Of a stretch of 64,000 nucleotides of DNA, positions 1 through 64,000 are shown piece after piece. The DNA lies in NCBI GenBank assembly GCA_949287835.1, contig CASEHV010000011.1:62001-126000 (forward strand), written 5' to 3'. This stretch comes from an uncultured Helicobacter sp. GTDB taxonomy: Bacteria > Campylobacterota > Campylobacteria > Campylobacterales > Helicobacteraceae. Under the pieces are notes generated by a model. It saw nothing but the letters and a program-made list of their open reading frames with translations. It searched no databases and was not told where the DNA came from. A program made the position numbers and the translations under genes. Numbering within the stretch: position 1 is the stretch's first letter; each line of letters starts with the position of its first letter.

Positions 1-356
1 AGTGGTGCATAGCTAATATGTGCCTTATTATCCTTTGATAGAGATGATAGTAATATTGTATTAAACCCAGATATAAAGCTATGTATCTCATCTAGCAGTG
101 CAGAATCTTGCTTTGAATCTTTGCTCGATATAGACATGCAAAGGCTTATAATCGCATTTTTATACTCTTCTTTTGCGACAGGTGAGGGAAATGGGGCAAA
201 AACATCTCTATTATCTGCGATGATTTTTAAGCCGTTATTGCTAACATCTACTAGCCTTACATCATTTGCACTAAATCCTGCGAAATGTGATACTAAATCC
301 TTTAATTCCTTATTGTGATGTTCATTCATGTGAGTTAGGATAGTTTCTATACTCAT
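1..356 (-). CDS. HugZ-like haem oxygenase / haem utilisation protein, 3' end outside window
   Basis: The reading frame starts at ATG 356-354 and stays open to the left edge, so 118 codons of the N-terminal part are visible. An AAGGAG Shine-Dalgarno sequence lies about 8 nt upstream. The N-terminus (SIETILTHMNEHHNKELKDL) resembles the HMN-HH segment that opens HugZ-type proteins of Helicobacter and Campylobacter, split-barrel proteins that bind and degrade haem to release iron. The rest of the visible part (a short beta-rich stretch, then a helical segment near residues 60-110) fits that family, but the haem-binding C-terminal part lies outside the window. The downstream gene cannot be seen. 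HugZ is the best guess; another FMN-binding split-barrel protein is possible. Confidence 0.55.
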   Translation of the reverse strand, partial: MSIETILTHMNEHHNKELKDLVSHFAGFSANDVRLVDVSNNGLKIIADNRDVFAPFPSPVAKEEYKNAIISLCMSISSKDSKQDSALLDEIHSFISGFNTILLSSLSKDNKAHISYAP

Positions 357-420
357 GCTTCTCTCCTTAAACTTAATGACTAGATTCTATCATAATAATT
401 GATAACATTAATTCTTATTT

Positions 421-990
421 CTATAAAGGTGGTGTTACATACAGCGGGGTGCATGTTTCATCAAAATCGCCATGTTTTAGGATTGCTGGTAACTCTAGGC
501 TCTCTGCGGGGTTTATACTTTGTGCTATTAAAATATATTTATCTGCCATGTCATCACTGATTGCCATATCTCTGCTTTGCAAAAAAAAGGATTTATTTGC
601 AAATGCCTTTATCTCATTGCCTGTTGTAAAATAAAAGCTATTTTTTGCAAAGAGTGGAATCTTTTTGCTTTTGCAAAGTGTGTGTAAAAAAATATGCGTT
701 AGCTTTATAGCACTAAGACTACCAACGCCCCTAGTATAGCATATACTATTAATATGACTTATGGATTCTAGGGAATCTGAAATATGTGTCATAGAATGCT
801 TTGTAGTAATAGTATTTGGCATAGCGATATTACCTTTATCGCTAAAAATGTATTCAAATAAAAAAGGGAGTGTATGAGAAACCATGCCATTTAGACAAAT
901 GGCAGATTCTAAGAAATCTTTAGAGTAGATTCCTAGTTTGGTTGTGTTATTAACACTTATTAGGACTAAATCTTTTGCGGATTTATCCAT
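421..990 (-). CDS. TsaB-like (YeaZ) protein, t6A tRNA modification
   Basis: A 189-aa protein. A segment near residues 85-105 (TRGVGSLSAIKLTHIFLHTL) resembles the glycine-rich GPGSFTGLR...GLA stretch of TsaB, the non-catalytic partner of TsaD in making N6-threonylcarbamoyladenosine on ANN-decoding tRNAs. The N-terminus carries NNTT where TsaB usually has DTS, and the protein is shorter than the roughly 220 aa typical elsewhere, so this is a divergent, reduced form as is usual in this lineage. Its ATG lies 4 nt after the stop of the outer-membrane protein gene on the same strand and has no clear Shine-Dalgarno sequence, which suggests translation by reinitiation. The assignment is moderate. Confidence 0.5.
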   Translation of the reverse strand: MDKSAKDLVLISVNNTTKLGIYSKDFLESAICLNGMVSHTLPFLFEYIFSDKGNIAMPNTITTKHSMTHISDSLESISHINSICYTRGVGSLSAIKLTHIFLHTLCKSKKIPLFAKNSFYFTTGNEIKAFANKSFFLQSRDMAISDDMADKYILIAQSINPAESLELPAILKHGDFDETCTPLYVTPPL

Positions 991-994
991 GCCA

Positions 995-2215
995 TTAGAA
1001 GCTAATTTTTGTAAAAGCTAGTGCAGCATGGTCTCCACGGAATCCATTATTCACATAGCCACCACCTACGCTCCATTTAAAGCCATCGCTATCTCCACCG
1101 CCTATGATTGTATAAGATGCAATGGCAGAAAATTCCCTATAATCTCCGCCAGCATACAATATGTCTAAGTCAAGTGAATCGCCAAGTTTTGCTCCTGTAA
1201 ATAAATACCATGTGCCTACACCCGCACCAAGGTAAGACCTATATGATAAACCTGTGCCATCTGCAACGCTTGCAGGATGTAGATACTGACCATAGAATCT
1301 AGTTCTATCCACAAGGCTTAAACCATTTAGAGATATTCCACCTATGCTAAGATAACCACCACCTAGTTTAATCATATCTAGGAATAAAAACTCTTGGTCT
1401 ACCTGCCACATAAAGCCACTTCCCTCATTGAATATTTTGCTCCAAAGCACCCTTGCAGTAGTAGTAGATTTAACGCCGCCAAGGTCTAAATCCGCTATCG
1501 CTCTACCACCTACCTGCAATACATCATTGCCATTTCTTAGCCAATATTGCACAAACGGACTAATCATAAACATATCGCCAATTTTTACATCAACACCACC
1601 TGCAAAAAGCTCATTGTTGAAATTAAAATCAAAATAGTTTGAATATCTACCTAGCCTAGATATATCAAAACCATATCTACTCTCTGCTCCTATTTTATGA
1701 CTAGCATTAAATCCATTTCTAAGCACTTCATTTACATAAGTAGCCCAAACTCCAAAGGAATCTGAACCATACGAAAATGCTATACCTTGATTGTATCCAC
1801 CTATCCAATCTGCTGTCTGTAGAATCTCGCTTCCATTATATCTACCAAGCTTGATTTTAAGACCATCGGTTACATAGCCAGCATATAAATCCGATAAATC
1901 AACCCAAGGCTTAGGGAATATCTTACCAGAGCCAACAAACTCATTGTTTGTAAAAGTGCCATGAGTTCCGACAGTTAGCGGAGCATAACCAGCTATAGCA
2001 CCCACGCCAAGCTTAAATCCAGAGAAATCAAGGTCTAATCCCAAATGTCCTACAACGCCTACATAACCACTGAGTGATGTGTTATTAATTGTGTTATTTC
2101 CAAATTGAAATAACCCCATTACACCCGCATCACCAAATAGCTTTAAATCTAAAGCATTAGAGCTACTTACCAATGCACCAGCTAACATTGCCGATACTAA
2201 AATACTCTTTTTCAT
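995..2215 (-). CDS. Outer-membrane beta-barrel protein (Hof-like)
   Basis: 406 aa from ATG 2215, chosen over an in-frame ATG 14 codons upstream because AAGGA lies 7 nt before it and the signal peptide (MKKSILVSAMLAGALVSSSNA) begins exactly there. The mature protein alternates Gly/aromatic-rich amphipathic strands with short polar loops and ends in Phe (KISF), the usual signature of Helicobacter porin-like outer-membrane proteins. General similarity suggests the Hof family, whose members are poorly characterised porin or adhesin candidates. The TsaB-like gene follows 4 nt after its stop. The gene is divergent from the dsbK-like gene, with about 127 bp between the two starts to hold both promoters. 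Substrate unknown. Confidence 0.7.
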   Translation of the reverse strand: MKKSILVSAMLAGALVSSSNALDLKLFGDAGVMGLFQFGNNTINNTSLSGYVGVVGHLGLDLDFSGFKLGVGAIAGYAPLTVGTHGTFTNNEFVGSGKIFPKPWVDLSDLYAGYVTDGLKIKLGRYNGSEILQTADWIGGYNQGIAFSYGSDSFGVWATYVNEVLRNGFNASHKIGAESRYGFDISRLGRYSNYFDFNFNNELFAGGVDVKIGDMFMISPFVQYWLRNGNDVLQVGGRAIADLDLGGVKSTTTARVLWSKIFNEGSGFMWQVDQEFLFLDMIKLGGGYLSIGGISLNGLSLVDRTRFYGQYLHPASVADGTGLSYRSYLGAGVGTWYLFTGAKLGDSLDLDILYAGGDYREFSAIASYTIIGGGDSDGFKWSVGGGYVNNGFRGDHAALAFTKISF

Positions 2216-2304
2216 GATAATCCTTTTTAGAGAATTTGGCTTGATTAAGCACTGCATAAATATCGGTTTTTAAAATATTTCTTGTAGTGTTTTATTAACT
2301 CTGT

Positions 2305-2310
2305 TAAAAT
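2305..2310 (+). promoter_or_regulatory. Putative -10 element for the dsbK-hisH unit
   Basis: TAAAAT about 32 nt before the dsbK-like ATG, preceded by T-rich DNA as is typical of Helicobacter sigma-80 promoters, which have weak -35 boxes. Inferred from sequence only. Confidence 0.35.
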
Positions 2311-2342
2311 CCTAGCTTAACTTTAGATTTTTGGAGAATATT

Positions 2343-3062
2343 ATGAGTAAGATTCTAAGCGTTTTATTTTGTGCGGCCACCCTTAGCTCTGTTTATGCTA
2401 GTGCATTGACAGATTTGATACAAAAGGAAGTGGGCGAAAATATGAGTGTGATAGAGGAGAACTATTTATCTCAAGATAAAAATATAAAATTCGTAACACT
2501 AAAAGATAATGGCTCTGGCTATAAAGTCGTTGTAATTACAAATAAACAAGAAAACTTCATTATCCCAGTTACCGCCTTTTTCTCTGGAAATGAAAAAGAT
2601 AGAGACCTTGTAAATGGCAAACTCGCAGATGTGGCAATATATAACGAGACTTTTAAAAGTCATGCTGCAGTCAAAGCCGCTATAAATAAGATTCCAAAAG
2701 ACTACATAATAGACATTAAAGGCAAAGGTAAAAAGGTATTTTATATCATCTCAGACCCTCAGTGTCCGCATTGTCAAGTCGAGCTTGATAATATAAACAA
2801 AAGGCTGGAGAAAGGCGATGTAAAGATGATTCCTATCGGCATGCTAGGCGATGAATCTGCAAAGAAAGCCGCTGAGATTCACAAAAAGATGAAAAATGTA
2901 AAAAGCGATAGTGAGAAAATCTCTATTTTAAAAAGCATTTATAGTAAGGCACATGAGGCGCCAAAAGACATTGATACAAAGAAGGTTCAAGAGATTACAC
3001 GCAGTCTGCTAGGTCCAGATAAGGTTCAAGGCACACCTTATATACTAGAAGAGGATAAATGA
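2343..3062 (+). CDS. Periplasmic DsbK/DsbC-type thiol oxidoreductase (HP0231-like)
   Basis: 239 aa from ATG 2343. A TTG 12 nt upstream is in frame, but GGAG at 2332-2335 is correctly spaced only for the ATG. An N-terminal signal peptide (about residues 1-19) is followed by a dimerisation-like region and a thioredoxin fold with the active site CPHC at residues 141-144, preceded by SDPQ, and a TPY cis-proline motif near residue 232. Length, CPHC motif and flanking sequence match H. pylori HP0231 (DsbK), a dimeric oxidase that introduces disulfides in the periplasm, where it could serve the cysteine-rich Hcp protein also encoded in this window. The stop overlaps the hisH start (ATGATG). Confidence 0.8.
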   Translation: MSKILSVLFCAATLSSVYASALTDLIQKEVGENMSVIEENYLSQDKNIKFVTLKDNGSGYKVVVITNKQENFIIPVTAFFSGNEKDRDLVNGKLADVAIYNETFKSHAAVKAAINKIPKDYIIDIKGKGKKVFYIISDPQCPHCQVELDNINKRLEKGDVKMIPIGMLGDESAKKAAEIHKKMKNVKSDSEKISILKSIYSKAHEAPKDIDTKKVQEITRSLLGPDKVQGTPYILEEDK

Positions 3063-3673
3063 TGTCAAAAACACTTGGCATCATCGATTATGGAGTTGGG
3101 AATCTTGCAAATGTAGAGAGATGTTTGGCAAAGATTAATTCTAGCTATAAGATTGCTAGAATCTCTAGTGCAGATAAAGTTGCTTCTTGTGATAAATTGA
3201 TTCTGCCAGGCGTAGGAGCATTTGGTGCCGCTATTTACGAGCTAAAGGCACGTAACCTAGATAGTGCAATATATGATTTTGTATCAAGTGGTAAATATAT
3301 GCTTGGAATCTGCCTTGGAGCGCAACTATTATTTGATACTAGCTATGAGTTCGGTACTCATAGCGGACTTGGAATCATAAAGGGAGAGATAATAAAATTT
3401 AGCCATAATCTAAAAATCCCACATGTAGGGTGGAATAAGAATTTTATACGCAAAGATAATTCTTTACTGCTGGGAGTGCAAAATGGCTTTTATTTATACT
3501 TCGTGCATAGCTATCACATAGTCTGCGATGAGAAATATATCCTTGCTACCTGCGATTATGGAAATAGCTTTCCTAGTATTGTTAGCTACAATAACGTCTT
3601 TGGCATACAGGCACACCCTGAGAGAAGTCATGAGATTGGATTCTCATTGCTTAGAAATTTCATGAGTTTTTAG
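3059..3673 (+). CDS. hisH: Imidazole glycerol-phosphate synthase glutaminase subunit HisH
   Basis: 204 aa class I glutamine amidotransferase. The nucleophile-elbow motif GICLGAQ has Cys85, and a late AHPERS supplies the His/Glu of the triad; GVGAF and VHSYH are typical HisH segments. HisH delivers ammonia to HisF for the ring-closing step of histidine and AICAR synthesis. No hisF or other his gene is next to it; the gene instead overlaps the end of a disulfide oxidoreductase by 4 nt (ATG at 3059, with a second ATG at 3062). HisH/HisF-like pairs also serve surface-sugar amidation, so a role outside histidine synthesis cannot be excluded. Its 3' end overlaps coaE by 14 nt tail to tail. Confidence 0.85.
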   Translation: MMSKTLGIIDYGVGNLANVERCLAKINSSYKIARISSADKVASCDKLILPGVGAFGAAIYELKARNLDSAIYDFVSSGKYMLGICLGAQLLFDTSYEFGTHSGLGIIKGEIIKFSHNLKIPHVGWNKNFIRKDNSLLLGVQNGFYLYFVHSYHIVCDEKYILATCDYGNSFPSIVSYNNVFGIQAHPERSHEIGFSLLRNFMSF

Positions 3674-4256
3674 GCACGGATTTTAGAAATAATAAGAGTT
3701 TTTGAAACTCCACTTTTAGCTCATCTAACCCCCCGCTATTATCTAGCACGAAATCACTCTTTGCCCTTTTTATCTCAATGTCAATCTGGGAATCCACCCG
3801 CTTTATAGCCTCCTGCATTGCTAAATTATTCCTAGACATGACTCTTTGTATCTGCAAATCTCTACTAGCATATACGCATATAACGCATTTATTAGCATAT
3901 TCATAGCTACTCTCAAAATATAGAGGTAATTCCAAAAAATAATCTCTATCCTTTTTCTCTAGCATCTTACATTGCTCCAAAACCTTAGCGCGAATATCGC
4001 CATGCAGGATAGATTCTAATTTCTTTCTTTTCCCCTCATCGCTAAAGATAATATTGCCAAGCCTAGCTTTATTTATAACACCACCCTCCACCACGCCACT
4101 GCCAAACTCCTGCTCTATCTCTCTAGTCTTGCTTGATAACACAATAGATGAGATTTTATCAGCAAAGATAACCTCATAGCCCTCATCTATTAGCATATTT
4201 GCCACCGTGCTTTTCCCGCAACCTATACCGCCTGTTAAAATATTGCAATACTTCAT
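3660..4256 (-). CDS. coaE: Dephospho-CoA kinase
   Basis: 198 aa. P-loop GGIGCGKS at about residues 9-16, DxD-type segment FADKISS, and the conserved LPLYFESSY region typical of CoaE. It phosphorylates the 3'-OH of dephospho-CoA in the last step of coenzyme A synthesis in the cytoplasm. AGGA lies 8 nt before the ATG. It is transcribed toward hisH with a 14-nt overlap of coding ends, and no terminator fits between them. Length is normal for the family (about 195-205 aa). Confidence 0.92.
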   Translation of the reverse strand: MKYCNILTGGIGCGKSTVANMLIDEGYEVIFADKISSIVLSSKTREIEQEFGSGVVEGGVINKARLGNIIFSDEGKRKKLESILHGDIRAKVLEQCKMLEKKDRDYFLELPLYFESSYEYANKCVICVYASRDLQIQRVMSRNNLAMQEAIKRVDSQIDIEIKRAKSDFVLDNSGGLDELKVEFQKLLLFLKSVPKNS

Positions 4257-4318
4257 GACCCATTCCTAAAAAAATAGATTTAATGTAGAATCATCACAAA
4301 TAAATATCAAGGCTTTAC

Positions 4319-6178
4319 ATGGATATAAGAAAATATTTGCTTGATTCCTCGATTCTATACTATAAACACCTAGATGACAATAATCTAGGCATAGATGAGA
4401 TAAAGATTCTAGCCCATCATCTATCATCAAACCAGATTCACTTATTAATCGATAAGGCAATCATAGCGACTGAATATTTAAATTTATTTATAAATGACAA
4501 AGAGGTTGATATTTCAGAATCTAGCATATTTAATAAAAGGACAAAAACGCTTATTATAAGGCTAAGCGATGAAAATATTTCTAATATTAAATCAAGCTGC
4601 AATGTAGAGAAAGATATTAAAGATTTGCATATACATATTTGTAGAGAGATTCAGAATAAAAATATATATGAAAATATAGAGAGTTATGAATTTTTTAGAA
4701 AATATAATATTGCTAAAAAACACGAATTTATAAATGCCATGATAGAGCATGGCAAAACAAGCCTTGATATAGAATCATTACTAAAGAAATTTTTTACCCT
4801 AACAAATTTTATACAAACCATAAAACTATATAGCGATTTGAAGTTTTTAGTATCTAATATGAGGGATTTCTGCCTAAACACCCTAGAGGAAGTTAAGATT
4901 CCAACAACAAAGCCTTTAGCGCTAACAGTAGAGATTCCAAGCTATGTAAATGAGCAGCAAAGGTTGGCAATAAAGGAAATCTTTTCAAATCCCATTAGCT
5001 ATGTATGGGGCATAAGTGGTAGTGGAAAAACGCAAGTCGTGCTATATCTCTCAGCATTAAATATTATCTTGCAAGATAAAAAACTACTTATCCTAGCACC
5101 CACAAATACCGCCTTAGAGCAGATATTATCTGCCTTGATAAAAGAATGTGATAAGAGAGTTCCAAAAATTGATAGAAAGATATTTTTGCGTCTTGGCATG
5201 GCTAGTTTTGACTTTGTTAGCGAGTTTCCAGAGGTTTGCACACATAGCGATGATGATGAGGGGAGATTATTTTCCTACAATGATTTAAAGCAGAGAATGC
5301 AGGAGGCAAAAGTTATAGCAGCCACACTTGATACATTTATTATGAAAATTGCTACATTAAGTAGCCTAGAGTTTTCACATATTTTTTTAGATGAATGTGC
5401 TTTTTCGCCACTCATCAAGCTAATACCACCACTTAGCTTTAATGTTCCCATAACATTGCTTGGCGACCATAAACAGCTAATGCCAATATGTCTCATGGAC
5501 GAAAATAAAATACGAAATCATGCAAAGGAAGTATGCGTATGGAATCTAAACACATTATTTATAGAGGAGCTGCTAAAAAATCCGCAATATCTACATTTAA
5601 AGAGGAATCAGGACGACATTGAGTTTGAAAAACTTGCACATTTCAAGCTAAATGTAACGCATCGTTACGGAAATAATCTTGCCAAGATTCTAGATTCTCA
5701 TATATATTTTAACGGATTAATAGGAAAGGGAGAGGAGATTGATATTTACTATGTCGATACTGCGGATAAATATGGCTATGAAAGTGGGAATGAGAATCAC
5801 GGCGAGGCAGTTGCCATATCAAATATCGTAAGAAATCTTAGCAAGAATAAGGACTATGCGATTCTAACGCCTTTTCGGAATCAATGCGCACTGCTAATCA
5901 GTCATAAACTGCCGTATTCACGTGTGCTTACCATTCATAAATCGCAGGGCAAAGAGTTTGATTTAGTGATATTATCGCCTGTGAAATTTAGCCAATACAT
6001 GACAGATTCTAATAACAGAATTGCACTTTTTACACTAAATGTAGCAGTTAGTCGCGCTAAAAGGCATATCATCATTGTGTGCGATTATGCCCTTTGGATA
6101 AGGAAAGATGGGCAATTTATCAATTCCTTATTAAAGATTGCAAAACCTTATAATACGACTATGAAGGGGTTTTTGTGA
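4319..6178 (+). CDS. Superfamily 1 (Upf1-like) DNA/RNA helicase, orphan
   Basis: 619 aa. The first 210 residues match nothing I recognise and are helix-rich. The helicase core follows: Walker A GISGSGKT at 231-238; motif II as DECA near residue 360 (Upf1-like enzymes usually have DEA-S/Q); motif III LLGDHKQLMP; late motifs THRYG, IHKSQGKEFD and AVSRAKR. This order is that of AAA_11/AAA_12 Upf1-like SF1B helicases, which use ATP to unwind or translocate on nucleic acid. The gene stands alone between coaE (divergent) and doxX, and AAGG lies 6 nt before the ATG. Its N-terminal domain gives no substrate hint; the role could be DNA repair, RNA metabolism or defence. Confidence 0.75.
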   Translation: MDIRKYLLDSSILYYKHLDDNNLGIDEIKILAHHLSSNQIHLLIDKAIIATEYLNLFINDKEVDISESSIFNKRTKTLIIRLSDENISNIKSSCNVEKDIKDLHIHICREIQNKNIYENIESYEFFRKYNIAKKHEFINAMIEHGKTSLDIESLLKKFFTLTNFIQTIKLYSDLKFLVSNMRDFCLNTLEEVKIPTTKPLALTVEIPSYVNEQQRLAIKEIFSNPISYVWGISGSGKTQVVLYLSALNIILQDKKLLILAPTNTALEQILSALIKECDKRVPKIDRKIFLRLGMASFDFVSEFPEVCTHSDDDEGRLFSYNDLKQRMQEAKVIAATLDTFIMKIATLSSLEFSHIFLDECAFSPLIKLIPPLSFNVPITLLGDHKQLMPICLMDENKIRNHAKEVCVWNLNTLFIEELLKNPQYLHLKRNQDDIEFEKLAHFKLNVTHRYGNNLAKILDSHIYFNGLIGKGEEIDIYYVDTADKYGYESGNENHGEAVAISNIVRNLSKNKDYAILTPFRNQCALLISHKLPYSRVLTIHKSQGKEFDLVILSPVKFSQYMTDSNNRIALFTLNVAVSRAKRHIIIVCDYALWIRKDGQFINSLLKIAKPYNTTMKGFL

Positions 6179-6229
6179 ATTTGGATTTGCAAAACTATGA
6201 ATAAAAAATATTAAAAACTAAAATTTATG

Positions 6230-6235
6230 TATAAT
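6230..6235 (+). promoter_or_regulatory. Putative -10 element for doxX
   Basis: TATAAT preceded by TG (TGTATAAT-like extended -10) about 30 nt upstream of the doxX start, in AT-rich DNA. Confidence 0.5.
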
Positions 6236-6264
6236 CTAGGAGAATTTGCATAAAAGGATTCTTA

Positions 6265-6657
6265 ATGATTACAGAAAATTTAGGAAAGCTAATTTTGCGT
6301 CTATGTGTGGGTGGTCTTATGCTTTTTCATGGTATTTTTAAACTCATAAATGGCGTTGATGGTGTAATAAAGCTATTGGAAGCTAGAGGATTACCATCTT
6401 TTATGGCTTATGGCGTGTATGTGGGAGAAATTCTAGCACCGATTCTTATTATCATAGGCTATCGTGTGCGTATTGCGGCACTTGTGGAGATTTTCACAAT
6501 GCTAATAGCGATTTATAGCTTGTATGGATTTAATGTTTTATCGCTTGATAATACTGGCGGCTGGGTTATTGAGCATCAGCTTTTGTATATCATGCCCTGC
6601 CTTGCACTTTTAATTATGGGTGGAGGCTCTTATGCGATTCTGAATAGAAAAATCTAA
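6265..6657 (+). CDS. DoxX family membrane protein
   Basis: 130 aa with four predicted membrane helices. It has the DoxX-like pattern: N-terminal LGKLILRLCVGGLMLFHG, Gly/Pro-containing second helix (EILAPILIIIGYRVR), then two more helices. DoxX-type proteins are small inner-membrane proteins, some linked to oxidative stress or quinone metabolism; the role here is not known. AAGGA lies 7 nt before the ATG and a good -10 box 30 nt upstream, so it is probably transcribed alone. The next candidate terminator is about 180 nt downstream. Confidence 0.8.
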   Translation: MITENLGKLILRLCVGGLMLFHGIFKLINGVDGVIKLLEARGLPSFMAYGVYVGEILAPILIIIGYRVRIAALVEIFTMLIAIYSLYGFNVLSLDNTGGWVIEHQLLYIMPCLALLIMGGGSYAILNRKI

Positions 6658-6835
6658 ACTAAGAAAAATTATGATAGATATGTCTGTATTTTTCTATTAA
6701 ATTTCTATTACATTAATAGTTAAATATTTCATCTATCTTAACTTGATAAGTAAGTATTTTCTTGCTTGTGGGATGATTTCATATTTTTCTCATATCCACT
6801 TATCTGTAATTTGTGATTTAAAATTTTGTATTTGC

Positions 6836-6865
6836 AAGTCTAAGCTCTTTGTCTTAGACTTTTTT
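6836..6865 (+). terminator. Intrinsic terminator downstream of doxX
   Basis: A perfect 9-bp stem, AAGTCTAAG (6836-6844) with CTTAGACTT (6853-6861), 8-nt loop, then a T run to 6865. It would end transcripts coming from doxX, or a short untranslated RNA starting in the 180 nt between. Confidence 0.75.
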
Positions 6866-6959
6866 CATAGATTGTGGATTAGTTAATAATCGCATATATT
6901 ATAATATACGGAATTTTTTTATTTGTCTGAAAATCTGAAAAAACGTAACTCAATATATC

Positions 6960-7199
6960 CTATTCAAAATCCTCCTCTCCCTCGAATGCTGGGCGGTTGG
7001 GGCCATATTTGATTCTTGCTAAATACATATCTGGAAACAAATAATCGGCGTGCATATACTCATACTTTTCGGCTTCATCTTTTCATATGGTAAAGGATAC
7101 TTCTTCGTCCTCTAGCTCTAACAAGGGCATTACGTTTTCATAAAATTCCTTTAGCTCCTCGGGACTCATTTTGTCTGTGTCAAATATACCTATTTTCAT
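6960..7199 (-). pseudogene. Small acidic protein gene interrupted by an in-frame TGA
   Basis: From ATG 7199 an open frame of 38 codons (begins MKIGIFDTDKMSPEELKEFY) meets TGA at 7085-7083 and then continues in the same frame for 40 more codons (KDEAEKYEYMHADYLF...) to TAG at 6962-6960. AGGAG lies 6 nt before the start. Both halves have the same acidic, Tyr/Glu-rich composition and no other stop, so this reads as a 79-codon gene with one nonsense change (for example TGG to TGA). I do not recognise the family. Translation of the 38-aa N-terminal part alone, or readthrough, is possible. Selenocysteine seems unlikely; no downstream hairpin was looked for beyond inspection. Confidence 0.6.
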
Positions 7200-7251
7200 A
7201 AAAAACTCCTAATAAAAAAAAATTAGTTACTCATAATGGATAACTTTACTA

Positions 7252-7269
7252 TTTGCCCCTTGGGGCAAA
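7252..7269. repeat. Short perfect palindrome TTTGCCCC-TT-GGGGCAAA
   Basis: 8-bp arms around 2 nt, about 50 bp upstream of the interrupted small gene. It is GC-rich within very AT-rich DNA and has no T tail, so it looks more like an operator or a remnant of a mobile-element end than a terminator. Confidence 0.4.
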
Positions 7270-7378
7270 CATAAAGCTATCATAAAAATGAAAATTGGTC
7301 GCAATTATATTCTCTAATTTCGTCTTGGGATTCCAAAGATTCTGCCAGTGTGATATGGAATCAGTATTAAAACCAGGT

Positions 7379-7608
7379 TCTCAAAAAGACATCATGAAAA
7401 AAATAGAAAAATATTCTTCGTCTTTGGCTCAGAAAGCGAACGTTATATTGAGCGTAACGAAACATCGCGCGATTCTACGCTTCAGAATCTTTTATGAGTT
7501 TTTAGAATCTCTTTGTAAATCTTTGGAATCTAGATTCTATGTAGATGTTTTGTTGCGCTCAAGATGACTTAAATTTTTCATTCCGAATGAATATGAAGAA
7601 TCTTTTGT
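7379..7608. repeat. Intergenic copies of the A/B palindromic repeat in opposite orientation
   Basis: On the plus strand 7407-7480 holds an A-like unit (ATTCTTCG...GGCTCAGAAAG) and a B-like unit (TTATATTGAGCG...CGAAACATC). At 7541-7568 and 7580-7608 the same two units appear on the minus strand (AGATGTTTTGTTGCGCTCAA; CATTCCGAATG...GAAGAATCTTTT). The two halves are therefore an inverted pair of about 200 bp. This is the only copy seen outside a gene. A 90-codon plus-strand frame across it (7295-7567) is probably fortuitous. Confidence 0.65.
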
Positions 7609-8056
7609 GTGCTTTGAAAATCTATATAGATACAACTCACTCCAGCGAGGTGAGATTGTGGCATTCTATTAGGTGTTATCCACTTTTGCCATTAAAAACT
7701 TCTTAAATAAGGATATTATTTGCATATTAGACTATCTACGATACATTTTTCCAGTGTGCTATTTGAATACTTTTTATAAAGTTATTCTTTGCAAGTAGTT
7801 TTTTATGTAAAGGCATTTTCTTGCTTTTTAATAACGCTCTATTTTATGATTAAATTCCTATAAATCTAATATGCAGATTCCTTAGACAAATGCCTTTATG
7901 CTTCTTTCTAGCATGTTTGCAATTGGATTTTCTGCTATTTTTATATACACACGTAATTTGCTGAATATGCTTTTTCTGTCTTTTTGTGATTTTTTATGGT
8001 GAGTTATAATTTTATTTTTTAACATTGCTAACTCAAGTGTATATAGTAAAGAAAAT
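7609..8056. other. Gene-free stretch before speA with one hairpin
   Basis: No convincing gene. A stable hairpin lies at 7632-7659 (ACAA-CTCAC with GTGAG-A-TTGT). A 62-codon minus-strand frame (8070-7882) overlaps the end of speA and would start at ATGATG inside it. It is Lys-rich and could be translationally coupled, but there is no Shine-Dalgarno sequence or family likeness to support it. Confidence 0.4.
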
Positions 8057-9910
8057 CTAATTTCCATCATCTTGCTGCCCTATCGTCCTTAGATAACCAT
8101 TCTCCGATAGCATGACATAGAGTTTGCCTAGCACGACTTTCTTTGCCTCAATGTCTAAATCGCTATCCTCTATGTGCTGCTTTAAGATTCTCTCTATCTC
8201 CTTAGTATCATAGTCTAAGTCATCTAGCACATCTACAATCGTTTGTGCCTCTAGCAGATTCTCTATCTCATAGCCCTTGTTTAAATCATCATCAAATATG
8301 ACGCTAAACTCCGTTGGGTGCGTAAAAAGATTATGCCTCATGCCTAGCACCTCCTGATATGCACCAACAAGGAAAAATCCTAGAAAATACTCCTCCTTTG
8401 ATACATCTACATCATGCAGAAATAGCGGGGTTTTTGGATTGAAACTAATCTCACCATCGCTATCACATGTAATATCCCAGAGGCTAGCTGCCCTTGTGGG
8501 ACGGCGATTTAGCCTATCTAGCGGCATGACAGGGAAGCTCTGCTGAAGTCCCCAATAATCTGGCAGACTTTGAAAGAAACTGCAATTTAGCAAATATCTC
8601 TCCTGCACACTCTCTTGTATTTTTAGAATCTCATTGTGATTTTTATACTTTAGTAGCTGTATGACTTTTTTGATAATCAAATGCACAAGCACCTCTGTAT
8701 TGCTCCTATCCTGCAAGTCGATATAGCCTAAGTCAAAAAGCGTTAGCAAAGATTCCATGTGGTCTAGGCTATCGTGTAGATATTCTATGGCATTTTTTTC
8801 TGTGATTGAGTTATACAAATCATTTAGCTCTGCTACAAGCGGAGGGTTAGAATCCTTTAGCTTTAATGCTTGCTCATCATACTCTTGGCTAAATAGCTCT
8901 AGCACGGGTGCTATTAATACCGCATGTGAGGCAGAGATGAAGCGACCTGATTCTATAAAAATATCTGGCTCTAGCTCATTTTTATTCCTAGCGATTTCTT
9001 TAAGGCTAAAGACGACATCACCGCTAAATTCATTTAATGTATAATTTCTGCAGTTCATCGCCTCATGCTGGGCATACTCCACGGCTAAACCGCCTCCGAT
9101 ATTCACGGATTTAAGGTTAGAGGCACCCATTTTACGAAGCTCGGCATAGATATTTCCCACCTCTCTTATAGCCTTTTTTAGCGGGGAAATATCGCTTATC
9201 TGACTGCCAATATGAAAGTGAATCATTGTAAATTTATGCAGTAAATCACTAGATTCTAGCATCTTCATAGCCTCTAGCAACTCTGTGGAAGTCAAGCCAA
9301 ACTTGCTAGTAATGCCCCCGCTCTTTGCCCAGATTCCCGTGCCGACACTATGCAGTCGTATGCGAAGCCCGATATTAGGATATGGCTCACACATTTCTTT
9401 AGCGACCTCAATGATGGTTTTTAACTCGTTGATGCCCTCTATGGTAAGCGTTATATCATGCCCCATATTCGCAGCGATGAAGCCCAGGCTTATCATCTCC
9501 TTATCTTTGAATCCATTTACGGTAATGGGACTATCCATATTTGTATAAGCCATAGCGACTATTAGCTCTGATTTGCTACCTGCCTCTAGTCCATAATGCT
9601 TATCCTTGCTAAGGCGAACCATAGGGAGAATAAAATTTGGCATTTGATTGACTTTTAGCGGGAAGACTGCCTTAAATTTCCCACGATAATGATACTCATT
9701 AATCGCATTCTCAAAGGCACAATACATTTTTGTAATCTGATTGTCAATCAAATGTGGAAATCTAATTAGTAAAGGACCTCTGTATCCCTTCTCTCGCACC
9801 TCTTTTACTATATCTATGAGTGCGGGTCTGGATTTATAATTCACTTTCACGACGCCATCATCAATGATGAAATCATCGTTTGACCAAAACTTAATGCCAT
9901 AATCAACCAT
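8057..9910 (-). CDS. speA: Biosynthetic arginine decarboxylase
   Basis: 617 aa from ATG 9910. A TTG four codons upstream is in frame; neither has a strong Shine-Dalgarno sequence, and the ATG matches the usual N-terminus (DYGIKFW). Alanine-racemase-fold PLP domain with the PLP lysine in FPLKVNQ (Lys86), the glycine-rich phosphate loop NIGGGLAVEY, and a C-terminal domain with the long insert of the SpeA family. It decarboxylates arginine to agmatine, the entry to putrescine and spermidine synthesis, and may also help acid resistance. A 27-bp perfect palindrome sits 16 bp upstream of the start and could regulate it. Confidence 0.93.
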   Translation of the reverse strand: MVDYGIKFWSNDDFIIDDGVVKVNYKSRPALIDIVKEVREKGYRGPLLIRFPHLIDNQITKMYCAFENAINEYHYRGKFKAVFPLKVNQMPNFILPMVRLSKDKHYGLEAGSKSELIVAMAYTNMDSPITVNGFKDKEMISLGFIAANMGHDITLTIEGINELKTIIEVAKEMCEPYPNIGLRIRLHSVGTGIWAKSGGITSKFGLTSTELLEAMKMLESSDLLHKFTMIHFHIGSQISDISPLKKAIREVGNIYAELRKMGASNLKSVNIGGGLAVEYAQHEAMNCRNYTLNEFSGDVVFSLKEIARNKNELEPDIFIESGRFISASHAVLIAPVLELFSQEYDEQALKLKDSNPPLVAELNDLYNSITEKNAIEYLHDSLDHMESLLTLFDLGYIDLQDRSNTEVLVHLIIKKVIQLLKYKNHNEILKIQESVQERYLLNCSFFQSLPDYWGLQQSFPVMPLDRLNRRPTRAASLWDITCDSDGEISFNPKTPLFLHDVDVSKEEYFLGFFLVGAYQEVLGMRHNLFTHPTEFSVIFDDDLNKGYEIENLLEAQTIVDVLDDLDYDTKEIERILKQHIEDSDLDIEAKKVVLGKLYVMLSENGYLRTIGQQDDGN

Positions 9911-9925
9911 GACGCAACCCAAATG

Positions 9926-9952
9926 TTAAGATAAAATGTGATTTTATCTTAA
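9926..9952. promoter_or_regulatory. 27-bp palindrome between the PgbA-domain gene and speA
   Basis: TTAAGATAAAAT-GTG-ATTTTATCTTAA: perfect 12-bp arms with 3 nt between, in the 49 bp between the two same-strand genes and 16 bp upstream of the speA ATG. No T tail follows on either strand, so an operator for a dimeric regulator, or an RNA hairpin masking the speA start, is more likely than a terminator. Confidence 0.5.
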
Positions 9953-9959
9953 TTAGATA

Positions 9960-10736
9960 TTATTTTTTTGGGCTTTTTTGCAATTTATCTATAAACCCAT
10001 CATAATATTCATAATATTGTCTGCTTTTCTTAGAGGATAGGGAGTATGTGAGGCTGCCTCCGCCTTCGAAATTCACACGTGTATAGAAAGGTGATTGCGG
10101 CTCTGATTTATCCATATCCATAGCGTATTTGGTTAGCCTAGACATGTTTTGACAATCTATCACTGCCACTTCCTTGCTACCTGCGATGAAAAGTAGTCCC
10201 GCGCCATATTGACTGCATGCAATGGGAAGATTTTTCTCTGTGGGGTCATATTTGCCTCTTTGATTTAGAAATCCCATAAGCAAGTCGGAATTAATAAAAT
10301 TAATATAGCCATAAGAATCTCTTATCTTTCTGTAAGTAGCCTCGTTTGGTGCGATGATAAATGCCTTGTCATTAAACTGCCGAAATAGCACTAAATCACC
10401 CTCTTTTGGCTGTAATCGTGGCTCTGGGAGGAATTTCTGCTCTAGCTCTACAAAGGGCTTTACAATGCAAGAAGCACTCCCCTCCTTGCTATCTAGCACC
10501 TCAACACTGCCAACTATCGCCTCATAAGAGCCTAAATCCCGCAGTATAAATCCACTCTCGCCTTTTATCATCTTAGCACTATCATCAAAAGATACTTTTA
10601 TAATCTGACTTTTACCCTCATTTTTTACAGAGACTATCCTAGCACTCTTTGGCTCTGTGAATGCCTTTATAGAATCCATAGAATCTTCTGCAAACAATAA
10701 TCCAAAAACCGCAAAAAAACACAACACCCTAAGCAA
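9960..10736 (-). CDS. PgbA N-terminal-domain protein (plasminogen-binding family), secreted
   Basis: 258 aa starting at TTG 10736, with AAGGA 6 nt upstream. A signal peptide (LRVLCFFAVFGLLFA) is followed by a beta-rich domain with an early ESGFILRDLG-type segment typical of the Helicobacter/Campylobacter family named after H. pylori PgbA (HP0508), a surface plasminogen-binding protein. PgbA is much longer (about 450 aa, with a Lys-rich tail); here only the conserved N-terminal domain is present, and the C-terminus ends KSPKK. Binding of plasminogen is therefore not implied; the domain is widespread. It lies 49 bp upstream of speA on the same strand and is divergent from prs. Confidence 0.65.
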   Translation of the reverse strand: MLRVLCFFAVFGLLFAEDSMDSIKAFTEPKSARIVSVKNEGKSQIIKVSFDDSAKMIKGESGFILRDLGSYEAIVGSVEVLDSKEGSASCIVKPFVELEQKFLPEPRLQPKEGDLVLFRQFNDKAFIIAPNEATYRKIRDSYGYINFINSDLLMGFLNQRGKYDPTEKNLPIACSQYGAGLLFIAGSKEVAVIDCQNMSRLTKYAMDMDKSEPQSPFYTRVNFEGGGSLTYSLSSKKSRQYYEYYDGFIDKLQKSPKK

Positions 10737-10782
10737 ATAAAGTCCTTAATTTATCTTTATATGGAATCATAGCATACTCTAG

Positions 10783-10788
10783 TATAAT
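10783..10788 (+). promoter_or_regulatory. Putative -10 element for prs
   Basis: TATAAT 40 nt before the prs start, in the 91-bp divergent region shared with the PgbA-domain gene. Confidence 0.55.
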
Positions 10789-10827
10789 GTTAGGAAAATT
10801 ACATATTTTGATTCCAAAGGGATTTTG

Positions 10828-11757
10828 ATGAAAGGCTTTAAGATTTTTAGCGGGAATGCACACAGGGAGTTTAGCAATGCATTGGCACATAATTTAGAAT
10901 GCACTCTATCAAATGCGAATATTACACGTTTTAGCGATGGGGAGATTAGTGTGCAGATAAGCGAATCTGTAAGAGGCAAAGATGTCTTCATTGTGCAACC
11001 CACATGTGCCCCCACTAATGATAATCTCATGGAGCTACTCATCATGACAGATGCCTTTAAGCGAAGTAGTGCTAACTCCATAAACGCCGTGATTCCATAC
11101 TTTGGCTATGCAAGGCAGGATAGAAAGGCAGCCCCGAGGGTGCCAATAAGTGCCAAGCTAGTGGCAAATCTAATGCAAAGTGCGGGGATAAATCGCATTA
11201 TAACGATGGATTTACACGCAGGGCAGATTCAGGGATTTTTCGATGTGCCGGTGGATAATCTTTATGGAGCAATCGTTTTTAGAGATTATATAAGGCATAA
11301 AAAGCTAAAAAATCCAATCATCGCAAGTCCCGATATAGGCGGCGTGGCTAGGGCTAGGTATTTTGCCAATCAGCTAGGACTTGACTTAGTTATCGTAGAT
11401 AAGAGAAGAGAGAGGGCAAATGTAAGCGAGGTGATGAATATCATAGGAGATGTGTCTGGCAAAGATGTCATATTAATCGATGATATGATAGATACCGCAG
11501 GGACTATGTGCAAGGCGGCTGCTACGCTAAAGGATAGGGGGGCTAGTAGCGTTATGGCAGTAGGTACGCATGCGGTGCTAAGTGGCGAGGCTTACAAGAG
11601 GATTGAGGAGAGTGTGCTAGATGAGGTTGTATTAAGTGATTCTATACCATTAAGAGAGAAGTGCGACAAGATTAAGATTCTCTCTGTCGCCCCGCTTTTT
11701 GCCGAAGTCGTGCGTAGAATCTATCATAATGAAAGTGTGAATTCGTTGTTTATTTAG
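10828..11757 (+). CDS. prs: Ribose-phosphate pyrophosphokinase
   Basis: 309 aa from ATG 10828 (a TTG one codon upstream is in frame); AAGGGA lies 5 nt upstream. Early segment FSGNAHREF, the catalytic flexible-loop region YARQDRK, the metal-binding DLHAGQIQGFF, and the PRPP loop DDMIDTAGT are all intact. It transfers pyrophosphate from ATP to ribose-5-phosphate to make PRPP for purine, pyrimidine, histidine, tryptophan and NAD synthesis; purS/purQ and hisH in this window use that pool. It has its own -10 box and appears monocistronic. Confidence 0.95.
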   Translation: MKGFKIFSGNAHREFSNALAHNLECTLSNANITRFSDGEISVQISESVRGKDVFIVQPTCAPTNDNLMELLIMTDAFKRSSANSINAVIPYFGYARQDRKAAPRVPISAKLVANLMQSAGINRIITMDLHAGQIQGFFDVPVDNLYGAIVFRDYIRHKKLKNPIIASPDIGGVARARYFANQLGLDLVIVDKRRERANVSEVMNIIGDVSGKDVILIDDMIDTAGTMCKAAATLKDRGASSVMAVGTHAVLSGEAYKRIEESVLDEVVLSDSIPLREKCDKIKILSVAPLFAEVVRRIYHNESVNSLFI

Positions 11758-11997
11758 TCTTTTGATAGTAATGTTTGAATAGTGTCTAAATGTGCTATAT
11801 TTAATGCTTATTTGAATCAAGACCAAAGATAAAATCATTCTAATTGCATCACATTTCTAAAAGTTCCAGATTCTATATGGTAAGTTGTTAAGAGTGTTTG
11901 CATAGTTATGATTGAGTGTAATTGTGTGTCTATGTTGATTTCTTTATACTTAATAATAAACATGATAATATTACAAAATGAAATGTAAAGAGGATTT
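11758..11997. other. Intergenic, no feature seen
   Basis: 240 bp of AT-rich DNA between prs and the membrane phosphoesterase. No terminator hairpin or RNA gene is recognisable. GAGG lies just before the ATG at 11998. Confidence 0.4.
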
Positions 11998-13131
11998 ATG
12001 AGTATTGGTGTGAGGATTGTATTTTTTGTAGCAATAGTTGCTATGCATATATTTATATACTTTGTTTTGTTTAGAAATCTTTCTGATAATCCCATCATTA
12101 GGCATTTTGGAAAAGCAATTATTATATGTAACATGCTATTTATTATAATATTTCTAAAGCTATATCATACTAATATCAATCCTGTTTTATACACTATATT
12201 ATCTAGTAGCATAGGGATTTTCTGGATAGCCTTTTGTGTTTGTGTGATTGCTTTAATTGTTAGATTGGTGATTCTAGGATTCTTTGGTAGTCTCACTTTG
12301 TATCAACTTAGCTTTTGGATTTCCATTATTTCTTGTTGTTTCATAGCATTTTTTAGCGTTTTAAGCTTTTATATTAACTCAAAAGAGCATGTTATATCAA
12401 GGCAGGAAATCGCTATAAAAGGTCTTAAAGAATCCATTAATATCGCTTTGCTAACAGATATGCACATAGATGTCCTCATGGATAAAGGCAAGGTAGCAAG
12501 TCTAGTAGATAATGTAAATGGCTTGAATGCAGATATTATTGCCCTAGGTGGCGATGTTGTGGATAACTACTACGACATAGTGAAAGATTCTGTAAATGAG
12601 CTAGGTAGATTGAGAGCAAAGTATGGAATCTACTATGTGCTTGGCAATCATGAATATCACTATGATGTGTATAAGATTCTAGATTCCCTCAAATCAATGG
12701 GCATAAATACATTGCTAAATCAAAGCATCACCTTAAATAACATAGGCATAAATATTAGTGGCATAGCAGATGTAGTTGGATATATGTCAGCCTTTAGAAA
12801 TACACCATTAGCACCTAATTTAGACGAGGCACTAAAAAATGTAAATAGTAATTTCCCCACAATATTATTATCGCATCAGCCAAAGATTATTAAATATCTT
12901 AGCAATCAAGACATATCTCTTATATTAAGCGGACACACTCACGGAGGGCAGTTATTTCCATTTGACTATCTAGTGCTATTAGACCAACCATTTGTAGATG
13001 GATTGCATAAGTTTAGACATGGGGATAGGGAATCTCAAATATTTATTAGTAGAGGTGTGGGCTGGTGGGGAATGCCTATGAGATTGTTTAAAAGACGTGA
13101 AATTAATTTACTCACATTGACACCGGCATAG
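11998..13131 (+). CDS. Membrane-anchored metallophosphoesterase (YkuE/YaeI-like)
   Basis: 377 aa. Residues 1-130 hold about four membrane helices. The rest is a calcineurin-like phosphoesterase with the full metal-ligand set: DMH (LTDMHIDV), GGDVVDN, GNHEYH, a lone H in LLSHQPK, and GHTHGGQ. The family hydrolyses phosphodiester or pyrophosphate bonds, often of lipids, with two metal ions. The following gene is a second phosphoesterase 10 nt downstream, likely co-transcribed. The exact substrate is unknown. Confidence 0.8.
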   Translation: MSIGVRIVFFVAIVAMHIFIYFVLFRNLSDNPIIRHFGKAIIICNMLFIIIFLKLYHTNINPVLYTILSSSIGIFWIAFCVCVIALIVRLVILGFFGSLTLYQLSFWISIISCCFIAFFSVLSFYINSKEHVISRQEIAIKGLKESINIALLTDMHIDVLMDKGKVASLVDNVNGLNADIIALGGDVVDNYYDIVKDSVNELGRLRAKYGIYYVLGNHEYHYDVYKILDSLKSMGINTLLNQSITLNNIGINISGIADVVGYMSAFRNTPLAPNLDEALKNVNSNFPTILLSHQPKIIKYLSNQDISLILSGHTHGGQLFPFDYLVLLDQPFVDGLHKFRHGDRESQIFISRGVGWWGMPMRLFKRREINLLTLTPA

Positions 13132-13140
13132 GATTCCCAC

Positions 13141-13953
13141 ATGACCCTCCTACATGATTCTATGATAAAGGAAAATGCGATATTCATAGCAGATTCTCAC
13201 TTCAAGGTAGCAGATAATGCATTTCTTGATTTCCTAGCAAACATTCCAGATAATTGCCAGATTTTTTTCATGGGAGATATATTTCATTTTCTGCTAGGCG
13301 AGGTAGATTCTAGCATTTGTGAAAATGCGGATTTAATCAACATGATAAGTCATCTAAGCTGTAATCATGAGATATTTTTCCTAGAGGGCAATCATGATTT
13401 CTATCTCAAAAAGCTATGGTCTCATCGTATTAAAAAATATAGTGAGAAAATATGTAACGAAAAAAATATTAAAATATTTCCATATTACACACAGCCCATT
13501 GTCATGAATAGCTATGATAATCATACCTGCATACTCGCACATGGCGACCTTTGGATTAGTAACTTTTATAATCTTTATAGGCGTCTGCTATATAATCCTT
13601 TTGTGATGAGTTTTTTTAGAATCTTAGATAAAGTTAGCTTCGGACGCGTTTATGAGAGGGTTTCTGCTAGAATCAATGCTCGAAATATTTATGGATTCTC
13701 ATTTTTTAGACAGGATTTCGAGGATTTCATGAAAGATAGGATTGATACCTATAAGCACTTTATTCTAAATCCCATAGCTTCTAGTAATGCAGACTTGCGA
13801 CATAGATTCTGCATTATTGAGGGACATTTTCATTTAGGTATGAATATGTCGGTTGATAATATAGTGTATAATTCGCTTAATTCGTGTTATCTTGATAAAT
13901 TGTATCTAACCTTGCGACATGGTAGGATAGAGGTTTTAAATGGAAAAGAATGA
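13141..13953 (+). CDS. LpxH-like UDP-2,3-diacylglucosamine diphosphatase
   Basis: 270 aa. Metallophosphoesterase with ADSH, FMGDIFHF, EGNHDFY, AHGD and GHFH motifs in order, matching the LpxH group that splits UDP-2,3-diacylglucosamine to lipid X in lipid A synthesis. LpxH usually opens with DLHL; here DSHFKV keeps the Asp and His ligands. ATG 13141 has AGGA 7 nt upstream; an ATG seven codons later is also possible. It overlaps cheV by 14 nt, so it is transcribed with the chemotaxis genes, though no functional link is known. Confidence 0.72.
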   Translation: MTLLHDSMIKENAIFIADSHFKVADNAFLDFLANIPDNCQIFFMGDIFHFLLGEVDSSICENADLINMISHLSCNHEIFFLEGNHDFYLKKLWSHRIKKYSEKICNEKNIKIFPYYTQPIVMNSYDNHTCILAHGDLWISNFYNLYRRLLYNPFVMSFFRILDKVSFGRVYERVSARINARNIYGFSFFRQDFEDFMKDRIDTYKHFILNPIASSNADLRHRFCIIEGHFHLGMNMSVDNIVYNSLNSCYLDKLYLTLRHGRIEVLNGKE

Positions 13954-14887
13954 TATAAAAACGAGAATTTCTTCTAATGAGATTGTGTTGATTGATTTTA
14001 GAATCAACGAAATGATAGATGATAGATTCTATGAGGGAATCTACGGCATAAATGTGGTAAAGGTGCAGAGCATTATACAAATGCCAGAAGAGATTTTTGA
14101 GATGCCAAATAGTCCTGATTATGTGCTTGGATTATTTGATTTGCGTGGTGATATTATCCCGCTTGTGGATTTGGCTATATGGCTAAAGATTAAAGAGAGA
14201 GAGGCAAAGATAGAGCAGAATAAAAAGCGTGTCATCATCGCTGAGTTTAATAATCTCCGCATAGGCTTTGTTGTGCATGAGGCAAAACTCATACGTCGCA
14301 TAGGGTGGAATAAAGTCCAAGCCGCACAATTTAGCTCAAATCACTACAATGTCGAGCGTGGTAAAATCACAGGCACAACGCAAATCGAGGAAGGAAAAAC
14401 ATTACTAATCCTAGACTTAGAGGGCATAGTAGATGATTTAGACTTGTATGATGATATGAAAGATAAAAGAGAGTTGGAGACTATAGAGAAGAAATTTAGT
14501 GGTAATGTGCTAATCGTAGATGATAGCACCATAGCAAGGTCTCTTTTGAAAAGTAATTTAAAGAAAATGGGCTTTAGCGTCATAGAGGCACATGATGGCG
14601 AGATGGCTTTGAAGGTGCTAGAGGACCTCTATGAGAAGCATAATAGCAGTGTTGTATCATATTTGCGTCTTATCGTATCAGATATTGAAATGCCTAAAAT
14701 GGACGGATTCCACTTTGCTGAGAATGTCAAAAATGATTCTAGATTCCAATCTATACCCCTCATTTTTAACTCCTCCATTTGCGATAAGATAAGTGAGCAA
14801 AAGGGCTTAGATATAGGAGCAGATGCGTATTTAGTGAAGTTCGATGCGCAGACATTTTATGATGAGATATCAAAAATCATAGAGTAG
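13940..14887 (+). CDS. cheV: Chemotaxis coupling protein CheV (CheV3-like)
   Basis: 315 aa. An N-terminal CheW-like domain (about 20-165, with LGLFDLRGDIIPLVDL) is joined to a C-terminal receiver domain (about 190-315) containing VDDS, the phospho-acceptor in VSDIEMPKMDG, and the conserved Lys in LVKFD. CheV couples chemoreceptors to CheA and can act as a phosphate sink. The order cheV-cheA-cheW matches H. pylori HP0393-0392-0391, so this corresponds to CheV3. It overlaps the preceding lpxH-like gene, and cheA follows after 56 nt with its own -10 box. Confidence 0.92.
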   Translation: MEKNDIKTRISSNEIVLIDFRINEMIDDRFYEGIYGINVVKVQSIIQMPEEIFEMPNSPDYVLGLFDLRGDIIPLVDLAIWLKIKEREAKIEQNKKRVIIAEFNNLRIGFVVHEAKLIRRIGWNKVQAAQFSSNHYNVERGKITGTTQIEEGKTLLILDLEGIVDDLDLYDDMKDKRELETIEKKFSGNVLIVDDSTIARSLLKSNLKKMGFSVIEAHDGEMALKVLEDLYEKHNSSVVSYLRLIVSDIEMPKMDGFHFAENVKNDSRFQSIPLIFNSSICDKISEQKGLDIGADAYLVKFDAQTFYDEISKIIE

Positions 14888-14901
14888 CTATCTTTTTGTG
14901 T

Positions 14902-14907
14902 TATAAT
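14902..14907 (+). promoter_or_regulatory. Putative -10 element for cheA-cheW
   Basis: TATAAT 36 nt before the cheA ATG, preceded by T-rich DNA; suggests an internal promoter between cheV and cheA. Confidence 0.5.
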
Positions 14908-14943
14908 GCAATATCTTTGTCAAAACTTAATTAAAGGGTGCTT

Positions 14944-17370
14944 ATGAATGATGAAATGCAAGAGATAATGGAGGACTTTCTAATCGAGGCTTTCGAGATG
15001 GTCGAGCAGCTTGACCAAGACTTAGTCGAGTTAGAAAATAATCCAGAAGATTTAGATTTGCTTAACAGAATCTTTAGAGTGGCACACACCATAAAGGGTT
15101 CTAGCTCTTTCTTGAATTTTGATGTTTTGACACATTTGACGCATAACATGGAGGACGTGCTAAACAAAGCACGTAGAGGAGAGCTAAAGATTACTCCTGA
15201 TGTCATGGACGTAATTTTGGAATCCATAGACCTCATGAAAGCCCTGCTAAACGTTATACGAGATAATGGCACAGACGCAGATAGCGGCATAGATGTTAGC
15301 GATTGTGTGCGTAGATTGCAGGCTATTTCTAAGGGCGAGGCAGTAAGCGATGCGCCAGCCGAGGCACCTGCAGAGGGTGCTACAGAATCTGCAAGTGCGG
15401 AATCTAGCCCAGATTCACAAGCAAGTGATGCTAAAGCCGCAGATTCTACTCCCGCCGAGGCACCTGCGGCTAATGCTGAGAGTGAGCCAGAGCCAAATTA
15501 TGCTAATATGACTGCTGAGGAAGTAGAAGCAGAGATTCAAAGACTTCTTACGCAAAGACAGGCAGAGGATAAGCAAAGACGACAAGAAAAGAAAAAAGAG
15601 GAAGCTGCAAAAGCACCTGAATCTGGAGCCGCTCCCGCTGCCCAAAAACCTGCCGCTACTCAAGCCGCAGCACCAAAACCTGCACCAAAGGCAGCGCCAA
15701 AAGGTGGCGATGGAGCGCAAAAATCGCCATCTGTGGCAGTCGAGCCTACTGTGCGTGTCGATGTTAAGAGACTTGACCACTTAATGAATCTCATCGGGGA
15801 ATTGGTGCTTGGCAAGAATAGATTGATTAGAATCTACGGCGATGTCGAGGAGAGATATGATGGGGAGAAGTTCCTAGAGGAGCTAAATCAAGTCGTAGGT
15901 TCTATTAGCACTGTTACTACAGATTTACAACTTGCCGTTATGAAAACTCGTATGCTACCTGTCGGCAAGGTATTTAGTAAATTTCCACGAATGGTAAGAG
16001 ACCTTAGCCGTGAGCTAGGTAAGAATATCGACCTTGTGATAAGCGGTGAGGAAACCGAGCTAGATAAATCCATCGTTGAGGAAATCGGGGACCCACTCAT
16101 ACACATTATACGAAATTCCTGCGACCATGGGGTAGAGACGCCTGATGTTAGAAAGGCAAATGGTAAGAGTGAGGTAGGTAAAGTCGAGCTAAAGGCATAC
16201 AATGAAGGCAACCATATTGTCATTGAGATAAAAGATGATGGTAAGGGTCTTGATGCGGATTTCTTAAAGCAAAGAGCAATAGAGAAAGGTCTTATTAGCG
16301 AGAAAGAGGCTGAGGGCATGGGGGATAAAGAAGCTTTTGGAATCATCTTCCGCCCCGGCTTTTCTACCGCTGCACAGATTACGAATGTAAGTGGTCGTGG
16401 TGTAGGTATGGACGTTGTTAAGACTAATGTCGAAAAGCTAAATGGTATCATCGAGATAGATTCTGAAAAGGGTGTAGGCACGACCCAGAAACTAAAGATT
16501 CCACTAACTCTTGCCATTATGCAGGCACTTCTTGTAGGGGTGCAGGAGGAGTATTATGCCATTCCACTTAGCTCTGTGCTTGAGACCGTGCGTGTATCGC
16601 AGGAGGAGATTTATACTGTCGATGGTAAGAGTGTCCTTAGATTACGTGATGAGGTGCTAAGTCTGGTGAGATTGGCGGATATTTTTAGCGTTGATTCTGT
16701 CCTTGATAGTCTCAATGAGGTATATGTCGTCATTATCGGATTGGCTGAGCAAAAGATTGGCGTCATCGTAGATTATCTCATAGGACAAGAAGAGGTTGTT
16801 ATAAAGTCTCTAGGCTATTATCTCAAAGGCACGGAGGGCATAGCTGGGGCTACCGTTAGAGGTGATGGTAAGATTACGCTTATAGCCGATGTGGCTGCCA
16901 TGATGGAGATGGCAAAGGAAGTTAAAGTAAGTGTAAATAATCTTGTCTCTCAGAGCAATGCGGCAAAGGTGAAAAATTCACCGAGTGATTATATCGTCCT
17001 AGCTATAGATGATAGCAATACCGATAGGACGATTATGAAAAAATGTCTAAAACCGCTAGGCATTACCGTGCTAGAGGCTAGTAATGGACTAGAGGGGTTA
17101 GAGATTGTAAAAAGCGGAGATTATGACTTAGACGCTGTGCTAGTAGACATAGAGATGCCTAGAATGGATGGTTACACATTTGCTAGTGAGGTAAGGAAAT
17201 ATAATAGATTTAAGAATCTACCCCTCATCGCCGTTACAAGCAGGACTAGCAAAACAGATAGAATGCGTGGCGTGGAATCTGGCATGACAGAGTATATTAC
17301 TAAGCCTTATACGCCAGAGTATTTGCTAAATGTCGTGAAACGAAATATTAACTTGCAAGTTGGAGAATAA
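14944..17370 (+). CDS. cheA: Chemotaxis histidine kinase CheA with C-terminal receiver (CheAY)
   Basis: 808 aa from ATG 14944 (AAAGGG 5 nt upstream; an in-frame GTG at 14938 is less likely). HPt domain with His48 in AHTIKGSSS; an Ala/Pro/Glu-rich linker (about 125-260) containing a Lys/Arg/Glu-rich helical patch; dimerisation and ATPase domains (NLIGELVLGKNRL; N box HIIRNSCDHGVE; G boxes DDGKGLD and GRGVGMD); CheW-like regulatory domain; then a receiver (about 680-805) with DDS, the phospho-acceptor in VDIEMPRMDG, and TKPY. The CheA-receiver fusion is the normal form in Helicobacter/Campylobacter. It phosphorylates CheY in response to receptor signals. cheW follows after 2 nt. Confidence 0.96.
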   Translation: MNDEMQEIMEDFLIEAFEMVEQLDQDLVELENNPEDLDLLNRIFRVAHTIKGSSSFLNFDVLTHLTHNMEDVLNKARRGELKITPDVMDVILESIDLMKALLNVIRDNGTDADSGIDVSDCVRRLQAISKGEAVSDAPAEAPAEGATESASAESSPDSQASDAKAADSTPAEAPAANAESEPEPNYANMTAEEVEAEIQRLLTQRQAEDKQRRQEKKKEEAAKAPESGAAPAAQKPAATQAAAPKPAPKAAPKGGDGAQKSPSVAVEPTVRVDVKRLDHLMNLIGELVLGKNRLIRIYGDVEERYDGEKFLEELNQVVGSISTVTTDLQLAVMKTRMLPVGKVFSKFPRMVRDLSRELGKNIDLVISGEETELDKSIVEEIGDPLIHIIRNSCDHGVETPDVRKANGKSEVGKVELKAYNEGNHIVIEIKDDGKGLDADFLKQRAIEKGLISEKEAEGMGDKEAFGIIFRPGFSTAAQITNVSGRGVGMDVVKTNVEKLNGIIEIDSEKGVGTTQKLKIPLTLAIMQALLVGVQEEYYAIPLSSVLETVRVSQEEIYTVDGKSVLRLRDEVLSLVRLADIFSVDSVLDSLNEVYVVIIGLAEQKIGVIVDYLIGQEEVVIKSLGYYLKGTEGIAGATVRGDGKITLIADVAAMMEMAKEVKVSVNNLVSQSNAAKVKNSPSDYIVLAIDDSNTDRTIMKKCLKPLGITVLEASNGLEGLEIVKSGDYDLDAVLVDIEMPRMDGYTFASEVRKYNRFKNLPLIAVTSRTSKTDRMRGVESGMTEYITKPYTPEYLLNVVKRNINLQVGE

Positions 17371-17372
17371 TC

Positions 17373-17876
17373 ATGGATAATAAAGCACTAAAAGACGTCC
17401 TAGCAAAGCAGCAACAAGGGCAGGATAATGGAGATCTCCATAGCGATTCTGAAAACATTGTCCAATTAATCGGCTTTGTGGTCGGCACAGAGGAGTTTGC
17501 AGTCCCAATTTTAAATGTAAAAGAGATTATAAAGCCCATAGACTACACTAGAGTACCAGGCACTCCTAACTATGTCATGGGTGTATTTAATCTACGTGGA
17601 AATGTCTATCCGCTGATTAATTTACGATTGAAGTTTGGCATTCAAGTCGCAAAGCAGGATAAGGATACGCGATATTTGGTAGTCAATCATAATGATGAAA
17701 TAGCAGGTTTTGTTATAGACAAGCTAACAGAGGCTATCCGCATAGATGAAAGCTACATTGACCCAATCCCTGATACATTCAACGAGCAGGAGAATCTTCT
17801 ATATGGCATTGCAAAACAAGGAGATAGACTAACGACAATTTTGAGAGTAGATAACTTGCTTAAAAGGACGTTTTAG
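17373..17876 (+). CDS. cheW: Chemotaxis coupling protein CheW
   Basis: 167 aa, a single CheW domain (about 28-165) with GFVVGTEEFAVPILNVKEII and GVFNLRGNVYPLINLR, preceded by a short polar N-terminal tail. It bridges chemoreceptors and CheA in the membrane-bound signalling array. GGAG lies 6 nt before the ATG, inside the end of cheA. It is the last gene of the cheV-cheA-cheW unit; a leader and leuA follow after about 150 nt. Confidence 0.95.
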   Translation: MDNKALKDVLAKQQQGQDNGDLHSDSENIVQLIGFVVGTEEFAVPILNVKEIIKPIDYTRVPGTPNYVMGVFNLRGNVYPLINLRLKFGIQVAKQDKDTRYLVVNHNDEIAGFVIDKLTEAIRIDESYIDPIPDTFNEQENLLYGIAKQGDRLTTILRVDNLLKRTF

Positions 17877-18022
17877 TTTTTATATTCCTTTAATCATTCG
17901 TGATTCCATAAGATTACGAATTGTTACTTAATTTAGTATTTTCCTAAATTATATTATGTTGTTTTGGAATCTTTTGCTAAATTAATGTAAGATAAAGTAA
18001 ATATTTTACTCTAGGATATGTT

Positions 18023-18109
18023 GTGTTTGTTTTATTTAGGAAATTTTTTATACACAATATTCTTTTTTCACTCCTCCTATACTTCCTGTGTGCGTTAAGC
18101 ACACTATAA
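18023..18109 (+). CDS. Candidate leucine leader peptide upstream of leuA
   Basis: A 28-codon frame starting at GTG 18023, with AGGA 6 nt upstream (18013-18016). It is leucine-rich toward its end: codons CTC CTC CTA, then TAC TTC CTG, and TTA ... CTA TAA, giving a C-terminus LLLYFLCALSTL (8 Leu in 28 residues). Its last codons form one arm of a hairpin (18088-18104), and leuA begins 63 nt after its stop. This is the arrangement expected of an attenuation leader that senses charged tRNA-Leu. The start is not ATG, and an overlapping frame (ATG 18018) has the Shine-Dalgarno sequence too close. Not verified. Confidence 0.5.
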   Translation: MFVLFRKFFIHNILFSLLLYFLCALSTL

Positions 18110-18122
18110 GTTTTATTATCAT
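18088..18122 (+). terminator. Hairpin at the end of the leader frame, possible attenuator
   Basis: Stem GTGTGC (18088-18093) with GCACAC (18099-18104), loop GTTAA, followed by a T-rich stretch containing TTTT and TTATT. The stem is short and the T run is interrupted, so termination would be weak; it overlaps the final codons of the Leu-rich frame. It could also be the end of the cheW transcript. Confidence 0.45.
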
Positions 18123-18172
18123 TTTTGAGGTTAGATTTAGTCATATTTACTTTTACGCATAAGGAAGACACA

Positions 18173-19735
18173 ATGAATAAAATTATTATTTTTGATACTA
18201 CACTGAGAGATGGTGAGCAAAGTCCTGGTGCCTCTATGAATATCGAGGAAAAAGTCCTAATAGCTACACAGTTAGAAAAGCTAGGCGTAGATGTTATAGA
18301 AGCGGGATTTGCGGCAAGTAGTGAGGGCGATTTTGAATCTATTAGCCAAATATCAAGAGTGCTTAGTAAAAGTCGCGTATGTTCTTTGTCGCGTTGTGTA
18401 GAATCCGATATTTTAAAGGCAAGAGATTCTTTGCAGCATGCCAAAAAATCCCGTATTCATCTTTTCTTAGCTACCTCACCTATACACATGGAATACAAGC
18501 TTAAGAAAAAGCCAGATGAGGTGCTAAAACTGGCACAAGAGAGTATAAGACATGCAAGTAGCTTTTGCGATGATGTGCAGTTTAGCTGTGAAGATGCCTG
18601 TCGTAGCGACATTGAGTTTCTAAAAGAAATCTCACTTGCCGCTATTGAGGCGGGAGCAAAGACGTTAAATATGCCAGATACCGTGGGCTATCGTCTGCCA
18701 AGCGAGATGGGAGAGATTATAAAAACTTTGCATGATTACATAGGGGATAGGGCGATTTTATCCGTGCATTGTCATAATGACTTAGGGCAGGCGGTGTCAA
18801 ATTCTATTTATGGAATCATCAATGGTGCAAGGCAGGTTGAATGCACGATTAACGGGCTAGGCGAGAGAGCGGGGAATTGTGCGCTTGAGGAAATCGTGAT
18901 GATTCTAAAAACGCGCAAGGATATGTTTGAAAAATACGGCGGACTTGATAGCAATATCAATACTACAGAGATTTATCGCACAAGTAAGCTAGTCGCCGAC
19001 ATCACGGGCATCACGCCGCAGCCAAATAAGGCTATCGTGGGTAAAAATGCTTTTAGCCATGAGAGCGGCATACATCAAGATGGCATACTAAAACATAGGG
19101 AAACTTATGAGATTATGAAGCCAAGTGATATAGGCATAGTGCATAATGAGAATCTAGTATTAGGTAAGCACAGTGGCAGGGCGGCATTTAAAGATAAGGC
19201 AAGTGCGCTAGGCTATGAGCTAAGTAGTGAGGCGCTAAATAGTGCGTTTGAGAAATTCAAGCTTATCTGCGACCAGAAAAAGAATGTCTATGATGATGAC
19301 ATTGTAGCGATTTTAAGCGAGGAGACAAATACCATTCCACAGGTATTTGTATTAGAATCTCTGCATTGTAGCACGGCAAGTAATGGTGCACATCTATCGG
19401 CATTAAAGGTAGTCAGAGATGGAGTGGCACATTGTGATTGCGCGCTTGGCAATGGTGCGGTGGATAGCATTCTGCGGGCTATCGAGCGGGTATGTAATGT
19501 TAGTGGCGTGTTGCTTGACTACAAGGTGTGGTCGGTTAGCATGGGCAAGGACGCTATGGCTAGTGTCATGGTGAAAGTGGAATTTGAGAATAGTGGCAGT
19601 GCGTTAATAGGGCATGGCAAGGATTTGGATACTCTGCAGGCAACCGCAAAGGCATATATCAATGCACTAAATAGCTTTGAGCGAATGAAGAAATTTTTAG
19701 GCACAGATAGGAATCTAAGATATGGTGGGGTTTAA
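18173..19735 (+). CDS. leuA: 2-isopropylmalate synthase
   Basis: 520 aa from ATG 18173 (AAGGAAG upstream; an in-frame ATG 16 codons earlier would remove the Shine-Dalgarno sequence). N-terminal TIM-barrel catalytic domain with [13 protein letters not shown], the metal-binding HCHNDLG, and [10 protein letters not shown]-terminal LeuA allosteric domain (about 390-510). It condenses acetyl-CoA with 2-oxoisovalerate in the first committed step of leucine synthesis and is normally feedback-inhibited by leucine. The upstream leader suggests an added transcriptional control. leuB/C/D are not nearby. A HAD phosphatase gene is convergent 4 nt downstream. Confidence 0.95.
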
Positions 19736-19739
19736 TGAA

Positions 19740-20327
19740 TTATGAAAACACCCTGAAAAATGCGAGATTCTCACTAGCGAGTGCTAACATTTCTCTATCG
19801 CCTCTTGTGTCGCCATAGGCATAGATTTTTTCATATTTGCTTAGGTCGTATTTCTCTTTAATGCGGATTTCTTTTTGAATGCCATAGCAATTTGTTTTTG
19901 CAAAATTACCTGTGATTATGGAATCTTTTACTTCCATTGTCGTGGCAAATAGCGAGATTCCAAGTCTGTTACAAAGCGGACGCAGATATTCCTCAAAACT
20001 TGCAGATACCATAACCACCTCATGTCCGTTATTTATATGCCAATTTATTTTTTCCAGTGCAGATTTTTTACAAAAATTAAGCAATGTATCTACAAATTCA
20101 TCACATTTTTTTTTCAAAAAAGATTCTGACATGCCACCTAGACATGCTTTTAGAAAATGCTCTTTTGCTCTATTATTATCTATCAATCCTAGCTTGTATC
20201 CCGCTAAGATATGTATATTTGCTAGGACTTTGATATAAAATTTTTTACCCAAAATAAATTTTAGAAATAAAGCAAATGAATCTCCTCTTGTAATCGTGCC
20301 ATCAAAATCAAAGAATGCTATTATCAT
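19740..20327 (-). CDS. HAD-IB family phosphatase (SerB-like)
   Basis: 195 aa. HAD motifs: FDFDGTIT (nucleophile Asp near residue 7), SAS (motif II: VMVSASF), and YGDTRGDREML (motif IV). A helical cap lies between about residues 20 and 80. The HAD-IB subfamily includes phosphoserine phosphatase and lipid or sugar phosphatases, and many members of this length are annotated SerB-like. Without the cap residues of true SerB being recognised, the substrate is left open. AAGG lies just upstream of the ATG. Convergent with leuA. Confidence 0.75.
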   Translation of the reverse strand: MIIAFFDFDGTITRGDSFALFLKFILGKKFYIKVLANIHILAGYKLGLIDNNRAKEHFLKACLGGMSESFLKKKCDEFVDTLLNFCKKSALEKINWHINNGHEVVMVSASFEEYLRPLCNRLGISLFATTMEVKDSIITGNFAKTNCYGIQKEIRIKEKYDLSKYEKIYAYGDTRGDREMLALASENLAFFRVFS

Positions 20328-20461
20328 AATTTACCTTTTTTGTTGTATTTTAGTTTAGATTCTAAACATTGTAAAATTAAAGAGTTTCTATATTTTGCAT
20401 AAAAAATATGTGTTTTAAAATATATTTGATAGTGTAATACAAAATATATTTAGGGGGATAT

Positions 20462-21961
20462 ATGGATTTACCTGTTTTTATAGGCGTAGATATAGGCACT
20501 ACCGGCGTTAGAGCGGCGGCTTATGATAGTGGCGGGAAGTTGCTTTGCTATGCAGATGAGTTTTATCCTTTAGAGATTCCAAAAAATAGCTATGCAGAGC
20601 AGAATCATGTATTAATCTATGAGAAAATGAAGCATGTAATAAAAGAAGTCTCACTGCATTTAAAGAAGCTAAATAAGAGTGTGCTTGGAATCTCTCTAAG
20701 CACTGCTATGCACAGCTTTATGTTAGCAAAAAAGAAAGGTGAATTTCTTGGCAATATGATAACATGGGCAGATAGTCGCAGTGCTGAGATTGTAAGAGAA
20801 TTTAATAGTGATTCTAAAAAGGCACAAATATTTTATGATAAGACTTGTTGTCCCCCTCATTCCTGCTATCCGTATTTCAAAATGCTGTGGTTTAAAAACC
20901 ATGATAAGAATCTAAACATAACTAGACTATATTCCTTAAAAGACTATATTTTTGAGAATCTCACAAATCTTTGGTGCATTGATAAATCCTGTGCCTGTGC
21001 TAGCGGATTGTATAATGCTAATAAATTGCAATGGGATAGTGAGATTTTAGAATCTTTAGGACTAGATTCTAGCTATCTGCCAGAGGTGGTAGAAACTACA
21101 TTTAGCGCTAGGATAGATGAGGGTTTGGCAAAAGAGTTACATGTCTCTAGTGATACAGAAATCATCATAGGCTCTAGCGATGGTGTACTTGTGAATCTAG
21201 GCATAGGTGCATTTAAGCCAGGGCAGATTAGTGCTACAATAGGCACTAGCGGTGCGGTTAGAATGGTATCTAATGGTGCAAAATGGGATAGTAAAAGACG
21301 GACGTGGTGCTACAATCTATTCCCAGATACATGGATAGTAGGTGGTGCTATTAATAATGGTGGAATCATACTAAGATGGCTAAGGGATAATATCTGTGAT
21401 AGCACACATGATTCCAATGCCTATGAGATAATGACAAGTCAGGCTGCAAAGATAAAGGCAGGTAGCGATGGTCTTTTGTCTCTGCCGTTTTTCACAGGTG
21501 AGAGGGCACCTTATTGGAATAGCACTCTTAGAGGAATGTTTTTTGGACTATCTCTAAAGCACACAAAGCCGCATTTAATAAGGGCAGTGATGGAGGGAAT
21601 CTGCTTTGGATTAAAATCAATCTTTACAGTGCTTAGCGGTTTTGAGAAAGTGGAAAGCATAAGGGTAAGCGGCAGTTTTACCAAATCTAGCCTTTGGATT
21701 GAGATATTAAGCGATATTTTAGAGCATGATATTATTCTGCCAAAAAATAGCGAGGGTGTAGCCTATGGTGCCGCTATGCTAGGCTTTATGTCTAAGGGTA
21801 TCATAGAAAGATTAGATAATGATATGGGCTATGAGAGAATCTACTCTCCAAATAAAGAGAATATGCAGACATATAGGAAGCTATTTGACATTTATGAGAG
21901 CATTAATGAAAAATTGCAAGATGAATTTACACAAATTTATACATTACAGGAGCAGTCATGA
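20462..21961 (+). CDS. gntK: Gluconate kinase, FGGY family
   Basis: 499 aa. FGGY carbohydrate-kinase fold: GVDIGTTGVRAA at the N-terminus (ATP phosphate loop 1), AMHSFM, TWADSRS (sugar site), GTSGAVR (phosphate 2), GGAINNGG, GERAPYWN, and SGSFTKS (adenosine site). TWAD-RS and the permease next door fit the gluconokinase group, giving 6-phosphogluconate. AGGGGG lies upstream of the ATG. Its stop overlaps the start of a decayed permease copy (ATGA), and a duplicated fragment of its own 3' end appears about 250 bp downstream. Related FGGY kinases (xylulose, glycerol) are the main alternatives. Confidence 0.82.
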   Translation: MDLPVFIGVDIGTTGVRAAAYDSGGKLLCYADEFYPLEIPKNSYAEQNHVLIYEKMKHVIKEVSLHLKKLNKSVLGISLSTAMHSFMLAKKKGEFLGNMITWADSRSAEIVREFNSDSKKAQIFYDKTCCPPHSCYPYFKMLWFKNHDKNLNITRLYSLKDYIFENLTNLWCIDKSCACASGLYNANKLQWDSEILESLGLDSSYLPEVVETTFSARIDEGLAKELHVSSDTEIIIGSSDGVLVNLGIGAFKPGQISATIGTSGAVRMVSNGAKWDSKRRTWCYNLFPDTWIVGGAINNGGIILRWLRDNICDSTHDSNAYEIMTSQAAKIKAGSDGLLSLPFFTGERAPYWNSTLRGMFFGLSLKHTKPHLIRAVMEGICFGLKSIFTVLSGFEKVESIRVSGSFTKSSLWIEILSDILEHDIILPKNSEGVAYGAAMLGFMSKGIIERLDNDMGYERIYSPNKENMQTYRKLFDIYESINEKLQDEFTQIYTLQEQS

Positions 21962-22116
21962 CTATTACTAAAGATGGGGTTATAGTGGCAATTTCCATAA
22001 TATATTTCATAGGATGGTTATTTGTAATATTCATGAAATATAAGAATCGTTTTTTATCTTTTACGTTCACATTTCTACTGGCTGCAATGCTGCCCAATGA
22101 TTTTATCTCACATTGA
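21958..22116 (+). pseudogene. Truncated GntP-like N-terminal remnant
   Basis: 52 codons starting at ATG 21958, overlapping the gntK stop, with an N-terminus resembling that of the intact permease downstream: IGWLFVIFMKYKNRFLSF here against IGFLFVLIVRFKLNSFLSL there, with further shared LLAAML and DIS-like positions. It stops after the first membrane helices. It is best read as the remains of an earlier gntP copy left by a tandem duplication of the gntK-gntP junction. Confidence 0.6.
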
Positions 22117-22204
22117 AGATATACTAAATTATGATTATTGTCGCGATTCTTTAGACCTATATAAATACGGATGCTACTAGGAGAACCAATGGCAAATAAC
22201 GGCA

Positions 22205-22266
22205 TTACATAAAGATATCATTTATGAGAAATTGCAAGATGAATTTACATTACAGGAGGAGCAATT
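22205..22266 (+). repeat. Duplicated 3' end of gntK before intact gntP
   Basis: The string AAATTGCAAGATGAATTTAC occurs at the end of gntK (about 21911-21930) and again at about 22231-22250, each followed by TTACAGGAG and a permease start codon. The downstream copy translates in one frame to KDIIYEKLQDEFTLQEEQ, close to the gntK C-terminus (KLQDEFTQIYTLQEQS). It keeps the Shine-Dalgarno sequence (CAGGAGG) now used by gntP. Confidence 0.75.
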
Positions 22267-23607
22267 ATGATTTCAAGAGATATTTTAGACCCCATTTTTT
22301 TGGTATGTGGCATAGGATTCTTATTTGTATTAATTGTGAGGTTTAAGCTAAATAGTTTTTTATCTTTGCTACTTACTGCAATGCTACTAGCCCTAGCATT
22401 AGGCATGGATATATCAAAGATTTCATCTAGCATTACAAAGGGACTAGGAGATACACTAGGAGGACTAGCCATTATTTTAAGCATAGGTGCAATGCTAGGG
22501 AAGTTAATGGCAGATAGCGGTGCTGCACAAAGGATTGCCATGAGTGTCATTGATAACTTTGGTGCTAAAAATGTCCGCTGGAGTGTCTGCATTGCTAGTT
22601 CTCTTGTGGGTTTTGCGCTATTTTATGAGGTTGGATTTATTTTACTTATTCCTATCGTTTTTACCATAGCAAAGGAACTTAATATTAATCCACTAGAAGC
22701 TGGAATCCCAATGGCTGCCGCACTGTCTGTAACGCACGGATTTTTGCCACCACACCCAGGACCCGTATTAATAGCAGGAGCACTTGGTGCTGATGTCGGG
22801 CTAATTTTGCTTTATGGGTGCATCATTGCTTTTCCGATATTCATTCTAGCAGGACCTGTATTTTATTCTTTTGTAAAGGATATTAAGGGTGGAATAAGTT
22901 CTTTTAGCGATTTAGAGCATAAAAATAAAGAAGAGCTGCCATCATTTTTTATAAGCATTATTAGTGCTTTAATCCCTGTAATTTTAATGCTAATGGCTAC
23001 ATTTATAAAGCAGTTTTCAAGTGAGGAATTTCATCAAACAACAATATATGACATTATAGAGTTTTTAGGAAGTCCGAATGTGGCATTAATCATTGCCATT
23101 TGCATAGCCATTTATACACTAGGTCTTAGACGTGGCAAAAATATGAAAGAAATTTCTCAAAGTTTGGAATCTGGTGTAAAAACCATTGCCATGATTTTGT
23201 TGGTTATTGCAGGTGGCGGCGTTTTAAAGCAGGTTTTGATAGATAGCGGATTAAGTAATCACATTTCACATTTCATTAATCAATCAAGCTTTCACCCACT
23301 CATTGCCGCATGGTTTATAGCTGCCCTGCTTCGCATAGCACTAGGCTCTGCTTCTGTGGCTGCTATAACCGCTGCTGCGATAGTAAAGCCTCTTAGCCTT
23401 GCTAGTGGTGTAAATGTAGAACTTATGGTTCTTGCAATAGGTGCTGGAAGTGTCATTTTATCCCTGCCAAATGACCCTGGCTTTTGGATGTTTAAGGAAT
23501 TTTTTAATCTAAGCATAAAACAGACATTGCTAACATGGAGTGCGTTAGAGACAATCATTTCTGTATTTGGAATCATCATGGTTCTTTTATTAAGCATTTT
23601 TGTTTAA
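22267..23607 (+). CDS. gntP: Gluconate permease, GntP family
   Basis: 446 aa, about 12-13 hydrophobic helices, with GntP-family segments: SIGAMLGKLMADSGAAQRIA near residues 80-100, the HGFLPPHPGP motif, and C-terminal SLPNDPGFWMF. It imports gluconate or a related sugar acid with protons across the inner membrane; with gntK it would feed 6-phosphogluconate into central metabolism (Entner-Doudoroff or pentose-phosphate route). Its ribosome-binding site derives from a duplicated gntK tail, so it was probably once immediately adjacent to gntK. Confidence 0.88.
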   Translation: MISRDILDPIFLVCGIGFLFVLIVRFKLNSFLSLLLTAMLLALALGMDISKISSSITKGLGDTLGGLAIILSIGAMLGKLMADSGAAQRIAMSVIDNFGAKNVRWSVCIASSLVGFALFYEVGFILLIPIVFTIAKELNINPLEAGIPMAAALSVTHGFLPPHPGPVLIAGALGADVGLILLYGCIIAFPIFILAGPVFYSFVKDIKGGISSFSDLEHKNKEELPSFFISIISALIPVILMLMATFIKQFSSEEFHQTTIYDIIEFLGSPNVALIIAICIAIYTLGLRRGKNMKEISQSLESGVKTIAMILLVIAGGGVLKQVLIDSGLSNHISHFINQSSFHPLIAAWFIAALLRIALGSASVAAITAAAIVKPLSLASGVNVELMVLAIGAGSVILSLPNDPGFWMFKEFFNLSIKQTLLTWSALETIISVFGIIMVLLLSIFV

Positions 23608-23647
23608 ATAACCAAACCTTAATAACTTTATGCAAAAATCACTTAGC

Positions 23648-23653
23648 TATAAC
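23648..23653 (+). promoter_or_regulatory. Putative -10 element for purS-purQ
   Basis: TATAAC 23 nt before the purS ATG in the 63-bp gap after gntP. Confidence 0.35.
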
Positions 23654-23670
23654 ACATAAAAGAGGCATTT

Positions 23671-23919
23671 ATGACATACAATGTAGAGGTAGAGGTATCC
23701 ACTAGAGAGGGTGTTTTGAATCCTGAGGCAAAAGCTATTCTTAGAGCGTTGCGTTCGCATGACTTTGCGGTATCAAATCTTAGCGTTAATAGAAAATTTA
23801 GTTTTTTATTAGAATCTAACTCGCCCTCACTAGCACATGAGGACGCAAAAAGGATATGCCAAGATTTCCTAGCAAATGAGATAATACAGGATTACAAAAT
23901 CAACATAACAGAGGTTTAG
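23671..23919 (+). CDS. purS: Phosphoribosylformylglycinamidine synthase subunit PurS
   Basis: 82 aa; N-terminal VEVEVSTREGVLNPEAKAI and the downstream purQ identify it. PurS is the small subunit that bridges PurL and PurQ in the three-part FGAM synthase of purine synthesis. GAGG lies before the ATG; purQ starts 1 nt after its stop, so the two are translationally coupled. purL is not in the window. Confidence 0.93.
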   Translation: MTYNVEVEVSTREGVLNPEAKAILRALRSHDFAVSNLSVNRKFSFLLESNSPSLAHEDAKRICQDFLANEIIQDYKINITEV

Positions 23920-23920
23920 C

Positions 23921-24595
23921 ATGGTATCTGTTCTGCATTTCCCCGGCACAAACTGCCATGATGATGTCTATCATTTTTATAAATCGCAAGGCTATGAGGT
24001 AAGCTATGTATGGCACACAGAGGATTCCCTACCTAAAGATACGCGCCTAGCCGTTTTGGCGGGGGGCTTTAGCTATGGGGATTATCTGCGATGTGGGGCT
24101 ATCGCCGTGCATTCTAGGATTATGAAAGCCCTTAGGAAATATATCGATAATGGTGGCATTACTCTTGGCATTTGCAATGGATTTCAGATTCTATGTGAGG
24201 CTAGGATTTTACCCGGAATCTTAATGAGAAATAAGAATCTAAAATTCATCTCCACGAATGCCGCCTTAGAGGTAGTCGATAATGATAATCGTATGCTCTC
24301 ATGCTATGAGAGAGGCAGAAAAATCCATATTCCCATAGCACATGGCGAGGGTAATTATCAAATACTACCAAAGGATTTAGAATCTTTATATGAGAATAAT
24401 CAAGTCCTGCTAAAGTATGTAGATGAGGTAAATGGCAGCACAGATAGGATTGCGGGAATCTGTAATAAAGATAGAAATGTCTATGCTCTCATGCCGCACC
24501 CAGAACGTGCTGTGTGTGAAAAGATTATTTCTCCTAACCTTAAAAGCAATACAGATGGCATTGAGATTCTAAAAACACTGCTAAAGAGTGTATAA
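23921..24595 (+). CDS. purQ: Phosphoribosylformylglycinamidine synthase glutaminase subunit PurQ
   Basis: 224 aa class I glutaminase: FPGTNCH at the N-terminus, LAGGFSYGDYLRCGA, nucleophile Cys in GICNGFQIL (about residue 86), and MPHPERAV with the catalytic His/Glu. It hydrolyses glutamine and passes ammonia to PurL for conversion of FGAR to FGAM. Coupled to purS. Confidence 0.95.
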   Translation: MVSVLHFPGTNCHDDVYHFYKSQGYEVSYVWHTEDSLPKDTRLAVLAGGFSYGDYLRCGAIAVHSRIMKALRKYIDNGGITLGICNGFQILCEARILPGILMRNKNLKFISTNAALEVVDNDNRMLSCYERGRKIHIPIAHGEGNYQILPKDLESLYENNQVLLKYVDEVNGSTDRIAGICNKDRNVYALMPHPERAVCEKIISPNLKSNTDGIEILKTLLKSV

Positions 24596-24601
24596 TTAAC
24601 T

Positions 24602-24607
24602 TATAAT
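24602..24607 (+). promoter_or_regulatory. Putative -10 element for the Sel1/Hcp gene
   Basis: TATAAT 54 nt before the ATG at 24661, with another TATAAT 12 nt earlier inside the purQ end. Confidence 0.4.
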
Positions 24608-24660
24608 TCATGGCATATAAATTGCTTTTATATCTAAATTTTATGTGGTGAGAGGATTCC

Positions 24661-26136
24661 ATGCTTGAAAAATTTTCCATTTACAAGAGTGCAAAGTTGC
24701 TATTACCCGTGCTTTTTGGTATATCCATATCGCTATCTCATGCCGCAGATGGCGACCAAAATAATACGCAGAATAACAACAATGCGACAAATTCTAATAT
24801 AGCCCGCGGTCCGGTTACAAATGTCCCCCCTAATGGCGGATATGACTTAAGAGACCCAAGATACTATCAACCAGCCCCTCCTCCTCGCTATGAATACTAC
24901 CCGCCAGACTACTACTATCCATACAGATATGACCCTTATGACCCTAGGAATTACGGCGGGTATTTTGACCCTTATGACCCTAGATATTATGAAAAATATT
25001 ACTATGATAGACCATATTATGCCCCATATCCATACCCACCGCAGGGCAACTATCAACCACCGGCGAATAACAGACCACAGGATTCTAATAATAATACGCC
25101 GCCACCAAGCCAGACTCCACAGACCATACCTAGCTATCCAAATTATCAGTGGTATGATGATAGCTCAAATGGCATAAAACTAGCACCGACACCTCCTAGC
25201 GATGTGGCAATTAGCTATGCGCCTAGAATCCCGCCCATGCCCTACAATCCCCCTACAAATATCAATGTAGTGCCGGGTAGCAATATCACGGATAATTTCC
25301 AGACAGAAAATGCCCTCTCTGACCCAAAGAGTGCCGCTGCTACCCTAAATGCTGGTGTGGAAGCCGCAAGGAAAGGCGACTATAAGAGTGCCATCAATAT
25401 GTTTAATACCGCATGCGACCAGGGTAATCCAGCGGGTTGCTTTGGCGTGGGTGTGATGTTTATGTATGGTGCGGGTGTGCAAAGTGATACGCAAAAAGCG
25501 ATAAAGTATTATCAAAAAGGTTGTGCGGGTGGCGACCCAACTGCGTGTGCGAATCTAGGTATGATATATGATGAGGCGCCAGATATGGGGAATAATAAGC
25601 AAAAAGCAGCTGAGATGTATATGACAGGCTGTGCGGGTGGCGATGTAGATGCGTGTAATAATATAGGCTGGGCGTATGCTAATGGCTCTGGTGTGCCGAA
25701 AGACTTGAATAAAGCATTGCAGTATTATCGCTTTGCATGTGATGCGGGAAGTCAGCTTGGTTGTTATAATCTTGGCTTACTAGGCAATGCTAGTAATGTG
25801 TATGGAATCAACATTAACGCTCTAAATCCCGTGGATATGAACTATGTCGCTTGTAATGCAGGAGATGTCGTAGGCTGTGCTAATCTAGGTTATATTTACG
25901 CACAAGGACTAGAGGGTGCGCCGATAAATTATGGTCTAGCGGCACAATATTTTAATACCGCATGTATCGGCGGCGTGGCTAGTAGCTGTAATAATCTAGG
26001 TGTATTATACGAGCAGGGCAGAGGCATTACGCAAAACTCAGGGCAAGCACTACAAATGTATAGCCTAGCATGTGAAGCAGGACTGGATAATGGCTGTCAG
26101 AATTACAGAAATTTAAGAGCAAAGGTTGGTGGGTAA
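24661..26136 (+). CDS. Secreted Sel1-repeat (Hcp-like) cysteine-rich protein with Tyr/Pro-rich N-terminal region
   Basis: 491 aa. A signal peptide (to about residue 28, LPVLFGISISLSHA) is followed by a Tyr/Pro/Asp-rich region (about 55-145) built on irregular PYDPR and DPRYY units, a linker, and then six to seven Sel1/Hcp repeats (about 225-487) of about 36 residues, most with a Cys pair (ACDQGNPAGC, GCAGGDPTAC, GCAGGDVDAC, ACDAGSQLGC, and so on). In Helicobacter cysteine-rich proteins these pairs form disulfides within each helix-turn-helix repeat. Hcp proteins are secreted and immunogenic, and some bind beta-lactams. The Tyr/Pro region is not part of the usual Hcp design. The DsbK-like oxidase in this window is a plausible folding partner (inference). 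Confidence 0.85.
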   Translation: MLEKFSIYKSAKLLLPVLFGISISLSHAADGDQNNTQNNNNATNSNIARGPVTNVPPNGGYDLRDPRYYQPAPPPRYEYYPPDYYYPYRYDPYDPRNYGGYFDPYDPRYYEKYYYDRPYYAPYPYPPQGNYQPPANNRPQDSNNNTPPPSQTPQTIPSYPNYQWYDDSSNGIKLAPTPPSDVAISYAPRIPPMPYNPPTNINVVPGSNITDNFQTENALSDPKSAAATLNAGVEAARKGDYKSAINMFNTACDQGNPAGCFGVGVMFMYGAGVQSDTQKAIKYYQKGCAGGDPTACANLGMIYDEAPDMGNNKQKAAEMYMTGCAGGDVDACNNIGWAYANGSGVPKDLNKALQYYRFACDAGSQLGCYNLGLLGNASNVYGININALNPVDMNYVACNAGDVVGCANLGYIYAQGLEGAPINYGLAAQYFNTACIGGVASSCNNLGVLYEQGRGITQNSGQALQMYSLACEAGLDNGCQNYRNLRAKVGG

Positions 26137-26197
26137 GTTTTTGTTATGAGTCTTTGGTGGAGATGGGATATTTCTTAGCTATTAATTTTGTAAAATA

Positions 26198-26704
26198 CTA
26201 ACTTTCTTTATATAGCTTTTCTAAAATAGATTCCACAATAATCTCTTCAGTAGTATTTGAATCTATTATGTAATTGCAGTGTTTTTCATAGATTGTAAGT
26301 CGCTCTGTGTATAGATTGTATGCCCTATCTATATTATCAAACAATGGTCTTTTAGAATCATTTTGCTCCTGTATTCTTTGCAGAATCCTATCAAAATCTG
26401 CTTTTAGATAGAATCTATTACCTAATGTTGATATGTCATTAAAGATTGGCATACCGCCACCTGTGGCTATAATAAAATCTTTTTCTTTGCTAAATTTATC
26501 TATAAAATCTTTTTCTAACTTTCGAAAATATTTTTCACCGTGTATATTAAATATTTCTCTAATGCTAAGGTTTGCATTTTTAGAGATATAATCATCACTG
26601 TCTATTGTAGCTTTATCTAGTTTGTCTGCAAGTAACCTTGCTATGGTGCTTTTCCCGCTTCCCATAAATCCTATCAAGACGATATTTTTCACAAATCTTT
26701 CCAT
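26198..26704 (-). CDS. aroK: Shikimate kinase
   Basis: 168 aa. P-loop GFMGSGKS at 12-19, DSDDYI (shikimate site), FRKLEKDFI and the GGG substrate motif (ATGGGMP). It phosphorylates shikimate at the 3-OH in the route to chorismate. It overlaps the end of rimP by 16 nt in a different frame, so it is co-translated in the TM2-rbfA-rimP-aroK unit. Length is normal. Confidence 0.93.
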   Translation of the reverse strand: MERFVKNIVLIGFMGSGKSTIARLLADKLDKATIDSDDYISKNANLSIREIFNIHGEKYFRKLEKDFIDKFSKEKDFIIATGGGMPIFNDISTLGNRFYLKADFDRILQRIQEQNDSKRPLFDNIDRAYNLYTERLTIYEKHCNYIIDSNTTEEIIVESILEKLYKES

Positions 26705-27135
26705 TCAAAATATGTTTTTACTTTTTTACAATCTTTTAATGGAATGATTTGTATATTATTATCTATTTCTACTTCAATATTATCTTTTGTATAATTCCTT
26801 AAGATACCCTTAATTATGCTTTTATCATTTTTTCTTATGGAAACTTTATCCCCTATGCTACAAAGAAAATGATATTCATGTCTTAGCACTCTTTCTATGC
26901 CGGGGGAACTCACTTCTAGGTTGTAGCTTGGCATATCTTGTAATTCCACATCTAAAAGTGGCGATATGAGATGACTTATATTCTCGCAATCCTCAAGGCT
27001 TACGCCACCTTTTTTAAACAAAGAGATTCTAAGTATCATGTTAGAATCCTCTTTTAAAAACTCAATATCATATAGCTTTAGGTTATTGCTCTCTATCAAT
27101 AAAGCAATTTGACTTCTTAAAGAATCACTAATCAT
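26689..27135 (-). CDS. rimP: Ribosome maturation factor RimP
   Basis: 148 aa. N-terminal alpha/beta domain (LRSQIALLIESNNLKLYDIEF) with the family segment SLEDCENISHLISPLLD, the SSPGIERVL motif near residue 75, and a C-terminal Sm-like beta domain. It assists 30S subunit assembly. It lies 8 nt downstream of rbfA, another 30S maturation factor, a common pairing in this group. Confidence 0.92.
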   Translation of the reverse strand: MISDSLRSQIALLIESNNLKLYDIEFLKEDSNMILRISLFKKGGVSLEDCENISHLISPLLDVELQDMPSYNLEVSSPGIERVLRHEYHFLCSIGDKVSIRKNDKSIIKGILRNYTKDNIEVEIDNNIQIIPLKDCKKVKTYFEWKDL

Positions 27136-27143
27136 TGCAAGAC

Positions 27144-27503
27144 CTATTTTGATTTTTTTGCATTAATCATTTCAAAGATTCTATCAAGATTATTTTGGGT
27201 TTGCAGTGTCTTGTCAAATTCAAGCGTTAGTTTAGGGCAATTGTGCCAACCGCTAACGCTTTTTATATATTCTTGAATGATTGTCTTTGCTTTGTTAAAA
27301 GATTTTAGAATCTTCTGCATATCTTTATCATCTATGCTAGTAGCCTCTATAAATACAATCGCACTGTGCTTACCACGAGAGCATTTTACATACGTAACCT
27401 GCAATCCACTTAGCAATTCATCATTTAGATTCCCAAGTGCCTCTCCTACTAATTCTTGCAAATAAGATTCCCTTCTTTGCTGTGCTATCTCATAGTCTTT
27501 CAT
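27144..27503 (-). CDS. rbfA: Ribosome-binding factor A
   Basis: 119 aa, KH-type fold: N-terminal QQRRESYLQELVGEAL, then a strand with VTYVKCSRGKHSAIVFIE, and a C-terminal LTLEFDKTL segment. It binds 30S and helps process the 5' end of 16S rRNA. It follows the TM2-domain gene by 20 nt and precedes rimP by 8 nt. Confidence 0.92.
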   Translation of the reverse strand: MKDYEIAQQRRESYLQELVGEALGNLNDELLSGLQVTYVKCSRGKHSAIVFIEATSIDDKDMQKILKSFNKAKTIIQEYIKSVSGWHNCPKLTLEFDKTLQTQNNLDRIFEMINAKKSK

Positions 27504-27523
27504 TCTAAAACCTTAAATATTTT

Positions 27524-27973
27524 CTAATATTGAAAAAGCCTTAAGATCTTATTTAGATTATGTTTTCTTGCCTTTGCAGAGATTAGAAATATATCTATTC
27601 CCCACCACACTATACATGCAAGTATTCCGATATAGCCCATTATCATAAGTATCAATCCAAATGTGCCATAGCTTGGTTGAGATATTACTAAAATGCCTAC
27701 AATAAGAAGCATGTAGGATAGAAATAATAAAAATAGCTTTAAAAAGCCAATGATTCTATCCCCTATCATAAAACGACCAACGCCAAATATACCTAACATA
27801 ATGCTACCAATCCAAAATACGATATTTATATCATTTAGCTTTAGGGCTGGCATTCCTACTACAATCTTAGCTAGACCCATCTTATCTAGTTTCTTTAGCT
27901 TATCTTTTACAAAAACGGTGCTTTCGTTTGGAATCTTATCCTGAAGGTGCAACATAATGAGTGAAGGAACCAT
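27524..27973 (-). CDS. TM2-domain membrane protein
   Basis: 149 aa. A soluble N-terminal third is followed by three or four membrane helices. The region FWIGSIMLGIFGVGRFMIGD...GFLKLF ending with WWGIDIFLI is the TM2 domain pattern (a helix, a GxxRFY-like turn, a second helix with Trp and Asp). GGGAG lies 6 nt before the ATG. It is first in a unit with rbfA, rimP and aroK. Function unknown; TM2 proteins in bacteria are mostly uncharacterised. Confidence 0.75.
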   Translation of the reverse strand: MVPSLIMLHLQDKIPNESTVFVKDKLKKLDKMGLAKIVVGMPALKLNDINIVFWIGSIMLGIFGVGRFMIGDRIIGFLKLFLLFLSYMLLIVGILVISQPSYGTFGLILMIMGYIGILACIVWWGIDIFLISAKARKHNLNKILRLFQY

Positions 27974-28058
27974 ATATCTCCCTTGCCAAATTATTTTGTA
28001 TAGAATCTTACATTAAGTGTTTCAAAAATTCAACTAGAGTTTTTTTAAAAATCTTTAT

Positions 28059-28064
28059 TATAAT
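28059..28064 (+). promoter_or_regulatory. Putative -10 element for the 28.1-kb operon
   Basis: TATAAT 28 nt before the ATG at 28093, behind a T-rich run at 28041-28046; likely promoter of the hypothetical-gatC-uppS series. Confidence 0.55.
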
Positions 28065-28092
28065 TATGCCCTTATAAAGATTAGGTGCCTTA

Positions 28093-28653
28093 ATGATTAT
28101 TTTTAGTAGATTCCATTGTGATAAAGATTTTGTAAGAGTTACAAATATAAAGGACTGCGACAAGCTAGGTGCAGGTAGCTATGCCTTTTTTAGAATACAA
28201 AATGAAAGTAGTCTTGAATCTTTCTTTTCTCTTGCAAAGCAATTATGTGAAAATGAAATTGATTATGCCGTTGTATTTGATAAAAAAGTATTTTTTAGTT
28301 ATATGGATTATGGTAATGAATATAGCTTAAGCCCTATGACAGATTACGGTAGATTTGGCAAACCAGACGGTCATGTGCCTTTAAATGCGGCTATACTAAT
28401 GTTTGCAAAGCTCAATGCAAGGTTTATTATTTTAGATTCTGGCATGAGTCAAGATGGCATAAAATTGCTTGCGTTTGCGCAGTCTTTGGCAAATTATTAT
28501 TTGTTAGATTCTAAGATTTTAGCGGCGGTAGATTCTTATCGTGATATGCAGAGATTATCATTTATTGATTTTGGTAGTTTTTGCAACAAAATGTCAAGTG
28601 AGTTTATAGGCATTGATGGCGTGATTGAGAAATCTTTATTGGAGATGATATGA
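28093..28653 (+). CDS. Hypothetical protein upstream of gatC
   Basis: 186 aa, no family recognised. No signal peptide and no membrane helix. It alternates strands and helices, with an aromatic/Gly-rich centre (FFSYMDYGNEYSLSPMTDYG, about residues 76-95). The composition is that of a soluble cytoplasmic protein. Its stop overlaps the gatC start by 4 nt (ATGA), so it is translationally coupled to a translation gene. It has a good -10 box and is first in the operon. Nothing in the sequence fixes its function. Confidence 0.7.
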   Translation: MIIFSRFHCDKDFVRVTNIKDCDKLGAGSYAFFRIQNESSLESFFSLAKQLCENEIDYAVVFDKKVFFSYMDYGNEYSLSPMTDYGRFGKPDGHVPLNAAILMFAKLNARFIILDSGMSQDGIKLLAFAQSLANYYLLDSKILAAVDSYRDMQRLSFIDFGSFCNKMSSEFIGIDGVIEKSLLEMI

Positions 28654-28928
28654 AAGTAGATGATGTATTGCTAGAAAGATTAGAGAAATTATCGATGATA
28701 AAAATTGATGAGTCTAAAAAAGAGAGTTTTAAAGAAGAGCTAAGTGGAATCATAAAATACATGGATACACTGCAAGAAGTCGATACAAGTAAGATTAATA
28801 TAGAACACAGCTCTGCTACGCCCATGAGGGAGGATTGCGTAGTGGCAAGTGATGTTAGAGATATAGTATTAAATAATGCACCAAATGCACAAGATGGCTA
28901 TTTTATCGTTCCAAAGATTATAGGATAG
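28650..28928 (+). CDS. gatC: Asp-tRNA(Asn)/Glu-tRNA(Gln) amidotransferase subunit C
   Basis: 92 aa, typical GatC: LERLEKLSMIKIDESKKESF, then IIKYMDTLQEVDTS and PMREDCV, ending with a FIVPKIIG tail. GatC clamps GatA to GatB in the complex that converts Glu-tRNA(Gln) to Gln-tRNA(Gln) (and Asp-tRNA(Asn) to Asn-tRNA(Asn)). It fits functionally with the GltX2-type synthetase encoded at 32798, which makes the mischarged substrate. gatA and gatB are not in the window. Confidence 0.93.
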   Translation: MKVDDVLLERLEKLSMIKIDESKKESFKEELSGIIKYMDTLQEVDTSKINIEHSSATPMREDCVVASDVRDIVLNNAPNAQDGYFIVPKIIG

Positions 28929-28936
28929 CCATTTGA

Positions 28937-29638
28937 ATGAATGCGGTTAAACATATAGCCATATCTATGGACGGCAATGGTAGGTGGGCAAAGGCTAGGG
29001 GTAAGCAAAGAAAAATAGGACATATAGCTGGGGCTAAAAATGTCTTTGCCATCACTAAGGCTTGTATTAAATTACAGATTCCATATCTTACGTTATATGC
29101 TTTTTCGACAGAGAATTGGGGACGTCCAAAAATTGAAGTAGATTTTTTAATGAGCCTTTTGGATAAATATCTAAAATCTAAAAGGGAGATGTATATAAAA
29201 CATAAAGTTTGCTTTAATACCATAGGCGATATGACAGGGCTAAGTCAAAGATTGCAAGATAAAATTGCGATGCTAAAACATGATACAAAAGGATTTTCTA
29301 CCATTACTCAGACTTTAGCTATAAATTATGGTGGCAGAGATGAGATTGTAAGAGCATTTTGCAAGATTGCAAAAGATAGTGATGTCGCAATGCTAGATAA
29401 AGATTCTATGTTTAGCAGGATAGAATCTAATCTTGATACCTATCCCATGCCACCTGTTGATATTATCATTCGCACTGGCGGGGATAAGAGATTGTCTAAT
29501 TTTTTATTATGGCAGTGTAGTTATGCGGAGCTATTTTTCACAGATACGCTTTGGCCAGATTTTAGCGAGGAGGAGCTAGAGGATATTTTAGAGGAGTTTA
29601 GTTCCAGAGATAGGAAATTTGGAAAGATAGAATCTTAG
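28937..29638 (+). CDS. uppS: Undecaprenyl diphosphate synthase (cis-prenyltransferase)
   Basis: 233 aa. SMDGNGRWA with catalytic Asp12 at the N-terminus, TLYAFSTENWGRP, the INYGGRDEI segment, and the C-terminal IRTGGDKRLSNFLLWQ...ELFFTDTLWPDF signature. It elongates farnesyl diphosphate with isopentenyl units to the C55 lipid carrier used for peptidoglycan and surface polysaccharides. It lies 8 nt after gatC. IspDF, also in this window, supplies the isoprenoid precursor route. Confidence 0.96.
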   Translation: MNAVKHIAISMDGNGRWAKARGKQRKIGHIAGAKNVFAITKACIKLQIPYLTLYAFSTENWGRPKIEVDFLMSLLDKYLKSKREMYIKHKVCFNTIGDMTGLSQRLQDKIAMLKHDTKGFSTITQTLAINYGGRDEIVRAFCKIAKDSDVAMLDKDSMFSRIESNLDTYPMPPVDIIIRTGGDKRLSNFLLWQCSYAELFFTDTLWPDFSEEELEDILEEFSSRDRKFGKIES

Positions 29639-29651
29639 AGAGGGGTTATAA

Positions 29652-30455
29652 GTGGAGTTTTTCACATTAGTATTTAGAGCATTGCAAAGCAGTGATTTGG
29701 CAGAGAAATATGAGATATTATCAGGCATTGATATTGACACAATATATTTTAATCATAACAGTTGTGTGCTAGATATTGCAAATCCCTCTTATGCTAATAT
29801 TTGCAAAATAGCACACCCCACACGGACTAGACGACCAAAGGGTGGAAATTCTAATAGCGCACTTGCTAAGATTCTGCATTCCATAGCACATATTGAGTAT
29901 AGTGCGATTGATTTAGGGCTTGATGCTATGTATCGTTTTAGAAATCTCCCCTTAGAGTATTACAAAGATTTTTTGCAATTAACATTTGAGGAAATATATC
30001 ATTTTAGCCTTTTGGAATCTTTGCTAAAAGAGCTTGGATATTTATATGGTAGCTTTGTGGTGCATGATAATTTATTTAACGCCATGCAGAAAAGTAGAGA
30101 TTTAATATCCAGAATGGCATTGGTTCACAAAGGGCTGGAGGCTATGGGTCTTGATGCAAATCCCTTTGTTAGAGCTAAGATTGAATCTTGCACTCATGTT
30201 TTAAAAGATAGGATTCTAAATTGTCTTGATATTATTTTAAGAGATGAGATAGGTCATGTATCAAGGGGTGCTAAATGGCTTGACTTTGCCATGAGGCAGG
30301 AAAATGACACAAGAAGTCTAGGGGAAATTTTAAATAATTTTAGAGAGTTTAATGTCATAGGCAGGATTCCAAATATAGACGCTAGATTGAAGGCTGGATA
30401 TAGCATGGGGGAAATAGAGGAATTAATGCTACTAAATGGATTTAGCGATGAGTAA
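29652..30455 (+). CDS. DUF455 family ferritin-like protein
   Basis: 267 aa starting at GTG 29652 (GAGGGG upstream). A helical protein with the DUF455 pattern: HIEYSAIDLGLDAMYRF, then EEIYHFSLLESLLKELG, and a late ILRDEIGHVSRG. The repeated E-x-x-H pairs resemble a di-iron ferritin-like four-helix bundle. The function of DUF455 proteins is not established; iron-dependent hydroxylase-like chemistry is a guess from the fold. It lies 13 nt after uppS and its 3' end overlaps nth. Confidence 0.8.
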   Translation: MEFFTLVFRALQSSDLAEKYEILSGIDIDTIYFNHNSCVLDIANPSYANICKIAHPTRTRRPKGGNSNSALAKILHSIAHIEYSAIDLGLDAMYRFRNLPLEYYKDFLQLTFEEIYHFSLLESLLKELGYLYGSFVVHDNLFNAMQKSRDLISRMALVHKGLEAMGLDANPFVRAKIESCTHVLKDRILNCLDIILRDEIGHVSRGAKWLDFAMRQENDTRSLGEILNNFREFNVIGRIPNIDARLKAGYSMGEIEELMLLNGFSDE

Positions 30456-31080
30456 AAAAACTAATGAAATAAAAGAACTTTTTTTAGAGCATTATGCACA
30501 TGCAAAGACTGAGTTAAGATATAGTAATATATATGAGTTATTAATCGCCGTCATGTTATCTGCACAATGCACCGATAAACGCGTAAATATGGTAACACCA
30601 GAGCTTTTTAGAAAATATCCAAGCACGAAAGAATTAAGCATTGCAGACATAGATGAGCTAAAGGAAATAATAAAATCTGTTTCATTTTTTAATATGAAAG
30701 CAAAGAATCTAATATCTATGGCAAAGAGGGTTGAGAGTGATTTTCATGGCGAGATTCCACATAATCAAGAGGATTTAGTAAAGTTAGATGGAGTCGGGCG
30801 AAAAAGTGCTAATGTCGTGTTAGGAGAATTTTTAGGTTTAAACTATATGGCAGTAGATACACATGTTTTTCGTGTTTCTCATAGACTAGGTCTTAGCAAG
30901 AGCAATAATGTATTACAAACAGAAAGCGATTTAACAAAGCTTTTTAAGGATAAATTAAATTTATTGCATCAGGCATTTGTATTATTTGGTCGCTATAAAT
31001 GTAAGGCGTTAAAGCCTATGTGTCAAGATTGCTTTGTTAGCAAATATTGCGTTAGTAAAGATGTTTTTAAGCCTAAATGA
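30448..31080 (+). CDS. nth: Endonuclease III
   Basis: 210 aa from ATG 30448 (an ATG four codons upstream is in frame; the true start is uncertain). Helix-hairpin-helix with catalytic Lys in KLDGVGRKSANVVL, catalytic Asp in AVDTHVFRVSHRLGL, and a C-terminal [4Fe-4S] loop C-x6-C-x2-C-x5-C (CKALKPMCQDCFVSKYC). It removes oxidised pyrimidines and cuts abasic sites in base-excision repair. It overlaps the DUF455 gene by 8 nt, and pgi starts 13 nt downstream. Confidence 0.93.
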   Translation: MSKKTNEIKELFLEHYAHAKTELRYSNIYELLIAVMLSAQCTDKRVNMVTPELFRKYPSTKELSIADIDELKEIIKSVSFFNMKAKNLISMAKRVESDFHGEIPHNQEDLVKLDGVGRKSANVVLGEFLGLNYMAVDTHVFRVSHRLGLSKSNNVLQTESDLTKLFKDKLNLLHQAFVLFGRYKCKALKPMCQDCFVSKYCVSKDVFKPK

Positions 31081-31093
31081 TATGGAGAATGTC

Positions 31094-32725
31094 ATGGTTA
31101 GATTTGAGCTTTTTTATGATAAGAGATTTGATTCTAAAGCGCTGGATTCTTTGTTTGAGAAAATTGTAAGAGAGAAACGCAGTGATATAAGTGGCTATTA
31201 TGAGTTGCCATATCTTGATAAAACATTGCATGAGTGTATGGCTTATATGCAGGAGATGGCAGATTTTCTGGGATTAGATTCCCAGAATCAAGTCATTTTG
31301 AATAAAAACGAAATATCTTTGCAGAATCTAGATTCTTCGACTTCGTCTCAGAATAACTCTTTACGTCATGTTGAGGCTTTAGCCGAAACATCTAGGAATC
31401 TGGATTCTAAAGATTCTTCGACTGCGTCTCAGAATGACGGATGGAGTCATGTTGAGCATAGCGAAACATCTACATGGAATCTAGATTCTAAGAATCATGA
31501 TATGTTTTCTGAAAGCAAAGTCATATTGAGCGAATGTGAAACATCTCTTGATTCTACAAAATCACAAAATCAAGATGCAGATTCCAAAAAAACTTTAGAA
31601 TCTAAAAAAGAAACCAAAAAAACACAAAACAGACAAGAGACATATTTCACAAAGAAAGAAAACACAACCCTAAAATCCATCATCATCATAGGCATAGGCG
31701 GTAGTTCTCTTGGATTAAAAGCCATAGACACCATGCTATGCCACCTGCCAAATAGGCGCGATATTTCCCTGCGATTTTTGGAGCATACAGACCCCATTGA
31801 GATACAAAAAGCGTTAAGCGGCATTAATTGTGATGAGAGTCTTTTTATTATTATCTCAAAGTCTGGGCTAACCATAGAGACGACTTCACTTATGAAATAC
31901 TGCATTCATACATATAATCTTTTAGAGAGAAAGCGTCATCTGCTAGTCATTAGCGATGAGGGTTCGCCACTGCATAGATGGGCAGATGAGAGGGGTATTT
32001 ATAGTATTAGTATTAAACCAAATGTGGGTGGACGTTTTAGTGTGCTTTCTGCTGTGGGAATTGTGCCTTTAGCACTGCTAGGCTATGATGTGAGAGCTAT
32101 TTTGCAAGGCGCAAGGGAGCTTCAGGATAGCTTTATGCAAAGGCAAAGTGAGCATTTATTGCAGAAGGCATTATTCCTAGCGGATAATCATGAAAGAAAG
32201 ACTATTAATGTGCTTTTCTCATACTCTAGCGTTTTTCGTGATTTTAATCTTTGGTATGTCCAGCTTTGGGGTGAGAGTCTTGGTAAAAAGAGTTGTGGCA
32301 ATAAGATGGGGCTAACGCCCATTAGCCTTATTGGCAGTATCGACCAGCACTCTTTCTTGCAGTTAATATTGGAGGGGAAAGAAGATAAGAGTGTTACAAT
32401 GCTAGGGGTGGATTGGAGTGATTTTTGTGGGGTTAGCATTCCAAATCTTAGTATGGAGGGCATGGAGAGTAGCGACTTTGTCAATGGTATATCGTTTGCA
32501 AAGCTACTACACTCTCAGCAAATCGCTACGCAAAATGTCATAAAAAGCGAGGGCATTCCACTAGATTCCATACAGATGAGTGCCTTGTGTGAGAGTAATG
32601 TTGGCTCTCTTATTATGTATTATCAGCTACTTACCTCATGCGTGGGCTGCTTATTTGATATAGATACATATAATCAACCAGCAGTAGAGAGAGGTAAGAG
32701 ACTGCTTAGGGAGATGCTTAGGTGA
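31094..32725 (+). CDS. pgi: Glucose-6-phosphate isomerase with in-frame repeat insert
   Basis: 543 aa from ATG 31094 (GGAG 6 nt upstream; earlier in-frame starts lie inside nth). Pgi signatures: IIIIGIGGSSLGLKA at about 195-209, HTDPIEI, ISKSGLTIETT, the SVLSAVGIVPLAL region, and a C-terminal QPAVERGKRL. It interconverts glucose-6-phosphate and fructose-6-phosphate. Residues about 61-183 are a foreign low-complexity block (DSSTSSQN, HVEALAETS, DSKDSSTASQND units, then Lys/Thr/Gln-rich) lying just before the first strand of the sugar-isomerase domain. Without it the protein would be about 420 aa, near the short epsilonproteobacterial form. The frame is intact, so the enzyme is probably still made. 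Confidence 0.9.
   Translation: MVRFELFYDKRFDSKALDSLFEKIVREKRSDISGYYELPYLDKTLHECMAYMQEMADFLGLDSQNQVILNKNEISLQNLDSSTSSQNNSLRHVEALAETSRNLDSKDSSTASQNDGWSHVEHSETSTWNLDSKNHDMFSESKVILSECETSLDSTKSQNQDADSKKTLESKKETKKTQNRQETYFTKKENTTLKSIIIIGIGGSSLGLKAIDTMLCHLPNRRDISLRFLEHTDPIEIQKALSGINCDESLFIIISKSGLTIETTSLMKYCIHTYNLLERKRHLLVISDEGSPLHRWADERGIYSISIKPNVGGRFSVLSAVGIVPLALLGYDVRAILQGARELQDSFMQRQSEHLLQKALFLADNHERKTINVLFSYSSVFRDFNLWYVQLWGESLGKKSCGNKMGLTPISLIGSIDQHSFLQLILEGKEDKSVTMLGVDWSDFCGVSIPNLSMEGMESSDFVNGISFAKLLHSQQIATQNVIKSEGIPLDSIQMSALCESNVGSLIMYYQLLTSCVGCLFDIDTYNQPAVERGKRLLREMLR
31275..31640 (+). repeat. A/B palindromic repeat block inserted in pgi
   Basis: Contains B-like units at about 31291-31317 (degenerate), 31362-31391, 31446-31472 and 31529-31556, and A units at 31331-31356 and 31410-31438, separated by AATCTAGATTCT-type spacers, followed by a Lys/Gln/Thr-coding tail. 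All are plus-strand in the gene's own frame. Confidence 0.85.
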
Positions 32726-32797
32726 ATTTGGCGTGTATAAAAATCTTTTTTATATTCTAGTAAAATAACCCTTAAGAATTTTTGATGAGGAGATTTG

Positions 32798-34123
32798 ATG
32801 CTGCGGTTTGCGCCATCGCCTACAGGGGACATGCACATAGGCAATCTTAGAGCGGCGATATTTAATTATATCATGGCAAAGAAGCTAGGAGAGCGCTTTA
32901 TTATTCGTATAGAGGATACCGATATTAGTCGCAATATAGAGAATAAAGACAAAGATATTTTAGAGATATTAGATACATTTGGATTAAGCTATGATTCCCT
33001 AATCTATCAGAGTAATAATTTCCCACGACACAGAGACTTAGCACTAAAGCTAATAAAAGAAGGCAGGGCATTTTACTGCTACTGCTCTAAGGAATTTTTA
33101 GACGAGAAAAGGAAAGAGGCAGTCGATAAAAAGATTGCCTTTCGCTATGATGATAAATGGGCGGAGCTAGAGAGGGGGGATAGACGTGAAAGCCCTATCA
33201 TTCGCCTTAGAAGTGGTGATGAGGATATATCTTTTATTGACTGCATTAAGGGCGAGATTTCCTTTGGCGCTAGGGAGCTAGATAGCTTTGTGATTATGCG
33301 AAATGAGATTCCAACTTATAATTTTGCATGTAGCATCGATGATGAGCTAATGAGTCTAATCATACGAGGCGAGGACCACATTAGCAATACGCCAAAGCAG
33401 ATTCTAATAAAAAAGGCACTAGGATTCCCAGATAATGTAAAATATGCCCACCTGCCCATTATCCTAAATGAGCAAAATAAGAAAATGTCAAAACGTGATA
33501 GTGCCTCAAGTGTCAAGTGGCTTTTAGAGCAGGGGCTAGAGCCAAGAGCGATTGCAAATTATCTTATATTACTTGGTAACTCAAAGCTAGAATCTAGCCT
33601 TAGCGAGACCTTTTCTATGCAGGAGTGCATAGAGCATTTTAATATACAAAGAGTTTCAAAGACCTCCCCTATTTTTGACTACAAGAAACTAGCACAGATT
33701 AATCGTAGCATTCTTAGGAGCAAGGATATAGCAGACTTCTATCCCATAGCGCAGAGTAGCGTTAGCGATATAGTGATAGATGAGAGGAGTGATGAGCTTA
33801 TCTTGGCAGTTGTGCAGGAGTGCGGCAGTAGAAAGGAGATAGGGGATATGTTTGCAGATATATTCTCTAGCATAGAGCATAAGAGGACATTGTGTGCGGA
33901 TAGAGAAAAGTTTCAAAAGATATTAGATTCTCTTTTACGTATAGAATCTTTTGACATGGATTATCATAGTCTTAAAGATTTTATGATAAAAGAGACAGGT
34001 CTAAAAGGCAGAGATTTTTTCAAGCCCTTTAGAGTGGTGCTAAGTGGTAGGGAATCTGGCATGGAGCTAGAGAAACTATATGACGCACTTAGACAATATT
34101 TATATGCGATTATAAGGAGATAA
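32798..34123 (+). CDS. gltX2: Glutamyl-tRNA synthetase, GltX2 type
   Basis: 441 aa from ATG 32798 (GAGGAGA 5 nt upstream). Class I signatures: RFAPSPTGDMHIGNLRAA and KKMSKRDSAS. The opening (MLRFAPSPTGDMHIGNLRAA) is that of H. pylori HP0643 (GluRS2) rather than GluRS1. In Helicobacter GluRS2 is specialised to charge tRNA(Gln) with glutamate, which GatCAB then amidates; gatC is in this window. yggT follows after 1 nt, as in H. pylori HP0643-0644. Specificity is inferred from the family. Confidence 0.88.
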   Translation: MLRFAPSPTGDMHIGNLRAAIFNYIMAKKLGERFIIRIEDTDISRNIENKDKDILEILDTFGLSYDSLIYQSNNFPRHRDLALKLIKEGRAFYCYCSKEFLDEKRKEAVDKKIAFRYDDKWAELERGDRRESPIIRLRSGDEDISFIDCIKGEISFGARELDSFVIMRNEIPTYNFACSIDDELMSLIIRGEDHISNTPKQILIKKALGFPDNVKYAHLPIILNEQNKKMSKRDSASSVKWLLEQGLEPRAIANYLILLGNSKLESSLSETFSMQECIEHFNIQRVSKTSPIFDYKKLAQINRSILRSKDIADFYPIAQSSVSDIVIDERSDELILAVVQECGSRKEIGDMFADIFSSIEHKRTLCADREKFQKILDSLLRIESFDMDYHSLKDFMIKETGLKGRDFFKPFRVVLSGRESGMELEKLYDALRQYLYAIIRR

Positions 34124-34124
34124 G

Positions 34125-34400
34125 ATGTCTATTATTCTAAATGCCATAGGGCAGATTCTATCGTGGCTTATTATGCTGTATTGTATTGTTATATTTGCAC
34201 ATGGGATTTTACGTCTTGCCAATGCCGACCCGTATACGTCTATCATGCAGATACTAGATAGGCTAACCTATCCCGTTTATAATTATCTTGCTAGATTCAT
34301 TAAGACGAATTTTAACGGACTGGATTTTGCCCCGCTTATTTGCATTGTGATTTTGCAGTTTATAAACCTAACGCTTGTTAGATTTTTGCTTTCGTTTTAG
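34125..34400 (+). CDS. YggT family membrane protein
   Basis: 91 aa with two membrane helices flanking a loop with the YggT signature (RLANADPYTSIMQILDRLTY, YPVYNYLARFI). The family is linked to resistance to osmotic shock and to cell-division/septum genes in some bacteria, but the mechanism is unclear. It lies 1 nt after gltX2, so it is co-transcribed. Confidence 0.82.
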   Translation: MSIILNAIGQILSWLIMLYCIVIFAHGILRLANADPYTSIMQILDRLTYPVYNYLARFIKTNFNGLDFAPLICIVILQFINLTLVRFLLSF

Positions 34401-34616
34401 AAAGATTCCATGCAAAAGGAAAATATATAAATCGTAACATTTTGTAACTAAAATGTATATCAAAGAGTTCTTTTTTTATGGATTCATCGTTATTTTGTCA
34501 AAAAGTAAATAGAATCTAAATATTAAATTCAGAAGACTTCTGTGATTCTTTAGCTCTAGTAGCCTTTGTTGTCTTTTGGACTTAGGACTTAAAAGAAGAT
34601 AGTAGAGAGGTATCCC
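34401..34616. promoter_or_regulatory. Intergenic region preceding the nuo operon
   Basis: 216 bp of AT-rich DNA. It holds an inverted repeat ACATTTT-GTAACT-AAAATGT (34437-34456) with GTAAC repeated in it, and a T run at 34471-34477. No canonical TATAAT is obvious; the promoter of the complex I operon must lie here or in yggT. No RNA gene seen. Confidence 0.4.
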
Positions 34617-35009
34617 ATGGATATAGCACCTATGGCTTTGCACCCATATTTTGGGGCATTTGTGATGTTTGCCCTTACGCTTGTGGCATTTAATATGACT
34701 TTTTATTTGCAGAGGAATATTTCTAGGAAACTAGCAAATAAACGCAATGATAAGCTAAAGATTTCCCCTTATGAATGCGGTCCTATCCCTATCAAGCAGC
34801 CAAATAAGCTTTCTAATCAATTCTTCATGGTAGCCGTGCTTTTCGTGCTTTTTGATGTTGAGGTCATATTTATGATTCCTCTAGCACTTGAGTATCGGAA
34901 TCTAGGCTTGTTAGCATTCTTGGAGTTAAGCATTTTTATCGGTATTTTAATCATCGGATTCTTATATGAATGGAAAAGGGGAGCATTAAAATGGCAAAGT
35001 ATCAAGTAG
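34617..35009 (+). CDS. nuoA: Complex I subunit NuoA
   Basis: 130 aa, three membrane helices, with the conserved loop [12 protein letters not shown] and the helix [14 protein letters not shown] carrying the acidic pair. It is the small membrane subunit at the joint between the hydrophilic and membrane arms of NADH:quinone oxidoreductase. First gene of a 15-gene operon running to nuoN; nuoB overlaps it by 19 nt. Confidence 0.94.
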
Positions 35010-35506
35010 AAAATACGCAGTCTTCCCTGCGTGGTATGCCTGTGGCACTCGGCAGTATTGATAAGATTCTAAATTGGGGTCGTAGCAACTCTCTTTGGCC
35101 TCTCACCTATGGTCTTGCATGCTGTGCTATTGAGATGATGGCAACGGGTGGCTCTCGTTTTGACTTTGATAGATTTGGCATTATTTTTCGCGCTTCTCCT
35201 AGACAGAGTGATGTGATGATTATTGCTGGGACGCTTACAAAGAAACATGCCGAGTTTACACGACGTCTATACGACCAGATGCCAGAGCCAAAGTGGGTAG
35301 TCTCTATGGGTAGCTGTGCTAATACTGGCGGTATGTTTAATACATACGCCACCGTGCAGGGCGTAGATAGGATTATTCCAGTGGATATTTATCTGCCCGG
35401 TTGCGCACCGCGCCCTGAGACATTGCAGTATGCCATGATGGTCTTGCAACAAAAGATTCGTTCAAGTAAGGCACTGCCGACTAATACGCCCAAACGTCTA
35501 GTATAA
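34991..35506 (+). CDS. nuoB: Complex I subunit NuoB
   Basis: 171 aa from ATG 34991 (GGGGAG 7 nt upstream; an in-frame ATG at 34970 is less likely). All four N2 cluster ligands are present: tandem Cys44-Cys45 (LACCAIEMM), Cys109 (GSCANTGGM) and Cys138 (PGCAPRPE). NuoB carries the last [4Fe-4S] cluster, which hands electrons to quinone at the NuoB/NuoD interface. Confidence 0.95.
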
Positions 35507-35516
35507 GGGAGAGATA

Positions 35517-36320
35517 ATGATAAGAAGACGGACGCCACACAAAGATGTGCAAAAAAAGGTCTATCACACAGATAGATTCTATGAGCCACTTTTAACAGAG
35601 AAGATTCCATTAGAGGATAGTGCCTACAAAGATGTCTTTGAATATTTGAATACTAGAGTAAAGCTAACAGAGAGTTATGTAGAGCTAGGGCAGGCAGTCT
35701 TTTATGTAAAAAAAGAGGATGTGCGAGAGACATTGATACTTCTAAAATCTTATGGCTATAACGTCCTAAGTGAGATGAGTGCGATTGATAATCTTGCCAT
35801 AGATGGCACCTTCCATATTTTCTATCAGCTAAATTCACACAATAAATCTTTTGCCAACTGTCGCCGTATGCGTGTAAAATGCGTGATAAGAGAGCTAGAG
35901 AGTATGCCTAGCGTTAGCGATATTTTACTGGCGGCTAACTGGAGTGAGAGGGAATGCTATGACATGTTTGGCATAAAGTTTGAGAATCACCCCTTTTTAA
36001 AGAGGATTTTAATGCCGACAGATTGGGTTGGATTCCCACTTTTAAAGAGCTATCCACTAAAAGGAGACGAGTTTGCCGCATGGTATGAGGTGGATAGAAT
36101 CTTTGGCAGAGAATATCGCGATACCATAGGTTGCGAGCAAAGAGATTCTGCTAGAGTGGATAGGGGGGATAGTATTAATTTTGCCCGCATAGGCAGGGAA
36201 GTGGCTAAGGGTGAGATTCCAAGCGATTCTATTCATAAGATTACATATCAAGAGGAGAGTAAGCCGCCTATTTTGCAGAAATTCCCAGATAAGCCAAAAG
36301 AGATGGAAAATAGAATCTAG
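35517..36320 (+). CDS. nuoC: Complex I subunit NuoC
   Basis: 267 aa. 30-kDa-subunit signature in WSERECYDMFGIKFENHPFLKRILMP and the following PLLKSYPLKGDE. NuoC is a peripheral-arm subunit with no cofactor that packs against NuoD. It is separate from nuoD, unlike the nuoCD fusion of enterobacteria. The N-terminal about 30 residues are basic and extended; the C-terminal tail (after about 205) is charged and variable. Confidence 0.92.
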   Translation: MIRRRTPHKDVQKKVYHTDRFYEPLLTEKIPLEDSAYKDVFEYLNTRVKLTESYVELGQAVFYVKKEDVRETLILLKSYGYNVLSEMSAIDNLAIDGTFHIFYQLNSHNKSFANCRRMRVKCVIRELESMPSVSDILLAANWSERECYDMFGIKFENHPFLKRILMPTDWVGFPLLKSYPLKGDEFAAWYEVDRIFGREYRDTIGCEQRDSARVDRGDSINFARIGREVAKGEIPSDSIHKITYQEESKPPILQKFPDKPKEMENRI

Positions 36321-36346
36321 CATAGCAAGGGATAAGAGGTTTATAA

Positions 36347-37576
36347 ATGGCACAATATTTTAATAAATTACAAACGCAGTTTGAGAATGTAATTTTTGAG
36401 CAAGAAGATAGCAATATGGTAATCAATCTAGGTCCCCAGCACCCAAGTGCGCACGGGCAGCTAAGGCTAATCCTAGAGCTAGATGGTGAAATGGTAAAAC
36501 GTGCAGTAGCCGACATAGGCTATCTGCATAGAGGCGTTGAGAAACTAGCGGAAAATATGATTTACAATGAGTTTATGCCCACCACAGACCGTATGGATTA
36601 CACCGCTGCTAGTGCAAATAATCATGCTTTCGCCCTAAGTGTAGAAACTCTGCTAGGCGTAGAAGTGCCACGTCGTGCTAAAGTCATTCGCACCATACTT
36701 TTAGAGCTAAATCGCATTATTTCCCACTTTCTTTTCATTGCCACACATGCCCTAGATGTCGGTGCTATGAGTGTGTTTTTGTATGCCTTTAAGGGTAGAG
36801 AGTATGTGCTTGATATGATTGAGGATTATTGTGGTGCTAGACTAACGCATAATTCCATTCGCATAGGCGGTGTCCCCCTTGATGTGCCTAATAATTGGTT
36901 TGAGAATATAAAAGAATGCTTAAAAGAAGTGTTGCAGACTACGGATTTAATTCGCGGCTTACTAGATAAGAATAGAATCTGGCGGCTACGACTTGAGGGC
37001 ATAGGGAAGATTGACAAGGATTTGGCACAGAGTTTAGGACTTAGCGGTGTTATGCTACGAGGTTCTGGAATCCCCTTTGACATTCGCAAAGAAGAGCCTT
37101 ATGAGATTTATGATGAGCTAGATTTCCAAGTGCCATTTACAGATTCAGGAGACTGCTTTGGTCGCTATGTACTTTACATAGAAGAGATTTATCAATCCTG
37201 CTCTATCATTAATCAAGCTATGGAGATTTACAAGGATACGACTACTCAGCTACTAGCACATGCCCCCGAGTATATCTCTGCACCAAAAGAGGATATTATG
37301 ACGCAGAATTATTCCTTAATGCAGCATTTCGTGCTTGTAACGCAGGGTATGCGTCCCCCAAAAGGTGAGGTATATCGCCCTACAGAATCGCCAAAGGGAG
37401 AGCTAGGATTTTTCATAAGCTCTCTTGGGAATCCATACCCCCACAGAGTGAAGGCAAAAGCACCTAGCTTTTATCATCTCCAAGCCGTAGAGCATATCCT
37501 GCCCGGTCATCAATTAGCCGATGTCATTACTATCGTAGGTAATAGTAATATTATCTTAGGCGAGATTGATAGATAG
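36347..37576 (+). CDS. nuoD: Complex I subunit NuoD
   Basis: 409 aa, 49-kDa subunit, with [15 protein letters not shown] (quinone-site His), [29 protein letters not shown], and a C-terminal LGEIDR. It forms the quinone-binding cavity with NuoB. The small HP1264-like gene follows after 10 nt. Confidence 0.95.
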
Positions 37577-37586
37577 GAGAGCGTTT

Positions 37587-37814
37587 ATGAAGAGGTTTGA
37601 TTTACGACATTTAAAGAGTGATTTTTATGACAAGATGGGGGAGATAATCGACCGTGAGCTAGATAGCGGCGAGATAGGAATCTTCTTATTTGAGAAAGGG
37701 GAGCATGAGAATGTAGAGAAAAGTGCCATGTATGTTAAGGAGAGGGGGCATACATTGATGAATTCTCTGCAGTTTAATCATGTCGATTGGACTATAGTGA
37801 TGAAGAAGGCTTAG
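37587..37814 (+). CDS. HP1264-like small subunit in the nuoE position
   Basis: 75 aa from ATG 37587 (GGAG 7 nt upstream). The start MKRFDLRHLKSDFYDKM and the end SLQFNHVDWTIVMKKA match H. pylori HP1264 (76 aa, same position). There are no cysteines at all, so unlike true NuoE it cannot hold the [2Fe-2S] cluster N1a. In Helicobacter and Campylobacter this protein and the next replace NuoE and NuoF, and NADH is not thought to be the electron donor in those species; flavodoxin has been proposed for Campylobacter. Confidence 0.85.
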   Translation: MKRFDLRHLKSDFYDKMGEIIDRELDSGEIGIFLFEKGEHENVEKSAMYVKERGHTLMNSLQFNHVDWTIVMKKA

Positions 37815-37883
37815 GATTATTAGCTATGGCAGATATGGAATCTAAGCATTTTTCTAGTGTTTTCTGTTTAGAAGGAGCCTAAC

Positions 37884-40772
37884 ATGGTAAAAAAAGATAA
37901 TCCAAGTATTCCTTATAGCATAAGCAATTTCCCAAAAGTCGTGCCAGATGTGAAATTCTTTAGCACAGAGCCAATCCAGCAAGAGATTAAAGCTTTCGTA
38001 GGTTGGGACGGCATAAAAATCTTTGATGAAAACCTAGATATTTTAGAAACATTAAAAATCTATGCAAAGCAGTATCAAAACTATGCACAATCCTGCGGTA
38101 GATGCACCCCGGGCAAATATGGCGGCAAGGTTTTATACGAGCTTTTAAATAAGATTCAAAACGATAGCAGTGCAAGTGAAAGCGATATTGACAAGCTAAA
38201 AGAAGTATGCGAACTCATGACTTTCACCTCAAAATGTGAGGTTGGTAAGACGACGCCAAAGCCAATTTTGCAAATTTTGGAATCAAATCCCGAGGTTTTT
38301 TACAATGCTATAGAAAATAAAAATAAAACTAAAAGCAGAGAGGTGGATTCTAAGAGAGAGACGACACTTTGGAGTGTGGATTATGGAATTAAAAGAGATA
38401 TTACTTTACCTGCGGATTCTAAAGATTCTTCACATTCGTTCAGAATGACGGATTCAAATACCCCTCCCCCCAGCACCCTCCCGCAAGGTGAGGAGGAGTT
38501 ATCTCCTCGCCATGTTGATAATGGTGCAACAAATGTTTCTCAAGGGGGATTTTCACACCGTCATGTTGAGGCGTTAGCCGAAACATCTCTTCAAAATATA
38601 GATTCCACAAAAGGAACAAATCATCAAGCCAACATGGAATCCAAATTGTCGCAATCTCAGAAAATTCATGAAAAAGAGCAATCAGACAGCAGTAGTGCTG
38701 TCTTTGGATTACAAGGTGTGCGTGGAGAACACAGCACTCCCCCGATAAGCGAAAAAAGCGGCGGCTTTTTTGGCGTGCGGGGGAGCGGGGAGGGGGAGCA
38801 GCCCTTTTTTGCGCCAAAAGAAGAGAATTTGCAAAAAGGAGGGATTAAAGAAATGAATCTAGATTCTCAAGAAAATAAGAATCTAGATTCTAACAACACG
38901 CAAAAAGATTCTTCACATTCGTTCAGAATGACGAATTTAGGTCATGTTGAGCGAAGCGAAACATCTTTTGATTCCCAAAAAGACGTCATGTTGAGCGGTA
39001 GCGAAACATCTATTCAGAATCTAGATTCAAAAGATTCTTCGCCTTTGGCTCAGAACGACGTTATTACATCTCAAAATGACGTGGCTTTTAAGACTCAAAA
39101 TGAAACAAAAACACAGAAAAACCAAAATGAAATAAAAAATCAATCTCTCATAAATAGCCAGGAGCAGAATATTTTCGAGCCATTAGAAAGATACAAAAGC
39201 GCTATTAAAACAACCATTAAAAATGTAAGTTACATATCTAAAATCACCGCCCCATGCACAGATGAGTGTCCATCGCGTGTGGATATTCCCGCCTATATTG
39301 AGGGGGTAAAGGATATGCGTTATTTGGATTCCCTCTCTAGCACAAGAAGTAGTATGCCTTTAGCACAGGTATGTGGTCGTGTGTGTCCGCATCCATGTGA
39401 GAATGCCTGTAGGAGGGCATTGCTAGATGAGCCTATTAGCATTATGGAGCTAAAACGCGTGGGTGCTGATGTAGAGTTTAGCCTAAAGCAAAATGCCAAA
39501 CTACCCTCTTATGCTAGTCCGAATAATATAAAACAAGATTCTAGTAATTATAAGGGTATAAAATCTGTGTGCGTCATTGGTGCAGGTCCTGCGGGACTTA
39601 GCAGTGCGTATTATCTAGCCCTGCGTGGCATAGAGGTCGATGTTTATGAAGCATTACCCGTGTTAGGTGGTGAGGTAGCTGTGGGTGTACCGAATTATCG
39701 TATGCCTATTAGAGAATACAACCATGATATAAATTCACTCAAAGAAATGGGCGTTAGATTCCATGTTAATTATGAAGTGAATAAGGATAATATAAAAGAG
39801 CTAGAGAGTAGGCATTCTGCCATAGTCATAGCGGTCGGCACGAGGGCTAGTAAGAGGCTTGGTTGCAAGAATGAGAATGTCAATCTTAGCGGATATTTAC
39901 CCGCGATAAAGTTTATGGATAGTGTGAATCTAGCACAGAAATTCAACATAGGAGAATTGCCAAATCTACATGGTAAGAAAATCGTGTGCGTAGGTGGCGG
40001 CTTTACTTCTATGGACGTTGTGCGGTGCTGCATTCGTCTTGGGGCAAGTAGCGTTACTATGCTATATCGCAGGGACGAGGCTACTATTATCAAAAATACT
40101 TCAAAAGAGGAATATGAGGAGGCATGTGAGGAGGGCGTAGTATTTGAGTTTTTGAGTGCGGTAGATGAGATATTGGAGGATAATGGCAAATTATCGGGGC
40201 TAAAAATCAATCGCTACGAGCTTGTGAAAAGCTCTGAAAATCCAAAAGGAGAGCTAAAGCTAGTGAGTGGCGGGGAGATGATGGAGTGCGATATTTTGAT
40301 ACCTGCGGTTAGTCAAGAGATGGATTTTGAGTTAGATTCTGATTTTGGCGTGAATGTTACGAAATGGAAAACTATCGAGGTTGATAATGCTAGTTATTCT
40401 ACGCATAGAAAGGGCGTTTTTGCCGCTGGGGACTGCGTTAGCGGACCGCTTACTATCGTAAATGCTGTGGGGCATGGTAGGCGTGTGGCAAGTGTGGTAG
40501 CAAATTATATTAAAAGTGGCAGAGTGGAGATTAGCGATGATGAACGCATGGAGGATATTTTAAAGCAAATAGGAGTCTTTGATAGCAATAGAGAGGTGCA
40601 TGGATTCCTAAGTGGCAATAAAAGAGAGGTGAGTAACAAGTTATCGCCTAATTTTAGAAACAAGAATTTTGATGAAGTGAATTTCGGTCTTAGTCGAGAG
40701 GACGCGCTAAGTGAGGCATCACGCTGTATGCGGTGCTATTACATTAGTATGTGTGTGATTGGAGAGGCTTAG
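37884..40772 (+). CDS. NuoF-like iron-sulphur domain fused to GltD-like FAD/NAD(P)H oxidoreductase, with repeat-derived linker
   Basis: 962 aa in the nuoF position. Residues 1-145 correspond to the HP1265/NuoF C-terminal cluster domain: SCGRCTPGKYGG (Cys71, Cys74) and Cys118 in SKCEVG. The third ligand of the canonical CxxCxxC is Gly77. Residues about 150-430 are low-complexity DNA-repeat translation. Residues about 450-530 are a GltD-type 2x[4Fe-4S] domain (CTDECPSRVDIP; CGRVCPHPCENACRR). Residues about 560-900 are an FAD/NAD(P)H oxidoreductase (GAGPAGLSSAYYLA, GGGFTSMD, LYRRDE, FAAGDC), ending in a CMRC-x5-C tail. GltD modules oxidise NADPH or NADH and pass electrons to iron-sulphur partners, so this protein could feed complex I. 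AGGAG lies 6 nt before the ATG. Confidence 0.85.
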   Translation: MVKKDNPSIPYSISNFPKVVPDVKFFSTEPIQQEIKAFVGWDGIKIFDENLDILETLKIYAKQYQNYAQSCGRCTPGKYGGKVLYELLNKIQNDSSASESDIDKLKEVCELMTFTSKCEVGKTTPKPILQILESNPEVFYNAIENKNKTKSREVDSKRETTLWSVDYGIKRDITLPADSKDSSHSFRMTDSNTPPPSTLPQGEEELSPRHVDNGATNVSQGGFSHRHVEALAETSLQNIDSTKGTNHQANMESKLSQSQKIHEKEQSDSSSAVFGLQGVRGEHSTPPISEKSGGFFGVRGSGEGEQPFFAPKEENLQKGGIKEMNLDSQENKNLDSNNTQKDSSHSFRMTNLGHVERSETSFDSQKDVMLSGSETSIQNLDSKDSSPLAQNDVITSQNDVAFKTQNETKTQKNQNEIKNQSLINSQEQNIFEPLERYKSAIKTTIKNVSYISKITAPCTDECPSRVDIPAYIEGVKDMRYLDSLSSTRSSMPLAQVCGRVCPHPCENACRRALLDEPISIMELKRVGADVEFSLKQNAKLPSYASPNNIKQDSSNYKGIKSVCVIGAGPAGLSSAYYLALRGIEVDVYEALPVLGGEVAVGVPNYRMPIREYNHDINSLKEMGVRFHVNYEVNKDNIKELESRHSAIVIAVGTRASKRLGCKNENVNLSGYLPAIKFMDSVNLAQKFNIGELPNLHGKKIVCVGGGFTSMDVVRCCIRLGASSVTMLYRRDEATIIKNTSKEEYEEACEEGVVFEFLSAVDEILEDNGKLSGLKINRYELVKSSENPKGELKLVSGGEMMECDILIPAVSQEMDFELDSDFGVNVTKWKTIEVDNASYSTHRKGVFAAGDCVSGPLTIVNAVGHGRRVASVVANYIKSGRVEISDDERMEDILKQIGVFDSNREVHGFLSGNKREVSNKLSPNFRNKNFDEVNFGLSREDALSEASRCMRCYYISMCVIGEA
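38415..39145 (+). repeat. A/B palindromic repeat block plus GC-rich repeats inside the NuoF/GltD-like gene
   Basis: A' units (26 nt, translated DSSHSFRMT) at about 38421-38449 and 38907-38933; B units near 38560-38588, 38940-38966 and 38985-39011; an A unit near 39033-39060; then several TCAGAATGAC-like short units to 39130. Two GC-rich segments (38458-38510 and 38690-38815) of different origin lie between them. The whole block replaces what would be a linker between two domains. Confidence 0.85.
38737..38785. repeat. Nested palindrome inside a coding sequence
   Basis: Outer arms CTCCCCCG (38737-38744) and CGGGGGAG (38778-38785); inner arms AAAAAAGC (38752-38759) and GCTTTTTT (38764-38771) with a 4-nt loop. 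The inner hairpin alone looks like an intrinsic terminator, yet it lies mid-gene in a long operon. Confidence 0.75.
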
Positions 40773-40784
40773 TAGAGGTGTGAT

Positions 40785-43700
40785 ATGAGTGAGAGACGTC
40801 AATTTATCATTAATATAGATGGCAGAGAATGCCTAGCAAATGAGGGCGAGACTATCTTAAATGTCGCTAGGAATAATGGCATAAACATTCCTACTCTATG
40901 TGATTTAAAGAAGCTATCACCCACAGGGGCGTGTCGCATGTGTGTCGTGGAGCAGAATGGAAATATTATCGCTAGTTGTAAAAGCTATGTGAGTGGCGAG
41001 ATTAGCGTAAAGACGAACACAGAGCGACTGCAAAAATATCGCAATCAAATCATGAGTTTCCTTTGTATCAATCACCCGCTAGAGTGCGGTGTGTGTGATA
41101 AGAGTGGCGAGTGTGAGTTGCAAGATAAAGTGCTAGAATCAAAAGTCGATATTCAACCATTCTTTGCCCTGCAGAAGAAAAATGACTTCGTGCATTTTAC
41201 AAATAAGATTTATGATGAGAGCCTCTGTATCGTGTGTGAGAGATGTGCTAGGACATGTAATGAGTATGTGGGTAATAATGTCCTAAGTGTGCTATCTGGT
41301 GGCTTTAGCTCTAAGATTGGCGTGAATTTTGACGCTTACTGTGAGGACTGCGATGAGTGCGTTAGTGTATGTCCTACTGGGGCTATGATTTCTAATCGAT
41401 TTATTTATACTAGCAATGCGTGGGAGCTAGAGAAAGTGCCTTCCCATTGTCTGCACTGCTCTATGCGGTGCGATTTGTATTATGAGATTAAGCATAATAT
41501 AGATTCCAAAAAGGAAGTGTATAGAATCAAAAATGACGCACATATAAAGCAGCTTTGCCACGCTGGGCGGCATTTTTTCATGCGGACAAATGAGGCAGCT
41601 ACCTTTACTGACTATGAGGTAGATATTGAGGATATTTTATCAAATGTAGATTCTGTGCGACTTAGCGTAGAGTGTAGTAATGAGGAAGCCTTGATTGCAA
41701 ATATGTTAGCAAAACATGCGGCTAAAAAGCTTTTCTGTGATGATGCTCTGCTTTTTAAGGAATTTGAAGATATTGTAAAAGGCGTGAGTGGCTTTTATTG
41801 TGGAGTGAATTTTAATAAAGATTCCATGTCTCAAATGTCTTTTGATTCTAAAGAAAATGTCATGTTGAGTGATAGCGAAACATCTTTAGAATCCATGCAA
41901 AAAGAAAATCAAAATTTAGATTCTAAAGATTCTTCGCCTACGGCTCAGCATGACGGTGTGATTCGCGCTCAGAATGACTTAGCACAGACTCAGAATGTCA
42001 TTGCGATTCATTCTCACAATGATGTGGCAGAGATTCATGACGACAGTGTTGTTATGTCTCAAAATAACTTAGTAAAACAGAATCCACATTTCAAACCCAC
42101 AGATAAAAATATAAGAACACTGCTAGATAATGCAAAAGTAGTAATCAATCTTGGTTGTTATATGTTTGATGAAATTCCTATTTTGCGTAGCGATTTATCA
42201 AAACTTGCCATAAAAAAGGGCGTGAAAAATATTTGGATTAATGCTATAGCAGAGTCTCGCTTTCAGAGTGATTTAGAGATAGTATATGATGTGTATAGTG
42301 AGCCACAGGTTAGCATTGTGCTATTAAAGCTATTGTGCGATTTTATAGACACAGAGGGTATTAATGTGCCTTTTGATATGTGCTTAGTGCGTGATTATCT
42401 TAGCAGTATTGACTTAGGTGATGCCATAGCACTTAGTAATATTAGTGATTATGAGATGGAGCGTCTAGGTGAGTTAATGTTTAGGAGGCATTCTATCATT
42501 ACGCCACATCATGAGGAAATCATTACGCAAGATAGGGTAGTGATATTAGTTGGCATGGATTTTTATAAATCGCCTCATGCTAGTGTGATAGCAAATATTT
42601 TAGGCATGTTTGATTGCATGGATTTTATCGATGTGGCAGTGATTCCTTATGGGAATGCAAAGGGTATTGCTAACATTTGCGATTTGACTAAAGATAATGC
42701 TTCATATCAAGGCACACTTGGCATTCGTACATTGGGCGAGTATAGCATTTCACCATTTCCTAAGTTTATGAAAGTTTTAGATTCTAAAATGATGAGAGAT
42801 TCTTCGCTAAACGCTCAAAATGACGTTGTAATTCACTCCCGCAATGACGGGGCAAAGCCTCAGAATGACTCGTGGGTAAAGATTCAGAATAACGGTGTTG
42901 TTATATCTCGGAATGACAATACACATGATTCCCAAAAAGACGTGGATTCTTCGGCAAAGACTCAGAATGACAAATTAGCTATGAATGACACGTCCGCCGT
43001 CATGTTGAGCGGTAGCGAAACATCTATGCAGAATCAAGATTTTAAAGATTCTTCGCCTACGGCTCAGAATGACAATGTGATTCACGTTCGGAATGACTTG
43101 GCGGTAAAGATTCGAAATGACATTGCGATTCGCGTTCAGAATGATTTAGCACACACTCAGAATGACAATGCAATTAACTCTCGGAATGATGGGGTAGCAC
43201 AGAGTAGAAATAACGGTGTGATTAAAAATCAGAATGACAAATCAGAGATTAAAAATCATGTTGCAAACACAACCAAGAATGACCTAGTATCCAAAAATCA
43301 CCCCTCTAAACAAAATACTTCATCAAACAAATACACTCACACAACACAGAGTGATAATAAGCACATTCCTACATTGCCACTGCAGTTTATGGAAGGCACG
43401 TTTGTTGATATAAATAATCATCTGGTTAAAATTGCCCCCGCATTTATCAATGATGATTACACATTGTCTAAAGAGGGGGACGATGGTTTGCTAGATTTAC
43501 TTGATATATGCAGGGATTATTTGGATTTGGATTCAGATTATATTATAGAGTTATGCGAGGAGCTACCCTTTAATAATATAGCTTTTGATTCCCTATCTAG
43601 CAGGAGCAAGGCATATTTAGAGAATGCAGAGCCTAAGCCATTAGCACTAGATAGCATTTCTGTATCAGAGAATCAAAGCGGGGCATTTATCTATCATGCG

Positions 43701-43925
43701 GGGCTAAGTGGGAATCTTAGTATGCCTAATAATGAGCTAAGGGTATCGCGGCAGTTTCTATCTGCCATGCGGTTAAGGGAGGAGGAGCAGATATTACTAG
43801 AGCTTGGCAATGTGGTGTTAAGTGTTAGAGTCTGTCTTATGCCTACTCTAAGTGGCATGGTAGGGATTTTGAGTAGCGATGAGATACTAGATAGTAGAAA
43901 ATATTTTGATTTTAAAAGAGTATAG
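40785..43925 (+). CDS. nuoG: Complex I subunit NuoG, first tandem copy, with two repeat inserts
   Basis: 1046 aa. The N-terminal [2Fe-2S] domain has Cys39, Cys50, Cys53 and Cys65. Then come the His/Cys motif of cluster N5 (NHPLECGVCDKSGECELQD), two more [4Fe-4S] sites (CIVCERCARTC; CEDCDECVSVCPTGAM), and an N7-type set (CLHCSMRC ... LCHAGRHF). The remaining molybdopterin-like domain is interrupted by low-complexity inserts at about residues 345-430 and 665-835 derived from A/B repeats. Without them the protein is about 790 aa, normal for NuoG. It is separated from a second, divergent nuoG by zero bases (TAG-ATG). Confidence 0.93.
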   Translation: MSERRQFIINIDGRECLANEGETILNVARNNGINIPTLCDLKKLSPTGACRMCVVEQNGNIIASCKSYVSGEISVKTNTERLQKYRNQIMSFLCINHPLECGVCDKSGECELQDKVLESKVDIQPFFALQKKNDFVHFTNKIYDESLCIVCERCARTCNEYVGNNVLSVLSGGFSSKIGVNFDAYCEDCDECVSVCPTGAMISNRFIYTSNAWELEKVPSHCLHCSMRCDLYYEIKHNIDSKKEVYRIKNDAHIKQLCHAGRHFFMRTNEAATFTDYEVDIEDILSNVDSVRLSVECSNEEALIANMLAKHAAKKLFCDDALLFKEFEDIVKGVSGFYCGVNFNKDSMSQMSFDSKENVMLSDSETSLESMQKENQNLDSKDSSPTAQHDGVIRAQNDLAQTQNVIAIHSHNDVAEIHDDSVVMSQNNLVKQNPHFKPTDKNIRTLLDNAKVVINLGCYMFDEIPILRSDLSKLAIKKGVKNIWINAIAESRFQSDLEIVYDVYSEPQVSIVLLKLLCDFIDTEGINVPFDMCLVRDYLSSIDLGDAIALSNISDYEMERLGELMFRRHSIITPHHEEIITQDRVVILVGMDFYKSPHASVIANILGMFDCMDFIDVAVIPYGNAKGIANICDLTKDNASYQGTLGIRTLGEYSISPFPKFMKVLDSKMMRDSSLNAQNDVVIHSRNDGAKPQNDSWVKIQNNGVVISRNDNTHDSQKDVDSSAKTQNDKLAMNDTSAVMLSGSETSMQNQDFKDSSPTAQNDNVIHVRNDLAVKIRNDIAIRVQNDLAHTQNDNAINSRNDGVAQSRNNGVIKNQNDKSEIKNHVANTTKNDLVSKNHPSKQNTSSNKYTHTTQSDNKHIPTLPLQFMEGTFVDINNHLVKIAPAFINDDYTLSKEGDDGLLDLLDICRDYLDLDSDYIIELCEELPFNNIAFDSLSSRSKAYLENAEPKPLALDSISVSENQSGAFIYHAGLSGNLSMPNNELRVSRQFLSAMRLREEEQILLELGNVVLSVRVCLMPTLSGMVGILSSDEILDSRKYFDFKRV
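41828..42072 (+). repeat. Repeat block 1 in first nuoG
   Basis: B unit at about 41858-41885 (ATGTTGAGTGATAGCGAAACATCT), A unit at about 41922-41956, then four or five short TCAGAATGAC-type units spaced about 27-30 nt. Encodes VMLSDSETS and DSSPTAQHD followed by QND-like repeats. Confidence 0.85.
42778..43290 (+). repeat. Repeat block 2 in first nuoG
   Basis: The longest expansion: about fifteen short units with core CAGAATGAC or a variant (CGGAATGAC, CGCAATGAC), mostly 24-30 nt apart, with one full B unit (42999-43025, VMLSGSETS) and one full A unit (43045-43074, DSSPTAQND) in the middle. It looks like amplification of the 3' half of unit A. Confidence 0.85.
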
Positions 43926-46900
43926 ATGAAAATAGTTATTGAAAATAGAGAGTTTGAGTGCTCAAGTGAGGATACGATATTAGATGTCGCAAGGCGCAAT
44001 GGGATTAGGATTCCTACCATTTGTTACCTTAGTGGTTGTAGTCCGACATTGGCATGTAAGATGTGCATGGTCGAGGTCAATGGTAAGAGGGCATATAGCT
44101 GTAATGCAAAGGTAAAAGATGGCATGAATGTCCTTGTCAATACCCCCGAGATTTTGAGTGATAGAAAAGAGATTATGACGACATATTGTGTCAATCACCC
44201 GCTAGAGTGTGGCGTGTGTGATAAGAGCGGTGAGTGCGAGTTACAGGATTTTACCCTGCATACAAAGGTCGATACTCAGCTATTTGGTCTAAAAGAGGCA
44301 GATAAAAAGTCATACTCTTTTGCACAAAGCTTTTACGACCCTGCCTTGTGTATCATGTGCGAGAGATGCGCTACGACATGCAAGGATAATATTGGCGAGA
44401 GTAATCTAAAAGCAGGTAAGGCAAATCTTTTTACGCCAGATAATTATAAAGATTCTATGGGAAAAGACCCCTACTCTGTATGGGCAAAGAGACAAAAGGG
44501 TTTAATAGAGTTTGTGGGTGCTAATGAGTGTAAGGACTGCGGGGAGTGCATATCAGTATGCCCTGTGGGTGCTATGACTTACAAGGATTTCACATATACT
44601 AGCAATGCGTGGGAACTACAAAAGGTAGAATCTACCTGTGCGCTATGCCCTGCGGGGTGCAATGTCATTTATAACGTAAAGCACCTAGATGTAAAGGGCG
44701 ATGTGGATAAAGTCTATCGTGTGCAGAATGATTATTTGTATAATCCAATCTGTGGTGCAGGTCGCTTTGTCTTTGATAATGTCTCTCTTGGCAGTAGAGA
44801 TATGGGGGCAGCACTTGAGGCATTAAATAGGGCAGATTCTATATATCTTGGAGGGAATGTTAGCAATGAGGAGGCGCTTTTAGCACATCTTTTAGCAAAG
44901 TTTCTTGACATTCCGCTATTCTCTTATGAGGCTAGATTGTATCAGAGTTTTTATGGACTACTAGATTCTAGTGCTAAGATGGATTATATTGCTACATTCG
45001 AGGATTTTAAAAATGCGAATGCTTTTATAGCCTTGCACTGCTATTTTAAGTATGACTCCCCCCTTGTGCGATATAGAATCAATAATAATCTAAAACTGCA
45101 GAAAAGCACTCAGCTAATTAATATTTCATTATTTAAAGATTCCCTGCTGCAAGGGCTTGGCAAAAATGCGGTAGATATTATAGGTAGTGCGGGTAGCATT
45201 AGTATGAGTGGAATCTTAGGACTAGTGTTTGCCAATAATCTTATCGATGAGTTTTTAGAGGAGTTCCCTAATGCTTTGAGATATTTAGATGATTATGTAG
45301 CTAAAACTAAGGATAGCAGCGAAGAATCTAGTGAGGACTCCAGCGATAAACCTAGCTTTAGCAATGCGGAATTAGCGGTGTTAGAGTCACTAGGACTAGC
45401 GGATTTCTCAAGCTTAAAATTAGCTAAAAAAGGTGGAATCCTGCTTTTATCTGCCCAGAGCATAGAGGATTTTATTGATAGTATTGCCTATGATAGCTAT
45501 GAGATAGAGCTAGGGCAGCAGAGCATACAGGAGGCTGTCGGCACTACGATTGCACAAGATATTGCAAAAGGTGCTAGTGATTCCCTGCTAGATATGGAAT
45601 CAAGGGTCGAAATCTTCTCTAGGATAGTGAATTTTGTATGTCAAAAGCTAGAGCTAAAGACATGCTATATTCCAAAAGATTCTAATACCATAGGCATTGC
45701 AAATCTCTGTGCTTTACCTAGCTTATCTTTGCATAAAAGTTTTTCTCCTAGCTATTGTATCGGCATTAGGACTAGCGGACATTTTATATTTGATTCTAAT
45801 CTTTCTAAATCTAGTGTGAAACCAGATTTTGCCCTCCCCAGCCTTATGCAGAATGAGGGTAGCATTACAAATATGGAAGTGCGACTTCTACCATTAAATC
45901 CTAGCGTAGCGTATCTTGATGATAATTTAGACGATGCACTTGACTTTAGCGATGTGGCATTAGAGATTCTAAGTGGCATTGATGATAGCACTCTTGAGGG
46001 GGATTTATCCTCTGTGCGTTATATCGGGGATTTGAGCGTGCTTTTGCATAAATATGCCTTTTATGGTAGTAGTGAAAAAAGTTGCCTTGTGTATAGAGAT
46101 GTGAGATATGAGAATCTAAAAAGTCGCTATGAGAGAGATGGTAGAGATTTAAGGGGGTATAGGCTGGAGTATAGGGATTCTTCGGCAAGCCTTGCGAATG
46201 ACGGTGTTGTTATATCTCAGAATGACATTGTGCTTAAAACTCAAAACGACGGTGCGTCCATGTTTCTAAATGACACGTCCACCGTCATGTTGAGCGGTAG
46301 CGAAACATCTCTGCAGAATCAAGATTCTAAAGAAAATGTCGTGTTGAGGACAGAGTCAAAAACATCTTTACAGAATCAAGACTTCAAAGATTCTTCGCTT
46401 AACGCTCAGAATGACGTTATGGCTACGACCCGCAATGACATTGAGGTTAAAACCCAAAATGACAACTTTATTAATACAAAAAACGAAGGTATTGTTAAAA
46501 CTCAAAACGACGTTGTTGCTACATCTCAGAATGATTTAGTTGTTAATATTCAGAGTGAAAATCTAGCCACATCTCAAAAAGAGCAAGAAACATTACAAAA
46601 CTCTAAGCTACATATAACCTTTTATCTAAAAATGAGGAAAGAAATGCAACCATGCAATGCAATAAAGCTAGAATCTCAGAATCATTTCAACCATGAGACC
46701 CTAAGCAGCGGTAATCTCCAATCAAAAAGCGGGATTTATACAAGTGCTGCATATCTAAAAGAGCTAGGGTTGAAAGAGGGAGATTATGTGAGTGTGAAAG
46801 GTAAGAGCGGTAGCATTACATCTCAAATCTATGTGGATTATGATTTGCAAGATTCTATATTGCTAATATCACCCATGATTTGCGAGGTAGATCAGGTATT

Positions 46901-46964
46901 TGATGATAGATTTTATGCTATGGTAGAGATAGAGCCTTGTAGATTAGAATCTAGTGCCATGTAA
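43926..46964 (+). CDS. nuoG: Complex I subunit NuoG, second tandem copy, with repeat insert
   Basis: 1012 aa. It has the same domain order as the first copy: [2Fe-2S] domain (CYLSGCSPTLACKMC, then Cys in YSCNAKV), NHPLECGVCDKSGECELQD, CIMCERCATTC, CKDCGECISVCPVGAM, and CALCPAGC ... CGAGRF for N7. Overall it is clearly diverged from copy 1, so the duplication is not recent. Residues about 749-890 are A/B-repeat low-complexity sequence; without them it is about 870 aa. A short acidic Ser-rich run (KDSSEESSEDSS) lies near residue 460. Both copies keep all cluster ligands, so both could conduct electrons. nuoH follows after 9 nt. Confidence 0.92.
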   Translation: MKIVIENREFECSSEDTILDVARRNGIRIPTICYLSGCSPTLACKMCMVEVNGKRAYSCNAKVKDGMNVLVNTPEILSDRKEIMTTYCVNHPLECGVCDKSGECELQDFTLHTKVDTQLFGLKEADKKSYSFAQSFYDPALCIMCERCATTCKDNIGESNLKAGKANLFTPDNYKDSMGKDPYSVWAKRQKGLIEFVGANECKDCGECISVCPVGAMTYKDFTYTSNAWELQKVESTCALCPAGCNVIYNVKHLDVKGDVDKVYRVQNDYLYNPICGAGRFVFDNVSLGSRDMGAALEALNRADSIYLGGNVSNEEALLAHLLAKFLDIPLFSYEARLYQSFYGLLDSSAKMDYIATFEDFKNANAFIALHCYFKYDSPLVRYRINNNLKLQKSTQLINISLFKDSLLQGLGKNAVDIIGSAGSISMSGILGLVFANNLIDEFLEEFPNALRYLDDYVAKTKDSSEESSEDSSDKPSFSNAELAVLESLGLADFSSLKLAKKGGILLLSAQSIEDFIDSIAYDSYEIELGQQSIQEAVGTTIAQDIAKGASDSLLDMESRVEIFSRIVNFVCQKLELKTCYIPKDSNTIGIANLCALPSLSLHKSFSPSYCIGIRTSGHFIFDSNLSKSSVKPDFALPSLMQNEGSITNMEVRLLPLNPSVAYLDDNLDDALDFSDVALEILSGIDDSTLEGDLSSVRYIGDLSVLLHKYAFYGSSEKSCLVYRDVRYENLKSRYERDGRDLRGYRLEYRDSSASLANDGVVISQNDIVLKTQNDGASMFLNDTSTVMLSGSETSLQNQDSKENVVLRTESKTSLQNQDFKDSSLNAQNDVMATTRNDIEVKTQNDNFINTKNEGIVKTQNDVVATSQNDLVVNIQSENLATSQKEQETLQNSKLHITFYLKMRKEMQPCNAIKLESQNHFNHETLSSGNLQSKSGIYTSAAYLKELGLKEGDYVSVKGKSGSITSQIYVDYDLQDSILLISPMICEVDQVFDDRFYAMVEIEPCRLESSAM
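46170..46600 (+). repeat. Repeat block in second nuoG
   Basis: Starts with a degenerate A unit (GATTCTTCGGCAAGCCTTGC, 46178-46197), B units at about 46283-46310 and a decayed one at 46336-46366, an A unit at 46387-46416, then seven or eight short CAGAATGAC-type units to about 46575. Encodes VMLSGSETS, DSSLNAQND and many QND/QNE repeats. Confidence 0.85.
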
Positions 46965-46973
46965 GGAGAGATA

Positions 46974-47960
46974 GTGAGTGCCTTTATTATTGAGACGATT
47001 ATAAAAGTCCTTGTAGTCGTGCTTGTGTTTTCATTTTTAGGTGGCTTTGCGACCTATATTGAGCGGAAAGTGTTAGGATTTTTTCAACGCAGACTAGGAC
47101 CTATGTATGTGGGACCTTATGGATTATTGCAGTTTGCCGCAGATGCTATTAAGCTTTTTACCAAAGAGGATATTTTGCCTCGTGGGGCAAATAAGATTAT
47201 TTTTACCCTAGCGCCAGTCGTGGCTATGGTGAGTGCGATGACATCTATGGTAGCAATTCCATTTTTCCCCGAGTTTGAGATTTTTGGCTACAAGGTAACG
47301 CCCATTATTTCGGATATAAATGTGGGAATCCTATTTTTCATATCTGTGGGTGCAGTGGGAATCTATGCACCACTTTTAGCGGGACTTAGCAGTGGGAATA
47401 AATGGAGCTTGATAGGGGGGGCTAGGGCATGTATTCAGGTTTTAAGCTTTGAGATTGTTACAGGGCTATCTGTGCTTGCGCCTATCATGCTTGTAGGTAG
47501 TCTTTCATTGGTCGCTATGAATAGCTATCAGAGTGGTGGCTTTTTTGATTGGCTAGTCTTTAAACAGCCTTTGGCATTCGTGATTTTCCTAATTGCTGGA
47601 TATGCGGAGCTAAATAGGACGCCATTTGACTTACTAGAGCATGAGGCAGAGATTATTGCGGGATACTGCACGGAGTATAGTGGTCTTAAATGGGGTATGT
47701 TCTTTATCGCAGAATATGCACACATGTTTGCCTTTGCTTTCGTGGTTAGCCTTGTGTTTTTGGGCGGGTTTAATCCTCTGTGGTTTATACCCGGTGGCAT
47801 TGCTATTATTCTAAAAGTATGCTTTTTCATATTCTTGTTTATGTGGGTTAGGGCTACACTTCCGCATGTGCGACCAGACCAGATTATGGATATGTGCTGG
47901 AAGATTCTAATGCCACTTGCGTTAATTAATGTGCTTGTAACAGGCTTTATATTATTGTAA
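46974..47960 (+). CDS. nuoH: Complex I subunit NuoH
   Basis: 328 aa starting at GTG 46974 (AAGGAGAG upstream). About eight membrane helices; signatures [33 protein letters not shown], and [21 protein letters not shown]. It forms the entry of the quinone channel and links the peripheral arm to the proton-pumping subunits. All recognisable conserved segments are present. Confidence 0.95.
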
Positions 47961-47970
47961 AGGATGTCTT

Positions 47971-48579
47971 ATGGAAGAGAAAAAAGAAGTTGTAGAATCT
48001 AAGCAAGATTATTATTTTGTCAAAACAGATAATACGCCCAAAAATGCCTTTGATAGCTTTAAGAGGACGTTAAAATCAACCGTTGGATTAGACATTCTAA
48101 AGGGACTAGGGCTAACTATAAAGGAATTTTGGAGTAAGCCTGTAACGGTGAATTATCCACTAGAAACTCAGCCTCTAAGTCCTCGCTATCGTGCCGTGCA
48201 TAATCTACAAAGAATGCTAGAATCTGGCAGTGAACGTTGCATTGGTTGCGGCTTGTGTGAAAAAATCTGCACGAGTAATTGCATTAGAATCCTAACCCAC
48301 GAGGGCGATGATGGTAGGAAAAAGATAGATTCTTATACAATAAATCTTGGTCGTTGCATTTACTGCGGATTGTGTGCGGAGGTTTGCCCAGAGCTTGCCA
48401 TTGTCATGGGGAATCGCTTTGAGAATGCTAGTCAGCAAAGAGCACATTTTGGATTAAAAGAGGATTTTTTAAAAGACATGGAAGAGGCTAAATTCCACAA
48501 TCAAGCCGAGTTTGATGGCTTTGGTAGCATTAGACCTAGTGCCGATAATGAAGTCAAGCAAACGCCACTTGATTATTAG
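47971..48579 (+). CDS. nuoI: Complex I subunit NuoI
   Basis: 202 aa, an 8Fe ferredoxin-like subunit with two complete motifs: Cys90-Cys93-Cys96-Cys100 and Cys129-Cys132-Cys135-Cys139, plus Cys104. It carries clusters N6a and N6b between NuoG and NuoB. The N-terminal 50 residues are polar and the C-terminal tail is short and charged. Confidence 0.95.
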
Positions 48580-48612
48580 ATTCCATATTGATTTTTGCAA
48601 GGAGCGTTGCTA

Positions 48613-49134
48613 ATGTTTGAGGTCATTGCGTTTTATGTTTTTGCTGCTTTGACACTTTGTGCATTTCTTATTGTCGTTATGTCGAATAATATTTTGTATG
48701 CACTCAGTGCGCTTGCATTTGGCATGATTTTGGTATCTGGCTTTTTCTTTCTGCTACATGCCGACTTTTTGGGAATCGTGCAAATCACGGTTTATACAGG
48801 AGCAGTAGTCGTTATGTATGCCTTTGGAATGATGTTTTTTGATTTGAATAAAGAAGTCAAAGAGAGATTCCATAATCAATTCATAGTATGGCTTATCGTG
48901 GCAGTCTTTGCCCTAAGCTTATTTGTCTCTTTTGGCAAGGTTTTCGTGCCAGAGGAAGTAAAGGTTGCTGATATGAGTTTATCTGCATTATCGCATCTGT
49001 TATTTAAAGACTATATCTTAGGCTTTGGTGCTGTAACAGTCATGCTATTAATGTCTATGATAGCGGGTGTAGCGGTGGGAGCGCACAAGCCTGAGTTCCC
49101 AAAAGATTCTGATAATGAGAAGTTGAGGAAATAG
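48613..49134 (+). CDS. nuoJ: Complex I subunit NuoJ
   Basis: 173 aa from ATG 48613 (AAGGAG upstream; an in-frame TTG at 48595 is unlikely). Five membrane helices with the family segment LGIVQITVYTGAVVVMYAFGMM. It packs between NuoA/K and NuoH and contributes to the membrane-arm joint. Confidence 0.93.
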   Translation: MFEVIAFYVFAALTLCAFLIVVMSNNILYALSALAFGMILVSGFFFLLHADFLGIVQITVYTGAVVVMYAFGMMFFDLNKEVKERFHNQFIVWLIVAVFALSLFVSFGKVFVPEEVKVADMSLSALSHLLFKDYILGFGAVTVMLLMSMIAGVAVGAHKPEFPKDSDNEKLRK

Positions 49135-49164
49135 AATGCGTTTAGAAATACAGGAGAGTTTGTG

Positions 49165-49467
49165 ATGATTACACTGGGGCATTATCTGATGTTTAGTGCT
49201 ATTATGTTTAGCATTGGACTATATGGGATACTTAGACGCAAGAATATCTTGTTATTGCTATTTTCTACCGAGATTATGCTAAATGCTATTAATGTCGCTT
49301 TTGTAGCCATAGGACATTATAGATATGATTTATCTGGGCAGATTGCCGCTTTATTTATTGTGGCTCTAGCTGCAGCCGAGGTTGCCATAGGACTTGGGCT
49401 TGTCTTGCTTTTGTATAGGAAATACAAGACTTTGGATATAGATGAGCTTAGTAATATGCGAGGTTAG
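49165..49467 (+). CDS. nuoK: Complex I subunit NuoK
   Basis: 100 aa from ATG 49165 (a GTG one codon upstream is in frame). Three helices with RRKNILLLLFSTEIMLNAINV (conserved membrane Glu) and AAEVAIGLGLVLLLYR (second Glu). Part of the proton-translocating membrane arm. nuoL follows after 2 nt. Confidence 0.94.
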   Translation: MITLGHYLMFSAIMFSIGLYGILRRKNILLLLFSTEIMLNAINVAFVAIGHYRYDLSGQIAALFIVALAAAEVAIGLGLVLLLYRKYKTLDIDELSNMRG

Positions 49468-49469
49468 AT

Positions 49470-51347
49470 ATGTATGAATTTGTAACTACCAATAAAGAGA
49501 CATTATTTTGTCTTATTATTTTTCTACCTCTTTTAGCCGCGCTAATTGCTGGATTCAATGCTACAAGTAAGCCCATTCGCTCTGTGGGCTTTTTATGCTC
49601 TGTGCTTGTGGCATGTAGCTTTGTGATTTCATGTTTATTTCTTTATATGAGTAGTGTAGATGGCATGAGTTTTCACTTGGTGCTTTGGGATTTTATTAGC
49701 ACTTCGCAGTTTCATGTAACCTTCTCATTTATGTTTGATAAAATCAATGCCATTATGATATTTGTCGTTACCTGTGTTTCTACTATGGTGCATTTCTACT
49801 CTATCGGATATATGGAGCATGACAAAGGCTTTAATCGCTTCTTTGCATATCTTGGTGGCTTTGTGTTCTCCATGCTGTTGCTTGTGTGTGGGGATAATTT
49901 GCTGATTTTATTTATAGGCTGGGAGGGCGTTGGGACCTGCTCTTATTTACTGATTGGATTCTGGTATCAAAGGAAAAGTGCGAATGCTGCCTCTATCGAA
50001 GCCTTTGTGATGAATAGAGTTGCTGACTTGGCAATGCTACTTGGAATCTTCCTTGTGTATTCTACCTTTGGTTCTTTGTCTTACCATGAAATCTTTGAGG
50101 CATTGGCAAAGGAGCCGCCTAGCTATACTATCCTTACTTGGATTGCAGTATTATTGTTTATCGGTGCTATGGGGAAATCGGCACAATTCCCACTACACAC
50201 ATGGCTTGCTAATGCGATGGAGGGACCTACACCTGTATCCGCACTAATCCACGCCGCTACTATGGTAACCGCTGGGGTATATCTCGTCATTCGCCTAGCG
50301 CCTATTTATACTAGCGTGGTGGAGGTATCGATGTTTATCGCATGTCTTGGGGCATTTGTAGCCATCTTTGCCTCGCTAATGGCTATTGTCAATAGGGATT
50401 TAAAGAGAATCATTGCCTACTCTACGCTATCTCAGCTTGGGTATATGTTCGTAGCGGCAGGTCTTGGTGCTTATGGCATTGCGTTATTTCACCTTTTCAC
50501 ACATGCGTTCTTTAAGTCGCTATTATTCCTTGGTGCAGGGAATGTTATGCATGCCATGAATGATAAGCTAGATATTACGAAAATGGGGACTTTGTCTAAG
50601 AATCTAAAATACACCATGATATTTATGCTTATAGGTTCTTTTGCGCTTTGTGGGATTCCACCATTTGCGGGTTATTTCTCTAAGGATAAGATTTTAGAGT
50701 TGGCATTTGTGCATAACTTTGAGTATTCTATGTGGATATGGGGGGTATTATTATTTGGTGCTTTCTGCACGGCGTTTTATAGTTTTAGATTATTTATGCT
50801 TGTATTCTTTGGTTCTAAACGACACAAGGAGCACCCACATGAGGCAGGTGCCCTTATGATTCTAGCTATGAGTCCTTTAGCTGTGTTGGCTGTGATAGCG
50901 GGAATGTTTTATGATTCCTTTAGTGAGTTTTTATCTAGCGCACTCATACCTGTGAATATTCATATTGATAATCATATAGCGTTGATTGCCCTAACTCTAG
51001 GTGTGGTTATCGTGGGAATTTTACTAGCGGTATTTATGTATCGCGATGGCTATGGGCAGAAACCAAAAAATATTTTCTATAAACTTCTCATAAATGAATA
51101 TTACATTCCTCAAATTTATAGAATCTGCATAGTTAAGCCCTTTGGATTTATCTCAGATGTCTTCTATCACATTATCGATATGGGCATTATTGATAAGATT
51201 GTAGATTCCATTGTGAAGTTATTCTTGTTGTTTAGCTATGCACTGCGTCCGTTGCAAAATGGGAATCTAAGCAGTATGCTAAGGTTTATGACTTTTGGCG
51301 TAGTGGTGCTGTTGGTGATAGCCCTATGCTACATATCGATATTATAG
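49470..51347 (+). CDS. nuoL: Complex I subunit NuoL
   Basis: 625 aa, about 15-16 membrane helices. It has the Mrp-antiporter-like core with GWEGVGTCSYLLIGFWY, MGKSAQFPLHTWLANAMEGPTPVSALIHAATMV, and HAFFKSLLFLGAGNVMH, and a long amphipathic C-terminal region as expected for NuoL. It is the distal proton pump of complex I. No repeat insert. Confidence 0.95.
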   Translation: MYEFVTTNKETLFCLIIFLPLLAALIAGFNATSKPIRSVGFLCSVLVACSFVISCLFLYMSSVDGMSFHLVLWDFISTSQFHVTFSFMFDKINAIMIFVVTCVSTMVHFYSIGYMEHDKGFNRFFAYLGGFVFSMLLLVCGDNLLILFIGWEGVGTCSYLLIGFWYQRKSANAASIEAFVMNRVADLAMLLGIFLVYSTFGSLSYHEIFEALAKEPPSYTILTWIAVLLFIGAMGKSAQFPLHTWLANAMEGPTPVSALIHAATMVTAGVYLVIRLAPIYTSVVEVSMFIACLGAFVAIFASLMAIVNRDLKRIIAYSTLSQLGYMFVAAGLGAYGIALFHLFTHAFFKSLLFLGAGNVMHAMNDKLDITKMGTLSKNLKYTMIFMLIGSFALCGIPPFAGYFSKDKILELAFVHNFEYSMWIWGVLLFGAFCTAFYSFRLFMLVFFGSKRHKEHPHEAGALMILAMSPLAVLAVIAGMFYDSFSEFLSSALIPVNIHIDNHIALIALTLGVVIVGILLAVFMYRDGYGQKPKNIFYKLLINEYYIPQIYRICIVKPFGFISDVFYHIIDMGIIDKIVDSIVKLFLLFSYALRPLQNGNLSSMLRFMTFGVVVLLVIALCYISIL

Positions 51348-51360
51348 GCAAGGAGTAGTT

Positions 51361-53166
51361 GTGGAGTATTTATTGAGTTTGATTATTGCCTGTCCCCTTG
51401 TCGCCTGTCTGTTTGTCTTTCTATTTGATGATGGAGGGGCGAAGAGATTTGGTAGGATAATATCCTTTATAGAGCTAGGATTGGTCTTATGGCTATTTTT
51501 CATCTATCGCATCGATGTAGCGGAGGTGCAGTTCTTAGATAGATTTGTCCTCATCGAGCCTTTGGGTATTGACTATATCGTATCCGTTGATGGAATCTCA
51601 CTTGCCTTAATTATGCTAACTGCCTTTATCATGTTTATAGCTAATATCTATGTGAGGCGGTTAGATGATTCCCGACCTCTTGTGGTATGCCTTTTATCCC
51701 TTGAGGGAATCTTAATGGGATTATTTTTATCGCAAAATGCCCTTATGTTTTATACATTCTGGGAGTTAGCACTGCTTCCTGTGCTATACATGGTAGGCGT
51801 CTGGGGTAGCGGGAAAAAGATTTATATCGGTATGAAATTTTTTGTCTATACCTTTGCCTCTAGCCTTGTAATGCTTATGTCTATTATTTATATGGGCTAT
51901 TTGTATTACTCTACTTATGGTATTTTTAGCTTTGATATGTATATGTGGAAAACTCTGAATCTACCGCTATCCACACAGAGTATTTTATTTTGGGGATTCC
52001 TTATTTCCATTGCGGTAAAGATTCCAATCATTCCGCTTCACACATGGCTACCACATATTTATAGTGAGGCACCTGCGCTAGGTAGCGTTATGCTTTCTGC
52101 CTTGCTATCAAAGATGGGGACTTATGCTATGCTAAAGATTTTATTACCGATTTTCCCCGATGCTAGTGTGTCATTTATGCCTATGGTTACCGTCTTGGCT
52201 GTGGTGATGGTGATTTATGCGGGTATCATTGCCTTTAGGCAGAGGGATATTAAAAAGGTGATTGCATATAGTTCCATATCGCACATGGGTGTCGTTATTT
52301 TGGGAATCTTTAGTTTCAATCCAGAGGGCATTAGCGGTGCAGTCTTTATGATGGTAGCACATGGCATTACTAGTGGTGGATTATTTTTGTTAGCAGGTAT
52401 GCTTTTCTATCGTATGAATACTCGCCATATCGATGATTTTGGCGGTATCGCTAGTGTTATGCCACATTACTCTACACTCTTTGCTGTTGTCATGCTATCT
52501 AATGTTGGACTTCCGCTTACTATCGGCTTTGTCGGTGAGTTTTTGTCGCTTTATGGATTTTTCCAGACTTCTGCGATTCTAACCGCACTTGCGGGGACGA
52601 CTGTGATTATCTCTGCGTGTTACATGCTATATATGTTTAAGAATATTTTTTATGGTGATGTGATACATGCTTCTATTTTGAAGCTAAAGGATTTGAATTT
52701 TAGAGAATATGCCACGATGATTCCATTGATTGCCGCTATTGTCGCTTTTGGAATCTATCCCAAGGTATTGCTTGAATTTATGCAGACTACATCTCAGCAA
52801 GTCATCTCTACCATGAATGCTAGAGCCACAGAGGATTCTAGTAAGGAGCATTTCTTAAAGGTGAATAACGGTCTTATTTTATCTGTTGATGATTATCTTT
52901 TTGAGAATGACGAGCCTTTAGAGGAGGAGATTATAGAGCCTCAGTCATTCAATGATAGAGAAAGACAGAATCTATATTCTACAAATTTTATTTATTCTAA
53001 GCCTTTGGAGAATAATCTAGGTTTTAGAGATTCTTCACATTCGTTTAGAATGACGGAAAATCAAGATTCCACAGAGGATTTGCAGAATCAAGATTCTAAT
53101 CAAAATCAAGATTTACTCTTGTCATCATTGATGGCAACATATCAGGGCAATTTAAGGAGAGCATAA
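51361..53166 (+). CDS. nuoM: Complex I subunit NuoM with repeat-derived C-terminal extension
   Basis: 601 aa starting at GTG 51361 (AAGGAG 6 nt upstream). About 14 membrane helices with FYTFWELALLPVLYMVG, VKIPIIPLHTWLPHIYSEAP, and HGITSGGLFLLAGMLFYR. The membrane part ends near residue 485; residues about 500-601 are a polar tail whose last 50 residues contain a translated A' repeat (DSSHSFRMT) and QDS/QNQD runs. Typical NuoM is about 490-510 aa, so the tail is extra. The stop overlaps the nuoN ATG by 1 nt. Confidence 0.93.
   Translation: MEYLLSLIIACPLVACLFVFLFDDGGAKRFGRIISFIELGLVLWLFFIYRIDVAEVQFLDRFVLIEPLGIDYIVSVDGISLALIMLTAFIMFIANIYVRRLDDSRPLVVCLLSLEGILMGLFLSQNALMFYTFWELALLPVLYMVGVWGSGKKIYIGMKFFVYTFASSLVMLMSIIYMGYLYYSTYGIFSFDMYMWKTLNLPLSTQSILFWGFLISIAVKIPIIPLHTWLPHIYSEAPALGSVMLSALLSKMGTYAMLKILLPIFPDASVSFMPMVTVLAVVMVIYAGIIAFRQRDIKKVIAYSSISHMGVVILGIFSFNPEGISGAVFMMVAHGITSGGLFLLAGMLFYRMNTRHIDDFGGIASVMPHYSTLFAVVMLSNVGLPLTIGFVGEFLSLYGFFQTSAILTALAGTTVIISACYMLYMFKNIFYGDVIHASILKLKDLNFREYATMIPLIAAIVAFGIYPKVLLEFMQTTSQQVISTMNARATEDSSKEHFLKVNNGLILSVDDYLFENDEPLEEEIIEPQSFNDRERQNLYSTNFIYSKPLENNLGFRDSSHSFRMTENQDSTEDLQNQDSNQNQDLLLSSLMATYQGNLRRA
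53020..53110 (+). repeat. Single A' repeat in the nuoM tail
   Basis: GATTCTTCACATTCGTTTAGAATGACG near 53029-53055, then CAAGATTC spacers. It is the 26-nt A' version, with the same translation as in the NuoF/GltD-like gene. Confidence 0.75.
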
Positions 53167-54605
53167 TGAGTGGCATTGATTCTACATTTTTTTCATATAT
53201 ACATGCGTATATGCCTTCTATTATTCTTGTCATAGGCTCCGTGGTCGTTTTGCTTAGCAATGCCTTTGCGAGTGCTTTTTCGCGTAGCACAAGTCTTTCA
53301 CTTTGCGTTGTGTTTATGCTTGCCTCACTGCTTTTCTGCTTAAGCGTCTCTCATCGTAGCTATGTCATTGATATTGTATTTGCCTCTGAGTGCATTATTT
53401 TGATTAGTGCTATTATGCTTATGTTGCTTATATTTTCGCGACATCGCTTTGTGGAGTTTCAGACACCAGAGTTTTATCCGCTATATCTACTATCTGTGTC
53501 TGGGTTTGTATTTATGGTAAATTCTGGTAATCTGCTTACCATATTCTTAGGTCTTGAGGTTGGCAGTCTTCCACTTTGTGCTATGATGGCATTTAGTCGT
53601 AGGATTAATGGCATAGAGGCTAGTATCAAGTATTTTATATCAAGTGCTTTGGCTAGTATGTTCTTCTTGCTTGGAATCTTATTTTTCTATATTTATTCTG
53701 GTAGCTTTGATATGTCCTCTGCTATTTCGCTATATGCTAGTGGGAATGATAAGGATATATTCCGCATTATTATCTTGTTTTTCGGCGCAATCTTTATGCT
53801 AGGTGGTATTGGATTTAAGATTTCGCTAGTGCCATGGCATAGCTGGATGCCTGATATTTATGAGGGGAGCAATCCTGTCTTAGCGGGTTATATTTCTATC
53901 GTGCCAAAGATTGCGGGATTCGCTGTTTTTGCGGGAATCTTTGGCGATTTATTTAAGGATAATGTGAGGGGCTATGTAGAGGATTTGATACGAGCATTAA
54001 TCTTTATTAGCATTACTGTGCCAAACATTGCGGCACTTTTGCAGAAGGATTTAAAGCGAATGTTAGCCTTTAGCTCTATTTCGCATTCTGGTTTTGCCCT
54101 TGCGTGTATATATCTTGGCAGTGTGAATACGCTTATATTCTATTGGGTGCTATTTATGATTACAAATATCGGTGCTTTCGGATTGCTTTGGGCAAATAAA
54201 CCTAGCAATTTTGAGGCAAGGTATAATTATTCCTTCGATAAATTCTATGGCTTTGGGAAAAATAATCCTATCATGGCATTAGGCATTGCATTTTTCATGA
54301 TTTCCCTTGCTGGAATCCCGCCTTTTAGTATGTTTTGGGGCAAGATTTTTATTATTAGCGTAGCACTTGATAGGCATGAGATAGCCCTAGCTTTTGTAAT
54401 GATTATTAATAGTGCCATTGCGGTTTGCTATTATTTTAAACCTATCATTGCTATGTTTTTCAATGCTTCACTTCATAAGCAACATTATGAAGACAATGCT
54501 ACACTGCTAATCAAAACCGTTACGTTTTTAACGCTTATATTAAGTGCTGGAGGTGTATTTGTCGTGTCGTATTTATTTGATTTTATAGGATTGTTTGATG
54601 TGTAG
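53166..54605 (+). CDS. nuoN: Complex I subunit NuoN
   Basis: 479 aa, about 14 membrane helices, antiporter-like core with FLGLEVGSLPLCAMMAF, FKISLVPWHSWMPDIYEGSN, and LQKDLKRMLAFSSISHSGFA. The third proton-pumping subunit and last gene of the operon. murA follows after 15 nt on the same strand with no terminator visible, so readthrough into cell-wall synthesis is likely. Confidence 0.94.
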   Translation: MSGIDSTFFSYIHAYMPSIILVIGSVVVLLSNAFASAFSRSTSLSLCVVFMLASLLFCLSVSHRSYVIDIVFASECIILISAIMLMLLIFSRHRFVEFQTPEFYPLYLLSVSGFVFMVNSGNLLTIFLGLEVGSLPLCAMMAFSRRINGIEASIKYFISSALASMFFLLGILFFYIYSGSFDMSSAISLYASGNDKDIFRIIILFFGAIFMLGGIGFKISLVPWHSWMPDIYEGSNPVLAGYISIVPKIAGFAVFAGIFGDLFKDNVRGYVEDLIRALIFISITVPNIAALLQKDLKRMLAFSSISHSGFALACIYLGSVNTLIFYWVLFMITNIGAFGLLWANKPSNFEARYNYSFDKFYGFGKNNPIMALGIAFFMISLAGIPPFSMFWGKIFIISVALDRHEIALAFVMIINSAIAVCYYFKPIIAMFFNASLHKQHYEDNATLLIKTVTFLTLILSAGGVFVVSYLFDFIGLFDV

Positions 54606-54620
54606 AGACTCGAGGTTATC

Positions 54621-55883
54621 ATGGATTATTTAGAGGTGCAGGGCGGACATAGTCTAAGTGGCGAGGTGGAAATATCTGGGGCTAAAAACTCCGCTTTATC
54701 ACTTCTTGCTCTTTCTTTAATATCTAAGGGAGATTTTTGTCTTAAAAATATTCCAAATGTAGCAGATATTAGGACATTTATTAATCTCCTTAGTATGCTT
54801 GGTGCAGATGTGAAACATGAGGGTAATACCTGCACAATCAACACTAGCTCTATCAAAAGCACTAAGGCAGTCTATGATATAGTTAGGAAAATGAGGGCAT
54901 CAATACTTGTTCTAGGAGGACTTCTTAGTCGCTTTGGACACTGTGAGGTAAGTTTGCCTGGTGGCTGCGCTATTGGTGCTAGACCTGTTGATTTGCATAT
55001 AAAAGCTATGCGTTCTCTTGGGGCAGATGTAGAGGTATATGGTGGATATATCGTTGCAAATGCTAAGGATTCTCTAGTTGGCAGTGATATTGTGTTTGAT
55101 AAAATTACCGTTACAGGCACAAGTAATGCGCTAATGGCAGCGGCACTAGCTAAGGGTCGCACAAAGATTATAAATGCTGCAAAAGAGCCAGAAGTGGTTC
55201 AGCTTATGGAAGCACTGCGAGATAGTGGATTAAGTATTAGCGGCATAGGTAGCAGTGAGATTGAGATTGAGGGTAGTGCAGGGGAGTTACTTAGCTTTGC
55301 CCCTATATCTGTGATTCCAGATAGGATAGAGGCGGGGACTTATCTTTGTGCGGGTGCTATTACAAACTCATCTATTTGTATTAAAAATATTATTTATGAA
55401 CATATAGATTCCATAGTTGCTAAGTTAAAAGAAATAGGCTTTGGTTTTGAGTATTATGATTCTAAATTATGTATTTTACCTGCTAGGAATCTAAATCCTT
55501 TTAGAATCACGACCACAGAATATCCCGGATTCCCCACAGATATGCAGGCGCAATTCATGGCATTAAGCACTCAGTGCAAGGGTGCTAGTTTTATCAAAGA
55601 GACATTATTTGAAAATCGCTTTATGCACGTAAATGAATTGCAACGATTAGGGGCGAATATTGCTATCGATGGCAATATAGCACAGATTGAGGGTGGCGGC
55701 GAATTGATTGGCGCAGATGTTATGGCTACGGATTTACGTGCATCATCGGCATTAGTCTTAGCTTCCCTTGTTGCTAGGGGTGTTAGTAGGATACATAGAA
55801 TCTATCATTTAGATAGGGGCTATGAGAGATTAGAGGAGAAGCTTAGCTCTCTTGGTGCGTATGTCAAGAGGCTAAAGGAATGA
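54621..55883 (+). CDS. murA: UDP-N-acetylglucosamine 1-carboxyvinyltransferase
   Basis: 420 aa. [11 protein letters not shown] (Lys22, Asn23) and the catalytic loop [15 protein letters not shown] with Cys116, the residue modified by fosfomycin; later [10 protein letters not shown] and [12 protein letters not shown]. It adds enolpyruvate from PEP to UDP-GlcNAc in the first committed step of peptidoglycan synthesis. It lies 15 nt after nuoN. Confidence 0.96.
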
Positions 55884-55891
55884 AAATAGTG

Positions 55892-55897
55892 TAAAAT
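55892..55897 (+). promoter_or_regulatory. Putative -10 element for efp
   Basis: TAAAAT with a preceding TG, 30 nt before the efp ATG. Confidence 0.4.
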
Positions 55898-55926
55898 TAT
55901 ATTTTATTTTTCTTTGAAGGATGCAG

Positions 55927-56493
55927 ATGACTATTGAAATGGGTGATTTGAAAAAGGGCTTAAAAATACAAATTGATGGGATTCCATATAGGGTTGTTGA
56001 GTATCAGCATGTAAAACCAGGTAAGGGACCTGCGTTTGTGAGAGTGAAGATTAAGAGTTTTTTAGATGGCAAGGTTATCGAGAAAACATTTCATGCAGGC
56101 GATAAATGTGAAACTCCAAATATCATTGAGAAAAGTATGCAGTATTTATATCATGACGGTGAGATGTATCAATTTATGGATACAGAGAGCTATGAGCAGG
56201 TTGGCTTGAGTGATGAGCAAGTTGGCGAAAATGCAAAGTGGCTACTTGATAGCATGGTTGTAAATGTTTTGTTGTTCAATGACAGAGCTATATCCATTAG
56301 TGTGCCACAGATTGTTGAGTTAAAAATAGTGGAAACTCCTCCGAATTTTAAGGGTGATACTTCAAGTGCGGGTAAAAAACCAGCAAAACTAGAAACTGGT
56401 GCGACTGTGCAGATTCCATTCCATGTATTAGAGGGTGAAGTTATTCGTGTTAATACTGAGACAGGGGAATATGTGGAGAAAGTAAAATCGTAA
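55927..56493 (+). CDS. efp: Elongation factor P
   Basis: 188 aa from ATG 55927 (GAAGG 8 nt upstream; an ATG two codons earlier sits too close to it). Three-barrel [20 protein letters not shown] with the tip Lys33, the site that is modified in many bacteria, and C-terminal [15 protein letters not shown]...VNTETGEY. It rescues ribosomes stalled on proline runs such as the Pro-rich segment of the Sel1 protein in this window. No efp-modification gene is adjacent. Confidence 0.95.
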
Positions 56494-56505
56494 TAATATT
56501 AGTGC

Positions 56506-56511
56506 TATACT
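56506..56511 (+). promoter_or_regulatory. Putative -10 element for the ABC permease
   Basis: TATACT 24 nt before the ATG at 56535. Confidence 0.35.
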
Positions 56512-56534
56512 TGTGAAAATTATGAGGGATTTTC

Positions 56535-57182
56535 ATGGATATAGATTTTATAATAAATATTTTTCCATTATTCAAAAAAGCGTTTTTATTAACATTGGAA
56601 ATATCGATAATAGGAATTTCCCTATCTATCATCTTCGGGTTTATCATATCTCTTTTAGTATTTTATAAGGTGCCGTATTTATGCGTTTTATCAAGAATAT
56701 TTATCGAGATTTCACGTAATACGCCGCTTATTATTCAGCTTTTCTTTCTGTATTTTGGATTGTCATATTGGATAAAGTTGCCAAATTTTTGGTGTGGCGT
56801 TATAGGCGTAGCATTTCTTGGCTCTAGCTATATGGCAGAATCTTTTAGGCTAGGATTTGCAGAGATAAAAAAGATTCACATAGAATCTGCTCTTGCGTTA
56901 GGATTTAGCAAAATAGCCATTTTTCGACATATTATTTTTCCGCAAAGCATAGGAATATCCATGCCGCATATCTGTGCAAATGTGCTATTTTTGATAAAAG
57001 AGACCTCCATAGTCGGCGTTATAGCACTAGAGGATTTAATGTCTTTTACGAAAAATATCATATCTATATATGGGCATACAAATGAGGCTTTACTTATGAT
57101 TGTAGTGGCGTATTTGATTATATTGCTACCACTTAGCATTATGTTTTATTATTTAGAAAAGATTTATAGTAGGTATTTGTAA
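56535..57182 (+). CDS. Polar amino-acid ABC transporter permease
   Basis: 215 aa, about five membrane helices, HisM/GlnP type: FIEISRNTPLIIQLFFLYFG near residues 57-76 and the EAA-like loop ESALALGFSKIAIFRHIIFPQ (about 116-136) that contacts the ATPase. It would be one half of the inner-membrane channel for a polar amino acid. No ATP-binding or substrate-binding protein gene is next to it, so partners must be encoded elsewhere. Its 3' end overlaps the SNF symporter gene by 30 nt tail to tail. Confidence 0.85.
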   Translation: MDIDFIINIFPLFKKAFLLTLEISIIGISLSIIFGFIISLLVFYKVPYLCVLSRIFIEISRNTPLIIQLFFLYFGLSYWIKLPNFWCGVIGVAFLGSSYMAESFRLGFAEIKKIHIESALALGFSKIAIFRHIIFPQSIGISMPHICANVLFLIKETSIVGVIALEDLMSFTKNIISIYGHTNEALLMIVVAYLIILLPLSIMFYYLEKIYSRYL

Positions 57183-58517
57183 TCCAATGCCACTTAGGAA
57201 AATAATGACAATCACAAGTGGGCAGAGGATTCTAATGGAGTAATACCAGATTGCAAATAATATTTTATTACCAAAATATCCTTTTGTCCATTCTTTTAAT
57301 GTTTCTTTTTTTATGAAATATCCTATGAAAATAGAGCCAAGAAGACCGCCTAGCACAAGTAAGATATTTGCACTAAGATATACCGCTAGAGAAAAGAGAC
57401 TTTTACCAAATAATGTAAGATATTTGCCAAGCTCATTATTGAGGGATAAAATGACAAAGATTCCAGCGATAAAGATTCCAGCGGTTACTAAATATGATAC
57501 CACTCTGCGTGAGAATCCTGTCCTATCCTGCAAATATTTTACACACGGCTCTAGTAGAGATACGGTAGATGAGATTCCCGCAAAGAGTAGTCCTATCATA
57601 AATAACGCACACACAACATTGCCAAAGCTGCCAAAATGGCTAAACATTAAAGGCAGGATATTAAAGATTAAGCCTTCACCATCTTTTACTTCACCATTGT
57701 ATTCAAATACAAATGCAAATATCATTAATCCAGCCACAAGCGAGATTAAGATTCCAAATATCACTATGTAAAAGCAACTAGATAATAGATTCTGTTTTTT
57801 ATCAACATGTGATGAATATGTAAGCATCGTCCCCGCACCTATGGATAGCGAGAAAAATACCTGCCCCATAGAATCTACTATAACATCAGAGGTAATTTTT
57901 GTAAAATCTGGTTTAAACATAAACTCAAGACTCTTATGAAAGCTATCAAGACTCATAGAATAAAAAAGCAATCCAAAAAATATCAAAAACAGCAAGGGCA
58001 TGATAATGAAATTTAGCCTCTCAATCCCCTTTATGCCATGCACAACAAAGTATGTGGTTGCTAGTAAAACTGCTGCAAAACATGCGATTTGATAACCTAA
58101 TTTATCAGTGCTACCTGATATAGCATCATAGATTGCCTTGCTATCCTCTAGTGTAGTTGGCAGATTAAAGCTAACAAATATGAGATAGTAAAGCACCCAA
58201 CCTAGAACTGCACAATAAAATGTAAGGGTGATTGGTCCTGTGAAAAGCACAAACCCCATGCCACGCCATGGAGTTTTTTTATTATTAGTTAGAGATTTGA
58301 AACTTTCTACAACATTTCCCCTGCCATGTTGCCCTATTAGCATCTCGGCAATTAGCATTGAAATACCCACAAATACAGATATTGCCAAAAAAAGCAACAC
58401 AAAGGCACTTCCACCATTCTGTCCTGTCGCGGTTGGAAAACGCCATATATGTCCTAATCCGATAGAGCTACCAAGTGCCGCTAGAATGAATCCGATTTTG
58501 CCAAAACCATGCTGCAT
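57153..58517 (-). CDS. Sodium-dependent (SNF/NSS family) transporter
   Basis: 454 aa from ATG 58517 (AAGGG 6 nt upstream; an ATG five codons earlier is in frame). About 11-12 helices of the LeuT fold, with the helix-1 Na+/substrate motif ALGSSIGLGHIWRFP and NGGSAFVLLFL. Such proteins bring in amino acids or related amines with Na+. H. pylori has a pair of similar genes (HP0497/0498); here one copy stands between two other transporter genes. Substrate unknown. Confidence 0.88.
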   Translation of the reverse strand: MQHGFGKIGFILAALGSSIGLGHIWRFPTATGQNGGSAFVLLFLAISVFVGISMLIAEMLIGQHGRGNVVESFKSLTNNKKTPWRGMGFVLFTGPITLTFYCAVLGWVLYYLIFVSFNLPTTLEDSKAIYDAISGSTDKLGYQIACFAAVLLATTYFVVHGIKGIERLNFIIMPLLFLIFFGLLFYSMSLDSFHKSLEFMFKPDFTKITSDVIVDSMGQVFFSLSIGAGTMLTYSSHVDKKQNLLSSCFYIVIFGILISLVAGLMIFAFVFEYNGEVKDGEGLIFNILPLMFSHFGSFGNVVCALFMIGLLFAGISSTVSLLEPCVKYLQDRTGFSRRVVSYLVTAGIFIAGIFVILSLNNELGKYLTLFGKSLFSLAVYLSANILLVLGGLLGSIFIGYFIKKETLKEWTKGYFGNKILFAIWYYSIRILCPLVIVIIFLSGIGLQIPTINLF

Positions 58518-58563
58518 ATAAACCCTTTGCATTCACTAAATCTTAAGTATAGCTTGTTTATAG

Positions 58564-60056
58564 CTATTTTTGCATCATTTTATCAATCGGCTTTTTTACC
58601 ATTATCATCAATGCCGCTACTGCTAGTAGAATCCAAACGCATTCATAAAAGAGATTTGGCAATGATTCTATATTCTCTTCACTTACACCGCCGCCAATGA
58701 TACCCGCAATAACATCTCCTAGTGCTCCTGCTACAAACCATAGTCCCATAGCCTGAGAGCGAATGGCATTTGGTGCAATCTTTGTCATAAGAGATAAGCC
58801 AACAGGAGATAAACATAACTCACCTATTACTAAAAATAAAAAGCTAAAAATTAGCCAAAGTGGGGATACAAGACCTACTTTCATGGCTTCCTTTGATGCT
58901 AACGCCATAATGAAAAATGCCAAAGACGCACAAAGTAATCCTAGAGAAAATTTCATAATAGATGAGATTTCACGATTACTATTTGCAAGTTTAGTCCAAA
59001 TAATAGTCATTACTGGGGCAAGTAGAATTACAAATAATGCACTAACTGATTGAAACCAAGGTGTTGGAATCTCAAATCCAAATACGACTCTATCTGTAAA
59101 TGAATTTGCAAAGAAATTAAAAGAAGTAGGCTGCTGTTCATATACAGACCAAAACACAGAGGCAGCGATAAATAATAATGCAAATACTGCAAGACTTTTC
59201 TTTTCATGGCTTTTTAGATTCCCAAAGAAAAATATGTATATAAAATATGCACCTGTGCAGATTAGAATCATAAATGCCATATTTTTAGCTATCGTTATGG
59301 GATTAAGAATAATGATATTTTGCGTAATGAGAAATGCTAATATAATTAATATAGCTATGAAAAATATAATGAAATATATAGCGTTTTTGTTATAGAACAT
59401 AGGCTTATCCCATGTACTATCCATGCCTATTTCTGTGGTATATTTTTCTAGCTCTGGGATTGTTTTAAAATAAAAAATTAAGAGGGCAAATAGCATTCCA
59501 ATCCCTCCCGCACCAAATCCAACATGCCAACCATATTTTACTTGTAATAATCCGCACACAAGCGGCGCTATAAAAGCACCAATGTTTATTCCCATGTAAA
59601 AAATGGTGAATCCAGAATCTCGCCTACTATCCCCCTTTGCATAAAGCAATCCTACGATAACAGAAATACATGTTTTAAAAAGACCCGTGCCTATGACAAT
59701 TAATGTTAATCCTATGAAAAATAGCGTGTGTGAAAAAATGGATAGCGCTATGGATAAATGTCCAAAGGCTATGATGATAGAACCATACAGTACCGCTTTT
59801 TTCTGTCCTAAATAATTATCAGCCAGCCACCCGCCAGGAAGTGCAGCAAGGTAAGACAGCCAGAAAAGATTCCCACTATGGCAGATGAATATTCATTGCT
59901 AAATCCAAATCCGCCCTGCATGAGAGAAGCAGACATAAAAAGCACAAGAAGAGATTTGATTCCATAAAATGAGAATCTCTCCCAAAGCTCTGTCGCCGAT
60001 AGACTAAGCAATACTTTTGGGTGATTTAGGAAACTTGTATCTTGATTTTTCATCAT
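58564..60056 (-). pseudogene. Proton-dependent peptide transporter (POT/DtpT type), frameshifted
   Basis: The first 82 codons (ATG 60056; SATELWERFSFYGIKSLLVL, SSAIVGIFSG) run into a stop at 59810-59808. From about 59862 the minus-strand -1 frame continues the same protein without a gap: LSYLAALPGGWLADNYLGQK, then on through LIVIGTGLFKTCISVIVGLL into a 361-codon open frame ending at 58564. One missing base near 59860-59864 restores a full transporter of about 497 aa. There is no long homopolymer at the site, so phase variation by slippage is unlikely. It is either a true pseudogene or a sequencing error. POT proteins import di- and tripeptides with protons. Confidence 0.85.
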
Positions 60057-60254
60057 ACCTCCATTTATGTGTTTATTAATAATATCTTTCTTTTGTTGTA
60101 TGTTTATTTGCTTTTATATTTATATCTGAAAATTTAGGTTTTTTATTTTCTTAGCAAAATGCTTTTTGTTAGATTCCAAAGACTTCAAAGAAAAGCCTTT
60201 TATATTTTTAAATATTATTTAGTTAAACTACACAGAAGTTTTTAAAGAGGTATC

Positions 60255-61127
60255 ATGAATAAAAATGTAATTTTAATAGTAGGGCTTGGCAATGTCGGGG
60301 TGCAGTATAGGGATACAAGGCATAATGTCGGGTTTTCTTTTCTTGATAGAATCTGTGAAATTGCTGGGATAAAATCATGGAATAATGATAATTATCTAAA
60401 ATGTGAAAAGATATTAATAAATGCAAAAGATTTTCTAAAGCTATTATCATCATATCCAACGTTTTTAATGCAGTCAAAATTGCTAGGGCAGATTCACAAT
60501 TCAGATAATATTTTGCACACATTTCATAGCACCATGTCAAATATTAGCGATGAGTGTCAAATATTGTTTGTAAAGCCAACTACATTTATGAATAGAAGCG
60601 GAGAATCTTTACACATCATAAAAAAGATGTTTAATATTATTAAAACTATTATTATATATGATGATTTGGATACTAGATTTGGTAATGTATTATTTAAAAA
60701 TAGTGGCGGAAGCGGGGGGCATAATGGTATAAAATCTATCAATAACTTTTTTAAAGATGAGTATATGCGTATAAGAATCGGTATTGGCGCAAATATTTTA
60801 CTTCACTCCGCTATGCAAGATATTTTTCAAAAAGTATTAATGGATAGATTAAATTTTGATAGTAGTTTTAAGAATCAAACATTTTTTAAGATTATGAATA
60901 AAACAATGCAGGGCGAGGAATTTGATTTTTCACAATTTCATTCTTACAATAAATGCGGGGGATTAGAAACTTCTCATTACGTCCTATCTAAATTTAGTCA
61001 AAAAGAGCTATCCTTGCTAAATCCAATATTAGAGTATGGTGGGATTTCAATGGCATTGCATATTTTTGAGTTTTTGTATGCAGATAAAATGAGTAATCTT
61101 GATATATTTAATATACAACTCAAATAG
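60255..61127 (+). CDS. pth: Peptidyl-tRNA hydrolase with two insertions
   Basis: 290 aa against about 185-195 aa for the family. Core motifs are intact: VGLGNVGVQYRDTRHNVGF (catalytic His23), KPTTFMNRSGES (Asn113), YDDLDTRFG (Asp136/137), and GGSGGHNGIKSI (151-162). Extra residues lie at about 43-100 (before the KPTTFMN strand) and about 180-235 (between RIGIG and HYVLSKF); both are ordinary mixed sequence rich in Phe/Asn/Lys, not the A/B repeats. The enzyme frees tRNA from dropped-off peptidyl-tRNA. Pro of the usual GLGNPG is Val14. GAGG lies 8 nt before the ATG. Confidence 0.88.
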   Translation: MNKNVILIVGLGNVGVQYRDTRHNVGFSFLDRICEIAGIKSWNNDNYLKCEKILINAKDFLKLLSSYPTFLMQSKLLGQIHNSDNILHTFHSTMSNISDECQILFVKPTTFMNRSGESLHIIKKMFNIIKTIIIYDDLDTRFGNVLFKNSGGSGGHNGIKSINNFFKDEYMRIRIGIGANILLHSAMQDIFQKVLMDRLNFDSSFKNQTFFKIMNKTMQGEEFDFSQFHSYNKCGGLETSHYVLSKFSQKELSLLNPILEYGGISMALHIFEFLYADKMSNLDIFNIQLK

Positions 61128-62315
61128 CTAATTAAGCGACGTCGTCTGATATAACTGCATTAATTTTAAATAAAACTCCTCCTCGCCGCTATTTTGTATA
61201 ATGCCATTTGATGGTAGAATGTCGTAATATAATCTATCCAAATCCTTGAATCTATTTGGGAAAAGCGATGAGAGGATAATGGCAGATATTTGTCTGCGCA
61301 CTAGCATGGCAGGGGGGAGTAGCCCTAGCCTAAAAAACTCGATAAAAGATTCTGCATTGTAGTTAATATGATGATGATGTCCATGTGGGCAGATATGAAC
61401 GGACACTAAGGTCTTGCATATATCACAATATACATACTCTGGCAAAATCTGCACATCAATATCAATGCCTTGCAGGGAATCAAAAATCGAATGCACCTCG
61501 TTGTTTAGATAATACACAGATAGCCCAGAGTTATTTTCCCCCGTGATTAGCTTTGTGCAACCAAAATTCTTAGCTACAATGGCATTCATTATCATTTTAT
61601 TCTGCCCTGCGTATAGATATGTATCATCATGTGGAATGATAATAACTTTCTCTTTCATCAAATAATTATCAATCAAAAATTCCAGACATTTTAGTCGCAA
61701 CTCATAAGAAATCAAATCGCTCCTATATGGCTTTATCAAAAACACCACAAGTAAATCGCAATGCTGAAGTGAATCTCTCATAACCTTTTCATGCACTCTA
61801 TGCAGAGGATTTGCACCCATGATGATTCCAGAAATATTTTTCGCCTCTAGTAGCTCTATCCTTGATGCAAGTCTTGCCTTATGCTTTGCTACATCATTAC
61901 TCTCAAGCACATAGCGACCGCTAACGCAGAGATTCCCAATGCGGCTCTCTATATCCTTTATATTTCGCGAGGCTAAATCCCCGCCCATAATCTTCTTTAT
62001 CCTCTCCTCTTTGTCTATCTCAAAGACGCTATCAACGGTAATGCTCCCTGACTTTTTGCCATCTGTGATAAAGTCAAGCACATCGCCCCTTTTTGCTTCT
62101 TTTAGGACTTGATGATTTCGTTTTCCACTAGGGCTAAGTAGAAATGGGCATGGATAGCTTTGGTCTTTGAAAAGACCGGTTTTATTGACTTGTATCATTT
62201 GCTTTTCATTCATGAGGTGTCGTATCGGATATAGCAGTCCTTCCTTTGCTAGATTCAATACCGATATAGCCTCTTTGTCTATGTATAATTGTTTATTTTT
62301 TCCTAGAGATTCCAT
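61128..62315 (-). CDS. ATP-sulfurylase-like protein with altered active site
   Basis: 395 aa. An N-terminal PUA-like domain (about 1-160) precedes a nucleotidyltransferase domain with ANPLHRVHE near residues 183-191 (Sat has QTRNPxHRxHE), LITGENNSG (Sat: GRDHAG), and CDICKTLVSVHICPHG, followed by a GLLPPAMLVRR tail like GxxPPxxFxRP. The HxxH is kept, but the sulfate-binding Arg and the RDH triad are gone and the ISGT motif is replaced, so sulfate activation is doubtful. The ATG overlaps the regulator gene by 23 nt. The order ispDF-regulator-sat-like matches Cj1607-1609, suggesting a conserved but unknown role. Confidence 0.75.
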   Translation of the reverse strand: MESLGKNKQLYIDKEAISVLNLAKEGLLYPIRHLMNEKQMIQVNKTGLFKDQSYPCPFLLSPSGKRNHQVLKEAKRGDVLDFITDGKKSGSITVDSVFEIDKEERIKKIMGGDLASRNIKDIESRIGNLCVSGRYVLESNDVAKHKARLASRIELLEAKNISGIIMGANPLHRVHEKVMRDSLQHCDLLVVFLIKPYRSDLISYELRLKCLEFLIDNYLMKEKVIIIPHDDTYLYAGQNKMIMNAIVAKNFGCTKLITGENNSGLSVYYLNNEVHSIFDSLQGIDIDVQILPEYVYCDICKTLVSVHICPHGHHHHINYNAESFIEFFRLGLLPPAMLVRRQISAIILSSLFPNRFKDLDRLYYDILPSNGIIQNSGEEEFYLKLMQLYQTTSLN

Positions 62316-63174
62316 ATTTTTTCCTTTTTTCCCATAAGCTTTTTCGGCTCATGCCAAGCTTCTTTGCTAGTTCAATATCTGGATACCGATTCTCAAATTT
62401 GGTAATAATAATCCTCTCATACTCACGTATGGATAGAATCTCACTTCCTATCTCAAGATTATTTGCCATATTTGTAATATCCACAATCTGCGGAAAATCT
62501 ACCTTATCATCGGAAATCATCGAGATAAGCACATTTTTATTTGCCATTTTTTCTAGGAAATCCTTTTTCTCCTGTTTTTTTAGATTCTCGCAGTTTGTAA
62601 TATAGTATGTTTTGTTTTTATCAAATTCATATTCACTCCATATAATATTTTTTATGCTTAAAAAATCAAATCTAATTCGCATCTCAATGGCGTATTTCAT
62701 CGCATAAATATCCGCACTCCTCTGTGAGCTAGCCTTGATGAGTATGGGGGGATTATACTGGGGCAGGGTAGGAGTCTGAAGTTCATTTTGTATGAAAATA
62801 AAATAGCTTTTTAAAAACTCAATATCCTCTGTTAGTTCTTTGAATCCTTTGTAATGCTCGATTTTACGTACAAGCTCGTCCATGATAAAAGGCTTAATAA
62901 TATAATCCTTTGCGCCTAGCTTTAGCGGCTTTGATACCGTGTCCTCGCTAACATACGATGCCATTAGGATAATGATGGCATCTTTATGCCTTTCCATAAC
63001 GCTTTGATAATTATGCCCCACGGTATTAGTAGACATTAAAACGATGTCATAATCACCCTTGTTTAGCGACTCCTCCAGCGATGAAGTAATGAAAGATACA
63101 TGCCCGAAATCCGCTAGTTTGCTCGCTATACTCTGTGCTAGATAAGTTTCATTTTCTATAATCAATACGTTCAT
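62293..63174 (-). CDS. Atypical response regulator, HP1021-like
   Basis: 293 aa. An N-terminal receiver-like domain lacks the phosphorylation site: the acidic pair is Glu7-Asn8 (LIIENE) and the acceptor position is Ser48 (VLMSTN), while IKPF keeps the Lys. A middle region (about 115-240) is of unknown fold. The C-terminal Fis-like helix-turn-helix is ELAKKLGMSRKSLWEKRKKY. This is the design of H. pylori HP1021, an orphan regulator that works without phosphorylation, binds oriC and influences replication initiation and redox genes. AAGGA lies 5 nt before the ATG. ispDF is 14 nt upstream on the same strand. Confidence 0.88.
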   Translation of the reverse strand: MNVLIIENETYLAQSIASKLADFGHVSFITSSLEESLNKGDYDIVLMSTNTVGHNYQSVMERHKDAIIILMASYVSEDTVSKPLKLGAKDYIIKPFIMDELVRKIEHYKGFKELTEDIEFLKSYFIFIQNELQTPTLPQYNPPILIKASSQRSADIYAMKYAIEMRIRFDFLSIKNIIWSEYEFDKNKTYYITNCENLKKQEKKDFLEKMANKNVLISMISDDKVDFPQIVDITNMANNLEIGSEILSIREYERIIITKFENRYPDIELAKKLGMSRKSLWEKRKKYGISRKK

Positions 63175-63188
63175 ACTTTTCCTTTTGT

Positions 63189-64000
63189 TTAAAATTTCCT
63201 TCGCTTTAGCTGGGCTAAACTCTGTGCCAAAACTCCCTCTTTTCGTCCGATAAAGCCTAGCTTCTCTGCCGTGCTAGCCTTTATGCTAACCTGCGATTTT
63301 GACAGATATAAAATCTCTGCCAGAGATTCTTGCATTCTGCTTTTATAGGGTGAGATTCTAGGTGTTTGTGCGATGATGGTTACATCAAGATTTACTAGCA
63401 CCAATCCCGTGCTAAGGCAGTAGTCATAGATTCTCTTTAATAATTTTCTTGAATCTATATTGCTATATGCCATGTTGGTATCGGGAAAAATCTCGCCTAT
63501 ATCGCCATAATTCATCGCGCCAAGTATGGAATCAATCACCGCATGAATACCCACATCGCCATCACTATGTGCCTTAAATCCAAAGCTAGATTCTATCTCT
63601 ACGCCGCACAGACGCATGAGTTTGCCCTCCTCAAAGGCATGTATATCGCTACCATGTCCTATTAGAATCTCATTGTCATCTGATATATAATCTATCAAAT
63701 GCAAATCCTCTCTTGTCGTGAGTTTCCCCATTTTTGCACTTCCCTCTACAAAGCATATTTCGCATCCAAGTGCAAGCATGGCGCTACTCTCATCGCTAAA
63801 ATCCTGCCCTAGCTCTCTTGTGTGTAAAAGAGCAGAGGTTTTAGAAATCTGCGGGGTCTGAATGAGTTTTAGATTCTCTCGTTTTATGCTTTTTAGTAGT
63901 GGTTTTTTTGTTAAAGATTGACTATTTGTGGTTGGAGGTTTATTATTTATGTTCTTGCTATCAAATGTTGTTTGAGAGGTTTGATTCTGTGTTTTAATGT
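63189..64000 (-). CDS. ispDF: Bifunctional IspD/IspF (isoprenoid synthesis), 5' end outside window
   Basis: 270 codons open from the right edge to the stop at 63189. The IspD C-terminal part shows LKLIQTPQISKTSALL, then DFSDESSAM and FVEGSAKMGKLTTREDL. The IspF part starts near 63666 (ILIGHGSDIHAFEEG), with zinc ligands in DIH, HSDGDVGIHAVIDSILGA, and TAEKLGFIGRKEGV. It performs the cytidylyltransferase and cyclodiphosphate synthase steps of the MEP pathway, feeding UppS in this window. A Thr/Gln/Asn/Ser/Lys-rich run of about 35 codons (63900-64000) precedes the LIQTPQ segment, where IspD normally has ordered sequence; it may be another insert. The fusion is normal for Helicobacter. Confidence 0.92.
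   Translation of the reverse strand, partial: IKTQNQTSQTTFDSKNINNKPPTTNSQSLTKKPLLKSIKRENLKLIQTPQISKTSALLHTRELGQDFSDESSAMLALGCEICFVEGSAKMGKLTTREDLHLIDYISDDNEILIGHGSDIHAFEEGKLMRLCGVEIESSFGFKAHSDGDVGIHAVIDSILGAMNYGDIGEIFPDTNMAYSNIDSRKLLKRIYDYCLSTGLVLVNLDVTIIAQTPRISPYKSRMQESLAEILYLSKSQVSIKASTAEKLGFIGRKEGVLAQSLAQLKRRKF

Follow-up and report, generated by a model that had tools for sequence, protein, structure and literature searches.

A short hairpin element inserted in frame in many unrelated genes of a Helicobacter genome

In the stretch of Helicobacter DNA analysed (64 kb, hereafter the window), a NuoF/GltD-like fusion gene and two nuoG genes lie adjacent to each other, each with long low-complexity stretches built from repeats, which raises the question of what these repeats are and how they came to lie inside the reading frames of complex I genes. 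The original prediction described two palindromic units, A and B, as an in-frame expansion like that of the Rickettsia palindromic elements (RPEs). The NuoF position itself was occupied by a fusion of the NuoF 4Fe-4S domain with a GltD/dihydropyrimidine-dehydrogenase-like flavoprotein (37884-40772), beside the two nuoG genes.

Copies of the units were present, with the host frame uninterrupted, in all five genes named by the original prediction (the NuoF/GltD-like gene, both nuoG genes, nuoM and pgi), all on the + strand, although its coordinates of 38415-46600 left out pgi (31.3 kb) and nuoM (53.0 kb). The insert block of the NuoF/GltD-like gene (38415-39180) lies between the NADH_4Fe-4S and Fer4_20 domains and consists of an A unit with a loop of 8 that is read ..DSSHSFRMT (38424-38449), a B unit in the HVEALAETS frame (38560-38590), a copy of a further repeat, unit C (38617-38873), a second A unit (38907-38932) and B unit (38941-38966), and a composite of B, a palindromic linker (AGAATCTAGATTC) and A (38985-39059). 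The first nuoG copy (40785-43925) carries two blocks, one (41835-42085) with a B (41859-41885) and an A unit (41928-41954) followed by an array of half-units (QND), and one (42785-43300) with three A units (42798-42824, 42945-42971, 43047-43073), a B unit (42999-43025) and long half-unit arrays. The block of the second nuoG copy (43926-46964) spans 46164-46595, with A units at 46176-46202 and 46389-46415, B units at 46284-46310 and 46338-46367, and a half-unit array at 46406-46580. A single A unit (53029-53054) was found in the C-terminal tail of nuoM (51361-53166). The block in pgi (gene 31034-32725; block 31262-31657) holds A copies at 31331-31357 and 31412-31438 and B copies at 31292-31318, 31365-31393, 31446-31471 and 31520-31546. 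A second, distant Pgi-like gene was detected elsewhere in the genome (G000:C14:38901-40037; 28% identity, 559-codon frame), so the invaded Pgi may not be the sole isomerase.

Copies from the host genome are stem-loops of 26-31 nt with the form GTCAT-xx-TGAGC..loop..GCGAA-xx-ATCT, unit A being GATTCTTCG..loop..CTCAGAATGAC and unit B GTCATGTTGAGC..loop..GCGAAACATCT. The reverse complement of A (GTCATTCTGAGC..GCGAAGAATCT) is B with two compensatory stem pairs exchanged (TC/GA vs GT/AC), so that A and B, which had been treated as separate units, are one element on opposite strands. The GA/GA letters between the stems are conserved and the canonical apex is GCGAAGC. A covariance model made from 21 copies in the window had 96% of cells paired compared to 81% in shuffles, with four pairs changed on both sides. 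In a larger set of copies, detected by their outer arms alone, the four variable pairs (two of the outer stem, two apical) were Watson-Crick in 89, 84, 76 and 74% of copies compared to 44, 45, 57 and 35% after shuffling of partners. The folding energy of single units as single strands was unexceptional (z = -0.02 for A, -1.6 for B), and the hairpin therefore rests on covariation and not on energy; it is this covariation above shuffled controls that bears out the imperfect palindrome proposed for unit A. No Rfam family matched the element.

To count copies we sampled 864 kb, half of the 1.72 Mb host genome, in 41 stretches including the window. A loose regular-expression scan gave mostly chance single matches; the scored scan used in its place, with reversed sequence for calibration, detected 319 copies compared to 5 in the reversed sequence. 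Likewise, the type-B pattern with up to 3 mismatches matched the genome 66 times and its reversed form never did, and chance is thereby excluded. As some of the first stretches were chosen at already known matches, the density of copies should not be scaled up naively. Inside ORFs there were 199 copies (62%), in 48 of the 736 ORFs (about 6%) and with up to 11 per gene, and outside ORFs there were 118, although non-ORF sequence makes up only about 10% of the sample; genes were called simply as ORFs, and an ORF that carries elements may in some cases not be a gene. A purely coding picture of the repeats did not hold, since copies are also frequent between genes, as in an A and B cluster of both orientations at 7412-7602 of the window, where there is no convincing gene and only a 91-codon ORF.

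Copies were clustered: for 198 of the first 216, a neighbour in the same class lay no more than 120 bp away. The usual order was B forward, about 20 nt with the palindrome GAATCTAGATTC, A reversed, 6-9 nt and B forward again. Half-units end in CAGAATGAC and follow each other in tandem at a spacing of 18, 21 or 24 nt; pairs within 70 nt numbered 45 in genes, with the spacing in frame in 41, and 4 between genes. Half-unit arrays were divided 47:6 between genes and intergenic sequence compared to 69:37 for full units (P = 0.001). The predicted translation is a polar, low-complexity segment (VMLSGSETSxQNLDSKDSSPLAQND). An inventory of two units proved incomplete, as the inserts also hold these tandem half-units (QND repeats) and unit C, which had not been separated from A and B. 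Unit C is a third repeat family of 200-257 bp coding for SSAVFGLQ..RGEH..TPPISEKSGGFFG..PFFAPKEENL, and its copies in three unrelated proteins, those of the NuoF/GltD gene (38617-38873), an RND efflux gene and cysS (L036 8213-8468 and L038 12724-12920 of the sampled stretches), are 86-88% identical and each lie in the open host frame. Unit C recurs in part in five other genomes (G002, G004, G006, G007, G008). A further short repeat coding for TPPPSTLPQGEG-like peptides was seen in several insert blocks, e.g., at 38462-38500 of the window.

Host genes identified by sequence and Pfam were of all kinds: CysS, CarB, RecG, a RecJ-like protein, MurJ, TruB, ObgE, NadD, IspD, phosphomannomutase, UreD, UreE, UreF, an RND efflux pump, a Maf-like glycosyltransferase and an Eco57I-type enzyme, in addition to Pgi, NuoF/GltD, both NuoG and NuoM. 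Inserted protein segments reach about 250 residues. Cysteinyl-tRNA synthetase belongs to the normally essential genes, and the single CysS locus of the host carries a 250-aa insert, placed between the catalytic and DALR domains (residues 325/342 of 3tqo). In CarB, two blocks replace short linkers at residues 546/555 and 871/886 of the E. coli enzyme. Positions between domains were also found in phosphomannomutase, RecG, RecJ, ObgE, TruB and others, and in the other Pfam-annotated hosts the elements avoid the best domain matches, lying between them or beyond them, although IspD is a less clear case, in agreement with the linker positions originally described. An Eco57I-like gene and two neighbouring ORFs (L047 3226-9048) have the element reversed, so that HSERSEES and QHD repeats take the place of DSS..QND.

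Copies within genes were constrained in orientation, phase and loop length. A lies in genes on one strand and in one phase (GAT TCT TCG), with 88 of 89 copies in that orientation, and most B copies have the other orientation and are divided between its two open phases (48 and 29 copies). A loop length of 1 mod 3, which would put a TGA in frame, was found in 0/88 coding A copies compared to 18/66 intergenic copies (P = 5e-8), and phase 0 of B (VMLS..ETS) had a loop length of 2 mod 3 in 47/48 coding compared to 16/46 intergenic copies (P = 8e-12). Both loop-length results were repeated in the second half of the sample, which was fetched afterwards as a test set (P = 0.002 and P = 0.0002). The phase-0 preference of B is not forced by a stop within the element, and shared ancestry of coding copies may therefore contribute to it. 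Among one-mismatch variants of the QND 9-mer, stops were likewise found in 0/48 in genes and 8/24 between genes (P = 6e-5). Copies within one gene are not independent, which makes all these P values optimistic. Selection for an open frame is evident from these data.

Of 13 congeners, eight were rich in the element and five nearly without it, and across the family the distribution was patchy, 44 of 121 genomes having a match. When the invaded proteins were aligned with those of relatives, as the original prediction had proposed, the blocks of Pgi, CysS and the second NuoG were missing there. The 130-residue Pgi block was missing in 12/12 congener proteins recovered; CysS has 734 aa in the host compared to frames of 485-558 aa in 13/13 congeners, where the flanking parts are adjacent; and the congener alignment of NuoG copy 2 stops at aa 747-764 and resumes at 887-912, in proteins with matches on both sides of the block. 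Since relatives lack the blocks, these three inserts are not ancient domains. The Pgi of congener G008 (L203) has an unrelated and independent, DSK-rich in-frame insert of about 90 residues at another site, near its N-terminus. Four congeners, whose genomes were assembled independently, have one copy of the element in their NuoF/GltD gene. At about 65-75% identity in protein, even the nearest relatives are too distant for empty sites to be defined at base resolution or for recent insertion polymorphism to be seen.

More widely, the exact canonical 26-mer GTCATTCTGAGCGAAGCGAAGAATCT occurs in many bacterial phyla among the GTDB species genomes. The matches listed include Acidobacteria, Bacteroidota, Chloroflexi, Clostridia, Nitrospinota, Nitrospirota, Planctomycetes, Verrucomicrobia, Elusimicrobia, Gastranaerophilales, Candidatus Daviesbacteria, Omnitrophota, Deltaproteobacteria, Gammaproteobacteria and Helicobacter marmotae; many are metagenome-assembled, and the isolates include Mucilaginibacter, Winogradskyella and H. 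marmotae. The view of a family peculiar to this Helicobacter was too narrow, given this exact match in many phyla. Among the matches listed, 121 of 161 copies in other genomes lay outside ORFs, and in-frame hairpins were found between the helix-hairpin-helix and BRCT domains of an NAD-dependent DNA ligase (L115 176-2242) and inside a GcpE protein (L087 7061-7999), both in other phyla. An EamA transporter from another phylum (L074 5248-6315) contains an in-frame hairpin together with a tandem RND array similar to the QND arrays of the host. The exact 26-mer was found in 25 stretches among 2.9 million viral contigs, the B pattern in none of them, and the composite of B, linker and A had no match in phage and plasmid sequences. 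A single hairpin family, identical over 26 nt across phyla and not tied to a resident transposase, may perhaps colonise genomes repeatedly, in some lineages entering many housekeeping genes and adding translated segments, and so act as a cross-phylum source of new protein sequence, although we put this forward tentatively.

The host repeats are very probably explained by a small hairpin element that spread as BIME-like clusters, its coding copies being filtered by frame and site and its half-units expanded. The element would spread through the genome in clusters of alternating orientation (B forward, the linker GAATCTAGATTC, A reversed and a short spacer), and insertions would occur throughout the genome; those within genes would survive only where orientation, phase and loop length keep the frame open and only at linkers between folded domains, after which half-units would expand in tandem at 18, 21 or 24 nt, chiefly inside genes. 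The frame filter and position filter after insertion, and the in-frame tandem growth, are well supported. For the copying step the leading guess, itself somewhat doubtful, is a REP-like single-strand hairpin route with recombination between copies, the trans-acting enzyme having since been lost from the lineage or not yet been recognised, because in its hairpin, its alternating clusters and its spread across phyla the element is reminiscent of REP/BIME sequences. These are short imperfect hairpins in clusters of alternating orientation, present in hundreds of extragenic copies together with RAYT (Y1 HuH) transposases. No terminal inverted repeats of a known insertion sequence, target duplications or IS partner were recognised, at the resolution that such distant relatives allow. 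A current REP/RAYT system, with the hairpins as REPs moved by a resident REP-associated tyrosine transposase, would fit short hairpins in BIME-like clusters, and a Y1 transposase was over the cut-off in 37 of the 50 genomes with the canonical 26-mer (a count without a matched baseline), but it is improbable here: a Y1_Tnp (PF01797) transposase was found neither in the host nor in any element-rich congener, the genus richest in Y1_Tnp within the family (g2) was element-free in every genome listed, and most copies lie inside ORFs. RAYT as the current mobiliser in the host genome was rejected on the absence of Y1_Tnp from it and from the element-rich congeners.

Whether the segments are instead useful, as disordered polar linkers selected for a role in the protein (interaction, solubility or antigenic variation) with the DNA repeats as raw material, can be weighed from the same copies. 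The near confinement of half-unit arrays to genes and their in-frame spacing would favour such a role, as would the lower divergence of coding compared to intergenic copies and an excess of synonymous QND variants in genes (22/48 coding vs 4/24 intergenic, P = 0.02). However, this excess was lost once stop variants were removed (P = 0.24), so that it does not establish selection on the peptide itself; the lower divergence had no third-position signature, the inserts are absent in congeners, and the hosts share no common function (tRNA synthetase, efflux pump, DNA repair, urease accessory, complex I), and we consider a useful role unlikely. An excess of changes at third codon positions, tried as proof of peptide selection, was absent for whole units and weak and stop-driven in QND units. 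Open frames and the depletion of stops point to translation of the segments, which are probably tolerated rather than useful. A non-random targeting of complex I genes, suggested by four of the five invaded genes lying in one operon, is very improbable. Hosts made up 4 of 14 nuo ORFs compared to 48/736 overall (P = 0.01), but this excess is weak, post hoc and not corrected for a general clustering of hosts along the genome (9 adjacent host pairs compared to 2.9 expected); most of the other 44 host ORFs are unrelated to complex I, and in congeners, even those rich in the element, hardly any copies lie in the nuo operons. With 48 sampled host genes of all kinds, the single operon is an effect of the window. 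An assembly artefact or misjoined reads might be suspected in a draft genome of 37 contigs, and the original prediction had named this as a way in which it could fail, yet the copies have diverged from each other, obey the reading frame, differ in the domain boundaries at which they sit and recur in genomes assembled independently, for instance in a single-contig congener (G006) and in the NuoF/GltD gene of four congeners, which makes an artefact extremely improbable. The diversity of the 48 host ORFs, the frame sieve, the sites between domains and, for the genes checked, the absence in congeners identify the process as genome-wide insertion followed by purifying selection, and not as targeting of complex I.

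So far, in-frame coding palindromes have been reported mainly in Rickettsia and Wolbachia, which are intracellular bacteria, and in one archaeon. In the present case they occur at a larger scale and in another bacterial group, of which many relatives have been sequenced, with a hairpin common to many phyla, which makes testable the copying agent, the tolerance of essential enzymes for insertions of 100-250 residues and the rate at which non-coding repeats become protein. The inserts also add to protein length and make unrelated proteins look falsely alike, and genome searches with NuoG and CysS matched the efflux pump and other unrelated ORFs via insert segments.

No description of the element, by its DNA or peptide strings, was found in the open-access papers searched, and several known systems resemble it in part. 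With REP/BIME sequences it shares short imperfect hairpins, alternating clusters and hundreds of copies, but it lies mostly in genes (199/319), is without a Y1 transposase in the host and element-rich congeners, and has the 5' letters GTCAT where REPs conserve a GTAG/GGAG-type tetranucleotide; because it departs from REPs in transposase and in extragenic location, we do not file it there. ORF-bearing MITEs (ERIC, BOX and others) are also small, non-autonomous repeats with occasional in-frame gene fusion (PMC10969869), whereas the majority of copies of this element are in genes and the terminal inverted repeats and target duplications of known insertion sequences were not recognised. PARCELs, palindromic amphipathic coding repeats that form tandem domains mainly in membrane and surface proteins (PMC2996958), are likewise dyad-symmetric DNA coding for a repeated peptide in diverse taxa; compared by description only, they differ in that the hosts here are mostly housekeeping enzymes and that copies also lie between genes. 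The nearest likeness in mode is to RPEs, described as palindromic repeats of about 100-150 nt with an open reading frame (Ogata et al., 2000, 2002, as summarised in PMC10969869 and PMC4316617), with 44 copies reported in R. conorii, and found between genes and, at tolerant sites, in frame inside unrelated genes; in-frame coding palindromes are also reported in Wolbachia and Methanocaldococcus (PMC2996958). Like RPEs as so described, the element is palindromic, lies in frame in unrelated hosts as well as between genes (199 copies in 48 host ORFs, 118 outside), keeps the host frame, occupies sites compatible with the fold and is absent in orthologues. It differs in a unit of 26-31 nt arranged in mosaics, about five times shorter than an RPE, in its 319 copies in half a genome, inserts of up to 250 aa, tandem growth of half-units and a canonical hairpin found across phyla, and on account of the shorter unit, and of a comparison made by description and not with RPE sequences, we do not file it as an RPE. 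Of the RPE-like expansion originally proposed, the mode of action stands, with in-frame inserts between the domains of many unrelated hosts that relatives lack, while the preference for complex I and the restriction to Helicobacter do not. The mode is that of RPEs, and the family is, judged by the length and arrangement of its unit, a different one.

Follow-up and report, generated by a model that had tools for sequence, protein, structure and literature searches.

The electron donor to complex I in Helicobacter pylori, Campylobacter and the Campylobacterota of vents is a long-standing question. NADH subunits are lacking there, and the donors under discussion have been flavodoxin, ferredoxin and NAD(P)H. 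In this type of complex nuoXY replace nuoEF (PMC6682613), and the C. jejuni enzyme takes electrons from flavodoxin, with Cj1574c (NuoY) and Cj1575c (PMC4178425). A variant input module is of interest here, since with it the donor question becomes testable.

StnC-type modules oxidise NADPH; StnC and the A subunit of NfnABC (the Stn complex of Sporomusa, and NfnABC of Caldicellulosiruptor and Thermococcus) have in common a GltD-type FAD/NADPH domain, two [4Fe-4S] clusters and a C-terminal EA.RC..C segment, the GltD domain being inserted in one chain with NuoG and partnered by a bifurcating NuoF-type FMN subunit. The FAD of StnC is its non-bifurcating flavin; the electron path is NADPH-FAD-C7-C6-C5-C4-C3 and on to the NuoF-type subunit, via NuoG-type clusters (PMC10482914). 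GltD and NfnB (NfnL) show the same fold, with FAD and NADP sites, two [4Fe-4S] clusters and a YRR motif. Nuo-Bfu, found for example in Geobacter, is a complex I with a transhydrogenase/hydrogenase-type input module (PMC9304861).

We analysed a window of 64,000 nucleotides from an uncultured Helicobacter sp., in which a nuo operon starts at 34617 with the gene order nuoA-B-C-D-X-(fusion)-G1-G2-H-I-J-K-L-M, all features given below for the window being on the plus strand. The fusion gene sits between nuoX and nuoG in an otherwise normal operon; it is uninterrupted from the ATG at 37884 to the stop at 40772, encodes 962 aa, and has AGAAGGAG 5' of its ATG. A preliminary description had read this gene as a complex I subunit fused to a GltD-like oxidoreductase, and the open frame, three Pfam domains above cut-off and the position in the operon confirm that observation. 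Its wider interpretation fares less evenly: the fused architecture in the operon stands, whereas equivalence to the H. pylori protein, a "restoring" role and bifurcation at the FAD do not, and both the obligatory second NuoG and the origin of NuoY had been overlooked.

The gene upstream of the fusion, in the nuoE position (37587-37814), is an HP1264-like nuoX (PF16514, 114 bits), the presence of which is a feature of epsilon complex I. Its AlphaFold model (pLDDT 85) has a TusA-like fold and matches the NMR structure of HP1264, 2lxr (E 2.6e-6); we rejected the idea of a shrunken NuoE, the model matching HP1264 and TusA-type folds and not the thioredoxin fold. NuoX frames of some Sulfurovum-type genomes are longer than the usual 75 aa (170-205 aa in G274, G276, G280 and G307, 212 aa at locus L177), possibly through an N-terminal extension, and one genome (G264, contigs C59 and C9) has two NuoX (PF16514) genes and perhaps two epsilon complex I operons.

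The N-terminal part of the fusion (residues 1-149; 37884-38330) is derived from NuoF. Its residues 35-149 correspond to the iron-sulfur domain at the C-terminus of NuoF, PF10589 (NADH_4Fe-4S) is found above the Pfam cut-off at residues 68-137 (5.7e-16), the PDB matches are to NuoF-type chains, and NuoF models in profile searches match over their last quarter only (residues 35-153). This helical Fe-S domain is common to the fusion and canonical NuoF (51 kDa), but the fusion lacks the FMN/NADH-binding domain, of which the NuoF profile search found no trace, and has a Gly for the third N3 cysteine: Cys71, Cys74 and Cys118 are kept and the third ligand position is Gly77. The site reads CGRC[A/T]PG in 85/85 fused proteins, all with three Cys and a Gly in third place instead of the four-Cys ligand set of cluster N3. 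Since the third Cys is missing in all sequences, the NuoF-derived domain may be without a normal cluster; such an N3-like site may perhaps mark the domain as a scaffold and not a wire. A weak match to this domain (26% identity) was also seen at L070 (G092:C1:777272-777523), in one member of the family from a genus without NuoX, where the 414-aa frame is possibly a canonical NuoF.

Residues 440-955 constitute the complete GltD-like 2x[4Fe-4S]/FAD/NADP-type module that had been proposed, and Pfam and alignment agree in placing it, fused to the NuoF-derived Fe-S domain, in a complex I operon. PF14691 (Fer4_20; residues 455-532, 4.2e-21) corresponds to the 2x[4Fe-4S] domain at 39246-39479, with Cys458, 462, 497, 501, 505 and 509 and a StnC-type Lys524, and PF07992 (Pyr_redox_2; residues 561-865, 1.1e-27) to a double Rossmann domain at 39564-40478, both above the Pfam cut-off; in the alignment to NfnB and StnC the latter has two dinucleotide folds, for FAD (GAGPAG) and NADP(H) (GGGFTSMD...YRR), as in the StnC/NfnA-type arm. 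At 40677-40739 follows an EVN.G....EA.RCMRC segment with Cys948 and Cys951, identified by alignment as equivalent to the Cys pair that GltD/NfnL have at the N-terminus. In a structure-mapped alignment the segment R..NF.EVN.G....A..EA.RC..C is N-terminal in NfnL, and C-terminal in StnC, the A subunits of two NfnABC and the fusion; the RCMRC pair lies at the C-terminal end in 85/85 fused proteins, at the same place as in 9bov_A, 8oh5_C and 9n5u_A. YRRDE and the C-terminal RCMRCYYI are likewise invariant in 85/85, and the eight Cys of the GltD-part Fe-S sites, together with one Lys, are invariant across 83 aligned sequences.

An ordinary GltD encoded beside nuo genes was rejected. The span 34617-53166 holds nuo genes only and no gltB, so that the glutamate synthase large subunit is missing; unlike in GltD and NfnB, the first Cys pair is C-terminal and a Lys replaces the Glu of NfnB; and the fusion falls far under the curated GltD cut-offs (gltA 264 versus 472 bits, gltD_gamma 225 versus 483 bits), its top NCBIfam match being the PRK12771 subfamily (366 bits against a cut-off of 516) with many GltD families next. 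In the PDB the NADPH arms of NfnABC and StnC come closest, in sequence as in fold, with about 30% identity to the StnC/NfnABC A subunits; they are also the top fold matches of the AlphaFold model of the full fusion, which is of low confidence (mean pLDDT 54.5) and usable locally only. Because the C-terminal Cys pair and the StnC Lys are shared, the module belongs with the StnC/NfnA type. The fusion partner differs: GltD is joined to a NuoF Fe-S remnant, the NuoG-like protein has a gene of its own and there is no FMN domain. A search of plasmids for the GltD module returned only GltD-like proteins of about 27-33% identity.

Two features of this module bear on its chemistry. The invariant Lys (83/83) aligns with K170 of StnC, the position being counted on the alignment, where NfnB has Glu; the neighbour of the proximal cluster is therefore that of non-bifurcating StnC and not that of bifurcating NfnB, which argues against bifurcation at this FAD, if not elsewhere. 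There would be a second flavin to consider, the FMN that HP1264 (NuoX) binds (PMC6269979), in a bifurcating or confurcating module oxidising NADPH and reduced ferredoxin or flavodoxin jointly to feed menaquinone, or running in reverse. We give such a module little chance: StnC/NfnABC relatives operate in bifurcating complexes and Nuo-Bfu has been proposed as a confurcating complex I in other phyla (PMC9304861), but Nuo-Bfu keeps NuoE/NuoF-type subunits with FMN and NADH and has no GltD domain, no BfuB/NuoF-type FMN subunit was found in our operon, the bifurcating NuoF-type FMN domain is missing from the fusion, and the FAD domain has StnC-type, non-bifurcating features (PMC10482914). As to the nucleotide, the YRR motif, earlier taken to suggest NADPH, is indeed common to GltD, NfnB and StnC, and NADPH is the nucleotide it predicts. 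That the same module has NADH as its physiological donor, replacing the lost NADH site of NuoF, strikes us as improbable; the fusion does occupy the place of the NADH-oxidising subunit in other complex I operons and the motif gives no certain reading of nucleotide preference, but 85/85 fused proteins have the YRR that marks the NADPH enzymes StnC, NfnB and GltD.

The fusion gene is followed by two nuoG genes. NuoG2 (43926-46964) is the orthologue of the single NuoG in H. pylori/Campylobacter-type operons (hhalign E 1e-313; NCBIfam PRK08493 above cut-off), and NuoG1 (40785-43925), which has repeat insertions, is by profile comparison a paralogue of NuoG2. NuoG1 is encoded apart from the fusion, so that a GltD and a NuoG-like domain in one chain, as in StnC and NfnA, is not found here. 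It retains the ligands for a [2Fe-2S] cluster, a His-Cys3 [4Fe-4S] cluster, two further [4Fe-4S] clusters and an N7-like site, and is thus no relic but a plausible partner in electron transfer. Its tie to the fusion is obligatory: a fused gene goes with two nuoG genes and absence of the fusion with one in 44/44 operons (the first operon set plus 20 further regions, restricted to operons with complete core genes), and each of five independent pairs on supported branches follows this rule (sign test p 0.0625, the minimum possible with five pairs). Two nuoG genes are likewise present in 69/69 named fused loci reaching far enough downstream; among the 80 such loci named, 66 scored as NuoG1 plus NuoG2, three had both nuoG genes nearer to NuoG2, and 11 run off the contig.

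In two good genomes of the same genus (G004 and G008) the nuo genes are dispersed over three or more sites (L223 11576-11821, minus strand; L224 1925-2152, plus strand; L254; L255), with nuoD, nuoX and nuoG2-N apart from one another. Neither genome yielded the fusion, NuoG1 or NuoY, and nuoX survives there as an isolated gene. At L211 6381-8745, in the 2.11 Mb single contig of G120 (genus g13), NuoG2 has a frameshift after about residue 309, giving frames of 309 and 537 aa beside an intact fusion and NuoG1; this is a sequencing error or a real change.

The distribution of the fusion is wide. It was found in 126 of 397 Campylobacterota genomes and 33 of the 68 genera of the phylum sample, at about 50-55% identity and nearly always as a single open frame of about 640-700 aa, far beyond what chance would produce; the named loci include Sulfuricurvum, Sulfurovum, Nitratifractor, Sulfurimonas, Hydrogenimonas and several Helicobacter sp. 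The same architecture, suggested earlier as something to look for in other Helicobacter, is present in some of them and in much of the phylum. Within the genus of the window, 10 of 14 genomes carry it, the remaining four being two good genomes and two incomplete ones (67 and 86%); within the family it is confined to genera g1, g9, g10 and g13, and about 100 family genomes lack it, among them every one of the H. pylori-type genus g2. Compared with a same-genus relative, silent sites are saturated while replacement differences come to 0.15 per site in the N-terminal domain and 0.11 in the GltD part, and both halves are therefore under purifying selection. Selection and presence in 126 genomes rule out a chance or artefact frame, as presence across 33 genera does a recent or species-specific fusion. 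The fused form, met with widely in the phylum, is probably the ancestral one; the module does not, then, "restore" a lost activity as had been supposed, and the short form looks like repeated reduction.

The short proteins at the nuoF position (NuoY, 230-339 aa) had been equated with the N-terminal domain of the fusion. We reject this: profile comparison of NuoY with the fusion gave no match (probability 1%), the CGxC motif is absent from the NuoY proteins, and no Pfam family exceeded its cut-off in them. By profile NuoY is instead a remnant of NuoG1, matching its C-terminal half at probability 100 and E about 5e-59 to 1e-58, and NuoG2 far more weakly (E 6e-19); the "NuoF" of H. pylori and Campylobacter is a leftover of the second NuoG and not a NuoF. 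The H. pylori-type locus used here is anchored by a NuoX identical to HP1264 at 73/74 positions. The epsilon complex I of Campylobacter and H. pylori has the same operon, NuoX, NuoG2 and membrane arm as that of the window, but has neither the fusion nor the Fe-S half of NuoG1, and its reported donor is flavodoxin; the operon of the window has no short NuoY replacing NuoF, the homologue there being the C-terminal half of NuoG1.

On a tree of NuoD, NuoH, NuoI and NuoL the fused and short states change seven times, at least five of them on supported branches, and a single clade of short operons was rejected on this nuo-core tree (p 7e-52) and within the family (p 2e-57). One single module loss is thereby rejected, but not on the tree of NuoG1 C-terminal halves and NuoY (p 0.11), where the alignment is short and the branches long. 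The simplest reading of the sequences would be repeated loss of the fusion and the NuoG1 Fe-S half, with the C-terminal half kept as NuoY; the spread of one truncated allele through exchange is also possible. Its retention in the stripped-down lineages suggests that the C-terminal half of NuoG1 serves in docking, separately from the NADPH module, and that flavodoxin is perhaps what docks there.

On balance we favour the view that the fusion and NuoG1 are a repeatedly lost module that feeds electrons from NAD(P)H, by way of FAD, into epsilon complex I or draws them out in reverse, because of the operon position, the conservation across 33 genera under purifying selection, the co-occurrence and co-loss with NuoG1, the ligands of NuoG1 and the kinship with StnC/NfnABC. 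The architecture, the conserved ligand sets, the StnC-like features and the obligatory link to NuoG1 can be read directly from the sequences, and gene order and co-loss point to a physical association with complex I; the missing third N3-like Cys, the disordered linker and the low confidence of the full-fusion AlphaFold model count against it. We think it rather unlikely that the two proteins are instead a separate soluble NADPH dehydrogenase, for example an NADPH:ferredoxin or NADPH:flavodoxin oxidoreductase, co-expressed with complex I and exchanging electrons with it through ferredoxin or flavodoxin without docking, in the manner of Geobacter SfrAB, the likeness to which is drawn from its published description (PMC7483475), or archaeal Nso. 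NuoG1 is indeed a distinct paralogue that complex I can do without and that is missing in many lineages, but the intact fusion always lies in the nuo operon between nuoX and nuoG2, its NuoF-derived domain has no obvious use outside complex I, and reduced operons retain the C-terminal half of NuoG1 beside nuoG2.

As an input module, the GltD-type domain would pass a hydride from NAD(P)H, most likely NADPH, to its FAD, and electrons would leave singly via its two [4Fe-4S] clusters for the Fe-S chain of NuoG1, then reach NuoG2, with the NuoF-derived domain as the putative docking piece, and the NuoI-NuoB-quinone chain; this docking, the cofactor content, the preference for NADPH over NADH, the order of clusters and the direction are predictions. 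We know of no solved precedent for two NuoG in series. The FMN/NADH half of NuoF would have been lost on the way to the fusion, and H. pylori/Campylobacter-type operons would have lost the whole module save the C-terminal half of NuoG1, now NuoY. Autotrophic members may run the module in reverse, spending the proton-motive force on NADPH, for the synthesis of which by reverse electron flow it is a concrete candidate.

A broader proposal, which we offer tentatively and would not ourselves expect to hold in full, is that this complex I has an input arm of a third type: two serial NuoG joined by a relict NuoF domain, fed with NADPH by an FAD-containing transhydrogenase-type unit and by a second donor (ferredoxin or flavodoxin) through NuoX-FMN or the C-terminal half of NuoG1. 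This would couple the NADPH, ferredoxin/flavodoxin and menaquinone pools, and the H. pylori and Campylobacter lineages would have been independently reduced to the second input. Much of the phylum has, in any case, an NAD(P)H module of GltD type that goes together with a second NuoG, which gives a testable order of events and a reason to reinterpret NuoY (of the Cj1574c/HP1265 type). Searches of openly readable literature returned no account of the fusion, of its link with the second NuoG or of where NuoY comes from; an earlier mention, for instance as an annotation of the fused gene, is possible.

Between the two halves of the fusion lies a low-complexity linker of about 275 aa (residues 150-425; 38331-39158), with pLDDT <50 at residues 150-405. 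In an alignment of nine proteins it is nearly absent from distant relatives, long only in the genus of the window and intermediate in g9, and it is an in-frame repeat expansion typical of the genus, with units at 38424, 38562, 38907, 38941, 38985 and 39033. A long disordered linker in this genus means that the two halves need no rigid joining, and it bears on domain function only by showing that wide separation is tolerated. Its repeat units recur in NuoG1, NuoG2, NuoM and a glucose-6-phosphate-isomerase-like gene of the window, and one of them, 27 bases long, occurs 63 times in the 1.72 Mb genome, against no occurrence of a reversed-pattern control. The units, for example GTCATGTTGAGCGNWAGCGAAACATCT (translated HVERSETS/LSGSETS) and others encoding SSHSFRMT and SQND, lie in frame within several genes (31367-31526, 38424-39060, 41859-43180, 46239-46524 and 53029), and recall the palindromic elements interspersed in coding genes of Rickettsia.
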